From assembly GCA_029964075.1 (NCBI GenBank), contig CM057135.1:22222863-22286862 (forward strand): a DNA stretch of 64,000 bases, written 5' to 3'. Of the stretch, positions 1-64,000 are shown in pieces. Within the stretch, counting starts at the first letter, position 1, and each line of letters begins with the position of its first letter. A program made the translations under genes and the position numbers. A model generated the notes under the pieces. That model was not told the origin of the DNA. It searched no databases and saw only the letters and a program-made list of their open reading frames with translations. This DNA comes from Patiria pectinifera (lineage: Eukaryota; Echinodermata; Asteroidea; Valvatida; Asterinidae).

Positions 1-1228
1 TAAACAGCAAAGCAGGTTAAATTACACGTATTGAAGGTTAACCATGAAATGAAATATTTTCCCATTCCCCTGGCCTCTGAAGCGAAGTTTTATTTTGTTT
101 TTCTTTAAAATAAATTTTATACTGTTACGAACCAAGAATGCTTGATTATGGAAATCTAGCGCCCTCTGTATTCACTCTGTCCATGAAGTACACAACCTTA
201 TTGTTAACTTTTGCTGTTCCCTTATTTTACCTAATTATCGTGAATTGCCAACAGGGTCTCTTACCAAGTACAGCGCATGATGCAATACCACGCGCGCTAC
301 TGTATGCATTATTCATGTAGCGATGTACATGTGCGCGACTGACCACACCTTCCTTCGCCCCAGCGAGCTTAAGTTTCTTTCCCCGTAGCATGCGTGCTTT
401 GGCGTTCTCCGAGAGACTGCTCAGCGGCACGGAGCGTTTCTCTCCCCCGTGTGTTACCCATGAACACTAACTGGAGTTCTCGGTCCAGTTTTTTTTTCTA
501 GTCCCGTCCTTAGCTCGAGGGAATGGAATGTTACCCTTGCGTGGTCGCGTAGCTGGGCGTGGTAAGACATCCTGCGGTGTCAATAACCTGCGACACAGTA
601 ACCTTTTAGCTTGTCACTCACTCCATCAAGGTTGCTCGAGATGTTGTGTAAACACTTTCGCACTCTGATCTAACTATTTGCACACTTCTCTCTCCATGTT
701 TTCCCATATGTAAATGCACACGTTTCTAGTCTCTTGCAATATAGGCACTCTTAGTAAATCATGTGACTAGTCATGTGACCCTTAGACATGGAATATTACT
801 ATTGGTTAATTCCTAAATCAGTGCTCATGCATTATTTAATCCCGAGACTTCTACTGTGTCACATTTGCCGGGACTCTCACAATAAGACAAATAAACTATA
901 TCCTTTATATTTACAAGTTACTCTTACAAATTTATTTGACAAATTTACACAACATCAAAATCGTACGTTCAGAAATGTCAAGGGGAAATCTTCGTTATGA
1001 AATCGTTTAAATAGTCAGCTTATAGGTACATATAAAACCACCTCAAAATATCAATTCAGTTTATGCAATGGAATTATAGCAGATAAGAAAATTCACTGTT
1101 TAAAATATCTAGCAATCTACTTTCCATTGTTCACAGCAACTACAACTGACCGATTCAAACTTCCAATTCAATATCTACAATCAAATATCTACGGTCAGTA
1201 TCAGCATCCCGTATCTATATGCACGTGC
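1..1228. other. non-coding stretch, nothing recognised
   Basis: AT-rich DNA with only short reading frames (60-70 codons) that lack recognisable composition or motifs. I see no RNA gene, repeat array or splice-bounded exon here. Confidence 0.5.
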
Positions 1229-1347
1229 CTAGCAATAAATCCACACTATTAAAAATTCAATCAATAAATCTGCACTATGAACAACCCGGATAATAAATCC
1301 ACACTATTAACAACTCAATCCATAAATCCACACTATTAACAATCCGT
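1229..1347. repeat. short minisatellite, about 29-31 bp unit
   Basis: Four imperfect tandem copies of a unit built on AATAAATCCACACTATTAA followed by a variable CAACTCAATC-like tail. The second copy differs most (TGCACTATGAA). No coding potential is visible. Confidence 0.75.
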
Positions 1348-1484
1348 TCTGTGTTCACCTAAACATACTGGCTGCTTAACATTTTCCTATTCAAAACCTA
1401 CAAGTCAATATCCAATTCAACGATTCAATCAAATCACATAGAATGACAATTCCTGGGGTTTTCTCACAAATATTAAACTAAACC

Positions 1485-2087
1485 AATTCGTCGGTTGCAC
1501 CACGAACCGACGTATCGCATTTTTTTGGAAAGAAAAACCGATTTAAAGTTGGTCATTATTTTGTTGGCTCATTCCATATACTCCCTGTGTAGGAATTCAA
1601 ACTTTTTCGTCTTTGCGAGTAAATTATAGATTGAACTTTATTGTATGCAATCCGTGTGCATCTGAGTTGCTAAGTTTTTGAGAAATTCAGCTCCAAAGTT
1701 ATTCGTCACTTCGTGAAACAGATTTTTATCATGTTTATCGTATGTCATGCAACGCGCGTAATAGTGGCCGTGTGCCAGATACGGAGATACGTCGGTTCGT
1801 GAAACGCTAAATTCCAATTTTTCATGTCGAAGCTGCTTTGTGACGACATAGCACTATGGGAATTAGCGTGTAAACCGGCGTATCGGGATACGCCACTTCG
1901 TGGTGCAGCATTTTTCATTTTTTAGAGATACGCCGCACAGTCTAATTAGCGTTCTTAGTTAATTAAAACTCCGATCGGAATAAAACTTTCTGAGAATGAG
2001 CACTTTGATAAAATAATAACGTTAATGACAAAACCTCAATTTGGCAAAAAATCGAGATACGCCGGTTCGTGGTGCAACCGACGAATT
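1485..2087. mobile_element. MITE-like element with inverted ends and internal TTCGTG motifs
   Basis: The left end (from 1485) reads AATTCGTCGGTTGCACCACG and the right end (to 2087) is its reverse complement; the match extends over about 30 bp with one or two differences. AATT lies at both outer edges and could be the target duplication. The 603-bp interior has no long reading frame. Inside are three further copies of the inner end motif: CGTCACTTCGTGAAAC at 1704, GTCGGTTCGTGAAACGC at 1791 and CGCCACTTCGTGGTGCA at 1891. A non-autonomous DNA transposon is the simplest reading; the superfamily is unknown. Confidence 0.75.
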
Positions 2088-3180
2088 CAACACTCTCCAT
2101 TTCTTTTAAGTCAAAGAACACTGCTACATGTAGCTGGACACCACAGGTTACATCAATACATCAATACACAATATTCCCAATTATACATGTACTTCCAAAC
2201 AACAGTACCTGTGCAGCAATACACAAGAGAATATATGCACAAAATAATGGTTTTAATATCCAGGCAAATAGTTGCATCCAATTATTAATTTATATGTGAA
2301 ATGGTACACTCAAAATGTGCGTAAATATATCAGGTGATCAAAGTGCAAAAAGTATTATTAAGAAATTATACAATTCTAAATCAATATGCTGTTGAAGTTT
2401 TGCTGATAGGGCTTGTCACATCTGCGGTAGGTATCCCGCTATCATCGTCTAGGTCAGAGATGGACCAATCCAATCAGAGGGACATGGCGTTGTAAGTCAG
2501 CGGTCATGGGACAAACCCTCAGAATTCACAACTTTGTAGGGCCAGGTAGTACATCACAAGTACATCAACTTCAGTAGGGCCACATAGTACATCAACTTCA
2601 GGTACATCCATATAAGGACCATCTATAATTAAAATAATTGACCAACTCGATGCCAGTATTTTCTCCAAAGAAAACATATTCACATATTTCAAGGCTTGTT
2701 CAAGCAACAACCAATACTCAGTAACCAATAATATAAGCAATAATGGAGGAACAACAAAAGGAAATGTAACTCACGATTGTCCAATTGTCACGCTGACCTA
2801 TGCTTGTCCGAGCCACACCCAAGAACCTCACAGAACTGCAACTTCTATGCTGATGGCCGAGGGACGGCGAAAGCTGCCAAAAATAGCTACGCCAGCATGC
2901 ACTCCAAAACACAGTGCTAACCCAACAACAGCATGTACAGCAATACTCACACACACCCACTTTGCTCCATCTTATATCAGCCAACACCCACATTTACCGC
3001 ATACTGGAAAGCACTCAAGCACGCGAACTAAATTCCAGCATCAAGCCCTGGCTGAACAACAAAAGTCTACTGGCCAGTGTAGAGGATTAAGTTAGGATTA
3101 CAACAGATTAACTGTAAAATTTGCAACGACAATCATGGTCCTGCTGTGGAAACCTAAAATAGTTAGAAAAGTTATGTTTA
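2088..3180. other. non-coding stretch, nothing recognised
   Basis: Contains only short overlapping reading frames in several frames with no recognisable domain. The segment 2540-2620 repeats the words AGTACATCA and AGGGCCA a few times. No gene can be supported. Confidence 0.45.
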
Positions 3181-4189
3181 ATCAGAATCAGCTGTGACAT
3201 ACTGCCTATAAATACCGGAGGTTTTTCTCACTTTCGGCAGTGCGGCGAACTACGAAACCAATGTAGTGCGAACGAACCCTAAACCAAAAGTTGTGCGGCG
3301 AACTTATATGTTGTGCGGTAAATCGTATGATGTTCGACGAACTCGACTCTGACAGACCGATTGTTGTGCGACTCTTGTCACTACGAAGCATCGGCCTCCC
3401 TTGATGGTTGAGGCGCGGTGAAGTAATAGTGCAATCACTAGTACTAGTGTTATTATGAAGCATCCTTCTCCTTGATCCCTCGAGGAGTGTGTAGAAACTG
3501 GTGCAATTGTAATACACTAGTCCTAATGGTGCTGTGCGGTTTCGAATGGTCACTGGACTGCTAGTCTTAGCTTGAACATGTTGTGCGGTTGTCTGGTGTT
3601 CTAGCCCAGCCAGAGCTAGTTCATCCCCGTCACCACAGCGGACCGCTTCCGCTGTGGCCAGCCGGCTCCCCGTAGCCATTCCCCAGTCGTTTAGCCATGC
3701 TAGCCCGGTCTTGTCATCAACACTATTCTTGGTGCATAGTGCCTCGATTGACCTTGGATACCCGGTCCGCCACATGCACACTTTGGTTCGAACTGTAGTG
3801 CGGCCTGGTACATTGCTGCCCCGTCCAGTTGCCGTTGCCTCCCCGGTCACCGTAGCGGACCGCTCCCGCTTCGGTCTGACCGTCGATAACCCGTACCGTA
3901 CCGGTGCCCACTCAGTTAGTATTGGTTGACATGATTTTGCCATTGTACATAGTACATGTATAGACTTTGTAGACACCAACCTGTTATCCCTATAGCGCTA
4001 CCAAAGACTACCAAAAGGAGAAACCCTATAGGTTGATGAAATCTAACAAAGTTATGTAAAGTGAAGAGATGAATAAATCAGTGTATTGATATTTGTGACT
4101 GTCACCCCAAAGCTCTGTTTCCCTCCAACTTAATGAATTATTGTTGACTCTAATCAATGTTTCATGAACTGCTATTAGGGAACGCAACA
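3181..4189 (+). promoter_or_regulatory. possible 5' LTR of the following retroelement
   Basis: A TATAAATA box lies at 3207, an AATAAA signal at 4073, and the segment ends in CA at 4189 just before a TGG-starting primer-site-like sequence. That order is what an LTR followed by internal sequence shows. No matching 3' LTR could be found after the integrase, so the left edge is undefined and the call is an inference. The interior repeats the word TGTGCGG several times and has two similar GC-rich blocks near 3630 and 3840. Confidence 0.35.
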
Positions 4190-4190
4190 C

Positions 4191-4208
4191 TGGTGGCAGC
4201 GGTGGGAT
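4191..4208 (+). other. candidate primer-binding site
   Basis: TGGTGGCAGCGGTGGGAT begins with TGG, as expected for complementarity to a tRNA 3' CCA end, and sits one base after a possible LTR end. The tRNA is not identified. Confidence rests on position more than sequence. Confidence 0.4.
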
Positions 4209-4373
4209 ACAGACTTATACACTCCGCCGATTTATGAAACATCTGATTTTTTTTTCAAACCTCTGAACACTGAACTCTAAGTTACACCTTTAGTAACTTC
4301 GACTCAGCCAGCCATTACAGCTCGACCGAGGTTATACACGTTATCTTCGTGGTGCCATACTCCTGTTTACACC

Positions 4374-4628
4374 ATGCCAAAACAATATCGTAAGTCGCGT
4401 AGGCTTAATGCCTCTGCAGAAGCAGATGACCTTGAGCTGTCATTCGGCTCCGTATCGTTGCGGTCTGATGAAGCAGACCAGCTGGACACTCTGAAACGAG
4501 AACTTAGGAAGGCAGAAAAGCATGCTGTTGAGGCAGAGCAACGGGCAGCGTCACTGCTTAAGGCAAAGCACGCCCTCTATGCCATCGCCAGGAACACCCC
4601 AGTCGTCAACCGGCGTGTCACCGGGTAG
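4374..4628 (+). CDS. short gag-like reading frame of a Gypsy-type element
   Basis: An 84-residue reading frame starts 165 bp after the putative primer site, where gag begins in Gypsy-type elements. Its N-terminus is basic (KQYRKSRR) and residues 38-66 are charged and heptad-like, suggesting a coiled coil. No capsid motif or zinc knuckle is present, so it is far shorter than a normal gag and probably its 5' remnant. It ends at a stop overlapping the next frame. The identification is by context; the sequence alone would not identify it. Confidence 0.4.
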   Translation: MPKQYRKSRRLNASAEADDLELSFGSVSLRSDEADQLDTLKRELRKAEKHAVEAEQRAASLLKAKHALYAIARNTPVVNRRVTG

Positions 4629-5310
4629 TGCGAACCGACCATAGTGCTCTACGGCGGACCATCTCCTTCCGAGTCGACAACGTAATCCCCTTATCAACCC
4701 TAACCATCAAAACTGACTATGCTGAAGTTCAAACCCCTCCGACCAAGCCGACTGACGTCCCGCCCCCGTGCAGTGACGTCATCTCCGACACGGTCAAGCC
4801 CTTATCCTTTGCGACAGTCCTCGTACTGATGGCAACGATGGTAACCCTCCTACTGGTTCCTGTGTGCAGCTTAGGTAAACTCATTTGGCGCTCGTGCAGT
4901 GAGTTTACCGGCGACTTTGACGATGGAAAGTTCAATTGTCGTTTTACGCACACGGCCATCCCTATCGGAGAAACTCCCGGACACCCCACGTCCGCTGCCA
5001 TTCGGGCAACACGACCAAAACGTGCTATAAACTCCCCTGACTCAGTGAGAAAAGAAAAGAACTGCGACTCGCCCTTTGTCCCCGATAAAGATGCAGAATC
5101 CGGTTCAAGTGCCGGATCGCAAAGTGCAGAACTATCTAATCTTACTGACGAGCCAAACGACCAAGAAACTGATGGTTCAAGTGATCGTGCCTCCATGGTC
5201 GCTAACACCGGTTCCAGTGCTGGACATCACTCATCTTGGGTTAACGGTTACACATCAGAGGAGATTGCTGCAATGCAACGAGCAGACCCCCGAACTGAAA
5301 GTTGTACTTG
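4628..5310 (+). pseudogene. gag-pol junction remnant after internal deletion
   Basis: A 227-residue frame with a hydrophobic stretch near residues 60-88 and a low-complexity Ser/Asp-rich tail. Its last 25 residues (YTSEEIAAMQRADP) resemble the linker between RNase H and integrase in Gypsy-type pol, and the integrase continues in another frame from about 5287, across a run of five C. Protease, reverse transcriptase and RNase H, normally more than 2 kb, are absent, so an internal deletion is inferred. The hydrophobic segment is unexplained. Confidence 0.45.
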
Positions 5311-6766
5311 ATTGGTTGGACCAATCACCCCAGCGACACAGTAGAGACGCAGTGGCTCGCCAAAGCCCCGCAACGAGAAATCTGTGGTTGCTATGGCAAC
5401 AACTTGTCTTGCAGAACGGTGTACTGTACAAACGGTGGGTGACTTTTGACAGAACGAAGTCATATCTTCAGCTCGTAGTCCCCGACCAGCTAAAAAGTAC
5501 TGTGTTACGCGCTACCCATGATGCCGTAACATCTGCTCATCTTTGTGTCAAGAAGACAATCACAAAGACCAAACGTCAGTTCTACTGGTATAAGTTAAAG
5601 GAGTCCGTCCGTGAGTGGATCAGAAGGTGCAACAAGTATGGTGCCCGCAAACGGCCACACCAAACTCCCCGAGCTCCTCTAGAGGACTACCGAGTAGGCG
5701 CGCCTATGGACAGGCTCGTCACTGATAATATCTTGGGACCCCTTCCCGTATTAGAGCGAGGGAACAAGTACATCCAACTTGTTGGCGACCAGTTCACACG
5801 ATGGATGGAAGCCTACCCGATCCCCGACCAAACAGCAGAGACAGTAGCCCACAAGGTAGTCTACGAGTTCATTTCCCGATATGGTGCTCCACTTGACATT
5901 CACTCCGATCAGGGTTGAACCTATGAATCGAAATTGTTTCAGCAAGTCTGCAAACTTTTGGCGATTCACAAAACTAGAACGTCTCCCTACCATCCTTCAG
6001 CAACCGGTCAGGCTGAGCGGTTTAACCACGTGCTGGTTAACATGATTTCAGCCTACACTGACGAGAACCAACGAAATTGGGACGTTCACTTCAGCCTACA
6101 GAAGTTGCCAGCATGAAACCACAGGGTACACATCAAACATGCTCATGTTCGGTCGTGAAACCCATACCCCTATCGAACTTGTGCTTGGCGGCCCAGCTAC
6201 GGACGAAGAGTCACATGATGAATGTGAGTATGTCAGTTCACTAAGGAAGCAGGTGGAGACAATTCATCACCTTGTACGTGAACACCTTGGGCAGTCAGCC
6301 ACTCGTCAGAAAAGGGACCATGACGCTCGTGTATCCCAAAAATAACTACACCGTTGGTGATTTGGTGTACATGAGAGACAGCACTAAAACTGTTGGGTTG
6401 TCCCCAAAACTGAAACAAGCAAAGTGGAAAGGACCATGCATCGTCCAGAAGAAACTCATTGACTTGCTGTTTGAGATCCGGTCAAAGCCACGGGGGAAAT
6501 CCAAAATCCTTCACCATGACCGACTGAAACAGTACCACAGCGATGATGTTCCCAAATGGATGACAGACTTGCAAACGACTTTGCGCATAAACTGTCCTCC
6601 GCCTGAGACACCGTCCATTCCTTCGACAGCCCAGAACAACAACACAGAACTACATGTTGCAGTCAACCCCTCCCTCCACAAAAACTGCAACGAACCCCCC
6701 CCCCCCCCCATTCGCCGAAGTTCTCGCACTAGGCGTACACCAGCGAGATACGTAGCTTTCGACTAG
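5287..6766 (+). pseudogene. Ty3/Gypsy-type integrase, broken
   Basis: Retrotransposon integrase, which joins the DNA copy to the host genome. The order of parts is canonical: an N-terminal HHCC zinc region (about 5515-5660), the catalytic core with Asp in VTDNILGPLP (about 5722), Asp in DIHSDQG (about 5908) and Glu in GQAERFNH (about 6015), then a GPY/F-type C-terminal module with WKGPCIVQKK near 6428 and a basic tail rich in Pro and Arg. Damage visible: the last zinc ligand is replaced by Tyr, a TGA stop follows SDQG at 5916, and the frame changes near 6105 and 6340. A run of 15 C lies at 6695-6709. The protein is not functional as read here. Confidence 0.85.
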
Positions 6767-7139
6767 CCCTCTACAAGTCCGTTCTCTGTTGACCCCGCTA
6801 AGGTCAGGAATGTGGAAGTAAACAATGCAGTGGCCGTCCATTCATAAATCCGGACGCAATAGCTGTGCTTGCGATCTCAGGGTGTCTAACCAAGGACATT
6901 GTTGCCGACACTCGAAGAACTCGAACAGTGTACTCTTGTTTTGTTTATGTTATTTTCCTTCTTGTATTTTCCGAATTAGTAGTTTTTAGTCTCCGTAGAA
7001 TTTTGTCCTATTACAAGTAGATTAGATACAAAACATCAAAAAGTGACAGTCACAACGAACTCTAGAAGAACTCTTGCCGATGTATGCCAGGTGCATCACT
7101 TCCTTGCGGGAAGTATACTCGTTAGTGGCCTCCGGCATG
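6767..7139. other. 3' flank of the Gypsy remnant, no gene
   Basis: I looked here for a 3' LTR and found no match to 3181-4189. The stretch is AT-rich after 6900. It may include the 3' flank of the minus-strand MULE that follows. Confidence 0.4.
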
Positions 7140-9289
7140 TTTCCTCTTGCCACTTCCCTGTTTCGGTGCATACGTCCCATCTGTTTCTGTTGTCCTTGGA
7201 GTGTGCGAAGAATTGAATTCAAACCCCCCTAGAGATGGATTAAAATCATTTCGTGGTGGGGTTCGACACTCCCCATATGATTCTTGCATCGTCATATACG
7301 AATCTGAAGCTGGATCAACTTCTAACTTTTCTTTTGCTCTTAGTCTTTTTCGGCCCGCTCTTGTTCGTCCCCTTTAGTTTCTCTTCAGTTCGATCAGGCT
7401 GTATCTCTTTCTTTTAACTGTCCGATTTCCAATGGCAAGGTTGCACGCTTGAATGTGAAGACAAGTACGTCTTGCTGGACAGGAACATTGCTCTTTGGGA
7501 AACAGCTGCATGACGTATAGCTGACTGTCCAACCCTTTGACATTGAAACACTAATGCGTTCAAACTGACTCGACCCTGTGACACCAGCCACTTTGCTACA
7601 CCTTCACTCGACTTTGACTGGCGAGCATCTAACTGTTCGGTCTTGTGTTCTTCCCCATGAAATCTCCCTTCTTTTACCACATCCACCACCTTTTCTGGCT
7701 CTATGGATTCACTGGGGAACACCACATCGTCGATGTCGAGCGCTTCAACACCATCCACCAGCTTGTAGTTGCCCAAGTTACATCTACCACGGATGACTTC
7801 TCTCATGTAGTAGTTTTGTAGGAAATAGATAGACAACAGCATTTCGTCTAGACGGACTTCGCCTGCTGATATCATCCTCTTCACTACGGCATTGAAACTC
7901 TCTGACGAGTTTGTCGTTATCCCTGAGAGGGGTATTACACCCCCAGTTCTTTTAAAACCCATCTGCCTGCGTTGAAGATGGGTTCCTGTAAGTGATCAGT
8001 GAAGTATTTCACGAAGGATTTGCACCATTTGCGTTCAAACTCCGAGATATTTTCTCTGGCCTTGTCTTCTAACGGGCTGTCCAGTATGTGGAGCACGTTG
8101 TTTATGTATACTCGCGTGTCGATTTGCGCACCACCGTGGCACGAGACCCAGTATTTGATGTCGATCAGAAGATGGTTCCGACAGTGAATGTGAATCCACC
8201 TTGGGAGCTCCTTCTCAATAGCCTTGGTAATTAATGTTTCCCTGTCTGTCACCATGATGAGGGGTCTACTTGTGTTACTCCCGGTTAGGGTTAGGGTTAT
8301 AGGGTTAGGGTTAGGAATAGGAATATGTGCAATCGGAACATAGGGGTGTCGGAACATAGAGGTGTAACCGTTGTGGGTACGTTGTTGTAAAGTTCCGAAA
8401 AAACTGTTGGTGTGATTCTTCTCTCTTCGTTTGATGAATGACGAATCCAAGTGGTACGATTGGAGATTCCTGAAAGGTCGTGTGGTTGAACAACAGTACC
8501 GACATGTAAATATCTCCAAGATTAAATGTTGTATCATTGCTGAGATACGTCGGTATCTGCGCATGCGTTGGTTCTTCTACCAATCGAAGAAATTCAGCTC
8601 CTACTGATTGTAGGCCAAACACAATGCTGAAATCCGGAGATAACTGAAAGCTCCAGTTGAAGGACTCAAGGGACGATGAAATTTCATAGGCCGCGTACAG
8701 CTCGTCTTTTTGTATTTTGCTCTTACTTTTACAATTTTTGATTGTATTCCAGCATTGCTCTGTATCTCTGGGATGAGTAACTGGAATGTGTTTGGATTCA
8801 CATGGTTGTGCAATCATGTTCCTGTAGATGATGTGCGGTTTGTCCGTCTTTGAACGTTCCTCAATGTTTCTCAGCGTGGACGGGCATGTCCGCATGTGAA
8901 GCCTGTTCAGATTGGTTGTTCTGTTACCATGAGGACTGTAAACCATGCCGGACTTATCGCCAAGGTACTGAACAAATACACGATATGACTGTGATTTTTC
9001 TACCAGCAGGCGAAACGCGCATTATTTGTGTCGTAATAACGCTTTACTACTCGTGGATTACTTCTGGGGAGTTTGTGCGACCCTTGAAACTTCCATTTCA
9101 TTCGGTCACACTTCCAGTCATCCCGTTGGTTTGGGTTGCTGACTTGAAATATGTATATGTCTCCAGAATCTGGATGGACGGGTGGGGTGCAAGACAGGTT
9201 TCTTGCATTTTTACGGCCCTTCAGTAAACGTAAGGCTTCCTGCGTAGTCAGTGAATTTGTCCGGCGACCGTATGGGGTGCCATCGTACC
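7140..9289 (-). pseudogene. MULE-family transposase, broken
   Basis: DNA transposase of the Mutator-like type. Reading from 9289 downward, a segment with PHPDSGDIYIFQV-like and SNPRVVKRYYD-like motifs matches the N-terminal part of animal MULE proteins. It is followed by the catalytic region: Asp in LSNDTTFNLGDIY (near 8530), Asp in MVTDRE (near 8250), then HCRNHLL, and Glu in TTNSSESFNAVVKR (near 7900). A SWIM-type zinc motif, CSC-x5-CLH, is seen in another frame near 7480. The region starts after a possible splice acceptor (TTTTCAG) at about 9290. Frames change at least four times, one stop lies near 9000, and a telomere-like insert splits the core. It is non-functional as read; the start is not determined. 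Confidence 0.8.
8284..8315 (+). repeat. interstitial TTAGGG telomere-type repeat
   Basis: About five units of TTAGGG with one imperfect unit (TTATAGGG) lie inside the MULE transposase, between the conserved segments before and after the TDRE motif. TTAGGG is the usual telomere repeat of deuterostomes and many other animals. Family comparison suggests roughly 100 bp of extra or replaced sequence around it. Confidence 0.85.
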
Positions 9290-10080
9290 TGAAAATTCAT
9301 AGACAACAGACAAAGTCCAGTACAGATTAACGAGGACCTTGTAATTTTAGATAGCATGTAATTTCTTGAAATTCTTAAGTGATGATAAGTATTGTAGTTC
9401 GAAAACAATTAAATCATAATCAACCTGTACGGCATGAAGCCTTACCGGCACGTTTTATCATCTTCTCAACTAAAAATATAACAATGTAACGATGACGAAA
9501 AGTTTCGGCATACATCTTCAGATGATGGTTAATGACTATGCTGAGTTAAAGTTCATGGGATTTAGAATAATTCCAGAAGTGGCTTGTAGAATAAAAACGT
9601 GTACAAAACCTATGGGGAAAAGTGGAAAAGAAAACGGAAAAAAAAAACTGCAAAAAAACTTAACGAAAGCTGTTTTGGTGAGTACACAGATACGGTGTGT
9701 ACACCAAAACAGCTAACAAGCAACGACAAAGTGGAGAAGTACTCTAATTAGCCTTCTACAGAAGATGATACAATGACATACAACGCAATTGGAGAGAATT
9801 GGATTGATTTTTTTTTGCAATAGTGGAACTTCATTTCTAATTAAAAAAAACTGGCGTGGACGAGACAAACGAAACGTGTGTTTGTATTTATAAGTTTGAT
9901 TGAAATCAATTTTAATTTTTCTGACAACAGACTAAATTAACCGTAAATGCACAAATTCGATGGTACCAAAAGAATATGAATATTAGTGAATTTGAATGAA
10001 GAACGTTAAAATAGCCGGAACAATTATGATATCATGTCATCCTCTTTTCTTGAAAACACTGTTTTTTCGTGATTTTCTAA
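9290..10080. other. non-coding stretch, nothing recognised
   Basis: AT-rich with an A-rich patch near 9640 and no supported exon. It contains an imperfect inverted pair around 9672-9715 (GCTGTTTTGGTG and CACCAAAACAGC, 12-bp arms), which could form a hairpin. Confidence 0.45.
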
Positions 10081-10638
10081 GCTGCTGATATAGAATAAAA
10101 AGACAAGATCGGCAGCGCGTCTACACGCGCGGACTTGCATGGAGGGTCACGTGCTGGAGGAAAGATACAAACAATGCGCGAAAACGTGACGAACGCAACG
10201 CCGTTTACGCGCATAGTGCACCATGACAATGCATGTATCGCTAACGCGTGTGCGCGTTGCGTAAATACTCGTTGCGCATTTCTAGCTTCGCGCGCGTTGA
10301 GCTTAGTCACGTGCAGGAATGATACATTGAGCTTCATTACTTTCAGCCTCGACTCCAGGGGCGCGTGCTCGTTCCTTACACGAACGATCGCGCATAGCAT
10401 GATGGGAAACAACGGTTGGCACCACTGATCTCTATATAAAGACTGGATAGCGGATATGCATACAACATTCACACAGTAGACCTTGCATATTGATCAATTC
10501 GCCCCCGATCTCACGAAGATGGCTGCGTATAATAAGAACGTTCTACGCGTAAATACGCGCGCGTTGTATCAACAGTTGACGCGCATTTTGGTCACGTACA
10601 CATATTATGATGTTCAAAAAAGGGACACAGTTCCGTAG
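10081..10638 (+). promoter_or_regulatory. CpG-rich TATA promoter-like block with a 39-codon frame
   Basis: A block rich in CG and CGCG words holds the motif GCATGATGGGAAACAAC at 10397-10413, then TATATAAA at 10433-10440. About 80 bp downstream an ATG at 10519 opens a 39-codon frame (starting MAAYNKNVLR) that ends at 10638. This spacing resembles a core promoter followed by a first exon or the U3-R part of an LTR. The broken gag at 10.9 kb would be a natural client if it is an LTR. The short peptide is not recognised. Confidence 0.45.
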
Positions 10639-10914
10639 TGATTATTATTTCAAAAACTCCACGAAAGCTAGACAAACTGGACATGAGAAGGGTGCGACTT
10701 GAATGTCGGCAGGTGGATGCAGAGGCTGGTGCGCAAGTGGAGTTACCATCAACGAGGTATACCTTGACACCTATGCCAAGGTGCAGACCTTCGCCAAAAC
10801 ACAAAACCAGGTATCATACACTATCGTCTTCATTACTGGTACCTACAAATACACCAGTTTAATCTTAGACATCGGTAGAAGCGTCCCCTCAAGAGCCAGA
10901 GAAGCAAGTTTCAC

Positions 10915-11726
10915 GCGATGTTCGCCTGCAGAGTTGAACCGACCTAATATCGCACCAGATCGGTACAACGGCAATACTGTATGGAGGAACTTTTTGCGGC
11001 ATTTTGAGGCGTGCAAACTCGCTAATGGGTGGACGGATGACGAACAAGCTCAAGTCTTCTTGGCTGCGAGCTTGCAGGGGATAGCGGTAAGGTGCTACCA
11101 AACAGTCCGGATTGTAGTCAAGCGGTGACATACAAAGAATTTAAAGACAGATGGGAGAGGAGATTCTGAACAGGACAATTGTCGGAAAACCACTTGATGG
11201 AGCTGCGATGGAAACACTGAGGGAGCCAAGTCAGTCATTCAGGGCGTTGGCCACGCTGACATATCCTGATATAGCAGACGAAGGGAAGGATCGCCTAGCA
11301 AGAGGTCACTTTTCGGATGCGATAGAGGACCAGGCAATTGGTGAAGCAATTTTCAGGACTCAACCAAAGACATTCAATGAGGCTGTAAGGGCAGCAATGA
11401 CGACAGAGAGTTTCCCCAAGGTGGAGCAACAAAGGCCCAGTTGCAACCAAAAGCAAGCACGAGTACTAGAGGGATAAAATGACTCTTCGGTGGAAAAGCT
11501 GGATCATTTCGTAAGAACTAGCCAAAAACAGATGGCAGAGGCCATCAAAAACTCAAGAACAGACGAAAGCGTGGGTGGCTAAACTGGTGCAAGGGAGACC
11601 CACAGGTGTAGGGAACGAAAAACCAAATATGGCAAAAGGCGTTCCGAGTACCTCTTAAAGGAGACGACCTAGAGAGAACATTGTGTGCTTAATGTGCGAG
11701 AGGAAAGGACATTTCGCTCATGACTG
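10915..11726 (+). pseudogene. retroelement gag remnant with zinc knuckle
   Basis: The segment after 10930 reads DRYNGNTVWRNFLRHFE and later WTDDEQAQVFLAASLQG, the spacing typical of retrotransposon gag capsid proteins that coat element RNA. A CCHC zinc knuckle follows at 11685-11726 (CLMC, GH, then a TGA where the last Cys should be). Several frame changes and stops separate the parts, so no functional product is expected. Its protease lies just downstream in the same orientation. Gypsy-type is likely, but no reverse transcriptase is present to classify it. Confidence 0.7.
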
Positions 11727-11877
11727 AAAATGGCCGCCAGCAAAGAGACACGGGTTGGGAACGGATTGCAGCTGACCCCAAGGCCCGGGGGAAAGCTGGA
11801 AGGAGAAGAGGGCCACAAGACTGTCGTCCACGAGCCAAACCAGTAGACAAGGGTCATGTAATTACCAATTCGAGTGC

Positions 11878-12340
11878 AACAGCAGAAAGAGTGAAAAGGG
11901 GCATGTTTGTACCGACAGTGGTGAGGGGACAGCAGGCGAAGCTTCTGGTGGACACCGGGGCAACAAAAACTTTTCTGTCATCTACTCTCTTCCAGAATAG
12001 GCAACATCTTTCTAATGAGGGCTCGTGCATTGAAAACGCTGATGGTTCGCGGATAGTGACGTTAGGTAGCTCCAGGGTGGAGTTACAGGTGGAAAGAACC
12101 ACACATCCAGTGTACGTGACCTTCGGAATTTGCACTATATGGATGGCATCCTGGGTATATATTTTGTACCAAGCATGCGGGTCACTCAACTTTAGGACAC
12201 TTGAGCTTAAAGTAAATAGAGAACGGGTGAAGTGCAGCCGGGGGCAGGAAGGCTTATACAGGCCAGACCGTGAGGGTAACCCAAGCGTTGAACAGAATGC
12301 GTGTGTGGGCGTGCCACGGAATGCCCGAGCCGTTCTTTAA
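11878..12340 (+). pseudogene. retroelement aspartic protease remnant
   Basis: The frame contains LLVDTGATKTFLS (from about 11943), the DTGA active-site signature of retropepsins, which cut gag and pol polyproteins. It follows the gag remnant with normal gag-protease order. The flap and second conserved motif are not evident, and no reverse transcriptase or integrase follows, so only the 5' third of an element survives. Confidence 0.7.
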
Positions 12341-12992
12341 TTAGAAACTAACGAGATTCATTTCTTCCCATCATTGTCAGGAGGTAAACATGGGTCGAGA
12401 CTCATCAGCGAAGAGGACTCCACTGGACCTACACGAGGAGAAAAAATAGACTGTCCGAAATGCCACAGTGAATTTCGTACATCAGAGGAGTCTGGACCGA
12501 CATCTGACGGTGGAGCGTGGGGCGCGTACCAGGAGCGAGGCAGAAAGGCATCGCCTAGGGGACCAAAAGTCTAAAAGGTAAACGGGAGGAACCAGGTTAC
12601 CAGAGGTCAAGTCACATTCTCCTGGACGGAGTGAGAGTGGACCTACTGCCGCTACAAAGAAGCGTACCCGCGAAAGAAAGATGAGGAAGAGAGGACTAGG
12701 AAGCGTCCGAAAGAGAAGAAGGCGCCATCGACAGTTTCACTGCACCTGTGGAGGAAGTGGAGGCACGAAGCAGTACCAGTATTCGCGATGAGCCTGATGA
12801 GCCAAGTCCGAGCTCTACTCTTCAGACGCCGTCAGTTTTAAACGTAACACCCGGGATGGAGGTGTGCTTTAGCAGCTCAGCGACTTGGAGTTGCTGAAGC
12901 GGGTGCAGTACAGCTGTGGCCAGTCTCTCACTCAGGAAGAGCACTGGTTTAATTCCGGTGAGAAATCTGTTTGGTACGGGAAGCATTCCAAA
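12341..12992. other. degenerate tail of the gag-protease remnant
   Basis: Short open stretches in the same orientation are rich in Arg, Lys, Ser and Gly (about 12600-12780) and could be decayed element sequence. No domain is recognisable. Confidence 0.35.
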
Positions 12993-13401
12993 TAACCCTA
13001 AAAGGGCCGGGGTGGAATTCGCCCCCCCCCCCCCGACTTTTTCCGTGATAGCTTTTAGAAACCAAATTTCGCGACCCGAGCTGTTATGACTTTTAAGCCT
13101 CGAGCATGGCGCATCTTTTGACACCAAAAATATAAAAATCGGATCAGGGGTTGTCACGCAGCGAACAATTTTCAGACGCTACGCGCAGTGACAACTTAAT
13201 TTTCTCATATACGTCGCGTACACAGACCAGAATTAATTAGCCATAATTCCAAAATCCTTTGATCTATAGCCATGAAATTTCTTGGGTATGTTTATGAAGA
13301 GTTTGTCTATGCGTTTACCGAGTTTCAAATTTTTTCGTCACTCGATGGCCGAGATCTTAGGGGGAAGAGCTGGTCAAAATAACCCGGCCCTTTTATGGTT
13401 A
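12993..13401. mobile_element. MITE with TA duplication and AAAAGGGCCGGG ends
   Basis: The left end TAACCCTAAAAGGGCCGGGG (from 12993) and the right end near 13380-13401 are inverted copies with two differences. TA dinucleotides at 12993 and 13400 fit a TA target duplication, as made by Tc1/mariner-type elements. The 405-bp interior is non-coding and holds a run of 13 C at 13022-13034. Confidence 0.7.
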
Positions 13402-15171
13402 CCTTCTTTAAGGATTATTGGGAAAGGGCCAATTCTTACACCTAAGTAGGACACACCCAAGTACGACGCACCTTTTTGAGTCTTAGTGGTTACAATACAG
13501 CAGTGCAGCCTTAAATTCCCAGGTGTCTGCTCTATTCATTGGACGTAACCCTCCCCCCCCCCCTCCCCCGTGTGTTCGTGAGGTTTGCGTGAGAACAGGA
13601 GTGAGTGTGTCGGAAAGCAGTAATTAATGGTTATGCTGACTAGCGCCCTCTTGTGATTTATAGCACCGGTCAGAACGTAGTTTCCAATCACATTTTGTCC
13701 ACACTATTGCTCCAGTATTTTCTGATCCAAAGTTGACCCATTTTTATGTTAGAATAAACCCAGGTTGACTCAAATTCTATCCCCATTTATCCTTTAATCA
13801 TCCAAGAATATTCCTGTGCGTGATTTTAAATTGTAAGTACATTTCTGATGGTTTTATGGTGACTTTTCTTCAGTGAATTTGTACTGTTTTTATACCCATT
13901 TTAAGTACATGTGTATAATGATAAATACATGTATACATGTTTACAATGTTATAGGGTCAGTTTTACCAACTTAATAATGTTGAAGTGTTATTAGTCTTAA
14001 TTAAGGCTATAATTAGTTCCTTACTGAATAAGTGTTGAAGCTATTTACACCCAACACCCATTTGTTTAACTTATTATCTGTAGCGGACGTTGTGTATTAT
14101 TTACCTTTTCTTATTTATTTCGTTGTCTTTAATTAATACCATTTAATCATCTCTAGGTTTAGAAATCATTTTATCCTCATTATCTAGCTTAGATCATGTA
14201 CATGTACAATTTAGATGTACAGTTTAGTGTAAGCATGGTGTAAGATCCCTTGACCACAGTCCCCTATACCTGTACGACCTTGTTTTACCAAACTCTGCCA
14301 GGCCTGGGTGGCGGTCCCCATAGCAACCTCCCCCAACTCCTGACCAAAACATTCCCTAAGGTGCCATAATTCACCCTGTTAGGACACTGTCTGTGCGTTG
14401 ACCATATTTTAGCCCATTTCCCATGATTCTGTTGCTAGTGTCCAAACTGTCGTACAACACCTGTTTTGATACACCGTTAGTTTTACACACAGTTAGTTAA
14501 CACACAATTCGGCACCCGATTTTGGCAACATCCCCAGCGTTGTAAGTACATAGTTTTTTTTTCTTCCATTTATCTTATAGTTGCATTATTACTAGTTTAA
14601 TATCTAATTATTTATTTCCTTTTTTTGTGTATCCATTTTACTTTTTCTACCATTTGTATAAGTTTATAATTTAATTTCCCCTTAATATTTTGGGGTGTTT
14701 TCCAGCAAAACATTCCTTCCTACCGTATTTCCTCCCTACCGTACTTCCATCCTACATCTGTACATCAAAACCTTATTATCTGCAATTGATTCTACTTGAT
14801 TGAACTGTAAATAAAGACTAAAAGGAAGCGTATATTGTACCATGGGACATATTTCTTCACAACCATATGACAACGCAAGTCTATAGCTGTTGTCGGCTAT
14901 ATTATCCATGTGATTATTGTTACTCTAAAAACATGTAGGCCCATGTTTTTGTACATGTAGATCACATGACACCCCCCCCCCTTTATCCATTATTACATGT
15001 AATTAGGACACAAGACGCACATGTATGGATGAACTAGGGATTACTACTTATTTTCTTCCTTATTTTGTTCTTTATTTAGAACCACTGGAAAATCTCACTG
15101 CAAATTTTCACCGGAAATTTCACGGGAAACCACATAGGTTAACACTTTCAACCTTGAACACGGGATTAACA
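13402..15171. other. non-coding stretch with C homopolymers
   Basis: No supported gene. Runs of C lie near 13552-13568 and 14972-14982. An AATAAA signal lies near 14811 and a sequence GGCACCCGATTTTGGCAACA near 14510, which could be pieces of an old LTR element, but no paired repeat was found. Confidence 0.4.
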
Positions 15172-17303
15172 TCAGAGCAGGGTGGATAAGCTGGCAGTAT
15201 AATTAACCGGTTCACTTTCATCCAACCGGTTTACATCGTTCAATAAACAGTCTTCTTGGCTTAAATCAGTCTTAACTCCCTCACGTTTTTTCAGAGTGTG
15301 TTCCCTACGCGCCTGTTGGTAGACTTCCCCAAAACGGACCTGTTCCCCCGGCCTTCCCCACAGCCGCTCGTTGGGTCGGCAGAGAGCGTCTTTAATGTTA
15401 ACACGATTGTTTCGTACGAGTAAAAAAGTCATGTAACCCCCCCCCCCTCCCCCCAAAAATAGAGCGACTCAATTGCCCTCATTTCGTCTGTATTTGTGAC
15501 TACCGGACTGTTATGTAAATTAAAATTACTATTTAGAAAAAATCATCAGATAGTTGGCGAGGTGATAGAGAGAGAGACAAGAGACAATCCAGTAATATGG
15601 TACTGAGGTTTCCTTTTTCAAAAAATAAAGCTCCTTAATAAATAAATAAAAATAAACTCTCTTTGATGACACCTTTGCCAAGAAACGTCTGAGATGATCT
15701 TTTCACTCCTGATACAGATGTGGGTGAACTCAGCGATATCTCTCCTTTATAGGTCTGTGGTTGTCATACCAAAATCGTTATCACATTTGGAGAATACAAT
15801 TTTGTGGCGTTGTAACAGGCCAGCTGCCTCATATATACCTCAACTGGGTATAGGGACCTCGGTCTATTATGTACTCTTCTGGGGGTACCAGTGCTAGTGG
15901 GTTCGTCAGTGAACTCTCTCCTAATCGCACCTCAATGTCGTGAAGTCCCTGCTCAATCAAATGGACAGTCATCACACGGCTCACCCTGTATGACTTTGCC
16001 AACACTGTTCCACTGGGCCAAACGCATCCCAAGGAAAAGAGAAAAGAGACAGGGTCGTCGGAATGGATGTATATGGCACAGCACTTTTATATATAAATAA
16101 CAATTTATAAATCTCAATTAATAGATATTACGTAACTCCTGTTAATAATCCTAGAAAAGAAAGATACCAAATCCAAACCTTTAAAATATAAAAGAAATTA
16201 AAATATTGCAATTTATATTATAACTATCAAACTAAGTATAAGCGTAGGGATAAAATATACAGAAAACAACTTAATTTCAATACACAAAACAAAACCCACA
16301 AGATGTCCCTAAACTCCAGCCAGGATTTGGCAAGTCTAATTAAAGATGGAGTCTCTTCTACAAGAATGGTAAAATAAAAAAAAAATATCTTGTCCGGGGG
16401 CTGTTTCTGGCCCAAACGCGGTCACAAATCCTAACAAAGAACTTTCGAAGAAAAACATAAGATCACTAAATACTGGAAAGTGACTTCAACTTCCCTTAAA
16501 CAATCAAGACTCTACATAGCCTGGAACTTGCCTGTAATTAACAAACCAGGGACGTGGCTATAATTAGCCACAGTCACAGATTAAGAAAAACCAAGAAAGA
16601 AAATAATAAAAGAAAAATCAGAATGAAAAGTAAATTTCCCTATTCAAAATACTTAGACTAAGTGAATAATTATTTTACAAAAACCACGAGGAAAATAATA
16701 TATACATTATAAACACTCTAGAACTAGAATTTTCTAAGCAAAATATGGTTTCACAGAAATCAATAAATAAATTCCTGACCATAGTATGGTAGATTTTTGG
16801 CCCAGAGTGACCACATTGTTATGCACAATGACAAAGTCGAACACTACTATGAAAAATAACTTTGTTCTCATCAAAAGAACTAAACGTTAAACCAAGTGAA
16901 CTAAATATTGTAATCTGTTATCTGATTATTTCACCCTGCAATTTATGCCAAAAAATAAAGGAAATTGTCTTAAATGAAAGTGAGAGAGACAAGAGACAGG
17001 GCGGTTGGAATTGATGGTACATGATACAACACTAAAGCATGCTGGACCACACTGACCACCCAAACTAATGCAGCCTCATATACAGGGGTCACTCCACTTT
17101 CAAGAATGGGGTCTTTCTGGTATTATAAACAATACTCTTGCAGTCATGAGACTAAACTAAGATAACCTTAAAAGGAAAAAAAATAGTTGTGGGGATGAGG
17201 TAATGTAAGCCCAACTAAAGGGCTAAAAACAGGGCCCAATCAAGGGGCTGGACAATCTTACTTGGGGCTCAATCATTAAGGGGTCCCATTACACTTATAA
17301 TAG
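15172..17303. other. non-coding stretch, nothing recognised
   Basis: One minus-strand frame of 94 codons at 15172-15456 begins in translated poly-C and has no recognisable motif, so it is not called. The rest is AT-rich and without repeats that I can define. Confidence 0.45.
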
Positions 17304-18140
17304 AGCATGGGATCTTTCATACTGAAAAATTCCCATTGTTGAGGGCGTCGATTGTGTGTAAAACCTTTTGCGCATCGTACAATAAATAGATCACAATTTT
17401 ATACGAAGACCCCTTGCTCTGGGTCACATTAATGTTTTTCTGGATCTTGGAGTTACCATCTGTCATCTTACACCCAGCAATTCCCAGAGCATGGGGTCCT
17501 TCATACTGAAAATTAACCATTTTTGTGGGCGGGGATTGTATGGAAATATATGGCGCATCGTACACTAATCGACCTACTGTTACAAATAGATCGAAATTTT
17601 ATACGAAGACCCCTTGCTCTGGGTCAAAGTAATGTTTTTCTGGATCTTGGAGCTCCCCTCGATCATCTTACACCCAGCCATTCCCAGAGCATGGAATCCT
17701 TCATACTGAAAAATTACCATTTTTGTGGGCGTCGATTGTCTGTAAAACCTATGGCGCATCGTACAATAATCGATCCACTATTCAAAATAGATTCAAAGTA
17801 GATACGAAGACCCCTTGCTCTGGGTCAAAGTAATGTTCTTCTGGATCTGTGAATTCCCCTCGATCATCTTACAACCAGCCATTCCCAGAGAGCATGGGGT
17901 CCTTCATACTGAAAAATGCCATGTTTTGTTGGCGTGGATTGCGTGTAAAACCTATGGAGCATCGTGCAATAATCGACCTACTAAGTTAAAAATAGATCGA
18001 AATTATGTACAAAGACCATTTGCTCTGGGTCAAAGTAATGTTTTTCAAGTTCTTGGAGTTCCCATCTATATCTTACACCCAGCCATTCCCAGAGCATGGG
18101 GTCTTTCATACAGAAAACGGCCCATAGTTGTGGAAGTCTT
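17304..18140 (+). repeat. satellite array, about 200-bp unit, four copies
   Basis: The marker GACCCCTTGCTCTGGGTCA recurs at 17408, 17608, 17809 and, diverged, 18013. A second marker, CCCAGAGCATGG, recurs near 17484, 17684, 17884 and 18088. The spacing is thus 200-205 bp over slightly more than four units. The copies differ by scattered substitutions and small indels. Open frames inside are by-products of the repeat. Confidence 0.9.
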
Positions 18141-18479
18141 ATGCCTTCCTGTGTCACATTATCCAGAGACATTTTCAAAGAAGTTGTTGAGGATACATGA
18201 CACTTCTGTAAAGAAAAATCATAAGGTATGGTAAACATTCAGACCCCTTATCCGCTGCATGCACGTGCTATATAATGCACTGAGCATTAGCTGCACACTT
18301 GATTTGCAAACGGCATGCATCTCTGTACGGCATGTGTTCTACAATTCTGCAGGTGCACTAAAGATTACTGCGCTCCCAGCCAGCCAGCCAGCGCAGCCAG
18401 CATTCTGGACAAAAAGGTTGGATATCTGTGAAGATTTATGATGATTTAACTTTTTTTAGGGCTAACAAATAATGTTTGG

Positions 18480-18592
18480 TTACTCTTCATTCCGTTCCAT
18501 CGTCACCGTTACACTGTTCCACCGTTCCACCGTTCCGTGTTCTACCAACATCCGTCACCGTTCCACCGTCCCGTGTTTTACCAACATCCCTA
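18480..18592. repeat. CACCGTTC-rich short repeat
   Basis: The words CCGTTCCACCGTTCC and GTTCTACCAACATCC or GTTTTACCAACATCC recur twice in tandem, about 44 bp apart, with a shorter repeat of CCACCGTT inside. Confidence 0.6.
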
Positions 18593-18939
18593 AAAAAGAA
18601 ACTTACCTGTCATAAAAACCTCAAAATGTATTTCATCCACGGCATGAGAAATGGCTGCAACAGGTCCTCGACTCGTAATTAATGAAGGTATCACAACTTA
18701 CAGAAATGATTCTCAAGTAAAAAATGGAGTAAATTTACACCAACTTTTTCACGAAACTCGAACAAGTTATTGAAAGAAGTGGATCGTAAATGCATTTTCG
18801 AACCGAATCGCTTAGAAATTAAACGATAATCGTTACTACAGCCTGAATTCGCTCTTAACATGAAATGTGCACTGAATATTTCACAATACTGTCCTCACAT
18901 TTCATGTAATATATCCAGCAAAAATTGCCAACAAAGTAT

Positions 18940-19110
18940 CACACAAACCGCGCGAAACCCAATTTCACTGGTTGCTATGTGTAGCTAGGTAAATTTCACA
19001 CGCATGCGCACTGACCTATTGACCGCCGTGGACATACATGACCTGTACAAAGTGCGTGCGCGTATATAAAATGTATACATTTTAGAGCACAGATAAGCCA
19101 CTTCGCACAA
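18940..19110 (+). promoter_or_regulatory. promoter-like segment with NRF1-type site and TATA box
   Basis: CGCATGCGCA at 19001-19010 matches the palindromic NRF1 consensus, and TATATAAA lies at 19063-19070 after a GTGCGTGCGCG stretch. No following exon is recognised, so this may be an orphan or transposon-borne promoter. Confidence 0.4.
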
Positions 19111-19187
19111 ACGCAAATCGTGGAGGCTTCATATTTGTAAAAATAGTACACGTGTAAACTCAGTGAGAAAAAGTGACACAGAAATTC

Positions 19188-19387
19188 GTCACTTCGTCAA
19201 AACGAACAACTAAGTGCGTAGCACTTCCAACACCTTGTGCAATTAACAAACGTAATCAACAAACGATGGAATGTTGCGTCTCGAATTTGGTAATTATGTA
19301 GAGGACATCATAAAATGTTTGAATATCCAGAAATCTAAGATTCCAGAAAATCTCAGTTTTTGACGGATGCGTCACTTCGTCAAAACG
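19188..19387. repeat. pair of CACTTCGTCAAAACG motifs
   Basis: CGTCACTTCGTCAAAACGA at 19188 and GTCACTTCGTCAAAACGGTG at 19371 are direct copies 183 bp apart. They are variants of the CACTTCGTGAAAA motif seen in MITE ends elsewhere in this window. Element borders are not defined here. Confidence 0.55.
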
Positions 19388-19489
19388 GTGACGTTAAAAC
19401 GAGTAATAATCTGTTTATGTAATTATTTTATACAATTACATTTAATAAACATAAAGATGTTTATTAAATGTAAGCAATATGAACAATAG

Positions 19490-19993
19490 TTAAAGGGGTC
19501 ACTGGGTCCTGAAACAGCCAAATTGGGCTACAAAACGCGCTTTAAACGAAACGATGTTAATCGGAAAGAACATTTAAAAGTAGGAAATAAAAATCCACAC
19601 AACTGTCCTTTAAAATCTGGTCTTTTTGTGTTATTCCTGTATTCTGCGTACGCAAACGGTTTTCGGGGTCCACTTTTGCAACCCCATAAATTGGGAGCTG
19701 TTTGTATGCTAGTAGCTGTGATTTCATTCTTAAAGTGTTCGCCTTTTGCAGACCTATAAAACCCCACATTTTTTGCATTGGTCCAGAGACACCCAACGTA
19801 CACTGAGAACGACACGAAAAACGTATTCGTGCTCCGTCATGTCCGATGTAAACAACCGGGTTTTTTCCCGTCTTTTCTCAAGAACGGAAAGACATTAGGT
19901 TGCTTTCCTTTCAATTAGATGTTTGAAATAGGGCAAAGTAAACCATCGTAAACATGACATTTTCGGGGATTTCAGGACCTAGTGCCCCTTTAA
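19490..19993. mobile_element. MITE with TTAA edges and AGGGGTCACT ends
   Basis: TTAAAGGGGTCACTGGGTCC (from 19490) and the reverse complement of the stretch ending at 19993 (GGACCTAGTGCCCCTTTAA) form inverted ends of about 24 bp with one substitution and one single-base gap. Both edges carry TTAA, fitting a TTAA target duplication as in piggyBac- or Kolobok-type elements. The interior of about 460 bp has open frames of 78-95 codons on both strands but no transposase motif. Confidence 0.75.
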
Positions 19994-21535
19994 CGGTACA
20001 ATATTGATATTGTGAAGAAATATTTAGATACCTTTTCAAAACATTGAAGCGAAGTAGCTTTCGATGTCATCGCGACACCTTCATTCAGCGTAGTGAGTTT
20101 AACCAATCCCATAATGTGAATCCTATGATACTATTTTGTATGCATGCTGCCATTGACCGCGCTGTTTACGCGTGAGCCTCGCTCAAGTTTTTGTACGCTA
20201 ATTTTTGCTTATATTAGAGATGCGTTGACGCAATTTTAACGCGATTCTACCGGACGTAATTTACATTGTTATTGACAAACATGACAAAAAGAAAACTCGA
20301 TGAGAATTTTGGAAGGAATATACATTTGCAAATAAAAAAAAAATGCATTCATCCATGACAGCAATGGATGCCATGAAGACATTGTGTTAATATTTAACAA
20401 ATAAAAGTCCTTTGTTTCAGGCTTACCTTTTTTTTAATCACCCTGTATAGTTTGCTCATTTTAATAATAGTATTTTTACCGAACAACTTTATTTAAAAAT
20501 GTTGTCACTGTCATAACCATATACCTTTGTATTGGTGTTTGAACAATAAAAATTACTTTTGAGCCTAATATCCAAAATTAAATTTACTTCTCAGGCCGAG
20601 CCTAATCTCCAAACTCGGATTAACTTTGAACAATCCTAAAAATCAATTTTTATATCAGTGACTTCACTTTATATGCTACTTTCTATAAAAGAATAGGAAT
20701 TGCTATCTCGCTCATGCATTCATAGTGGGTTATGTGTGCAATGTTCAATACATGTATTACACATGCATGTACATACACATATCTTTGCAACTACCGATCT
20801 TAAACTTACAGCACTTTTAATCGTTTTATCCTTAAACATCTCCAACAATATAGTTCATACAAATAATAGCCATACTTAACCTTTGATAATTAAGTTAAAA
20901 CATGACAATAAAACTAACATTTGAACATACATGTGGCAGAATAAAAATGATGGAAATGATAAGTGAATGTTCAGGCCTGACAGCTGAAACAATACACTTT
21001 TAAATTTCAGTTGGCTACTCCCCTAACAGCCCCCTCTGTTGTTCTGGCCAAAGTCATACAAATTTAATTTCATTCAAGAAAAGTTTTCTTAAAATGAAAC
21101 ACTATTTTTTTTGTATTACAATGCATCAACAAAGAACACTTGGCGAGAATAATTTTCTTGAATTGTAGCATTTTTTTAAGACAAGAATTGTTTTTATTAA
21201 AAAATAGGAAAATATTTTCTTAAAATAGGAAAATAGATGGCAAATAATTATGCGAAAAACACAGTTCATAATTCTGGAGCAAAATTGTTATGTAAGAAAT
21301 TGTCTTAAAATTAGAAATTGTTCTTGCAATGAGAATATTGAGAAATAAATTTTATTAGATATAATTTCTTTAAGTATATTTTATTAAATATTTTAAAAAG
21401 GAATTTTCTAGCCCATTTTCTTTTTTCTTACAAATTATCTTCAATGTAGAATATTTTTTGTAAGAAAATATTTTTGGGCAGTGCATGGATAAGCAACCAA
21501 ACTTTGACAGCTCCTTGTTTAGCACACAATCAATT
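19994..21535. other. AT-rich non-coding stretch
   Basis: No gene supported. From 21060 to 21480 the sequence is a low-complexity mix of TTCTTAAAAT and AGAAATT words. Confidence 0.5.
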
Positions 21536-21800
21536 GTACTAATGCTCACGTTACATTTTCCGACATGCATAAAAACACACATGCTTTGATCAAAAAGTGT
21601 CCGCATACTGGCAATCTGTGGGGGGAAAAAAATAGATGAAAGACCATGCCTTCTGTGCGATTAGACAAACTATTGTCTAATACTCGCGTTACATTTTCTG
21701 ACATGCATAAAAAACGTCATGCTTTGATCAAAAATGTCCTCATACAGGCAACCTATGGAAATTTCTTTTAAATAGATGAAAGAACATGACTTCTGTCCGT
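21536..21800. repeat. two-copy tandem duplication, about 142-bp unit
   Basis: Each copy contains GTTACATTTTC, GACATGCATAAAAA, CATGCTTTGATCAAAAA and ATAGATGAAAGA in the same order with scattered changes. The second copy starts near 21680. Confidence 0.75.
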
Positions 21801-21813
21801 ATTGATAAAATAA

Positions 21814-22143
21814 TCAAGGGTCCTCATTTTTGTTATGTGCAAAATCATGTGACCATTCCTTCCGGTTGAAACCGGAATTGCCTTGAAACTTAAAATTTGT
21901 GAAACATGTAAAAATGTAAACCCCTGCCATGTTTGTGACTCCATCCCTACGAAAAACGTTGTAGTTGGTGTCAACGATTTTATCATGACTTGCTGAGCCA
22001 TGATTAAGTCCCACAGATAATATCTGGTACACTTGAATAACAGCCTGTAGGTCTGCCGTTTTCCCCCGAATGCTCTGCCAATTAATCAGGAAACATCGCA
22101 TATGTGACTGATGCTTTTCTTTTCCCCCAATCCAGTGTGGCAT
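21814..22143 (-). pseudogene. fragment of a LINE endonuclease domain
   Basis: Reading down from 22100, the frame gives FLINWQSIRGKTADLQAVIQ and later NYNVFRRDGVTNMAGV; another frame gives IICGT-stop-SWL between them. These match the start of the apurinic-type endonuclease of CR1-like LINEs (N-x-x-S-I, GTETWL, YNVFRKDR). At least two frame changes and one stop are present. No reverse transcriptase is attached. Confidence 0.6.
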
Positions 22144-22429
22144 CTTCTGATGTAGACCCGGGCGACAAAGCTATGCTTTCAGTGATTCTGAAAAACGAGT
22201 CTGAGAAGTTAGAGTGTTCTCAATTTAAACAGTTCCATAAATGGTCAGATGTTTGTAGATGTAATATGACTGAGAAACTCCTGAACAGCCTCATGCAACC
22301 ATCTTTGAAAGATTCTTTCACATGTGTTTATAGAATAGCAGTTTCCCCAGTTCATACATTCAATCAATATATTCAAATCAATACATTCAAGGGCCACAGT
22401 ACCACGGTGTATTGGTTTTTTTAAGCTCT

Positions 22430-23015
22430 TTAAACATGAATTATTTTATGTTTTCATACTTGGCATGTTTTCAACTGCTGCAATCCTCAAAAGAAATTGT
22501 TGCGGTAGGCTGGTTCTAAATAGTCGGCTAGCGTAGTCAACCACCGTCAACTAGCACGGTTCGGGCTAACTTTAGTCAAACTGTGGTTAGCCATTGGTTA
22601 AAAGGTTATTGCCCAAGCTTGCCCATAGATGCAAATGGGAACCTTCATAATGTGTCAAAGGTCACATGCCAGGGTCCAAGGTCATCTGAGGGCAGAATGT
22701 AAAATAGGGTGAAATGTTAAATTGGTTAAATCTAAAAAAAAAAAAATATTCGAATGAACTTCATGTGTCATTTAAGGTGGTCATGATTTTCAAGAAGTGA
22801 CCAAGGAATATTTGGGGAAAACCTGGAATCAACAATAAAAAGGGATTTTCTTCGGGGATTTTTAATAACTTCCAACGAAAACCTACAGCGACCAAAACCT
22901 TACGCACGAAGCGTAATCAAACCCTATTTTTACAGGGTTTTTTTTTAACTTCATGTGCAAGCTCACTAGAGTTATGTCAGAATTACTCCATGACACCATA
23001 AGTCATTATGTAATT
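22430..23015. other. non-coding stretch, nothing recognised
   Basis: Contains an A run near 22735 and the words GGTTAGCC and AGTCAACC. No gene supported. Confidence 0.45.
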
Positions 23016-23083
23016 AGGGGCAAGTTTGGGGCATGATGTTTGTGGTTTTTTTCGTGAAAATTTATGACGCCATCTTGGATTTC
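23016..23083 (+). repeat. left copy of a 65-bp direct repeat
   Basis: AGGGGCAAGTTTGGGGCATG and the following TGTTTGTGG, TCGTGAAAATTTA and TTGGATTTC pieces recur at 24586-24653. The two copies bracket a 1.5-kb chimeric segment. Confidence 0.75.
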
Positions 23084-23184
23084 AAAAATTGCATGACGTC
23101 ATCACTTTGATGCATTGGCATAAAAAAAAACACTGTCGGACAAAACTGCTAGAGTTTATTACGTGATGTCTATGGGAATGAAAC

Positions 23185-23585
23185 GGCCGTGCAGATGGGG
23201 GAGTGGCAGTGATAGTTGCGGTTCGTGATCCAGGCTGGGTTGTACCAGATGAGGGAGTGGCAGCGATGGTTGCGGTTCGTGATACAGGCTAGGTTGTAGC
23301 AGATGAGTAAGTAGCAGCAATGGTTGCAGTTCGTGATCCAAGCTTGGTTGTACCAGATGAGGGAGGGAATGACAGCGATGGTTGCAGTTCGTGATTCAGG
23401 CTAGGTTTTACCAGATGAGGGAATGGTAGCGATGGTTGCGGTTCGTGATCCAGGCTGGATTGTAGCAGATGAGCGAGTGGCAGCGATGGTTGAGGTTTGT
23501 GATTCAGGCTTAGTTGTACCAGATGAGGGAGTGGCAACAATGGCTGCAGTTTGTGAGACAGGCTAGGTTGTAGCCAGAATGAGTG
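23185..23585 (-). repeat. minisatellite, about 57-60-bp unit, seven copies
   Basis: The unit carries GTGATCCAGGCT, GGTTGTACCAGATGAGGGAG and TGGCAGCGATGGTTGCGGTTC with scattered changes. On the minus strand it continues directly from the end of the integrase-like frame next door, so the array seems to have grown from that coding end. The long open frames across it are a result of the unit length and are not called as genes. Confidence 0.85.
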
Positions 23586-23880
23586 GAACATAATGGCTTG
23601 AGCTGAGAGTAGTTTACCTTCAGTGCACACCCGTTCTTTTCTAGACACACCTGACCTTTTGGTCCTACCTCCTTTATCATGTATGGCCCGAGCCAGTCCA
23701 TCTCGAGTTTCCCTCCTTTTCGTCTAACTTTTCTCATAGTTTTCTTCAGGACTTGGTGTCCTGCCTTTAGTGTGATGCATTGGGTAGTACTCGTTCTCGT
23801 TTCAAACAGCTTTTGTTGTTTTGCCTGTGCAGATTCAATTGGCTTTCACCTCGTGGCTGGTCCCGCGAAGTGACCCTTTA
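23585..23880 (-). pseudogene. C-terminal fragment of a Gypsy-type integrase
   Basis: The frame reads RRKGGKLEMDWLGPYMIKEV and later YSQLKPL, a GPY/F module as found at the C-terminus of Gypsy-type integrases and of host genes derived from them. The stretch before it (AQAKQQKLFETRTST, LKAGHQVLKK) matches the usual linker. Only about 90 residues survive. Confidence 0.7.
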
Positions 23881-23989
23881 TCAATTGTTGTAGTTTCGAG
23901 AAAACGCGTTTATTTTCCTGCGTTGTTTGTCTCTTCTTCCTTTTTTTAGCCTCCCTCCTCTCCTCTCTTTCTGAAGTGTGCCCTAGTTT

Positions 23990-24268
23990 CTATACGACTG
24001 TACGAACCTGCCGGTCCGATATCCCTACTGTGCTCAAGAACATCCGCTTACAAACTCTACTTGGTGAGAATCCTGTATCTTTTCCTTTGGGAAGAAAACG
24101 TGTGTGTTGTTTTCTACAAGTGCTTCTGGTGGACACTGTTGTAATATGCCTAGCTAGCCATTCTCTCTGGGCCTGCAAGCTTCCAAGAGAGAAATAAGCT
24201 TCTCTTACAGATTTTCTGTCTTCTTCAGAAAAATCATTGCAAGCCAGATTTCTGGCTTCACAAAACAA
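23990..24268 (-). pseudogene. N-terminal fragment related to the 57-60 kb transposase-like protein
   Basis: The frame contains ARNLACNDFSEEDRKSVREA, LGSLQAQREWLARHI, FSPSRVCKRMFLSTVGISDR and QVRTVV. Residues roughly 465-560 of the intact minus-strand protein at 57353-60225 match it (ARNLGCCKITQDER, LGDLQLQREWLNRHI, RVVCRLMFLRTLGISERQVRTVV), including spacing. It is a relic of a second copy; the catalytic half is absent. Confidence 0.75.
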
Positions 24269-24585
24269 ACTGCTGCACTTCGGAATGTCTTGTCCATGAA
24301 CCTGTTTGTCTTTTCTGCAAAATATGCTTTACCCGTGTTTCGGTTTTGTTTTACAGTTTTGTTTAATAGGCAACAATGCTGTTTACGTTTCTATTTTTTT
24401 GTTCTGGTTTGTAATGTCCTAATAAATATTCTTCTTTACATCATCAGGAAACATTAATGGACATTGTTTCAATTTACAAAGGTGTAAATGCAGTTAAAAT
24501 CAGGCCTCCTAGGCCCTATCAAATCAAAATATTTATTTATATTTATCTTTCACTTGCAGAGTTCTGTGTAAGTCATGATTTAATG

Positions 24586-24653
24586 AGGGGCAAGTTTGGG
24601 GCATGATGTTTGTGGGTTTTTCCGTAAAAATTTAGGATGCAATATTGGATTCA
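24586..24653 (+). repeat. right copy of the 65-bp direct repeat
   Basis: Matches 23016-23083 with small changes, including GGGGCAAGTTTGGGGCATG. It lies just upstream of the LINE. Confidence 0.75.
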
Positions 24654-24778
24654 CAAAGCCGTTTCATTATACAGATGACGTTTATCTGAGCACGGACCGT
24701 GTTTGCCGAGGAAGGATCTGGTACTGGCATGAACAGCCTTTAGACGGTGTACATCAAGTACGAACTAGGGTCAATTAA

Positions 24779-26179
24779 GTGCAAGCACGGACCATAGTCA
24801 TTACGGAATGCCACTTGTTGGAAGAGCAAACAACTCTTGGAATAAACATATGGCATGACTGGTACGATTTTTGTGGAACTTGTAAAAACTGCTTTCCTCA
24901 AATATTACCGTTTAATCATCTTTTATCTCAGGACTTTGATTTGGTAATTGTTGAATTTAAAACTAATACTAAAATCGATGCCGACCGACTAAAAAACCTA
25001 AAATTTAATCCATTTATTTGTAATGAGAAACTTGCTGGCAATAGTGATATCGATCCAGACATGAATTACTATGCTACAAATTATACCACATCAGAGTACC
25101 TCTTGTCGGACCAGTTTGTTGAAAAATACAAACTGACTAATTGCCAAAATACTTTTTCATGTCTTCACCAGAATGTTCGAAGCCTCGCTAAAAATTTTGA
25201 CCAAATGATTGATTTCATAAATATTCTTAACTTCCAATTCCATGTGATTGGTTTTAGCGAAACATGGTTGAATGATCAGAGTCCTGATATGCACATAAAA
25301 GATTACTCATGCGTTAAGAAAAATAGACAAAATAGGACAGGTGGCGGTGTTGCACTGTACGTGCACAATTCCCTCGACTTTTTTCTCCGTAATGACCTAA
25401 TACTGAATTGTTCAGAATGTGACTCATTATTTATTGAAATTCCTTGCACTGAGGGTAAACATATTATTGTTGGAATAGTTTACAAACCGCCTTGTTTTAA
25501 TACAAATGAATATGTTGATTTTTTTGACACTATCCTGGCAAACATAAACAAGGAAAATAAAATTTCCTTCATCATGGGCGATTTTAACATTGATTTGTTG
25601 AACTACAATAGCCATAATCCAACTCAAAATTTTGTTAATTCTCTTTTTAGCAATTCATATTTACCGCTGATAGACAGACCAACTCGCATAACGTCAACAA
25701 CTGCTACCTTAATTGATAATATTATATCAAACAGTACTGGACGTACAGAAAGCGGCATCCTGTTCAATGACGTTTCTGACCACTTACCAATTTATCAGAT
25801 ATCTTCCTTTAATATTAGAGGAATTGATAAACAAAATGCAGGTCGATTATACAGACACATTACAGCAGATAGATTGGAAAGGTTCAAAATCGATTTAAAC
25901 AACGCAAATTGGAATATCACTTGTACGGATAATCCTAATCATATTTTTGATAATTTTCATTCGGACTTTTTAAAGATATTTCAAGATAACTTTCCCCTAA
26001 AGAAAACCAAGCCCTCTAAGAAACTCAAATTATGGATGACGGATAGAATCTTGAATTCAATTAATCATAAAAATAAACTATACAAAAAATATTTAAAAAA
26101 CCCAACTAGTAACTATTTTGACAAATACAAGATACAAGTTAAATGCCATCATCAAGATTACCAAAGCAAAATTTTATAA
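24779..26179 (+). CDS. LINE ORF, endonuclease part
   Basis: A 466-residue frame. Near residues 30-60 a Cys-containing stretch precedes LPFNHLLSQDFD, as in Crack/Daphne/L2-type LINEs. The endonuclease starts with CLHQNVRSLAKNFDQM (about residue 127), then GFSETWLN with the catalytic Glu, GGGVALYV, IVGIVYKPP, FIMGDFNIDLL and SDHLPI with the catalytic Asp-His. These motifs mark the APE-like nuclease that nicks target DNA. The protein should continue into reverse transcriptase, but a one-base shift near 26175 ends the frame. Confidence 0.85.
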   Translation: MQARTIVITECHLLEEQTTLGINIWHDWYDFCGTCKNCFPQILPFNHLLSQDFDLVIVEFKTNTKIDADRLKNLKFNPFICNEKLAGNSDIDPDMNYYATNYTTSEYLLSDQFVEKYKLTNCQNTFSCLHQNVRSLAKNFDQMIDFINILNFQFHVIGFSETWLNDQSPDMHIKDYSCVKKNRQNRTGGGVALYVHNSLDFFLRNDLILNCSECDSLFIEIPCTEGKHIIVGIVYKPPCFNTNEYVDFFDTILANINKENKISFIMGDFNIDLLNYNSHNPTQNFVNSLFSNSYLPLIDRPTRITSTTATLIDNIISNSTGRTESGILFNDVSDHLPIYQISSFNIRGIDKQNAGRLYRHITADRLERFKIDLNNANWNITCTDNPNHIFDNFHSDFLKIFQDNFPLKKTKPSKKLKLWMTDRILNSINHKNKLYKKYLKNPTSNYFDKYKIQVKCHHQDYQSKIL

Positions 26180-27973
26180 AAATAAGTTTGAAAAAGTAAA
26201 AGTAATGCTAAAAAAACATGGTGTATAATTAACTCATTATTAAACAAAAATAATCATAAAAAGTACCCTTCTGAATTCAATATACGTGGAAACCATACAA
26301 ATAACACCAAAGATATTTCAAATGCTTTTAATGACTACTTTACTCAAATAGGCCCTTCTCTCAATCGAAATCTTCCTCAAGCAAATACTAGTTATGAGAA
26401 TTACTTGACTGATCCTAACGAAAATTCCATTTTCTTTAATCCAATAACAAAAACAGAAATTCATGAAATTGTTTCCAAATTTAAAAACAATAAGTCTCCT
26501 GGCTTGGCTAGTGTCAAACCAGGGTTAATCAAATCTGTCATAACCAATATAAGTGATCCCCTGTGTCACATTTTTTAAATTATCTCTATCTAAAGGGGTT
26601 TTCCCAGATAAATTGAAAATTGCCAAAGTCACTCCTATATTTAAAAAAGAAAACCCCGCTGAGCTTGGTAACTATAGACCAATTTCGGTACTATCATGTT
26701 TTTCAAGATTCTTGAAAGACTTGTGTACAATAGGACAGTAGCATTTCTAGACAAATATAACATCATTTCTGATAACCAATATGGTTTTCGATCTAATTTC
26801 TCCACTTCAATGGCACTGATTGACCTAGCAGATAAAGTAGTCCAAACGTTTGAGGAGAATGCTTTTTCAATCGGTATATTCTTAGATTTATCAAAAGCCT
26901 TTGATACTATAAACCATGATATTCTTCTTCATAAATTAAATTTCTATGGTATCCGTGGGGTTGCCCATGATTGGTTTGCGAGCTATTTGAATAATCGTAA
27001 ACAGTGTACAACTTTTAATAACTGCCTCTCTGATTTAAAAGGCATCTTATGCGGATTACCCCAGGGCTCTCTGTTGGGACCTTTGTTATTTCTACTTTAT
27101 ATTAATGACATTTCAAAGACATCTAACATATTATCCTTTATATTATATGCTGATGACACTAGTTTATTCTATTGTAACAAAGATCTTATTACCCTGTATA
27201 ATATTGTCAATAGTGAACTGGTCAGTATCTGTGATTGGTTAAAAGCTAACCGCTTAACTCTTAATTCATCTAAATGTAATTATATGATCTTCAGTAACAG
27301 GAAAAAACAGAATAACTAATCAAACTTAAATATTTTAATGGATAGCAAAACTATCAAGAAAGTAGACAAGTTTAGATTTTTAGGTGTAATCATCGATGAA
27401 AAATTGACTTGGAAATATCACATCGATGAGATTGTAAGTAAAGTTTCTAAGAGTATTGGAGTTATCAACAGACTAAAACATACTGTTCCCTCTGAGGTAT
27501 TAAATACTCTCTATAGTTCATTAATACTTCCTTATTTTTCTTACTGTAACATTGTTTGGGGGAATACATTCCGTACGAATTTGGATAAACTAATAACATT
27601 GCAGAAAAGAGTTGTTCGAAATATTACAAATTCACCATAAAGGGCCCATAGTCAACCTCTCTTGCGTGAACTAAAATATTTAAGCATAACAAACCTAAAT
27701 AAATACCAACAAGCTCTATTTATGTACAAGTTTAAAAACAATTTACTGCCCATTTCCTATTCAAACATGTTTGTACTAAACTGCAATTTGCATAACTATA
27801 ATACTCGTGTGTCTACTAACTTACATTTCCACATACCGCAACATAGAACATCTGCCTTCCAATACAACATTAAATACACCGGACCTAAAATATGGAACAA
27901 TGTACCATTGTCTCTCAGATGTTTAAGGTCTTATAATATTTTCAAACGCAAACTTAAATTGTATCTTATGTAA
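26180..27973 (+). pseudogene. LINE reverse transcriptase, several frame breaks
   Basis: Continues the LINE protein. The fingers region (KSPGLASVKP near 26495, IAKVTPIFKK, NYRPISVLSCF near 26670), palm (DLSKAFDTINHDILL near 26885; GLPQGSLLGPLLFLLYIND near 27053; YADDTSLF catalytic YADD near 27148) and thumb with KFRFLGVIID near 27370 are all present. The frame breaks near 26575, 26695, 27319 (stop) and 27640 (stop). Only the breaks argue against recent activity. Clade within the CR1 superfamily is not settled. Confidence 0.85.
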
Positions 27974-28192
27974 TGTAATATATTTTATATGTCTCTGCCA
28001 TAATTGGACTCTGTATCCACGACGATCCTACTCGTAGCCCATTATTAATTATTAATATTATTTTTATTTTTATAACTTTTTCACAACTTTGCTAACTGCT
28101 TAGAATTATACATGTGTGTAATTGGTCTTTGTTTTTAATTGTTTTTTTTTTCTCTCTTTTTTTCCCTGTTATTATTCGTCTGTTTTGTGTAA

Positions 28193-28565
28193 GGCCAAAA
28201 AAAAAAAGTCTCCGGTTTCTGGTATGCGCGCGCGTCGCCGCAGCCCTGCGCGTCGTCAAAATGAAAAAGTTTTTTTTTTCAATAAAAGATGATGTCTCAA
28301 AACCGCCAAACTCACTGGTTTGACTGGAATTCTGCTGCAGCACAGTTTTAACGTGTTTTTAGATGGGGGTATGATCGAGAATAAGCTTTATGTGAACTCA
28401 CTGGACTCCCGTACATTTTGCACTAAGTTTAGTCGGGCACCATAAGCAGTCATCAGCCGACATTTGAAGCAAAAAAGTCAGGTAAAAAAAAAAAAAAAGC
28501 CGCGTCGCCGCACCACTTTTTGGGCAAGCTCCATACCAGAAACCGGAGACTTTTTTTTTTTGGCC
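28193..28565. mobile_element. PIF/Harbinger-type MITE in the LINE 3' UTR
   Basis: Inverted ends of about 34 bp: GGCCAAAAAAAAAAAGTCTC at 28193 and its reverse complement ending at 28565, extending through CCGGTTTCTGGTA. TAA flanks both sides (28190-28192 and 28566-28568), the 3-bp TWA duplication typical of PIF/Harbinger. The 373-bp element is non-coding and holds GCGTCGCCGC in inverted orientation near both ends. Confidence 0.88.
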
Positions 28566-28706
28566 TAATGGCATGCCTGATACAAGCTATGCTTTTAAGG
28601 TTTTGCCACCTCTAGTGGCCTTTATATGTTTAAGTACTTATATTACTTTTTCATTTCTATCATGAAGAGGAAATAAATGTGATTTAAAAAAAAAAAAAAA
28701 AAAAAA

Positions 28707-29379
28707 TGGCAAGTGACTCTTTTTCTTGAAAAAACCATCCTTTAAAAAATCGCGGAGTCGTTGTGTCCGGGTTTACCTCTAGCCTTTTTGTAATATAGAA
28801 TGAACTGTAGGAATAAAAAGTTGAGGTTTCTTCTCTGAAAGGATTTCTATTGCGGCGTAACCCTGATTGGATTTTTGACAGCTTTTATTGGCAGGTGGTC
28901 ATAGGCTGGATTTTTTTTCTGTGGAATGACTTTTTAATGGGGTCACTTCACTTGGATAAGTGACTAATCATGTTAACGTCAATCTGAATGAGGCAAGCAG
29001 CTAACATCTACATTGAAAATGTTCAGTCTGCACGGTGGTGGAAAGCTCATATTGAGGATTCAATAATAATATTATATCAACAGTTGTTAAACAATACGAC
29101 TTGTCTTATGACATCAACCGCTCTGCATTAGAAAATTACACTGATGCCCCGTGGTGGAGTATTGGATTTTGTTTGGATTATTTCCTAAGCATATCGGATT
29201 TATGGAATTGGATTTAAACAAAAAGACGGAGTTAGGATTAGGATAACATTACTTAGACTGACTTGGGTGATTAGGATAACATTACTTAGACTGGCTTGGG
29301 TGAGTGATTTAAAACAATAGGAATAATGTAACTATCAATGTACAAAATATTTTTAAGGAACAAAATGACATATTTTGCG
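28707..29379. other. non-coding; includes a 33-bp direct repeat
   Basis: A 33-bp unit, beginning ATTAGGATAACATTACTTAG, occurs twice in tandem at 29237-29302 with one difference. A GIY-YIG nuclease of the neighbouring Penelope-like element might be expected here on the minus strand but I could not see one. Confidence 0.5.
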
Positions 29380-31850
29380 GTGGAGTTTACGGCTTGTACA
29401 GAACAGATGCTTCAGATTTTTTTGTGATTGAAATGTGAATCTTGAATTTGCGATTAATCAGAGCTTGGTACTTGTGGATTATCTTACGGGAGAGTACTAC
29501 ATTATTACTAGTTTGATTAAACCTAACTTTACAGAAAACATTAGGGGAAATTTGGAAGGCATGAAATTTGGTTGCCTTTGTGTAGGAAAACTCGGTCTTA
29601 GGTTTGCTGATGAATGATTTGAAAAACCCACATTGATTTGAAAAACCCACATTTGATTAATCTTGAGGTGAACAACTTAATCATATGATAATATTTTGGT
29701 AGATCTGCTGAGTGGGTTCAGCAACGTTTGCATTCATCCTTGAACACACGGGGAAAAATAATCTTGATAGTGGTTTGATGTGAAATATATTTAAGTGAAT
29801 TTTTGGAATGGTTTTTGATAAATTCTGAAGTGAATTTATTGTGAAGTAGTGTGTAATGGTTGATTGAGAGTTGTAGATCCAAGAAGTTAACTGCTTTCTT
29901 ATTTACTGTGAAATTGATGGGTATCGATTTCGGGTACGGGGAAGCTTATTGATTGATTATTAATGTGTGGTCTGATTGGCTGTTGTGGTGATTGATTCAC
30001 CTATCATCAGTGTATCAGACGAAAACGAGTAAGTGTTGATTTGGGTGTTTTTGGAAAAACAGTTACCCTCTGTAAATTTAAACAGTGATTGGCGATTTGA
30101 GCAGAGTGATAGCTGCCTATGGGAACTCCGTTGTTTTGGACAATCAACCATTTACCAACTGATAAATTACTATAATTACAAGTGAATTGGTATAATTTTC
30201 ACCGGTAATGGTAGTGTCATTAGGAATTTCACATGCAGTGAAAATTTCGAACAAGGTGTCAAAAATGTCTTTGGGTGTGATCTTTGTGAACAAACTCTAA
30301 AATTCAAACGAGATTAAGGAATAATCATCATTGTAATCAATGTTGATAGAGTCGATGAGATTTATTAGGGATTGAGGACTGTTGAGTAAGGGCCATGGGT
30401 AGTTTAATTCAAAAAACGTATTCTCAAAAATACTGAGTAATCTATTCAGGTAGTTCCCCAAGATTCTAGAGACAGGGGAAGAAACATAACTGTGGCCTGT
30501 GATGATAGGTCTGCCTTTCATTACTTTTTCATTATCTGGGATAGGGGGATCAGATAGTTTGTGTACTTTGGGAAGTAGATCCATGGATGGCATTTGGGGT
30601 GATGTGTTGTCTTGGGATGTTTTCATTTCTTAATAATCTGATTTGTTGCATTGGGGAAGGTTGTTGTGGCTGAAAAATGTTTGAAGATCTGTGTTAGCGG
30701 ATTGGATGAGATTTGTGAAGCTGTTTGTGTCAAATTTACCCCGGCATGTGTATGTTTTGCAATTTAATTGTCTTTTTTTATTCATTAATGTACCAGGTGG
30801 TGTTGTTTATGCATATTACCAAAGGTTCGTCTGAAATTCTTATGATGATGTTTATATTTTCAGCGATTTTGTGGATGTTTTGGATATTATCTAATGTGAT
30901 GTTGTGGAGGAGGTTGGGGTTGAGTCTGAAGATGTCATTGTAGGGGATTGACTGCTTTGCTTCTTCAAGTATTGCCTGAACATAATTAAATGTGTCTGTT
31001 GGGGTGAGGGGGTTAGCGATTAGTTCAATAAATTGTTTGGGCTTGAATCGTTTCTAACGTTTGTGGACGCATGGTTTTGTATTTCTTGAAGATGGTATCG
31101 TGTTCTTTCTGCATGAGATTTTTTGTCGATAGGATGATGCAAAGGTATATTTCGTCTTTGATGGTATATCCGTCTTCGGAAGGATTGGTTTGGATGAAGG
31201 AGAGACCTTTATAAATGTTCTGTTGAACTTGTTTAGAGATGCGGAGGCGTGTGATATTATGAACATTTGGGGAGTGGTTGCTGATTTCCTTGGCCAGTGC
31301 TTGGTCTATTTCCTTGTTCTTGAATGAGGTTAATTTGCGGGTGATGTATTTGTTGTGCAGGGATATTCTAGTTTGTATGAGGGACTTTGCGATTTCGAAG
31401 TGCAATGAAAGTTATTTTCAATAGGGTTTTGTAATTAATGGGTTTGACTTGTCGGATTTTTTGTGACTCTGTGTTGTATTGGTCTTTTAAGTCAGATATG
31501 ATTGTTTATGAAAGGTTGCTTCTTGTAGTGTTGATGGGTTTGTGTAAATTTTTGACACCGGTGTGAAGGTTGCTATGTGTGATGTCTGTGGCAATATGGT
31601 CGGTGACTCTAACATCTTGGTTAAATTGGCATTAAAGGCTGTGCAATTTTGGAGTGTATTTTTCTAGGGTTGATCAGTGTTTATTGGTGATGTCAATAAG
31701 TTTTGGGACAAGTTGTGTTTTCTTCTTAGAGATTTCACGCCATGAGTAGATGTTGTTACAGGATTGTATTTTGGTGAAAATGTTCTTACAGGTACAAGTG
31801 TTACATGGCATTTTGAAGTTGAGTAGTATAAGGAGGGGGTTGATTCAATA
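29380..31850 (-). pseudogene. Penelope-like element reverse transcriptase, broken
   Basis: Penelope-like retroelements encode a telomerase-related reverse transcriptase. Reading down: an N-terminal helical region (31405-31025), then MDLLPKVHKL, KGRPIITGHSYVSSPVSRIL and LISFEF at 30600-30297, which match the conserved Penelope block (LPKVHK; RPI-x-SG; S-x-x-S-x-x-L; FDFxSLY). Further pieces, FLDLQLSINH near 29870 and an LIKCGFF-like tail near 29660, fit the thumb. The catalytic YxDD and surrounding block are damaged and several frames are needed. No GIY-YIG endonuclease was seen, so this is a decayed or truncated copy. Confidence 0.7.
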
Positions 31851-31936
31851 GTATTGAATGAGGGTAAGGTCGGAATTCATATCTTAAGGAATAAAAAAAA
31901 CTATACAATGTTTTTTAATTAGTTTATAAAATCGAT

Positions 31937-32030
31937 TGAATTAGCGAAGTCAGGTAATGTGATTATGCGTTCAATTATAATTTTGAATTAGCGAAGTCAG
32001 GTAATGTGATTATGCGTTCAATTACAATTA
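31937..32030. repeat. two-copy tandem repeat, 47-bp unit
   Basis: The unit TGAATTAGCGAAGTCAGGTA plus the following ATGTGATTATGCGTTCAATTA occurs at 31937 and 31984, almost unchanged. Confidence 0.85.
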
Positions 32031-32508
32031 AAACATTAACATTTAAGTCTTAATAAATGTGAATATTAAGGAACTTTGAAAATACCGTTAGCTTATATAC
32101 ATTCGCATCGGGATTGCACAAGTAGCATTTTCCCTGGCAACATCAAGGATTTTAGACCAGATTGCCTCATTGATGGTAGTCGTCGTAAGCAAATAACCAA
32201 GAAGCTTTTATAGTTCAATGGTGGTTACTGTCGATCCCAAAGATATCTTCAATTATTTCTTCCAGGATGAACATTCTGAGTATCAGCAACGACGGAATGG
32301 TTCAGTGTCTGCAAAAATTTACACAAAACTAGTTAACGATGCGTTGGTGATTTTCTGTGTAAAAGACTGGTTGAAAATACAGGGTTATCCCAAATTTTAA
32401 AGTCATGCTAACAAGTGGCCGACATAAAAGCAGTGCAAGCAAACTTATTCTACAGTCAGCAAACCAACAAATTCAAATAACAGGGAATTTTCAAAAACTC
32501 AAACTTAC

Positions 32509-32876
32509 AGAAGTAACTCCGTAATGCGCTGAGGGGTATATCATCTGTTTCTGAGTCAGACTCACTGCCATCCGATGGTTCCTGTAGAAAAACAAACAGT
32601 GTCCCATTAAACTCTTAGTTTTATGAACTCCTTATACACTGCCAGAATTAGGTTGACAACAAGGAAAACATTTTTGAAAATAAGTCTTTGATGTGATTTA
32701 TATTTTGCTTACCTGAAGTGACCTCGATAGCAGTGACTTTCCCCTTCGACCAGGCTTTGCCCCACCTCAAGCTCATTTTGACTGACTGTCCGACTTTTAA
32801 TGGTGGCTTCAATATCAGGCGGATCAGATAGTACAACGTTTTGGGTTCCATCAAACAATCTGACAAGTACATCCAT
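32509..32876 (-). pseudogene. two exons of an unrecognised acidic protein, paralogue of 61554-61795
   Basis: Exon 1 (32876-32713) opens at ATG with MDVLVRLFDGTQNVV and ends at a GTAAGC donor. A one-base frame change inside it switches to VKMSLRWGKAWSKGKVTAIE. Exon 2 (32581-32509), between a CTACAG acceptor and a GTAAGT donor, encodes an acidic stretch (GSESDSETDDIPLSALRSY). The exon at 61554-61795 shows the same order: DVLVQWEDNSKNVV, then VSMKWEGTTWIGHVLDI, then acidic residues and VPLSKLKKK. The shared pattern suggests a small beta-rich domain followed by a linker, possibly the start of a BEN-type or other chromatin protein, but I do not recognise the family. Confidence 0.5.
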
Positions 32877-32889
32877 CGCTAGGGAGGAC

Positions 32890-34500
32890 TTTTAGTCCAA
32901 ACCTAGCATGAAAATAATTTCAGAATGGTCACGTAAAGAAAAAGTAGGTACAATGCATATACATGCCAGCACTTCTGTTCGGCATTACAGCATGATACAG
33001 TGTATAGCACTGGGCCTAGGTCTACAAAACGAAAACATCTCTCTGCTGTAACCCCTAGCCAGTAAAATGTACCAAGTCCTACGGACAATTTTAAAACCAG
33101 GCCCTGCTCAACCCAAGACAGCCGAGAGGCTAAAGGAATACGAGAAATTCTTGCACTATTGCCCTTAGAGTTGAAGTGGTGACAGTGTTTACCAGCAGCA
33201 AAATATTTTAAAATCCGCCCCCCCCCCAAAAAAAATACAAATACAAAAAGTCACAGTCACCCTTCCTGTTCAGTTCAAGACACATCAGGATATGATAGGT
33301 CTAGGCCTAACTTAGGCTTGTCTGGTGACCGCTGTTAATGGACCTCGACTGCGTCTCGGTCCATTAACAGCGGTCACCCCCAAACCCTGTCATTATCACG
33401 CAGTGAAGACCGGATCCTCACACTGCTATTAATAAATACATTTTTAACGAAATAAAATGCTACAAATTTGTGACTTTTTTTCGGCGATATTTCCAGACTT
33501 TTTTTGTGTTCATGTTCATGCGCCATATTTTAATTTATGCGTGGTACCCTGTCTCTTCGATAAGCGTTGTTATATACACCAACAGCCGGGCCCAGGCTGT
33601 GCTGGACATTGCTAATGAACGTCTTCATTGCGTACGCGTACGAGGTCCAGGGTTTGGACTTCTGCTCAGTGCCGTAGCGCAACAAAATATTTACAACAAT
33701 GTTATTCGTATTGTTTACCTGATGGAGGAAGCTGAAATTTCGTTTACACACTCCACGTGTCCAGAACTACAAAGATGCCTGGTTTAGGAAAGGTAAATAT
33801 GTAAAAAGCGAAGAAGCTAAAAAGAGAAGAGAGAAAATAATTCAAACAAAACCCTGTATCGGAATCGGTCTATAACTCATCAGTTTTAGTTAATCTCCAA
33901 AGAGTTGCAGTATTGTTTTTATCCCCGTAGATGCGTCATAAATAATAAGGTCTAGTCATAACTAGGTACAGTCGTTTTTCTAATTTCGCATTTTTTTTCC
34001 CCGACGAAGTGCGTTTTCAAAAGTAACTGCGTTCTTCTTGATACACACAGATCTTTTCCACAATCTCTCTAGAAAAGAAACTCAACTGTACATTGTATAC
34101 ACTTTACGTCAACAGGAATTCCATATTTTAGATATCATCTTACCTGTAGCGTTAGATCATCTTTGCTCTTGCTACATACGACTTTGTTAAATTTGTCTTA
34201 TTTCGTTTGATTTATCCAATTTTATTTGATTTGCACATAACCTACGTCTTTTGTTTTTCAAACGTTTTTGTTTAGGGGTCTGTATTTGACAAGCTCTGCA
34301 TGTTACGGGCCCCCGGCTCCTCTTTATATTCCATATTGTGCAATAGGGCGATATCTATACGCTGTGTTTTTGCTTGTGAAACTGGAGTTCAATTAATAAA
34401 ATGGAAAAAAAAGCGACTTAATAAGTGAAGAACAATGGAAATACTGATAAATTTGTTTCATCTAACTGGTATAGGCGTAGGCCTAAATATTTTTCTCAGC
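32890..34500. other. non-coding; one perfect hairpin
   Basis: Apart from the inverted repeat at 33324-33378 and a C run near 33217, nothing is recognised. The 105-codon frame at 33470-33787 has no detectable domain and is not called. Confidence 0.45.
33324..33378. repeat. perfect inverted repeat with 21-bp arms
   Basis: GGTGACCGCTGTTAATGGAC(C) at 33324-33344 is repeated in exact inverse at 33358-33378 around a 13-base loop. It could form a stable hairpin or be a very short palindromic element. Confidence 0.9.
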
Positions 34501-34510
34501 CTAAAAAAAC

Positions 34511-34696
34511 TTAGCTTAGCTTACCACTGAAGAGCAAAACTCGAGCTGCACATCGACGGATACTCAAACTCCTCGTAGACCTAGTTGCAGAAATTGTCGT
34601 TGCTGAAGCTTTTCCGCAACGCCAATTGCGTATAACTTCTTCCCCCATCCACATCTCATAGTTGTCATCTTGAAAATCGTCTTCTAACCACGCCAT
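34511..34696 (-). CDS. possible first exon, unrecognised
   Basis: An ATG in good context (CCGAAATGGC) opens a frame beginning MAWLEDDFQDDNYEMWMGEE and running to a GGTAAGC donor near 34528. The acidic start resembles N-termini of Harbinger-type nucleases only loosely. No second exon was found. Confidence 0.25.
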   Translation of the reverse strand: MAWLEDDFQDDNYEMWMGEEVIRNWRCGKASATTISATRSTRSLSIRRCAARVLLFSGKLS

Positions 34697-34970
34697 TTCG
34701 GCAATATCGACACTTGGTTGCTGTAGAAGATACCAACGACGGCGGCTTATGCTACAAAGATTTTGTCACGAACTCATACGGCCGGTGATGACTTCATTTA
34801 ATCTGTAACAATAAATAAGAATAAACAAAACCAAATGCGGTAAGTTCCAATTAAGCTACATTATTCACATCATATTTTGGTCATTAATATCCATGCACAG
34901 TTTGTAAATGAACAAAAATCAAATATTTTTAATATATTATTTCAATTAACTTAACGACTTTGTTGACATT

Positions 34971-35670
34971 TCGACGATGTTTTCACGAAGTGACAAAAGC
35001 CTGTAAAGTCGAAAAAAATCGATTTTGAGTTTTGCCGGCCAATTCATTGCACTTGACAAAAAGCAGAATTTGGCTGAGTTTGAAAGCGAAATATTGTTTA
35101 CCCTTGTGAGTATCGTAAACAAACATTTGAAAAAAATGCCTGAAATCCGGTGGGTTTTTTTTTCACGAAGTGACAAAACTTACCTTGTTGGCAGGGCCAA
35201 AGGAATAATGCATTTCTGTACACACGCGTTGTAGGATGGGAGTGGACGCCGTGAACGAAGTCGATAAAGAACAGACGCGCGCGCGCTGCAGTGACGTCAG
35301 ACGCACAAGTGTAACAATTTTTTAGAACGTTTTATGTTTTCACGAAGGGACGAAGAGTGTGTACAACTTCATGGAACAGAAAAGTAAGGCCTCTGTGTTT
35401 TGCTGTTTTCACAAACTGATAAAAACCTTAATTGATATTTATTAATGAATTACAGTTTAATTAAGAAAGACTTCTGATAAATAACTTTTAATCAGCAGAG
35501 AACAAAGCATACGTTATTTGACAACGCAAGATTTTCCAAACCCCATAACTGCAAACTAGTCTAAAAAGGTGTTTTGAAAAAAACCGATTAACTTCAAAGG
35601 CAATTATCTCGGAACGACCTTTTTGCATAATACTAAAGTTTTTTTGTCACTTCGTGAAAAAAACCGTCGA
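34971..35670. mobile_element. MITE-like element with TTTTCACGAAGTGAC ends
   Basis: The left end TCGACGATGTTTTCACGAAG (from 34971) is matched in inverse by the right end CACTTCGTGAAAAAAACCG (to 35670) over about 28 bp. ATTT lies outside the CGACG/CGTCG edge on both sides and may be the target duplication. Two further left-type copies lie inside at 35161 and 35338 (degenerate). The 700-bp interior is CpG-rich near 35270 and non-coding. Confidence 0.7.
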
Positions 35671-36444
35671 TTTGTAGCGCACTTTTATTTGATCGATGCT
35701 TATTTCACAAAAATGTCAAAACCAATTAAGAAAGTGATATGAAATCGAACAAATATTTTGTAAACGCTGCGCAAAGGCGTGCGTGCGCCATGCAAGCGCG
35801 CTACAACGCCCGCTGACAAACATTTTGACATTAACACTGGCGATTCAGCAAACAATTCAAGCAGGACAAATTTACATTACACCTCTCAATGTCGTTCTAG
35901 TAGAGTAACAGCAGGTGCAAATATCCGCTCATGCACGTTTTTTCCTTTACTTTAAATAATTAACGCAGTGTGCGCTCAAAAAAACCCTCGTAATACTACA
36001 CTATGGGCTCTGTGCGCTACCAAAAGAGGGCGCCCTTTTACCTAACAACGATGTCCCATTTCGCTGGTGGACGCGCACCGTTCCGTGTGTGTGACGCACG
36101 TACACCAGGGGATTTGTTCTATTTACCGGTGAGGGGGTGCTTGTGAACAGAGCGGATAGTTAGAGGCGTTAAAATCCGGACGCTGGCACGGTTAATTACC
36201 TACTCGCGCGTGCTTCTTTCCGTTTTGCGTTTCGTGTGACGATCAAAATTTACACATTAAACGCAAACGCACTTTAAAGCCTAGTTTCCATTTCGACGAA
36301 AGAAACGCAAGAGAGCACGGAAACGAGACCCAAACTATAACACAGATATCATGGCTGTTTCATTCCCATAGACCGTGCGTAATAAAGTTGAACAAACACA
36401 CAATCGTGAACTGTGAACTCCAGTAATGACCAGGGAAAAAAAAC

Positions 36445-36455
36445 AAGATGGCGGC
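36445..36455 (+). promoter_or_regulatory. YY1-type motif in the 5' end of the older RAG1-like element
   Basis: AAGATGGCGGC matches the YY1 consensus and lies about 95 bp inside the element and 560 bp before its first exon. The same motif occurs at 47078-47088 at the start of another transposase-like gene. Function is inferred from the motif only. Confidence 0.4.
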
Positions 36456-37008
36456 CTCCGTGAACACAAAAATTGAACACAAAACGATTGTCTTCTTTTG
36501 TAATTTTTAAAGCCCCCGTTTGAATTTTAACAGAACTTAAACATTAAATTTACTTAGTTTAAATATATTTACAAGTTTTAGTGTTCAAAACTGCTTAGAA
36601 CGAATAAAAGAAGAAAAAGTGACGCTTTTTGAGTGGACGTTTTGTGTTTTCGTCCGTTCTTTCTTTTTAATCAAACAACTCGCAAAATCTCCCAAAATAA
36701 ATTATACTTTAATAGTACATACATATTTACAGCAAATTACAATTGATTTGAAACATATTTCATTAAAAATGTACGTTATAAAGTTGGGCCAGTACAATTT
36801 CATGAGATTTTGGGCCTCGTTTTTGAGGAGTTATTTAGCTTACGTTGCACGGATGCGCGTAGCGATACGAACTTTTTGTGTGCTTTTCAATGGGATTGAC
36901 GTCATCATAAAGCGCGCGATATTTGAAAAAAATAAGTATCTGTACACAAATCAATATGCACAAAGCGCATGAGCGCTTTATGCACTGCAGTTTGCTGAAT
37001 TACTTGCT

Positions 37009-37865
37009 ATGAGTAAACCATGACTTCCACTTAACAATTCTCAATAAACTGTGTCGTTGCTGTGGAAAAAGGCTTACACACAAGAAACAAGATTCAAGAA
37101 AACTACAGGATATTTCTAACTGCAGAAAGGACATTTATTTGATCGTTGGAATAGACACTTCACAGGACAGGGTTGATCAACATCCAAGGTATATTTGTCT
37201 GAACTGTTCTAGGAAAGTTAGACACTTAAGGGCAGGGATTAGGGACTACACAACTCCAGAATCTCCTGCAGTTGATTGGACACCACATGTAAGAAACAGA
37301 CAGTGTAGTATATGTAATCTGTATCGCGAAAACTCAAAAACTGGGCCTTAACCTAAAAAACGTACTTCCATAAAACGCCCATCCGCTGTGCAGGCCGACT
37401 TGCCATTCGACATCACATCCAGGAATATCTTTGAACATCTTTCAAGAAATTCTCAAAACTCTCACACTTTAAGTTCTCCGTACCTGGAACTTTTTGGAAG
37501 GAACTCTGAGGAACATTCTATTTTAACTTGTTCAATCTGTCAGTGCATAATTTTTACCCCATCAGTGCAAACGCCCTGTGAACATTGTTTTTGTGCAGCT
37601 TGCTTGTCATCATATTTCACATTGCATCGATTAGCCCTTCTCAAATGTCCAATATGCCAGTCACAAATTCAGTTCAAAGACATTCGGGATAGTCCACGAG
37701 TTTTGAATGTCCAGCTTCAAAATTCGGATGTAGCTTGTAGTGTTTGTGGTGTCATCGGCAAATTTCAGAAATTAGCCGAACATTCCTGGGAAGCTGCATC
37801 ACAACACCCAAGTGTTCAAAAGAAACCGCAATGCACTGTTGTGGCGAGCGTTGCTTCCTCCAAGC
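37009..37865 (+). pseudogene. RAG1-like N-terminal part of the older element (exon 1, first portion)
   Basis: The start ATG AGT at 37009 matches the inner copy's MS start but is one frame off. The frame then gives LNKLCRCCGKRL, YICLNCSRKVRH and VDWTPHVRNRQCSICN, which correspond in order to the N-terminal zinc-binding region of vertebrate RAG1 (CxxC pairs and W-x-PH-x3-C-x-IC). A TAA at 37349 interrupts it. The RING finger follows: CSIC, CEHCFCAAC and CPIC at about 37528-37665, then a second zinc region with CSVC and LAEH. At 37865 the exon is cut by the inner transposon; its continuation (SSK before, PEDVLA after) is at 44558. In vertebrate RAG1 the RING acts as a ubiquitin ligase and the core cuts DNA. 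This fragment keeps only the former. Confidence 0.85.
37862..37865. repeat. left target-site duplication (AAGC)
   Basis: AAGC immediately precedes the inner element and AAGC immediately follows it at 44554-44557. RAG and Transib insertions normally make 5-bp duplications. Here the right side reads AAGCC and one C appears to be shared or lost at the left junction. Confidence 0.7.
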
Positions 37866-37883
37866 CACGGCTGTTTCACGCGC
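37866..37883 (+). repeat. left terminal inverted repeat of the inner RAG1-like element
   Basis: CACGGCTGTTTCACGCGC. The first 14 bases match the inverted right end exactly; CGC at bases 16-18 also matches. No obvious A-rich nonamer at 12- or 23-base spacing is seen. Confidence 0.85.
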
Positions 37884-38693
37884 TATGCTATACGCGCTAG
37901 CCAAGTTAAGAAATTTGTTTGTTGTGCTATTCATGTGTACTCCAATAATGTTACGCACGTACGTTCGCGGGCAGCCATTGTGCTGTAAGCTTGCGCTACT
38001 CGGCCAACAATTAGGGTGACAAAACTTGTAAATTTGACAAGTTATCATCTTTCAAATGATCCCTTAAGCCCTGCAATCCTTTGATACGAGTTTCTACCTC
38101 AGAATATATCAATAGTTACCAGTAAATATGAGGAAATTTCAATTCGGAAGATTTGTTTGTGCTTTCTTCAATCGATGTGTTGGAACACACGAGAAAAATA
38201 TGACTTTGTAAAACCCCAAAATATGAACAATTAAAGCATAGCCACGACATTTATTCATCAAAACAGTGCCACCACATAAATTTTACATAACAAAATCTTA
38301 CTCGGGACTTTGGGACTTTGATATTTTAATAGAAAACACTTACGAAAATCGTTAAATTTTCTTCATCGTCGCGACGCAGTGAGTGCCGTACTACGCGGCA
38401 GACGAAATATGGTTTCGCTGGTTCTCAATAGAAACAGCTATCTCGTTTAAAATATACACACGAAGCGCGCACCAGTAGTTATCTGTCTGCGAAGCGCGCG
38501 CTATTGAAATACACATAAAAGTCTTGTTTACGTGGGCCACTGTGTGAAGTACATGTACGTGTAGCTGGATTTGTTTCTTTTACAATGTATGTCATTGATT
38601 TTTCGGGGGCTGGGTTGACAACAGAACTGAAATTATAGCTTAAATATATCAGTTGACTTCAGTTCTTCATCGGATATTTATTCTTCTTTCAAT

Positions 38694-41600
38694 ATGAGTT
38701 TCAAGTTCCATCAGTTAGGTTTACCAAAAATATGTAGGATTGTACAAACAGAGTAAAAACATCAACGAGAAAACCAACGGTCTGCAAAGAATACAACAAC
38801 AAGGAAGTTGACACTGTTTTTGGTATTTCAATATGGGCTGACACGCCAGATCAACAACCCCATCACCTTTGTGAACTGTGTGCAAGGAAGGTTCGACATC
38901 AGAGAGCAGGTACCCGAGATTGCAGTTTTAAGCAAGCTTCCTTAACTCAGCAGATTCAGACAAACTGGCCAAAACACCAGAGGTATTGTTATGTGTGCGA
39001 TTTGCTTCAAAAACAGTCCAAGGAAGGTCCACGAGCATCATCCCTCAAGCCTAAAAGAGGGCAACTTGTGAACATCAATGCCTCACAAATAAATCTTCCA
39101 TTTGACTGTTCATCAAAAAATATATTCCGTCATCTCCGAATGCCCACGACTACCTCCCATCAGCAGGTCCCACCCAGCCTAGATGTTTTTGGGCATGTTG
39201 AACAAATTCTTTTCACTTGTGCTATTTGCCTATGTGTTTTGAGCAGACCATGTGTACAGACACCTTGCCAGCATAATTATTGCGCAGTATGTTTGTCGGC
39301 CTACTTCACACATCACAAAGTGACCGAACTGAAGTGCCCAGTCTGCCTGGAACTGGTTAACTTTGACAATGTAACTGCAAGTCCGAGGGTTCTTTGTGTT
39401 CAGCTCGATAGCTTGGATGTTGCATGCATCCACTGCAGCCGTATCGGTAACATCCACAAAATTGTGGATCACACTTGTGCAGTGACTGTTAGGGTTCAGC
39501 CAAGAGTAACCATAGTTACAAATTCCAATGTTAACGAGTCGCAGGCCAAAAGCACAGAAACTCCCAACAAGCAAGTGACTGATGCTGCAAGGTTGCTTAA
39601 ATCCCTTGCAAATGAGCACCAACAGGGTAACCCCATTCCCATTGAAGTAGAGCAAGCCACCGATAAGTGGACTTGGATCAAGTTGCAAGAACACAAAGAG
39701 CACAAGGCTTATCTTCATACCGGTGGACGAGTAAGTAGCCAATTGATATTGTCAGGAAATTACATAAATATAAAATTTAACAGATATTACAGTAATTTTA
39801 AAACAGTTAACAGTAAAAGAAAACGAGCTTCAAAAGTGTTAATAAACAAATAGATATATTCTCCAAATGTTTCTTTAAAAATCTCTATGAACCCGTAATA
39901 ATGTTATTAAAAGTAAAAAAGTTAAGCCCCTTTTATGTTAAATGAGTCATTTACAATGTACAAGCAATTGATAACGACAAAGTGTACATGTTGTTACAAG
40001 AAAAAAAACATAACAAAATTAACAAAAAAAATTACAACTTCATGTAGTTTTCAAATTCAAATTCAGCCTGCTTTAGTTCAGAAAGTGACCACAACAAGTA
40101 AGTCTGCTGACAAGCACAGAGCTTCAAATACATCTGAGACTGGCAGAGTTCAATGACTTCAAATCAAGCACTGGCTATGATGCGTGACTGCCACCACCTT
40201 GCCTGGGACCAACTTCGTAAGCTGAGAAGGTACATGGTTTTACATAAATGTTGTAGTTTACTGCTATTTTTGTTAGTTCAGAGTAGATAACATTAATTAT
40301 AAACTGCAGAGCTTTCCGTGTTTTATGTTCATTGACTCATTGAAAAGATGCACGTCATAAGGGTCGTAAAATTGTCCATGTCTCAAATATTAGTTGACTC
40401 TGTGTAAAACACTGAATAATATACAGGTTTTTTGGTGTCATTTTTGGCAGATATTTGAACGCAGGCTTCAAAATAGCATCCGACAGAAAGATGAGAAAGC
40501 AACAAGACATCTTACTCAAGGACAACCTGTGTGGGGAACTGACCAAGCTTTTGTTTCCCTCCACTAAAGCAGATGGCATCAATGGTATGGAAACAAAAGA
40601 AACCCCCTTTGTTTACATCAACCATCTGCCTTCCCTCATTTTGGACTTCCTGGACCGCCTTGACAGGTAAATATTATGAGCAAGGGGAGTAGGCAAAGCT
40701 AACTTTGAAAAGACTTTGATCCAATTGAAATGCTCTATTTTGTGTGCAAAGAAGTGACTGCAATGTTTCATGGCCTTTCTTATTACAGCACAGGACTTCT
40801 GACATGGCATGATGGTGTCATTCCCCAGGATGAAGTTTGGTTGAAAATCGGTGGGGACAAGGGCGGGACATCATTCAAGATGGACTTCCAGATAGTGAAT
40901 GTACCACATCCCAATTCACTAAGTAACACCGTGGTGTTCTGTGTTTTTGAGGGAAATGATTCCCTTGTAAATTTGCAGTGCACACTCCCCAAGCTCATGG
41001 AACAGGGTAGCAGCTCTCTCATCCACAAAGTGGAGGTGAGACATTTACTTTTTCCTAAAACATGCACATGATAGGTTAGTCTGTAAAAATAGTACATGTA
41101 CTTGAAGAAATCACTTTTTTTTGTATAAAACACTCATTATTAATTTTCTCTCTTTTTTTTGGAATACACGTTGCAGAGACAAGTCCATTCGCCTTCTCTG
41201 TTTTGGAGATTACGAGCTCTTGAACAAGATGTATGGTCTTTGTAGTTGCAATGGTAAGTATATTGGATAACAAGCAGTACATGTACATTCATACCTGGAA
41301 AGAGTATACATTGCCAATTTAATCGTACAATTTGTTATGCCTTTTTACAGCTCGTTACTGTTTGCCCTTTTCCAGCTCGTTACTGTTGCATTTATTGCAC
41401 TGCATCAAAAGAAATGATGCAACGATCCTTAGTGGAACGTGGACCCTCCCCTGCACGTTCATTACACACCATCAAGGAAAGACATCAAGACTTCCTCAGA
41501 AGCGGTGCCAAAAGAAGTCAGGCCAAGGATGTTTTTTTCAGTGTCGTCAATGAACCGCTTATGCCCATAGATATTGATCATGTAAGTCAGATGTAACTAC

Positions 41601-43134
41601 ATTACCTTCAAGTACATGTACTGTTTTTAAACTTGTACATTTGCATGTTCACATATGGATCAACATGCACATGTAGAAGATAATTAGGAAATCCTTCATT
41701 TTTTTCACAACAATAATTATCTACATTAATGTATCACCAGGTAATACTACCAAGTCTACACATCTCACTGGGAGTTTTTAAGAAGCTCTACGACCTTTTT
41801 GAGAGTGACTGCCACAAACTCGATGAGCACCTCTTCAAATTAAGAGCTGAAGCAGACGAAGGTGAAGATGAAAATGCCGGCACTAATTTTGACGAGCAAA
41901 TAACCACCTAGCGTCAAGAAAAGAAACAGCATTGCTCAGCAGCTGAGAAAGAAACAATCCCGTCTTGATGAGTTAGAGGAGGATCTCCCACTATTCGTGC
42001 TGCAGCTCACTGAGCAGCAGCATGTAGATGAGGAATTTCGTCAGCTGGCAAAGGAGACGTATCAGCTGAGGGTGGATGTACATGACCTGGTGAGTTAGTC
42101 ATGTAATTACGATAATAGCAAATGTTCCATTAACTCATTTTTTTATGGTGCACATACATGTATACATGTACAAGACCGTGATTGCACGATGATGATGCTA
42201 TTGCTCACATTTTGATTTCCACAGGAAGATGAAATGCGTCAGGCTGACCTTGCCTTTGGAACGGGTCATGTTGTCAGCTCATTGGACAAGGTATTGTCAA
42301 AATTCTATGTTCAGCGACAAGCCTACCATGGCAAAGCGTTTGTGGGCAACCACGTACATCGATGCTGCACCGTAAGTCCATGACAATTAGTAACTGCACA
42401 TTACATGAAATGTCATTTCATGTGACTTTCCAAAATTATATGCGCATACACAATGATGCTCATAATCTGCATTTTCCCCTCACAGGTTGAAGTCATTGAT
42501 GCGTTGACTGCTGCTCCAATGCAAGTCATGCTGGACCACATGACCGATGACATCACCCTTGCAGCTCAAGAACGCATAATCAGAGAATCGGCTCACATCA
42601 AAAAGAAATTTCATGACATTTTTTTGAAATTTCTGATGTTCATCATGGCATCAACCATGCAAGGGCACTCTCACCACAGGAAATCCATCGCATTGGTAGG
42701 CTAAACGTAGACTTGCATGTTCTTTGCATGTAAACAAGTTCCAACCTTGATGGTGATCACTTCTCTCTTTTTGTGTGAGAAAGTAAGTCATATTTCTTTT
42801 GTGTGTTAATGTAGATATCTGCATCAAGGATTTCTTGAAATCATTCCTCAAATCATTCCCAGGCACGAACATCTCACCGAAACTCCATCTTCTAGAAGAC
42901 CACGCAGTTGAGCAACTCCAAAGATTCCGGGTGGGATTTGGCCTTCTAAACGAACAAGGGGGTGAGCTGATTCACACGGACTTCAACAGAACTGGTAGGG
43001 TGGTGCATGGGATGAGGGATCCTCTCCAGCGACTGATGGCCATCATGAGAAGGCATCTTGTCAGCACAACGCCAGAAGTCCAGGCAAAAATTGGCATCAA
43101 CCTTCAGGAGACACGAATGTTGAGAAAAAAATGA
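38694..43134 (+). pseudogene. RAG1L: RAG1-like recombinase/transposase gene, ten exons, several frame breaks
   Basis: Predicted to bind the element ends and cut and join DNA in the nucleus. Inferred exons: 38694-39730, 40067-40229, 40451-40666, 40789-41035, 41177-41253, 41376-41581, 41741-42089, 42225-42371, 42486-42695, 42815-43134, all with GT/AG borders; about 990 residues, near vertebrate RAG1's 1,040. Exon 1: MSFKF start, N-terminal Cys pairs (HLCELC, TNWPKHQRYCYVC), RING (CAIC, CQHNYCAVC, CPVC), then CIHC-DH. Core: first catalytic Asp in IGGDKGG (exon 4), second in CFGDYELL (exon 5), zinc ligands CIYC (exon 6) and HLLEDH (exon 10), catalytic Glu in NEQGGE (exon 10), each matching the RAG1 D-D-E and C2H2 zinc layout. 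Breaks: one-base shifts near 38735 and 40152, phase mismatches at the exon 4/5 and 9/10 joins, and a shift with TAG near 41910. AATAAA lies at 43145. Confidence 0.88.
41341..41387 (+). repeat. duplicated 3' splice site before RAG1-like exon 6
   Basis: The 12-base word CTCGTTACTGTT follows TTTTTACAG and then, 25 bases later, TTTTCCAG. Two acceptor sites thus sit in tandem. Only the second gives the frame that continues to the CIYC zinc motif. Confidence 0.7.
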
Positions 43135-44535
43135 TCAGAAAAAGAATAAATGCATGTTCATGTACAGGGAACAGGACTGTTGAGGAGAAATAAAGTTTCA
43201 GAAAAAAATACAGGTTATTTAACTTGATCTGCATACAGTTTCACTTGCCTGGTGTGAATTATTTACTTCAGGTTTCCGTTTTTGTTGCATGTCAGTAGAT
43301 TTGATTTTCCCAAGACTCCCTCCCCCCAAACAGTTACATGTATGTGCACACTGAGTGCCATTGTTCACTCTTTTTTTTATCTTTGTGAATCTCGTAATGT
43401 ATGTCAAAGAAATGATGCCCTGTGTGAACATAGGATATATACGTTAAGCAATGGAGAAAAAAAACCCTCTGAACTCTGATGATTTCTATGTATATGTCTA
43501 CGACAATAGTCTACGTGGATTAACGCATGTTCAGTTTGCGTTTAACTGTATTAATGATAGGAATGGCCTACAGGCTACATCATAACATGTACATGTACAT
43601 GGGAGTTGAACATGTTGAAGCGACAGCTCATGTAAATACATCATTCAGAGTCACATAACCAATTAATCCGACCTCTGACTATGCATGCCATGCATGATAG
43701 GATTTTCATCGTGAACTACCTATTTTTAATTTTTTTTTGTAAATGTAAAATTAAGCTTCATGATTAACATGATCAACATGCTGACATGTCTAAATTTTAA
43801 ATAGGGCTAGGCCTATATTTCAAAATACGCTATAGCCTATCTGACGAACTCTTTAAAAACTGGATAATTGGAATCAAAATGTGGTCATGAACATGATTAA
43901 AAAAATCATGGGCACCAACGCTGTGACTTCACAGACGGCCACAGGTCATCAAGCACGTGTAAATGTACGCCCATGATTGTGTACGTACGTGAAAACACAT
44001 ACTGTACATACACATGGATTATGTACGCAAACGGTACACGCACCCCTCCATCATGCTCGAAAAATCACCGATTACTTTCCCAATTTACTTCAAACAACAT
44101 AATGTCCCAGACTTACCGTTTACATTACTCTGTTGAATGATGTCAAACGTGACTTAGGTTTCCTTCGTAAACTCTGGTGAATGCTCGGCTTTTTCAGAAA
44201 TGACGAATTTGTGGGCTTGTTTTTCCACGCATCCGCTGAAAACAACGCGCCGTCCGTTACAACACGAGGTGTTCAAATCGTAGTATTTCATTCAAATTGT
44301 TTACTATACGGGGTTATTTCACCGGAAAAGAGACTAGTATGACCATATAACTAGTAAGAGTCGAGAATAAATTTTCAATAATACCCAACCAGCCAAAAAA
44401 ACCTGAATTTTGGGAAGGTCATGACCTCTCGAAGGCGTCGTTTTGAGCGCCGTTCTTTTTATAAATAATGACGTCATACGTTTGTACGCTCAGAACCAAC
44501 TCTCCAAAATTCACCAAGCGAGGGCGCTCTTTTAT
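43135..44535. other. 3' non-coding part of the inner RAG1-like element
   Basis: Two AATAAA signals lie just after the stop (43145 and near 43187). I checked both strands for a RAG2-like gene and saw only frames of 64-70 codons without kelch or PHD patterns. Confidence 0.6.
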
Positions 44536-44553
44536 GCGTGTGAAACAGCCGTG
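44536..44553 (-). repeat. right terminal inverted repeat of the inner RAG1-like element
   Basis: GCGTGTGAAACAGCCGTG, the inverse of the left end, followed directly by AAGC. Confidence 0.85.
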
Positions 44554-44557
44554 AAGC

Positions 44558-45828
44558 CTGAGGATGTACTTGCTTAAGCTGCAAACGTTCTTCGCAAGAG
44601 TGCCCTGCAGCAAGGCAGCGGACCGCTGGACCTGGATTAAATTAAATCAGAGTGGAAAGGCCACCACATTAGAAACAGGAGGCAGGGTAGGTTATCTAAT
44701 TCACACAATACATATACTAAACATAAACAATTATTAGTCCAAGTGAGGGGGGGCGGTATTTATCTTACATTTTGGAGTAATTACAAAGTCTACTAAGATT
44801 TTGTTTTCTTGATTATTACTTTTTGTAAGATTTCTTTCCAGAATTCATCATGAATTAAACATAATAATACAATATATATTTTGTTAAATGCTTTAAAAAT
44901 ACTTCACAAACACTGGATCCACTGAACACTTGTAATTGAAACACTGAGAATACCACAATGCTGTAGATTGCACATTGGAATCTTTAGTACATGCACATGT
45001 ATCTGTTTCTTAATTTAGCCTGCTCATATCCGCTAAGTGTCATGTAAGAGCCAACAAAGTGTGTCAAGTCCATGCATAAAGGAAAGTTGACCCATGCCAC
45101 CCAACAAAGCACTTGCCATGATGAGGGATTGTCATCCGGCCTGGGACCAGATGCGAAAAATAAGACGGTAAGTAAAGTATATTTTTGCATCATCCTTATT
45201 AATTTAAGTTTTGCACACAAAATTTCATACATGTATCAGAATGCTATTTGTTCATCACATGTATTGTGTTGTTGAACATTTCAGTATGTGCCAACTTCTG
45301 CCATTTCGTCCGAGCGAGCCATGAGACGTAGCCAGAAAGAACTTCTGAAGAACTACATTGGGGTGAAATGGTCCCCCTTCACTTCCCCAGCTCGAAAGCT
45401 GATGCTGTTGATGGCTACATAAGACGAGATGTGCCCTTCGTCAGAGTGAATGACCTTTGTGCTATGATGGCATGATATTTGACTACCTTGACCGACTCGA
45501 TCGAGTCTAAATTGGAGACACATATTTTTTCCCAGAATTTTAAGGGCAATGTCTTGATTCAGTGTCGTAGCTCCACCTAAACTGAAATTAGTTTTCCCCA
45601 CAACAGGACCAACTCCCTCACATGGCACAATGGTGTAATACCGGACGACGAGATATGGATAAAGTTGGGGGGGGGGGGGACAAAGGAGGATCCACGTTCA
45701 ATATGGCATTCCAGATTGTTAATGTTCCTCATCCTAACAGCCTAAAAAAAAGCAAAGTTGTGTGTGCATGTTTCCATGGTGATGACAGCTACTACAACCT
45801 CCAGAAAACCCTTCCTAAGGTGGTCGAC
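44558..45828 (+). pseudogene. RAG1-like central part of the older element (end of exon 1 to exon 4)
   Basis: Continues the gene broken at 37865. The rest of exon 1 gives FFARVPCSKAADRWTWIKL and ends TGGR at a GTAGGT donor (44686); the inner copy has DKWTWIKL and TGGR at its own donor. Exon 2 (45019-45167) gives NKALAMMRDCHPAWDQMRK. Exon 3 (45285 to about 45508) is scrambled by indels but keeps SERAMRRSQKELLKNYIG. Exon 4 (45607-45828) keeps the first catalytic Asp in GGDKGG beside a run of 13 G, then FQIVNVPHPNSL. Exons 5-10, with the other catalytic residues, are missing. It is non-functional. Confidence 0.85.
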
Positions 45829-45963
45829 CAAGTATTTCGCTCGTACCCCCGTCCTGCAAACAGGACGCTGGGATACTCTGATGAATTCGCGCTCTGATTG
45901 GTTGGATTTGTATGACCTGTGACCTGGAGGTCATGAATCCGGATATCGCCGACATGCTCAATC
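45829..45963. other. junction between RAG1-like remnant and helicase remnant
   Basis: Unrelated sequence begins here. A small palindrome GTCCTGCAAACAGGAC lies at 45852-45867 and a GCTCTGATTGG CCAAT-type box near 45890. Confidence 0.4.
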
Positions 45964-46745
45964 ATGGCGGCTCAGCTGAAGTTGGAATGTGTTTTGCGTT
46001 TTAAGCTTTCCTTGTGTCGCCTGAATCGAGATTTTGGTAGGTGCATATCTTATCTGAAACCAAATCAATAAAGAAAGTGATGTTTTAGCAGTGCTACCAA
46101 GTGGATACGGTAAAACCTTAATTTTCGATCTGATTCCGTACATGTGTCACGTGAACGCTAACGTCTCATCCTTACCAGCACCGCCTGCAACACCACCTGC
46201 CCCCATACCATTGGACGTGTCAGAGACTGGCGATCATCATGATCATGGTGGCCTTGGCATGCTTGGCGATGTTTCAAGGGGGGGGGGATCCCTTGTGTTA
46301 GTGATATCTCCCCTTGATGTCATTACAAATAAAAAAAACTGTCTCTTTGGGGACAAAAGGCGTGTTGTGTCAGTGACCTGGTAAGTCAAAGACCATGGAG
46401 ACTGCATCCGGAGTAGACACAATTATGTACAAAATAGGACAACCAGAGAATTTCTTGTCTTGCGATTCTTGAAAGTCCTCATGAGAGAGTAGTTTCAGAC
46501 ACGGCAAGTCTTCATCGTAGTAGATGAATCCCACTGCATTGCCACATGGGGACCATTCTTCCGTCCAGCTTACAGTGAAATAAACAAACTACGTGCCATA
46601 TTTCCAGCTGCCCGTGTCCTTGCAAGGACGGCTTCAGCATCCACAAGGATGCAATCCACAATCACATCGGCACTGAGTATGAGAAACCTGGTCTTAATAT
46701 CATCTTCGATGGACTAGACCAAGATGCATGGCCGATTATCTTGCA
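45964..46745 (+). pseudogene. RecQ-like DEAH helicase remnant
   Basis: DNA helicase of the RecQ type, which unwinds DNA using ATP. The ATG at 45964 opens MAAQLKLECVLRF. After a stop, VLPSGYGKTLIF at about 46087-46125 is the Walker A motif, and SLVLVISPLDVI near 46290 is motif Ia. A GTAAGT donor at 46381 suggests an intron. Then VVDESHCIATWGPFFRPAYS near 46520 is the DEAH box with RecQ-type context, followed by ARTASAS (motif III) near 46620. The C-terminal half and zinc region are absent. Stops and frame changes are present. Similar helicases are often associated with transposons, and this one precedes another transposase-like gene in the same orientation, but a link is not shown. Confidence 0.75.
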
Positions 46746-47045
46746 GGTTCGTGACGCTTATCACAGATCTAAATAAATTGTACTTTAAACTACTCAGGAA
46801 GCTGTTAGGATGCTCACATATAAAATCCACCGTTGATCCGTGACCAAAAAAACGGTACCAAAATCGCGATTTAAAGTTCAAATCTCCTCCGTTTCGGCGC
46901 AAAAAAAATGCCGAGTGAAGAATTACGTCATTAAGCGCAAAAATGCCGATTGAAGAATTACGTCATTATTTTCCAATGACCAATCAGCGAGGCCCTTCTG
47001 TCGTGGTGCGGTGAATGGACCAATAGCGGGCGCTGTAAGTAAGAG

Positions 47046-47088
47046 CATGCGCATGCGCGTAAGCACTACTAGACAGCAAGATGGCGGC
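47046..47088 (+). promoter_or_regulatory. NRF1- and YY1-type promoter motifs
   Basis: GCGCATGCGC at 47049-47058 is a perfect NRF1 consensus. AAGATGGCGGC at 47078-47088 is a YY1 consensus that overlaps the start codon of the next gene, as is common in housekeeping-type animal promoters. Confidence 0.6.
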
Positions 47089-50000
47089 CGCCATGAGCTC
47101 CTCGGACGAAACGAAGTGCATTATGCATGTTTCGAATGCCGAATCGAGCGTTTCATCGTTCTTCGAGACAAGCTGGATAAAATTACTTGCTTGTGCTGGT
47201 AGTCAGAAGAATGTGGGGTGATCAACACACGCAGAAATCGTGGAAAAAGCGGAGAAGTTCATCGGCATGCACGTGCACTGCACTGATGCAGCACTCTCGT
47301 GGAAGGAGAGAATTTCGGAAGGAGATACCGGAATCTTCGGCCTACGTTAGTTCGTATTATTATTCTTGCCTTGAACTTAATTATAAGAAGCTGTTGGATT
47401 CGGAATATTTCAGAATATTTTTGTCTACAACCTAGATTGCTATGATGTATTATTTGTTTTGTAAAACATGTTTCTAGTAATATTTAGTAGACCACCTGAC
47501 CGTCCATTGTTGACAGCATGATCTGATGATCATGGTTGGCAAGGTTAGGAAAAGCCACAGATCAAAGAATGTTTTCCCCTTACTCAGTTAAAGGATTTTA
47601 AGACTAGGAAGAGACTCTTATATTACACTACAGAACATTTTATATTTAGTAGGCCTATGCTCCCTGAACTTGGCGACTGTGTATAGAACTACGGGTTCCC
47701 TTGATTTAAAAAATAACGAGAACAAAATCCACTTTGACTTAATACTTGGCATCATTGGGGATTTGATTGTGTAGTATGTTGTGGGTCTACCATTCAATTT
47801 AAGCCACAATTTGCTCGGTAATAATTAATAATTATCTAAGTACGAAGTCGTTAAAACCAACATTTTTGTATTTTTTTAAGCTGGCAGCTCATATCATCCT
47901 CATTTTAACTGTACTTTTATTTCTTGCTATTCTTTTTCTAGAAAGAATAATATAATATAAAAATAATGAGAACCTGCCAAATTCTCTAAATGTCAAGCCC
48001 TCACTGTCAATATATTAAGATTTTAGATTTTCACTTTTTTTTCCCCATTTTTAATTTTTCCCCCCTGATCACTACATGTGAAGAAAAGTATACGGATAAT
48101 AAATGTTTGTACCTGAAGGTGTCATGGTGTAAATATTTTCCTAAGTTGGATGATAGAATGTTCCATTCTACGAGGTGAAACTTAGTTGAATGGAACATTT
48201 CTCTTTGCCCCATAATTCTCCAATCAACTGACAAAGATTTACTTTGTGAAAAAAATTGAAATGAGAGTAATGAGTGGTATTTTAAAAACATTTTTTCAAT
48301 TACAAGCATTTGGATACCATCAACACATTCAGCAGTGCTACAAACGTATCTGTGATGTTTCCAGGATAGACCGTGCCGAAAGACTTGCAAAGAAACTGCA
48401 ACATGAAAGTCAAGGTTTTTTTGTCTTTTTTTTCTGTGGAGTCACATGGGCACATTCACTTGAGAAATATTACATGCCTAAAGCAGGGGCTGGTTGGAGA
48501 TAGAGCCTTCCTCTACACAACTTTAGTTTGAGTCAAGTTTTCATAATTTTGTAGCTAAATCAAATTGGAAAATGAGAAAAACACTTAAAATCATCAATTT
48601 CTAACTTTTACCCTTGACTACACCCAGATGCCTCCATATGATTGTACACCAAAAAAAATTGGAAAAATAAAAAAAAATTCCCTCACAACCCCTATTTTTG
48701 TAAAGCCATGAAATCGGAAACAGAACTATTTGGGGGGGGGGGGGCCTAAAGTAACTGCTGCCTTTACATATGTAATGTATTTTGCTGATAATTTTGTTGT
48801 AAGCAACATTGAATCATTTTATTTTGTACTCTATGGCGGTTTTTGCCAAACAATCAATAATAGTTAATTGAAAATGATGCATGCATTGTAGTGATTTTTT
48901 TTTAATACGGAACCATGTTAAAAAAAGCCCTTATCACCAAACAAATACTCCCCTTATAGTAGGATAGTTAGACATATCATTTTTTGTTTAATCATGTCTC
49001 CTTCAGGTTGCTGGAAAAGGAATTTTGTCCTCAACATATCCTTGCTCTGGGAAAACTCACAGCGAAGATGTTGTCAACCAAGTGAAAGGTTTTTATGACA
49101 GTGATGAGATCAGCAGAGCGATGCCAGGTAAGAAGGACTGTGTGGCCATCCGAGTCAACGGATTATCTGCCAGAAGCGTCTCTGCTAGAAGCGTCTACTT
49201 TTGTGCATACAGGGCATTTAAGGACAAGTATCCAGAACTAAAGGTGGGTTTTCAAAATTTGCCGAATTAAGGCACAAGTATCGCGTTGTAGCTGGAAGTA
49301 CTGGTACACATTCCGTATGTGTCTGTACCAATCATCAAAATGTAAAGCTGATGATCCATACCGTTGACATTCCTCGTTTTCGTGGATCCTACAAAAACAT
49401 GCTTGCTGAAATCACCTGTAATCCTGGCACAACGGACTGTATTCTGGGAAATTGTTCTATGTGTCCCAAGGTTGCTGACCTGAAGCAGCATATCATGGAG
49501 GAGATAGAAGATGAGGCTATCGATGGAATATGTTACAAGCAGTGGGTATCAACAGACAGAGCAATATTAGAAACCATGACAGCAGAAGTTACTGATGGTT
49601 CATTCTGTGATCGGTTTTCTGAAAAGTTTCATCAGCTGAAACGGCATGAATTCATTGCCGACCAGCAGGCAAAGTATCTAATTCACCTTAGGTCAGAGTT
49701 GCAGCGTGGTGAAATAATTGTTCTTGGGGATTTATCAGAAAATTACGCATTTGTTGTTCAAGATTCATCACAGGGGTTTCACTGGACGAATGACCAAGGA
49801 ACACTGCATCCGTTTGTGATCTACTTCAAAAAAGACAACCAGCTTCCCCATTTCAACTTTGTTGTAATCTCTAACAGCCTCACCAATGACACCATCGCAG
49901 TTTACTGTTTCCAACGAAGGCTACACAACTACCTTGTGCAGACAATGCATGTGCGCAAAGTATTCTACTTCACAGTTGTATCTTCTGCACAATACAAAAA

Positions 50001-50429
50001 CAGGAAGAACTTTGCAACCTTGACTGTCACAAGGTTGACTTTTCATCGGATGCTGTGTGACATTTCTTTGCCACATCACGTGGGAAAGGACCGTGTGATG
50101 AATTGGATGGAACTGTAAAGCGTTTGGCCGCAAAAGCCAGTCTTCAGAGACCGTATGAAGACCAAATCTTTAATGCTCAGCAGCTGTATTCGTGGGCCAA
50201 GGTGAATATTCCAGGAAAACAGTTTGATTTTGTGGACAAGAGTGAAGTGCAACAGTGCGGAGAATGTTTTGAGAGTCGATTCTCATCAACAGTGACTGTT
50301 CAGGGTACAAAACAGCTCCATGCTTTTTACCCACACCCAGTACAGCCGACTCACGTCCAGGTAAAATTCATTTTGAAGGAACAAGATGCCAAGTCTGTGA
50401 AAGTCATTAAAGTTCAAGAAGCACAGTGA
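47081..50429 (+). pseudogene. multi-exon transposase-like protein (unclassified RNase H-fold type)
   Basis: Start ATG at 47081 (MAAAMSSSDE). Inferred exons: 47081 to about 47344, about 48304-48411 (FGYHQHIQQCYKRI), and 49007-50429. The last contains VKGFYDSDEISRAMPGKKDC, AFKDKYPELKVGF, AGSTGTHSVCVCTNHQNVKL, CSMCPKV, LGDLSENYAFVVQD, LHPFVIYF, AQYKNRKNF and GTVKRLAAKASLQRP. This order matches a large family of uncharacterised invertebrate proteins that I take to be transposases or their derivatives. The acidic residues in GDLSENY and the CDELDG segment could be catalytic. In the usual FTDG-x2-QYKN motif this copy has FTVVSSAQYKN, losing the Asp. Stops or shifts lie near 47213, 49268 and 50080, so it is probably dead. 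Family name uncertain. Confidence 0.65.
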
Positions 50430-50726
50430 TAAATGAGTAAGGTAACTTTGATTGTGATATTCAGTATTATCTTCAAGCAAACTTGAATCCTAGACTGTGA
50501 TAAGCGTATCTACAGCAACAACTGTGTGATTTTATATAATATTGCACAGCTATATTGCAACCCAGGAATCGAATGTACATGTACATATGTTGTGTTCTTT
50601 TTATTCCCTGGTGAACGGGGCCAATACACTATGCACGTACATCCTAACCGCGTGTACGCGTTCGATATCAAGTTTGCTTGAAGTTAAATTGGTTATCCCA
50701 CTTGCGCTCGTGGAACACGAAAAAAT

Positions 50727-50815
50727 GTAGTTAGTGCATTTGGGGGGGGGGGCATATGGGTCACAGCAGCATTGTAGTTAGTGCATTGGGGGCATATGGG
50801 TCACAGCAGCATTGC
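50727..50815. repeat. two-copy tandem repeat with variable G run
   Basis: GTAGTTAGTGCATT, a G run, then CATATGGGTCACAGCAGCATT occur twice; the G run is 11 in the first and 5 in the second. Confidence 0.8.
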
Positions 50816-53057
50816 ATTTTTTCATATTCCAAGCACCTCGTAGGATAACTAATTAACAGTGGCACCCAGGAAGGGGGGGGGGGCTTGAGGGGTTGAACCC
50901 ACCACCAACATTGTCAATTTGTTTGTTCGATTTGCGGTTAATTTTTGTTGGTCCAATCTTGTACAGAAATTTGGGAAAAAAATATGAGCCCCCCGCCAAA
51001 AGCCAAATCCTGAGTGCGCCACTGCTGATAATTTACACTATGAGTCTGGTTAGACCTCATCAGCCCTCAGCATGAGAAATTCCCAAACCAAGATATATTT
51101 TAGTAACTTTAGACACAGAATAGTAAGTTGTGTTGGTGGATTCCTAATGTAAAGTCTATAAATTGACTTATTTGTAACGTACCAACTGTAAAAAAAAATA
51201 GTGATAAAGTTGTACATTTTGATTATTGGTTAATAGACTGTAATTGTAATGGTTGGTCTTCGGCCTATCATTTATATATAACTTACCTCTTTCACCGGCA
51301 GGCCAACTCTGACGAAGTGGGGAAGAGTGTTGCGAGATTAGATGACCTGTGCTGTTTATCATTAATTAGTTAACAATTATAGATTATCTCTAGTATTACC
51401 TGATGGCGCGTACTGCGATGGTCATTGCGTTCACGCTGTGCTTTCACCACCGAAAACCAGTCAGTTGCCGTGTCACGCGTAGCTCCTCTATTTTGTCGTC
51501 AACACAACTTACAGCAACGCAAGGCCAGCGAACGATGGCCGTAAAAAGGGCTTCGGAAATTTCGCAATTTTCATGGCAAACCATTACACCATTACCGATC
51601 CAAACAAACAAACTTGTTACAGGTAGTTGAAGACCTACTTCTTACATCTATCAATGTACTTTTTTCCTAAAAAGGATTTCGATGCATGTTAACGATATTA
51701 TTTAACGGACAAATCGACTTCAAATTAGGTCATGAAATTTCCTTTTTCTTCGAGAACGATGAAAGTCTCCCAAATGTTGAGGTAATCAAACGAATTACGA
51801 AAGAGTGAACGTTTATCTACAAAAAAAATCTCGTGAACGAGATGTCGATAATATTTTTAAAATGTGCACCTAATGTTTCCAACAACTCCCACTTTTCATA
51901 ACGCAAAAAGATCGTCGCCATTGTAAAGCTTCAATCAATGAACCCAATTACGGTGTGACCTTGTGACCCATACGCCTACTGATTGGTCGAGCTTGAGTGT
52001 GAGCCTGCGTAGTATTCATAAGTCATTCATCGCGCGTTCGAACGTGCTATTCACAATGTTTTAAGGCCAACGCACATGTTATACGTTGGCGTACTTACAT
52101 TCGTTCATACGCGTAAATGTGATTGCAAATCATGAAATCTCGCAAAAGTCTTCATTTTTCAACCGGCAATTCGAAGCAAACATTGGAAGTCTCCTGCACT
52201 TGTTCACATGAAAATGAAGCGTATACTTTCTTCTTTGTACTAAGCCTTGCCATTTGTTTCGGCCTATTTTAAGAATCGAATGTACACCTAAAAACTATCG
52301 GCCCTCGATTTTGTTAATAAAAAATATGATTTTGTTTGACATGGCATAACAACACTTTACATTTTTCAAAAGCAGTTATTCTTTTGTTATCAAAATAAAG
52401 CACACGATTTCAACTTTTCACCTAAGCCATCTTGGCCAAACAGTGCACCGATGCACTTTTATTGTTTTTCTGTATTCTCGAATACACCTCATAAAACCTG
52501 GCGTACGCTTTTGGGCCATGTGTGCTTGTCCTCGGGACGAGAAACTGAGGTCAAACAGGGCTGTGTGCGTGCAGCGTCGACTCCATGGGCGTTTGCGCGC
52601 TCCTTCACTAACCCCTGGCCGTGATGATGACGTAAACGATGATGACCGGCTATTCAGAGCGTACTGCGCGGGCATTTTGAAGATTGCACGCCGGCCGGCG
52701 CGCCCATAATTGCGCTCGCGCGTGCTTTGCACGTCACGTCACGTGCGAATATTCAAAACTGCGCAATGCCTGTAGGATATGGATTATGGCAGCCTCGTTT
52801 TTCGCTGAAAAAAAACCCTGTATCTGCGGTTGCAAAGGGACGACAGGCATCAAAGGGGCACGTACCTTTGATACAAATCTTTGCTAAATAACGCAACGTC
52901 CAAACCTTATGTTTGAAAGCATTGATTCTTCAAAAAAACAACTTTCAACATTCTAAAGATTGCGTTGGTGCGTAAAACGGATAAACTGCAGCCTAATTAT
53001 ATTGCCATATTTTGACACATTTGAATAACACAATTCCAGGGGCTACAGTCGCGCAAG
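50816..53057. other. non-coding; CpG-rich block at 52500-52780
   Basis: No gene supported up to 52.4 kb. Between 52500 and 52780 CG dinucleotides and CGCG words are dense (CGGCCGGCGCGCCC near 52690; CACGTCACGTCACGTG near 52727), which looks like a CpG island or promoter without a recognised exon. Confidence 0.45.
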
Positions 53058-53074
53058 GCATGATGGGAAACAAC
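53058..53074 (+). promoter_or_regulatory. shared promoter-like motif GCATGATGGGAAACAAC
   Basis: Identical to 10397-10413, and the eight bases before it also match except for two. The inverse, TTTCCCATCATGC, resembles the CCCA-x2-ATGC part of ZNF143/Staf-type sites. Here it lies 350 bp before the Myb/SANT-like exon. Confidence 0.45.
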
Positions 53075-53410
53075 ATGGCGCAGCAAGATCGTACCCCGGG
53101 GCACGAGGTTGGTGTGCGTGGCACGGCTTCTGACTGGAACTACTGGCCGGCTTAACCAGACCGATTATAGTCGGCTATCGATGTCAGACGGTCTTGGATA
53201 AGACGCTAAATTTTGCCCTTGCAATAAGCCGGTCTGTACTAAGCCTGCTTGGAGTAATGATGTAACGAACAAACGATCCATGGTTACCGCGATGGGTGGC
53301 GCGCTTTCCAATAATCTCATGTTGTAGGATGGAGCTACGCATACGGCAGTCCATATATGCGTTCATACAGTCATACTGCATCAGCGCATGTACACCTCGT
53401 ATTCATATAA

Positions 53411-53677
53411 ATGGCAAATGCAAATAAAAGCAACAACCCTCGCCGTCCAGCGTTTGCAGAGGCAGAACAATTAGCTTTGATTGATGGCTTTTCACAACAC
53501 GGCGCCATTCTGCAATCACAGCTCACCAATGCTGTAACACTACAGTCAAAACGTGCGGCATGGGACGAAATCACTGTTGCCGTCAATGCTGTAAATCCAG
53601 CCATTGTCCGGACCAGGGATGAGGTCAAGAAAAAATGGAAAAATCTGGTAGCAGAAACGAAGAAGGACGTCAGTAAG
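53411..53677 (+). CDS. Myb/SANT-like DNA-binding protein, first exon
   Basis: The ATG at 53411 opens an 89-residue exon ending in VSK before a GTACGC donor at 53678. Residues 12-85 form a Myb/SANT-like trihelix: PAFAEAEQLALIDGFSQHG, then KRAAWDEITVAVNAV, then TRDEVKKKWKNLVAETKKD. The tryptophans in AAWDEI and KKWKNL and the spacing fit the domain found in MSANTD proteins and in the accessory protein of PIF/Harbinger transposons, which binds DNA and carries the transposase to the nucleus. No Harbinger nuclease was found nearby, so a stand-alone host or orphan element gene are both possible. Later exons are not identified. Confidence 0.7.
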
Positions 53678-53852
53678 GTACGCATTTAAGGCTTCGATCC
53701 TGATTCCCGACTACCACCAATTCACGATAGTTGGGCCAGTGCTGGACTTGCTGATCCGATGATTAGGAAGAAACAAGTCAGTTTACAGACCGGTCACCAC
53801 TCAGGCATATAATCGAGATTGTGCTCAATACAATTCACATAGGCTTGCATAT

Positions 53853-54300
53853 CGTCGGCGTTTTCACGAAGTGGCGAATCTGTCCACGCAGCACGCACAC
53901 TGGGTTTTGAGAAAAACGACTTTGAAGTTGGTCACTTTTTGAAATTGTCATTTCGCCCCACTTTTAATACAAATTTCAAAATATTTTCCATTGATACGAT
54001 AGCTCATTAGTTAAATAACATGACTATATACACATTTCTACCCTTGGATGTGTAATTAAAGAGCTGTTCATTAAGAAAAGGATTCGCCACTTCGTGAAAA
54101 CGCAAAATTCAGACCTCATCGGATTCGCCACACACAGCGCGCGATTCGCCACTTCGTGAAAACGCAAAACGAAGAGGTCAATGATTCGCCACACACAACG
54201 CGCGGATTCGCCACTTCGTGAAAACGCAAAATGCAGACCTGAACACATTCGCCACACACAGCGCGTTGATTCGCCACTTCGTGAAAACGCAAAACGCCGA
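53853..54300. mobile_element. MITE-like element with CACTTCGTGAAAACGC repeats
   Basis: The left edge reads GGCGTTTTCACGAAGTGGCG at about 53857, and four inverse copies (GATTCGCCACTTCGTGAAAA) start at 54081, 54143, 54205 and 54269, about 62 bp apart, each followed by CGCAAAA. Between them lie ATTCGCCACACACA half-units. The structure is an inverted-ended element whose right end has been tandemly amplified. Confidence 0.75.
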
Positions 54301-54372
54301 GGTCAATAGATTCGCCAAAATTATCAGCCTAATAACGTGCGAGGCACTGATTTCATTGACTCTTTTTTTTTT

Positions 54373-54432
54373 GGGGGGGGGGAGGAGAGGGGGAGGAGAG
54401 GGGGAGGAGGAGGGGAGGAGGGGGGGGGGAGG
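54373..54432 (+). repeat. polypurine G-rich tract
   Basis: Sixty bases of only G and A, mostly GGAGGAGAGGGG-type. It could form G-quadruplex or triplex structures. Confidence 0.9.
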
Positions 54433-57352
54433 TTTTGTACACGGGGTGTGGCCGGGTGGAGTGGAGTGGGTACCGCGGGCTGATGGTATGTGGGTATGCT
54501 TTAGTCACAATTGTTTTTTTGAAAAAGGCAGTCTTCCGGGAGCTACAGATTATTGTTCATTATCACGGGCCCACTGCAGAAATGATATTACTTCAACCAA
54601 ATTAATGCTGGCGGTGCGTTATCAAAAATGAATGCTTATTACAACAATGTACTCCAGTGCATCTAAAACACACACACAGATAACAAGGTGATATTGATGG
54701 AGAATTTTGGATTTATTAGAATGCCATTATCTTTCTTTTTTTTTAATTCAGGAATTAACAAGAATCCGCTTCCTTTTTAAAACAGTAATCTCTCAACAAG
54801 AGATTCAGGAAAACAAGATCTACTGTAAAAAAACAACCCTGCACTTTAAATTCTCGTTCTCTTTTTATAAATCAAGTATTGCATATTTCATTGAGCGTAT
54901 TATCTACATACATAACAAATGGGTATTACAAAGCCTTTATCAATCTCAATCGAATATTTGTTATATTATCTCTGTGTTAAAATGTTCATTGTTTAAAGAG
55001 TTCATTGTTAAAAAAGTTTATTAAACAGTTCAATAACACAACCTTAAAGGTAATATGAATTATTTGCTTTTGCTTAAATTTGCAGAAGTGGATTTAATTT
55101 GGGGGTTGGTAATATTTAGCAAATACTGTTACACTGCTTTTTAGTTTTTGGTTCGTACATGCTATAAAAACAAAGAAAACAATCATTTTCCTGTAGTCTA
55201 GTTTCCTGACTCCGTTGAAGATGAAACGGAGCAATTAATAAACATTGGGGAATTGTAAGGTCTGGGAACCAGTCTAGCTGGCCTGTACCGTTTCATAGGT
55301 ATGTAAGCGATTGCAAACAAATGCGGACTAACTAAATATGGTCAATTAGGGCCAGTATATGAAAAAAGCCAGGTTATTTCCAACGCTGGTTGGCCGACCA
55401 GCATTGGAAATTGATGCGAAAATACCACTTTTCTTGAAAATGACAGTACACCAGGTGTCATGATTTTACAGGATGCTTTAGACTGTCATTCACTAACAGT
55501 CCAGCAAAGTATTTCAAAATAATTTGGTAGTTTTATTTTGTTGATGTTTGCAAATGTTGTATCTTCCCTTGAATAAAAATCGGGTATAATCCGACGTCTA
55601 TGTTACTAAATTCATTAAAATGATTTTCCAACCTCGGTTCAAATTTTGATTGAAATAAATATAATCTGTAATTAAAATCTACTTGACATAGACTCAGCAA
55701 TAATCGAGGCAATGTATAAAATAATGTAAACTGCTCTGAAAGTAGACAAGGGTGAGCATTGGTTTTTTTCCCCTGACACTGTTTTTGAGGTAGATGTACT
55801 AAAATATACTCCATTTAACATAATATGCACTGCATAACATAATATTTTGCATGTTGGAATTTAATATAAGATGACAATATAAGACTAGTGCAAGGAGGCA
55901 AGGAAATATGATAAATTTCATCTCTTTCAAATTCAAGACCGAAAAAAATCTTGACCAATTATGATCCTAGTTTTAATACGAGTACAAAATGTGCAACATC
56001 ATGAGGGCTACAACTTTTTTTTGAAATTTTAAAAAGGATTTTGTTTGAAACCTCCTTAAAACTCTTCAGTCAATTCAAAACCTGAACTGATAATAAGCTA
56101 GTGACAACTGGCCACCTGGCAAATGTAAAACATAAATTATAAACATCGAACATCACAACGTTACATGGTACAATTTACAAATTGCAGGCTCACAATAATA
56201 TGAACCTGGATCAAGCTTGCCAGACAAGATGCCATTCAGTGAAAGTTGTCCTTTCAGTCAGACGACTCGTTTTAACAATTAAGAGCTCCCAGCCTACCTT
56301 AATTAGTATATTCGATGGTATAAAGCAGGATCGATTGGCTGACAGCTATGTATTGACTGTTGGCAATAACCCTCTGTACAAAAGACATCACACTTTGTTT
56401 TTGTTTGTACATGTACTTTCCTGTGGTGCCCTGCTGACCCTGGGCCCCCACTGGCTCCATCGGAAAGTGCACATGTAAACAAAGTGTGACGTCATTAGTA
56501 CTTAAACCAATGCTTTGATGTCATGCTATTGTTAAAAGTGTGGATTCAGAATTACGAATCCACACTTTGAACATGTCAGACAATTGTTCTACATAATGAG
56601 CATTAATAGGACCGTCTGCATGAAAACTTTCCTTCCGAAAATCACCAATGCATCTTCACTGTCAGATTCTCCACCGTCACTGCAAATACTACTTTTGAGT
56701 CAGAAAGAAATCTTTGTCTGAACTGTCCATGTTGACATAAGGAACCTACACACAAAATGACTTGGTTGTACGGGTGTGGCGATATACATGCTAAACATGC
56801 CACAATGCTTGATTGACATTAAGAACCTCGAAAAGCTCCCTTGTAATTCCCTTGTAATTACCATGACTCGACTTGAGGTATGCAAGTCTTTTCATCTCCA
56901 CTCACTGGACTGTACAATACTTATTTTGATGCAATGGTTTAAGTCAAAGAAAACACTCGCAAGTGTGGATTCTTAATTTACATATTCACTCGGCGCTTCG
57001 TGCCTCGTCAATTTTTAAATTACAAATCCATACTTTCTCATGTATTCTCCTTAACAGATGCATATCGATAAGACAGCTGTGCTTGCCAGTTGCTTGCTTT
57101 TGTCTGTTGACTCGATTTGATTAGTCAAAGTGTTGCTGTTAATTTGATCTGACTGTTGATGACTAGCCTGTGTTAAAAGTATAGCACGGGAAAAGGATGA
57201 AATGTTGACTGTTTGTGACTGATGAAATAGTAGGAGCGTTTGCTGAGGAAAAGTATACATACAAACGTCTTTTGAAAGTGGTATTGTGAGGTACTAAAAC
57301 CTTTACAAATAAGAGATTTTAGAGCTATAGTTAACCATGTTAAAGATGAAAA
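54433..57352. other. non-coding; three inverted repeats
   Basis: Inverted pairs: 55377-55410 (TTTCCAACGCTGGT, one mismatch, 6-base loop); 56386-56494 (ATCACACTTTGTTT and partner ends, about 28-bp arms around a GC-rich middle); 56535-56568 (AAAGTGTGGATTC, perfect 13-bp arms). A decayed relative of the last lies at about 56962-57033. No gene is supported. Confidence 0.55.
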
Positions 57353-60225
57353 TTAAGATACCATTTGAACAACTGTACGGCTTACTACAGGCGTTCTCCC
57401 TGTGCACAAACTATGCAGGTCATCATATTTTGCCTGTGGGATTTTTGGAGGTCCCAGGTGGTACAGCACACTTGGTTCAACTGCTTCATCCCCACTGCGG
57501 CGTGTGCTACCTACTCTCAAAACAGAAAACTCTGGATCTGCATGGGAATATTTGAATCGCACTTCATCCGGCTTGGACTTCATCAGCTTAATTACCATGA
57601 ATTTTGTCCAGTCGATATTCTTCCCATCTTCTGATGATCTAACCCGAAGCATTCCCCTCTGTTGGCTGTATAACTTCCAGTTTACAATGTCGGAAGACTT
57701 GACTGGAGTGGTGTGATATGGACTAGGAGACTTCCTTGCCATTTTGCATATGGTTAGAAGTTGAGATGGTACTACTATCTCGCTTACTTGCTTGACTGCA
57801 TGCTCAATGCAACTGTGCATTGAGTCGCCTTCTGACTGACCGTGGTTGGTCTCAAAAAAGGACAAAGTTATGTCCTCTACAGACTTTGAGATTCCTACGA
57901 AGTACAACATCATTGCGGGCAAAATTGAGTTTTTATTCTGCCCGACACATCCATCACTGAACAAGCTCACCTCTTTCACTCCTCTGTCATGCAAACTGTC
58001 TGCAAACTGTAGAAACCGATGAATGTGCGAAGCAATTTCAGATGCGCCTCGCTTGGTCTGTCCTTCATGCGAAAGAAAACAAAAGCCCTCCTTGCTTCCA
58101 AGATCATACAATGTGAAGTTAAAACAAGCTAGACGCCGTTTATAAAACAGCTCAGATCTTGTGGATTTTGGAAGGTAAATGACCTGCTGTAGGTCGAATA
58201 CTGCAGCACAAAACTTAGTATCACCTACTGCTCTCTGTTTTGCTATGTTCTTACATTCCCTCACCTTCTCTTTTTCTGAGTGATGCCTGTTGTAGTCTTC
58301 TCTCAGCTTTTCTTTCTGTTCCATGGTTCCACGGCGATACGAATCGCACAAACCACACAGATCTTTCTTGGGTTGGTGGAATTTTAAATTCATTGCCTTA
58401 AAGACAGACTTGTACAGCGACAATGATGCACCACTTGGATGGGTCTGTTTGTACATATTATGCATTGTTTGGTAGTTTAGATCAGAGGAAAGATACTGAG
58501 CTTTACTGTTTGCCCTGCAATAATGTGATTCCATCCGAGGAAAGAGATTTATGTGCTGTTTTACCTCAGCCCTCAGTTGTTCATCTTTCTCCGGTTTCTG
58601 TCTACCGCCCCTCTTCTCCCCATCAAAGGTACCAAACGGACTTTGTTTCTCCACTACTGTTCGTACTTGCCGTTCTGAAATACCCAGAGTCCTCAGAAAC
58701 ATCAGGCGACAAACAACCCTCTTATGAAAACCATCATTGCCGCAAGGAAGAAAATATGTACGTGTAAGTCTCTTCCTGCCATCTCTTTTAGTAAGAGGCC
58801 TTACTTGTATATGACGATTCAACCATTCTCTCTGGAGCTGCAAATCTCCAAGATCATAGAAGGTATTTCGGAGAAACTTGCGTTCATCCTGTGTTATCTT
58901 GCAACATCCTAGATTTCTTGCCTTGCAGGCTATGCAGGGTGTCTCTATTGAGCTATTTCTCCTTGCTGGCATCTCTTTGTCCGTTTTTTCAGAGCTGTAA
59001 GCAAGGCCCCTGTTCCTTTGCTTTTTCACCAATGAATTCCGACTCCTTTTTTGTTTTGCTGGAAGTGGATCAAAAACCCTTGGCTCCCCATCCACATGAA
59101 AGTCGACTGGTCTCAGCTGCTGAGCACTAGAAACAGGCAAAGAAGACACAGATCTCTCCCTGGTGCTTTGAAGTGCACTGAGACAAGCCGAAACTGTCTG
59201 AGCATCCACAGCATCTGAAAGTGAAGGTGACGAACCAACAGACATAGATGTAGGTAATGCAGCTTCACTGCAGCTACTGAAAGTTGGCAAGGACCCAACT
59301 GATGGCAAGGACCCCTCAGTTGGCACTGTCGGAGTAAGATGACTCCCAACTGGGAACATTTCACTTCTAGATATCTCTACAGGATCAAGGATGCTTGAAC
59401 ATGAACGTACACCATCAACAGCACTAGAAACAGGCAAAGATGACACAAATCTCTCCCTGGTGCTTTGAAGTGCACTGAGACAAGCCGAAACTGTCTGAGC
59501 AACCACAGCATCTGAAAGTGAAGGTGACGAACCAACAGACTTAGATGTAGGTAATGCAGCTTCACTGCAGCTACTGAAAGTTGGCAAGGACCCAACTGAT
59601 GGCAAGGACCCCTCAGTTGGCACTGTCGGAGTAAGATGACTCCCAACTGGGAACATTTCACTTCTAGATATCTCTACAGGATCAAGGATGCTTGAACATG
59701 AACGTACATCATCAACAGCACTAGAAACAGGCAAAGATGACACAAATCTCTCCCTGGTGCTTTGGAGTGCACTGAGACAAGCCGAAACTATCTGAGCCTT
59801 CACAGCATCTGAAAGTGAAGGTGAGGAACCAACAGACATAGGTAATGCAGCTTCACTGCAGCTACTGAAAGTTGGCAAGGACCCAACTGATGGCATGAGT
59901 TGAGATGAAGGTTTGTTATTGGTCCTTAGAATTTGTGTCTCAGATATGTCTGGTATTGGAACTTCAGCAACAGAGTTGGGTACGCAAACACACAACGGCC
60001 TTGTGTGATCGTGATCTACTTCAGTTTGACCTTCAATTGCAAACTGTTCATTCACATTATAAGCACAAAGATGAACATTATGCGACGTGCATCTGTCATT
60101 TGTTTCAAAATGGTCAAAGCACAAAAAACACAAGCACTTATTGCATGCTGCAAATATTTCTTGATTGCAGAAGAAATTATCACAGGAAGCTGGTGTCAGG
60201 TCCTTAGTGGAATGTGAATCGTCAA
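57353..60225 (-). CDS. intact transposase-like protein of unknown family (RNase H-fold type)
   Basis: The only long unbroken frame here. The exon probably begins at 60225 after a TTATCTTCAG acceptor, giving about 957 residues; earlier exons are unknown. Numbering from the ATG at 60271: residues about 28-68 are a Cys/His-rich zinc region (CNKCLCFLCFDHF); 125-385 are tandem Ser-rich repeats; 465-565 hold CIACKARNLGC, REWLNRHI and LGISERQVRTVV; 650-665 LCGLCDSY. The probable catalytic half has Asp in AAVFDLQQV (693), Asp in FSDGCVGQNKN (773) and acidic residues in NHGQSEGDSMH (814-816). The set matches invertebrate proteins often annotated as DUF7869-type or uncharacterised; transposase activity is inferred. 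A relic of another copy lies at 23990-24268. Intactness suggests recent mobility or host selection. Confidence 0.75.
59105..59905 (-). repeat. in-frame tandem repeat, 264-bp (88-residue) unit, about three copies
   Basis: The unit encodes GSLPTFSSCSEAALP, SVGSSPSLSDAV, SACLSALQSTRER and SSLPVSS. Copies are 264 bp apart and nearly identical, so the expansion is recent. The unit length is a multiple of three and keeps the frame open. Confidence 0.9.
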
Positions 60226-60379
60226 CTGAAGATAAAATGAAAGAAGAAAACATAAATGTGTTAATGAGCATGTTTTCGCAGGGAAAAAAATATCAGTTAA
60301 CAGCAGTAAAGGCTCAAATTTAAATAATGTAGAAAATTCAGCTTAAAAAGAGTGACTGATTTTTAAAGTATTTTTGTGT
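60226..60379. other. likely intron upstream of the transposase-like exon
   Basis: On the minus strand the acceptor lies at the 60226 border. No upstream exon was recognised. Confidence 0.4.
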
Positions 60380-60992
60380 GTGTGTTGCACCCGCTTTCAT
60401 CAAACTCTTTGTAACTTACGATGCATTGCAGCGCTGCGACGCGTCGTATCTCTATGATGCGTCGCAGCTGCGACGCGTCCTGCAATTCATTTCACAAAAC
60501 ACGTCGTTAAGTGCAACACGTCATAGGTGTATTATAGCACAACTCGGTGACTGTTTTATGTCTTTAGTCAGCGTACAGTAAATAGTCGTCTGATATTCAA
60601 CAAAGAGTTGGCGGATCTCCGCCCAAAAATTGTTAAAAACGTCAAATAAAATCGCGGCCGTGTGATGCAACTTTTAAGGAAAACAAGCTCTCAGTCGACT
60701 GTATAGCTACTTTGAAATTTAAACTGCAATATTCCAGGTTGTTTCATAGTTATTCAATGAATTTTCTATTTACAACTTTACGCATATTGCTTCGGTATTA
60801 TAATCTTGTTTATGTGATGTTTCAGGCATAAAACAGGCTAAGAAAAGGACTCTTCTTGTATTGCAATGACCACTAAACACGTAACTTGCGACGTGTTTAA
60901 AGCCGTTGTCAAGGAACGCGATTTGCGATGTGTTACACGCCGTAACTCGAGTTGCGACACGTCGCATCGTTAAGTGAAATTGGGTGCAGGTC
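60380..60992. mobile_element. possible MITE with CGACGCGTC palindromes
   Basis: TGCACCCGCTTTCA near 60385 is matched in inverse near 60983 (TGAAATTGGGTGCA) with one or two changes. Next to both ends lie ACGATGC or GCATCGT words and palindromic GCGACGCGTCG-like or CGACACGTCGC repeats. The interior is non-coding. Borders and duplication are not clear. Confidence 0.55.
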
Positions 60993-61553
60993 TTAAAATT
61001 ACTTCTTATTGTGAACAACACCTAGCTCTTGCCATTGTCACAGGATGGACTTCATGTTAGTCAAACCGAATGCCTAATAAGTGCACCACACTGACCCATT
61101 TTGCAAGCATTCTGTAGATGTACGCCAAATTTAAACTATACTGTTGTATTACTTATCACGTCAGAGCTAATGTTGTGTAAACCCGACCCAAAGCCGAAAA
61201 TTATAGTGCAAGAATCACTGCGCGGTGCGACTAAAAATGGTCTGCTGTCTGTTTCAACAATCTATATTATGTAGGCCCACAAGTAGGTCACAGTTCAGGC
61301 GCAAAAAGTGGACACATTTGCCGAAGCCACATATTCAGGGTTTTTTTCTGGTTGGTTCAGTTTCGGGTCGGTTCAATTTATTTGAATTGTTGTCAGGTCA
61401 GGTAGGGTCGGTTTTAGGTAGTCCAGTTCGGATTTGGTTTGGATTCTGTTTTATGAAATAAATGTCTCTGGTCGGTGTGGCCTCGTTAACACGACCAGAT
61501 GCACATCAATAGTCAGAGCCAAATAAAGCACAGTCTGAACAGATAAAGCCTAC
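60993..61553. other. non-coding stretch, nothing recognised
   Basis: Includes GGTCGGTT-type short repeats near 61360-61420. No gene supported. Confidence 0.45.
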
Positions 61554-61795
61554 CTCCTTTCTTTTTGAGCTTTGACAAGGGAACATCCGCATCAGGATCT
61601 GAATCATAATCGTCTTCAGATGATGAGCAGTCATCGATGTCCAAAACATGTCCAATCCACGTTGTCCCTTCCCATTTCATGGAAACCGTTGCACCCTGTG
61701 TGAGTTTCCCAGTTGAAAAGGACAAGTCCTTCATAGCTACAACATTCTTTGAATTATCTTCCCACTGGACGAGCACATCTCGATCTTGAATTGAC
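61554..61795 (-). CDS. exon of an unrecognised acidic protein, paralogue of 32509-32876
   Basis: Bounded by a poly-T TTTTTTTAG acceptor (border at 61796) and a GGAG/GTAGGC donor (61554). It encodes DVLVQWEDNSKNVVAMKDLS, then GATVSMKWEGTTWIGHVLDI, an acidic run (SSSEDDYDSDPDADVP) and LSKLKKK. Unlike its relative at 32.5 kb this exon has no frame break and the acidic part is in the same exon. The WEG-x-TW-x-G pattern suggests a small Tudor- or chromo-like barrel, but that is a guess. A possible first exon lies at 63647-63686. Confidence 0.5.
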
Positions 61796-61939
61796 CTAAA
61801 AAAAAATTGTCAGGGAAGACTATGTCAAACAAGTGACATCAGGGGAGTGCACAGACTTTTTCACCTGCTATTGTCATTTATTTATAGATTGGCTGTACCC
61901 AATTTCCTACTAATTAAATTGATACACACAATATGCAGG

Positions 61940-63190
61940 TTGACAAGACTTGGGCTAATGATCCATTCCAACTTACGTTTTTTGTTTCTGCATCTTTGAA
62001 GACTAGGCGTTAGGCTACCAGACACAAGTAGAAATCTACATTACCCTGCAGATGATAACATAAAGAAATATTCACACTCACAATCAAATGGACAGCACGT
62101 ACACATTTTTATATCGTAGTTGTATCTCCAGCGATGAGCATTAGACTATTAAAGCTGGAGTTACTCAAGCTGTAGTAAAAAAATTGAAACTGTTGTATCT
62201 TAACAGTGTGACACTGACAGTACTCAGACATGCCAGAGGGTAAAATTTCGGAAGGATGTTGCAATCTGACGCCTCTTTTTTTTCTTAATGTATCTTCTCC
62301 ACAGAGGTCAATCATCCAAAAATATGTTGGAGAAGACTTGAATCTCAGAAACATGATCCATTTCAACTTACGTTTTTTGTTTCAGCATTCTTGAAGACCA
62401 CCCGTTAGGCTGCAATCTACATTACCCTGCAGATGATAACGTAAACAAATTGTCATACTCACTATGAAATGGCCAGCACGTACGCATAGTTTTTATAATG
62501 TAGTTGTATCCAGCGATGAGCATTAGATTATTGACCCTAACTCCCTAGGGGTATGTAAAATCGTATTAAAATTGGAGGATTCAAGACTGTTGGGGTTAGC
62601 TGGAGTTACTCAAGCTAGTTGAAAAGTTGAAACTGTTTCATCTTAACTGTGTGACACTGACAGTACTCAGACATGCCAGAAGATAACATTTCCAAAGGAT
62701 GTTGCAATCTGATGCCTTTTTGTTGTTAATGTATTTTCTCCATAGAGAGAGGTCAATCGTGCAAAAATATGTTGGAAAAGACTTGAATCTCAGAAACATG
62801 ATATTTTTACTTACATTTTTTGTTTGTTTCTGCAGCCTTGACATGCTTGAACATGTTGAAGACCACCTGTAGCTACAATCTACATTACCCTGCAGATGAT
62901 AACGTAAACAAATTTTCATACCCACAATGAAATGGCCAGTACGTAGGCATAGTTTTTATCGTAGCTGTAGCTCCAGCGATGAGCATTAGACTATTTTAAA
63001 GCTGGAGCTACTCAAGCTAGTTGAAAAGTTGACTGTTTTATCTTATCTGTTATGTCTGTGTATTAAACACTGACTGCTGACAGTCATGACAGTAGGCCTA
63101 CTCTACTCAGATATGCCAGAAAGGATGTTGCCAGAGAGGATAAAATAAAGGTCAAGCATGCAAAAATATGTTTAAAAAGAATAGAATCTG
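61940..63190. repeat. tandem repeat, three copies of about 380-465 bp
   Basis: CTACATTACCCTGCAGATGA recurs at 62036, 62417 and 62880. Each copy then has CGATGAGCATTAGA, GAGTTACTCAAGCT-like, TGACAGTACTCAGACATGCC and AAAATATGTTGGA-like pieces in order. A partial fourth copy precedes the first. The middle copy carries an extra insertion near 62535-62600. No coding pattern is shared. Confidence 0.8.
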
Positions 63191-63646
63191 AGAACCATTT
63201 CCAATTTCGTAAGAACATTTTCTTGACCAGGGGTGATGTATTGTACATGTTGTAACATGTTGACTCTCCATTCCATAGAAGAACACAACCGCTAAAGGAT
63301 GCAACATTCTTTCCAAAATGTCTTCTATCTTTTATTCATGACGTCCAACATATTTTAACATAATCGGCCTAAGTAACAATCGATGCATTAGGGGCTATCG
63401 CCGTCGATAGTACGAGCACGGCATTTGCAGTACCTCCCCTACACCATGTACACAGCACGTAATACATAAAGCGTGTATTTCCGACACGTATTTCGAGCAA
63501 CAAAAACACACCGACACAGCAACGTAAATTGTTGCGTAACTCTTTAACTTGCATTTTTCGAAAAGAAATAAAGGTTATCAAGACAGTATAAAAAAATCAC
63601 AGTTATATAGGACGGAAAAGGCCAGAACTTAAGGGTTGGTTGTTAC

Positions 63647-63686
63647 CTGCTTCTCGGGACATTCTCCCCAGGTTTCTCGCAGCCAT
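63647..63686 (-). CDS. possible first exon (MAARNLGRMSREA)
   Basis: An ATG in good context (ATCATGG) is followed by 13 codons and a strong GGTAACA donor. Upstream on the minus strand is CpG-rich DNA with a GCGCGTGCGG stretch. It could begin the gene that contains 61554-61795. Evidence is limited to the start and donor. Confidence 0.25.
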
Positions 63687-63776
63687 GATGGTACGAGGTG
63701 AAGTCAAGCACGTACTGCTGTTGCCGCACGCGCAACGTAATGGTATATTATAAAGCAGCCCTGAGATGAAGGTTTA

Positions 63777-63890
63777 TTCGCCACTTCGTGAAAACGCGGG
63801 AAGACCGGGGCGCGTTTTCACGAAGTGGCGAATCGGGGATTCGCCACTTCGTGAAAACGCAAAATGCAGAGGGCAACGGATTCGCCACTT
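63777..63890. repeat. inverted and direct copies of CGCCACTTCGTGAAAACGC
   Basis: Forward copies at 63779 and 63841, an inverse copy at 63812-63834, and a partial copy at 63880. The first two form a hairpin with about 20-bp arms. The same motif builds the element at 53853-54300. Confidence 0.8.
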
Positions 63891-64000
63891 ATGCAATTAG
63901 CGTAACTAAGTAATTAAACATTTTCCAGTCTTAAAACTTTGCAGAAATGTTAAGGAGACATAGTTATGTCAAAATAGCCCAAAAAACAAAATTGCAAAAA

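Follow-up and report, generated by a model that had tools for sequence, protein, structure and literature searches.

Introduction

The closest described relatives of the locus analysed here are Chapaev transposons and the elements related to RAG1. The Chapaev group is distantly related to the transposon from which RAG1, the enzyme of antibody production, arose. The Pfam family DUF1280 (PF06918) corresponds to Chapaev transposases, which fall into one clade with RAG1 among the RNase-H-like enzymes (PMC3985635). The hallmarks of Chapaev elements are a target-site duplication of 3 to 4 bp, ends that are invariably CAC/GTG, and C(2)C, LH and H(4)H motifs (PMC4079192); like RAG1, two Chapaev subgroups have a Chapa domain with a RING finger after it (PMC4411706). 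Members of the wider CMCT group, to which RAG1 belongs, share C(2)C and H(3-4)H motifs; most of their ends are CA..TG, and their duplications span 2 to 5 bp (PMC12730594). In RAG1-like (RAGL) elements the RAG1L and RAG2L genes are convergent, the ends look like the RSS heptamer and the duplications are 5 bp long (PMC7204232).

Against this background, we analysed a 64-kb window (the whole stretch of DNA under study, 64,000 nucleotides) from the sea star Patiria pectinifera. In our main reading, to which we give a probability of roughly 0.93, a cut-and-paste DNA transposon of the Chapaev kind (CMC/CMCT group) landed in exon 1 of a Chapaev copy from a different family and duplicated 4 bp of its target, AAGC. 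With the Chapa-plus-RING subgroups, as described in PMC4411706 and PMC4079192, the locus shares PF06918, the ends, the 4-bp duplication, the motifs and the fingers, the difference being that both copies here are broken. It departs from RAGL, ProtoRAG, TransibSU and vertebrate RAG1 in having a 4-bp and not a 5-bp duplication, no detected RAG2-like gene and ends that, by eye, resemble the RSS heptamer no further than CAC. Unlike Transib, whose canonical transposase is described as being without a Chapa/RING part (PMC4411706) and whose duplications are given as 5 bp (PMC8355894), the elements here have that part and a 4-bp duplication. N-RAG-TP of Aplysia, compared by its description, is likewise an invertebrate transposon with a protein resembling the RAG1 N terminus, but its sequence is given as wholly N-terminal-like (PMC8355894), whereas here a full transposase follows. 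Among the literature matches listed (titles and abstract openings), none described this nested locus; nor did the portions available name either of the two Chapaev families.

Borders of the inner element and the interrupted outer copy

The inner element occupies positions 37866-44553 (6,688 bp) and reads CACGGCTG...CAGCCGTG at its ends, which are perfect 14-bp inverted repeats, CAC...GTG, flanked by a perfect 4-bp duplication.

37862..37865, no strand: left copy of the target-site duplication AAGC, read from the sequence
37866..37879, + strand: left terminal inverted repeat of the inner element, CACGGCTGTTTCAC, an exact match to the right end (ungapped match, 14 bp)
44540..44553, - strand: right terminal inverted repeat of the inner element, GTGAAACAGCCGTG, the exact reverse complement of the left end
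44554..44557, no strand: right copy of the target-site duplication AAGC, read from the sequence

The original prediction had placed an insert with inverted ends and AAGC flanks at precisely these borders, and this part of it holds; its duplication of 4 to 5 bp is confirmed at 4 bp and fails at 5, where the fifth base is mismatched (CAAGC / AAGCC). We scanned the whole 64 kb for perfect 14-bp inverted repeats that are separated by 1 to 20 kb and bordered externally by perfect 4-bp direct repeats, and this pair of ends was the sole match; in a rough control with a first-order Markov model of one 10-kb stretch, such a pair arose by chance in 1 of 200 shuffles. The inverted match between the two ends is limited to 14 bp.

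The sequence on either side of the inner element belongs to the outer copy, whose features are given below with P0002 and P0005 denoting the Asterias amurensis and A. rubens proteins described in the following sections.

36350..36363, + strand: probable left end of the outer element, CATGGCTGTTTCAT, 12/14 to the inner ends (pattern scan)
37025..37865, + strand: 5' part of the outer copy as far as the insertion point, with a Chapa domain (RAG1_imp_bd, PF12560; E 1.2e-5) ahead of a RING finger, and interrupted in frame by a stop at 37349-37351 (Pfam; tblastn with P0002, 40% over 282 columns)
44558..45831, + strand: outer element resumed, from what is left of exon 1 through later exons into the catalytic exon (PF06918), within which it breaks off; contains a stop and changes of frame (Pfam, E 2.3e-11; tblastn with P0002 and P0005)

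The position of the junction in the older copy is a stronger argument for nesting than the end-pair scan. Across the joined flanks, the intact relative P0002 can be aligned with the older copy as far as its residue 276, which falls 22 bp short of the junction, and again from residue 322, 54 bp past it, with order and orientation unchanged. The 76 unaligned bp lie opposite 45 residues of P0002, which places the insertion site in a poorly conserved linker of exon 1. The interruption at 37865 and resumption at 44558 that had been proposed are thus recovered in this break of similarity, as is the reading of the older frame from SSK to PEDVLA once the insert is removed, after which a stop follows. 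Because the older copy is collinear with P0002 across the joined flanks, the nested insertion is real unless the assembly is wrong. An assembly error joining two unlinked Chapaev loci would have had to place its joint on perfect inverted ends and a perfect 4-bp duplication, between outer halves that are collinear with one protein and in a window free of N bases, and we give it next to no weight. The homology break at the joined flanks supports a natural empty site, as originally proposed, and from the nesting we infer that the inner element is younger than the outer one.

Transposase gene of the inner element

A protein search with the spliced catalytic half of the inner gene returned 25 proteins at E 0.01 among 7996 scored candidates. 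The best of them, P0002 (989 aa, in a cluster of 20 sequences), is 76% identical over 97% of the query. The best 6 of the 25 are sea star proteins (from Asterias amurensis, A. rubens, Patiria and Acanthaster), and lower-ranked ones come from brittle star, sponge, sea cucumber, crinoid and sea urchins. A search with the inner N-terminal frame gave a single protein, P0001. None of the 31 pattern matches in viral contigs and none of the 593 in prokaryote genome contigs was confirmed as a relative. Comparison with P0002 resolves the inner gene into ten exons.

38694..39730, + strand: exon 1, Chapa-like zinc finger and RING finger, frame change near 38740, GT donor at its end (tblastn with P0002, 74% over 346 columns; RING families in Pfam; donor by eye)
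40069..40228, + strand: exon 2, frame change near 40147 (P0002 residues 347-401 in two frames; edges by eye from splice sites)
40453..40669, + strand: exon 3 (81% to P0002 over 72 residues; edges by eye)
40787..41035, + strand: exon 4, GGDKGG with the proposed first catalytic aspartate, PF06918 (Pfam E 1.3e-14; 86% to P0002 residues 471-543; in-frame similarity stops at 41005)
41175..41253, + strand: exon 5, FGDYELL with the proposed second catalytic aspartate (83% to P0002)
41376..41583, + strand: exon 6, C(2)C motif CCIYC (tblastn with P0002; edges by eye)
41741..42089, + strand: exon 7, LH motif, stop and frame change near 41905 (similarity to P0002)
42225..42372, + strand: exon 8, QRQAYHGKAFVGNHVH (similarity to P0002)
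42489..42695, + strand: exon 9, frame change near 42660 (similarity to P0002; edges by eye)
42811..43134, + strand: exon 10, H(4)H motif HLLEDH and the catalytic-glutamate region NEQGGE, then stop (86% to P0002 residues 887-980)

All hallmarks of Chapaev are present in the inner copy, namely the CAC...GTG ends, the 4-bp duplication, the C(2)C, LH and H(4)H motifs (CCIYC, PSLHISLG and HLLEDH) and the DDE residues (GGDKGG, FGDYEL and NEQGGE), where we propose that the catalytic glutamate is one of those in NEQGGE. In an alignment of 18 of the 25 catalytic-search proteins, both aspartate columns are invariant, and the two cysteine and two histidine columns are conserved at 90% or more. PF06918 was found in both copies and in 18 of the 18 aligned relatives. 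The order of Chapa domain and RING finger is seen in both copies as well, the outer frame at 37013-37351 matching PF12560 (RAG1 importin binding) ahead of RING families, and the inner exon 1 matching RING families; the inner frame, whose start is truncated, gave no PF12560 match at E 1.

Frame shifts of the inner gene relative to P0002 lie near 38740, 40147, 41905 (where there is also a stop) and 42660; a further one is probable near 41005, as judged from where same-frame similarity stops. The element that had been called complete is so in its ends only, because of these four or five shifts in its transposase gene.

Two Chapaev families

On the 121 columns covered by the outer copy, the inner copy is 85% identical to P0002 (100/117) and only 56% identical to the outer catalytic stretch (65/116), while the outer copy is 72% identical to P0005 of A. 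rubens (61/85). The two N termini are 39% identical over 250 columns, their Chapa parts 37% over 79 columns, and at the DNA level the copies share a single 65-bp match. In a tree of 22 rows and these 121 columns (P0010 was dropped from the 23 sequences for having too few aligned letters, and P0001, P0006, P0009, P0025 and P0026 were left out), the outer copy groups with P0005 at an ultrafast bootstrap of 99, and the inner copy and P0002 split from the rest with a support of 95. By these sequence comparisons, inner and outer are two Chapaev families, each closer to a different Asterias protein. With one family inserted into another, the nesting is no evidence of self-insertion, and the earlier claim of two successive insertions of one lineage does not survive the 56% catalytic identity and the different Asterias relatives.

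Comparison with RAG1 and its transposon relatives

Both elements had been described as RAG1-like transposons, and as a statement about the Chapa/RING N terminus and the fold of the core this resemblance stands. A profile of the relatives has RAG1 RING and zinc-finger stretches as its top PDB matches (E 1.1e-12), while no RAG1 core sequence match above threshold was found for it; the FGDYELL column is paired with the GYDEK stretch of RAG1, at a score that falls far short of the threshold. The predicted core of a close intact relative superposes on the solved RAG1 and Transib structures, its match to RAG1 being at least as good as that to Transib.

Membership in the RAG/RAGL lineage was rejected on four counts, to which the PF06918 catalytic part of both copies adds. 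The RAG1 core family PF12940 had no match in eight window frames at E 1, nor was it among the 25 of 30 families listed for the 18 relatives. A RAG2-like gene was not detected: the longest stop-to-stop frame is 79 aa within 43135-44553 and 62 aa within 37866-38693, and 12 further frames of the inner element gave no Kelch, PHD or RAG2 Pfam match at E 10, though a strongly degraded remnant could be missed in this way. The duplication measures 4 bp and not 5. Lastly, the ends are not RSS-like. The RSS heptamer is CACAGTG, with which the CACGGCT of the inner element agrees by eye at 4 of 7 positions, CAC being the only stretch in common.

A self-insertion of one RAGL lineage, with the younger copy inside the older, could account for the PF12560 match of the outer N terminus, for the relatives' PDB matches and for the RAG1 fold predicted in the core of the relative. 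It is already contradicted by PF06918, the 4-bp duplication and the lack of a detected RAG2-like frame, as well as by the low identity of the two copies in the catalytic and N-terminal parts and at the DNA level, and we regard it as highly improbable. Rather than a RAG transposon that landed in itself, the locus shows one Chapaev family nested in another, an unremarkable event for elements of a familiar type. This corrects a tempting label, since a RING/Chapa N terminus is insufficient for calling a transposon RAG-like, and it makes the pair a clean empty-site measurement (4 bp, CAC...GTG) for Chapaev elements with Chapa and RING.

More tentatively, these elements might represent a living transposon line with the whole RAG1 plan (zinc fingers, RING finger and RAG1-fold core), without RAG2 and without Transib-type ends, a reading that we consider possible but somewhat short of even odds. 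If the shared plan was inherited and not assembled twice, RAG1 would owe both its N terminus and its core to an ancestor common to Chapaev and Transib, at a time when RAG2 had yet to join. Independently of this reading, the comparison of predicted folds lends structural support to the proposal in PMC4411706 that the transposases of Chapaev and of Transib/RAG1 belong to a single group as separate branches.

Proposed course of the insertion

If intact, a transposase of this kind would be a DDE enzyme shaped like RAG1, in which a Chapa zinc finger and a RING finger precede a predicted RAG1-fold core, and it would act on CAC...GTG ends. By analogy, it would cut at the CAC ends and join them to the target DNA with a 4-bp stagger, the repair of whose gaps would leave the AAGC duplication; such a scheme of cutting, staggered joining and gap repair is general for the DDE transposases of this group. 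The inner copy, now broken, may once have been moved by an intact transposase, its own or that of a sister copy, and both copies may have decayed largely in place. Today both look dead, the inner one from its frame breaks and the outer one from its stop, its frame breaks and the absence of a detectable 3' half. With its gene broken and its ends intact, the inner element would be movable at most by a transposase from elsewhere.

Decay and surroundings of the outer copy

A scan of the window for the pattern of the inner ends with up to 3 mismatches gave six matches, two exact, the one at 36350 with 2 mismatches and three with 3, the last being at chance level by our estimate. The probable left end at 36350 starts with CAT, as opposed to the CAC that is said to be invariable, and the right end was not found in the window, so that the status of the outer copy as a once-complete transposon rests on its coding part and on this 12/14 left end. 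These gaps at the two ends would also suit a domesticated host gene of Chapaev ancestry that was never a transposon copy. We think this scarcely credible, given that the outer sequence carries stops and frame changes and that its 3' half was undetected downstream, which means that it is not a working gene now.

The coding similarity of the outer copy ends near 45831, inside the catalytic exon. When seven inner exon pieces were compared by tblastn with 45832-64000, none was accepted as its 3' half. The only match below E 0.1, to the exon 8 piece on the minus strand at 62657-62725 (25 aa, E 0.002), lies in a repeat-rich stretch full of stops and was rejected. The same seven pieces gave nothing below E 0.9 in positions 1-36000. 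Around 45831, no convincing inverted ends or duplication were found for whatever broke the outer copy. The outer Chapa frame had three PDB matches in phmmer, apparently by chance, and a 979-aa frame at 57353-60292 matched no protein at E 1e-20 among 7990 scored candidates. A helicase-like fragment follows the outer copy at 46058-46384 (DEAD-box, E 0.0044, below the family cut-off).

Other elements in the window

The outer copy, an older Chapaev element interrupted by the inner transposon of another Chapaev family, is also cut off at its 3' side by the sequence of 45832-50440, for which we sought inverted ends and found none convincing. Two features lie within it:

46058-46384, helicase-like fragment (DEAD match in Pfam, below the cut-off), presumably RecQ-like
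49222-50118, 298-aa frame, with zero Pfam matches at an E value of 0.01

Elsewhere in the window, Pfam models picked out retroelement sequences, and on the minus strand there is a long open frame:

24779-27319, LINE-type element with an endonuclease frame (PF03372), then reverse transcriptase (PF00078)
5049-5918, retrotransposon-type integrase frame (PF17921, E value of 4.8e-14; rve match below the cut-off)
57353-60292, minus strand, 979-aa open frame

Self-comparison of the window revealed a tandem repeat of ∼297 bp inside the 979-aa frame (59123-59604 versus 59420-59895, 96% identical). The Pfam match of this frame to DUF7869 is weak and under the cut-off, and a protein search returned no relatives at an E value of 1e-20 among 7,990 scored candidates.

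The translated exon 8 of the inner element (42225-42372, plus strand) showed a weak 25-aa similarity to 62657-62725 on the minus strand (E value of 0.002). The stretch around it is crowded with stops, and this similarity may be due to chance. Diverged direct repeats (∼80 to 91% identical) were also seen in the self-comparison, at 61958-63045, 17302-18117, and 23191-23588.
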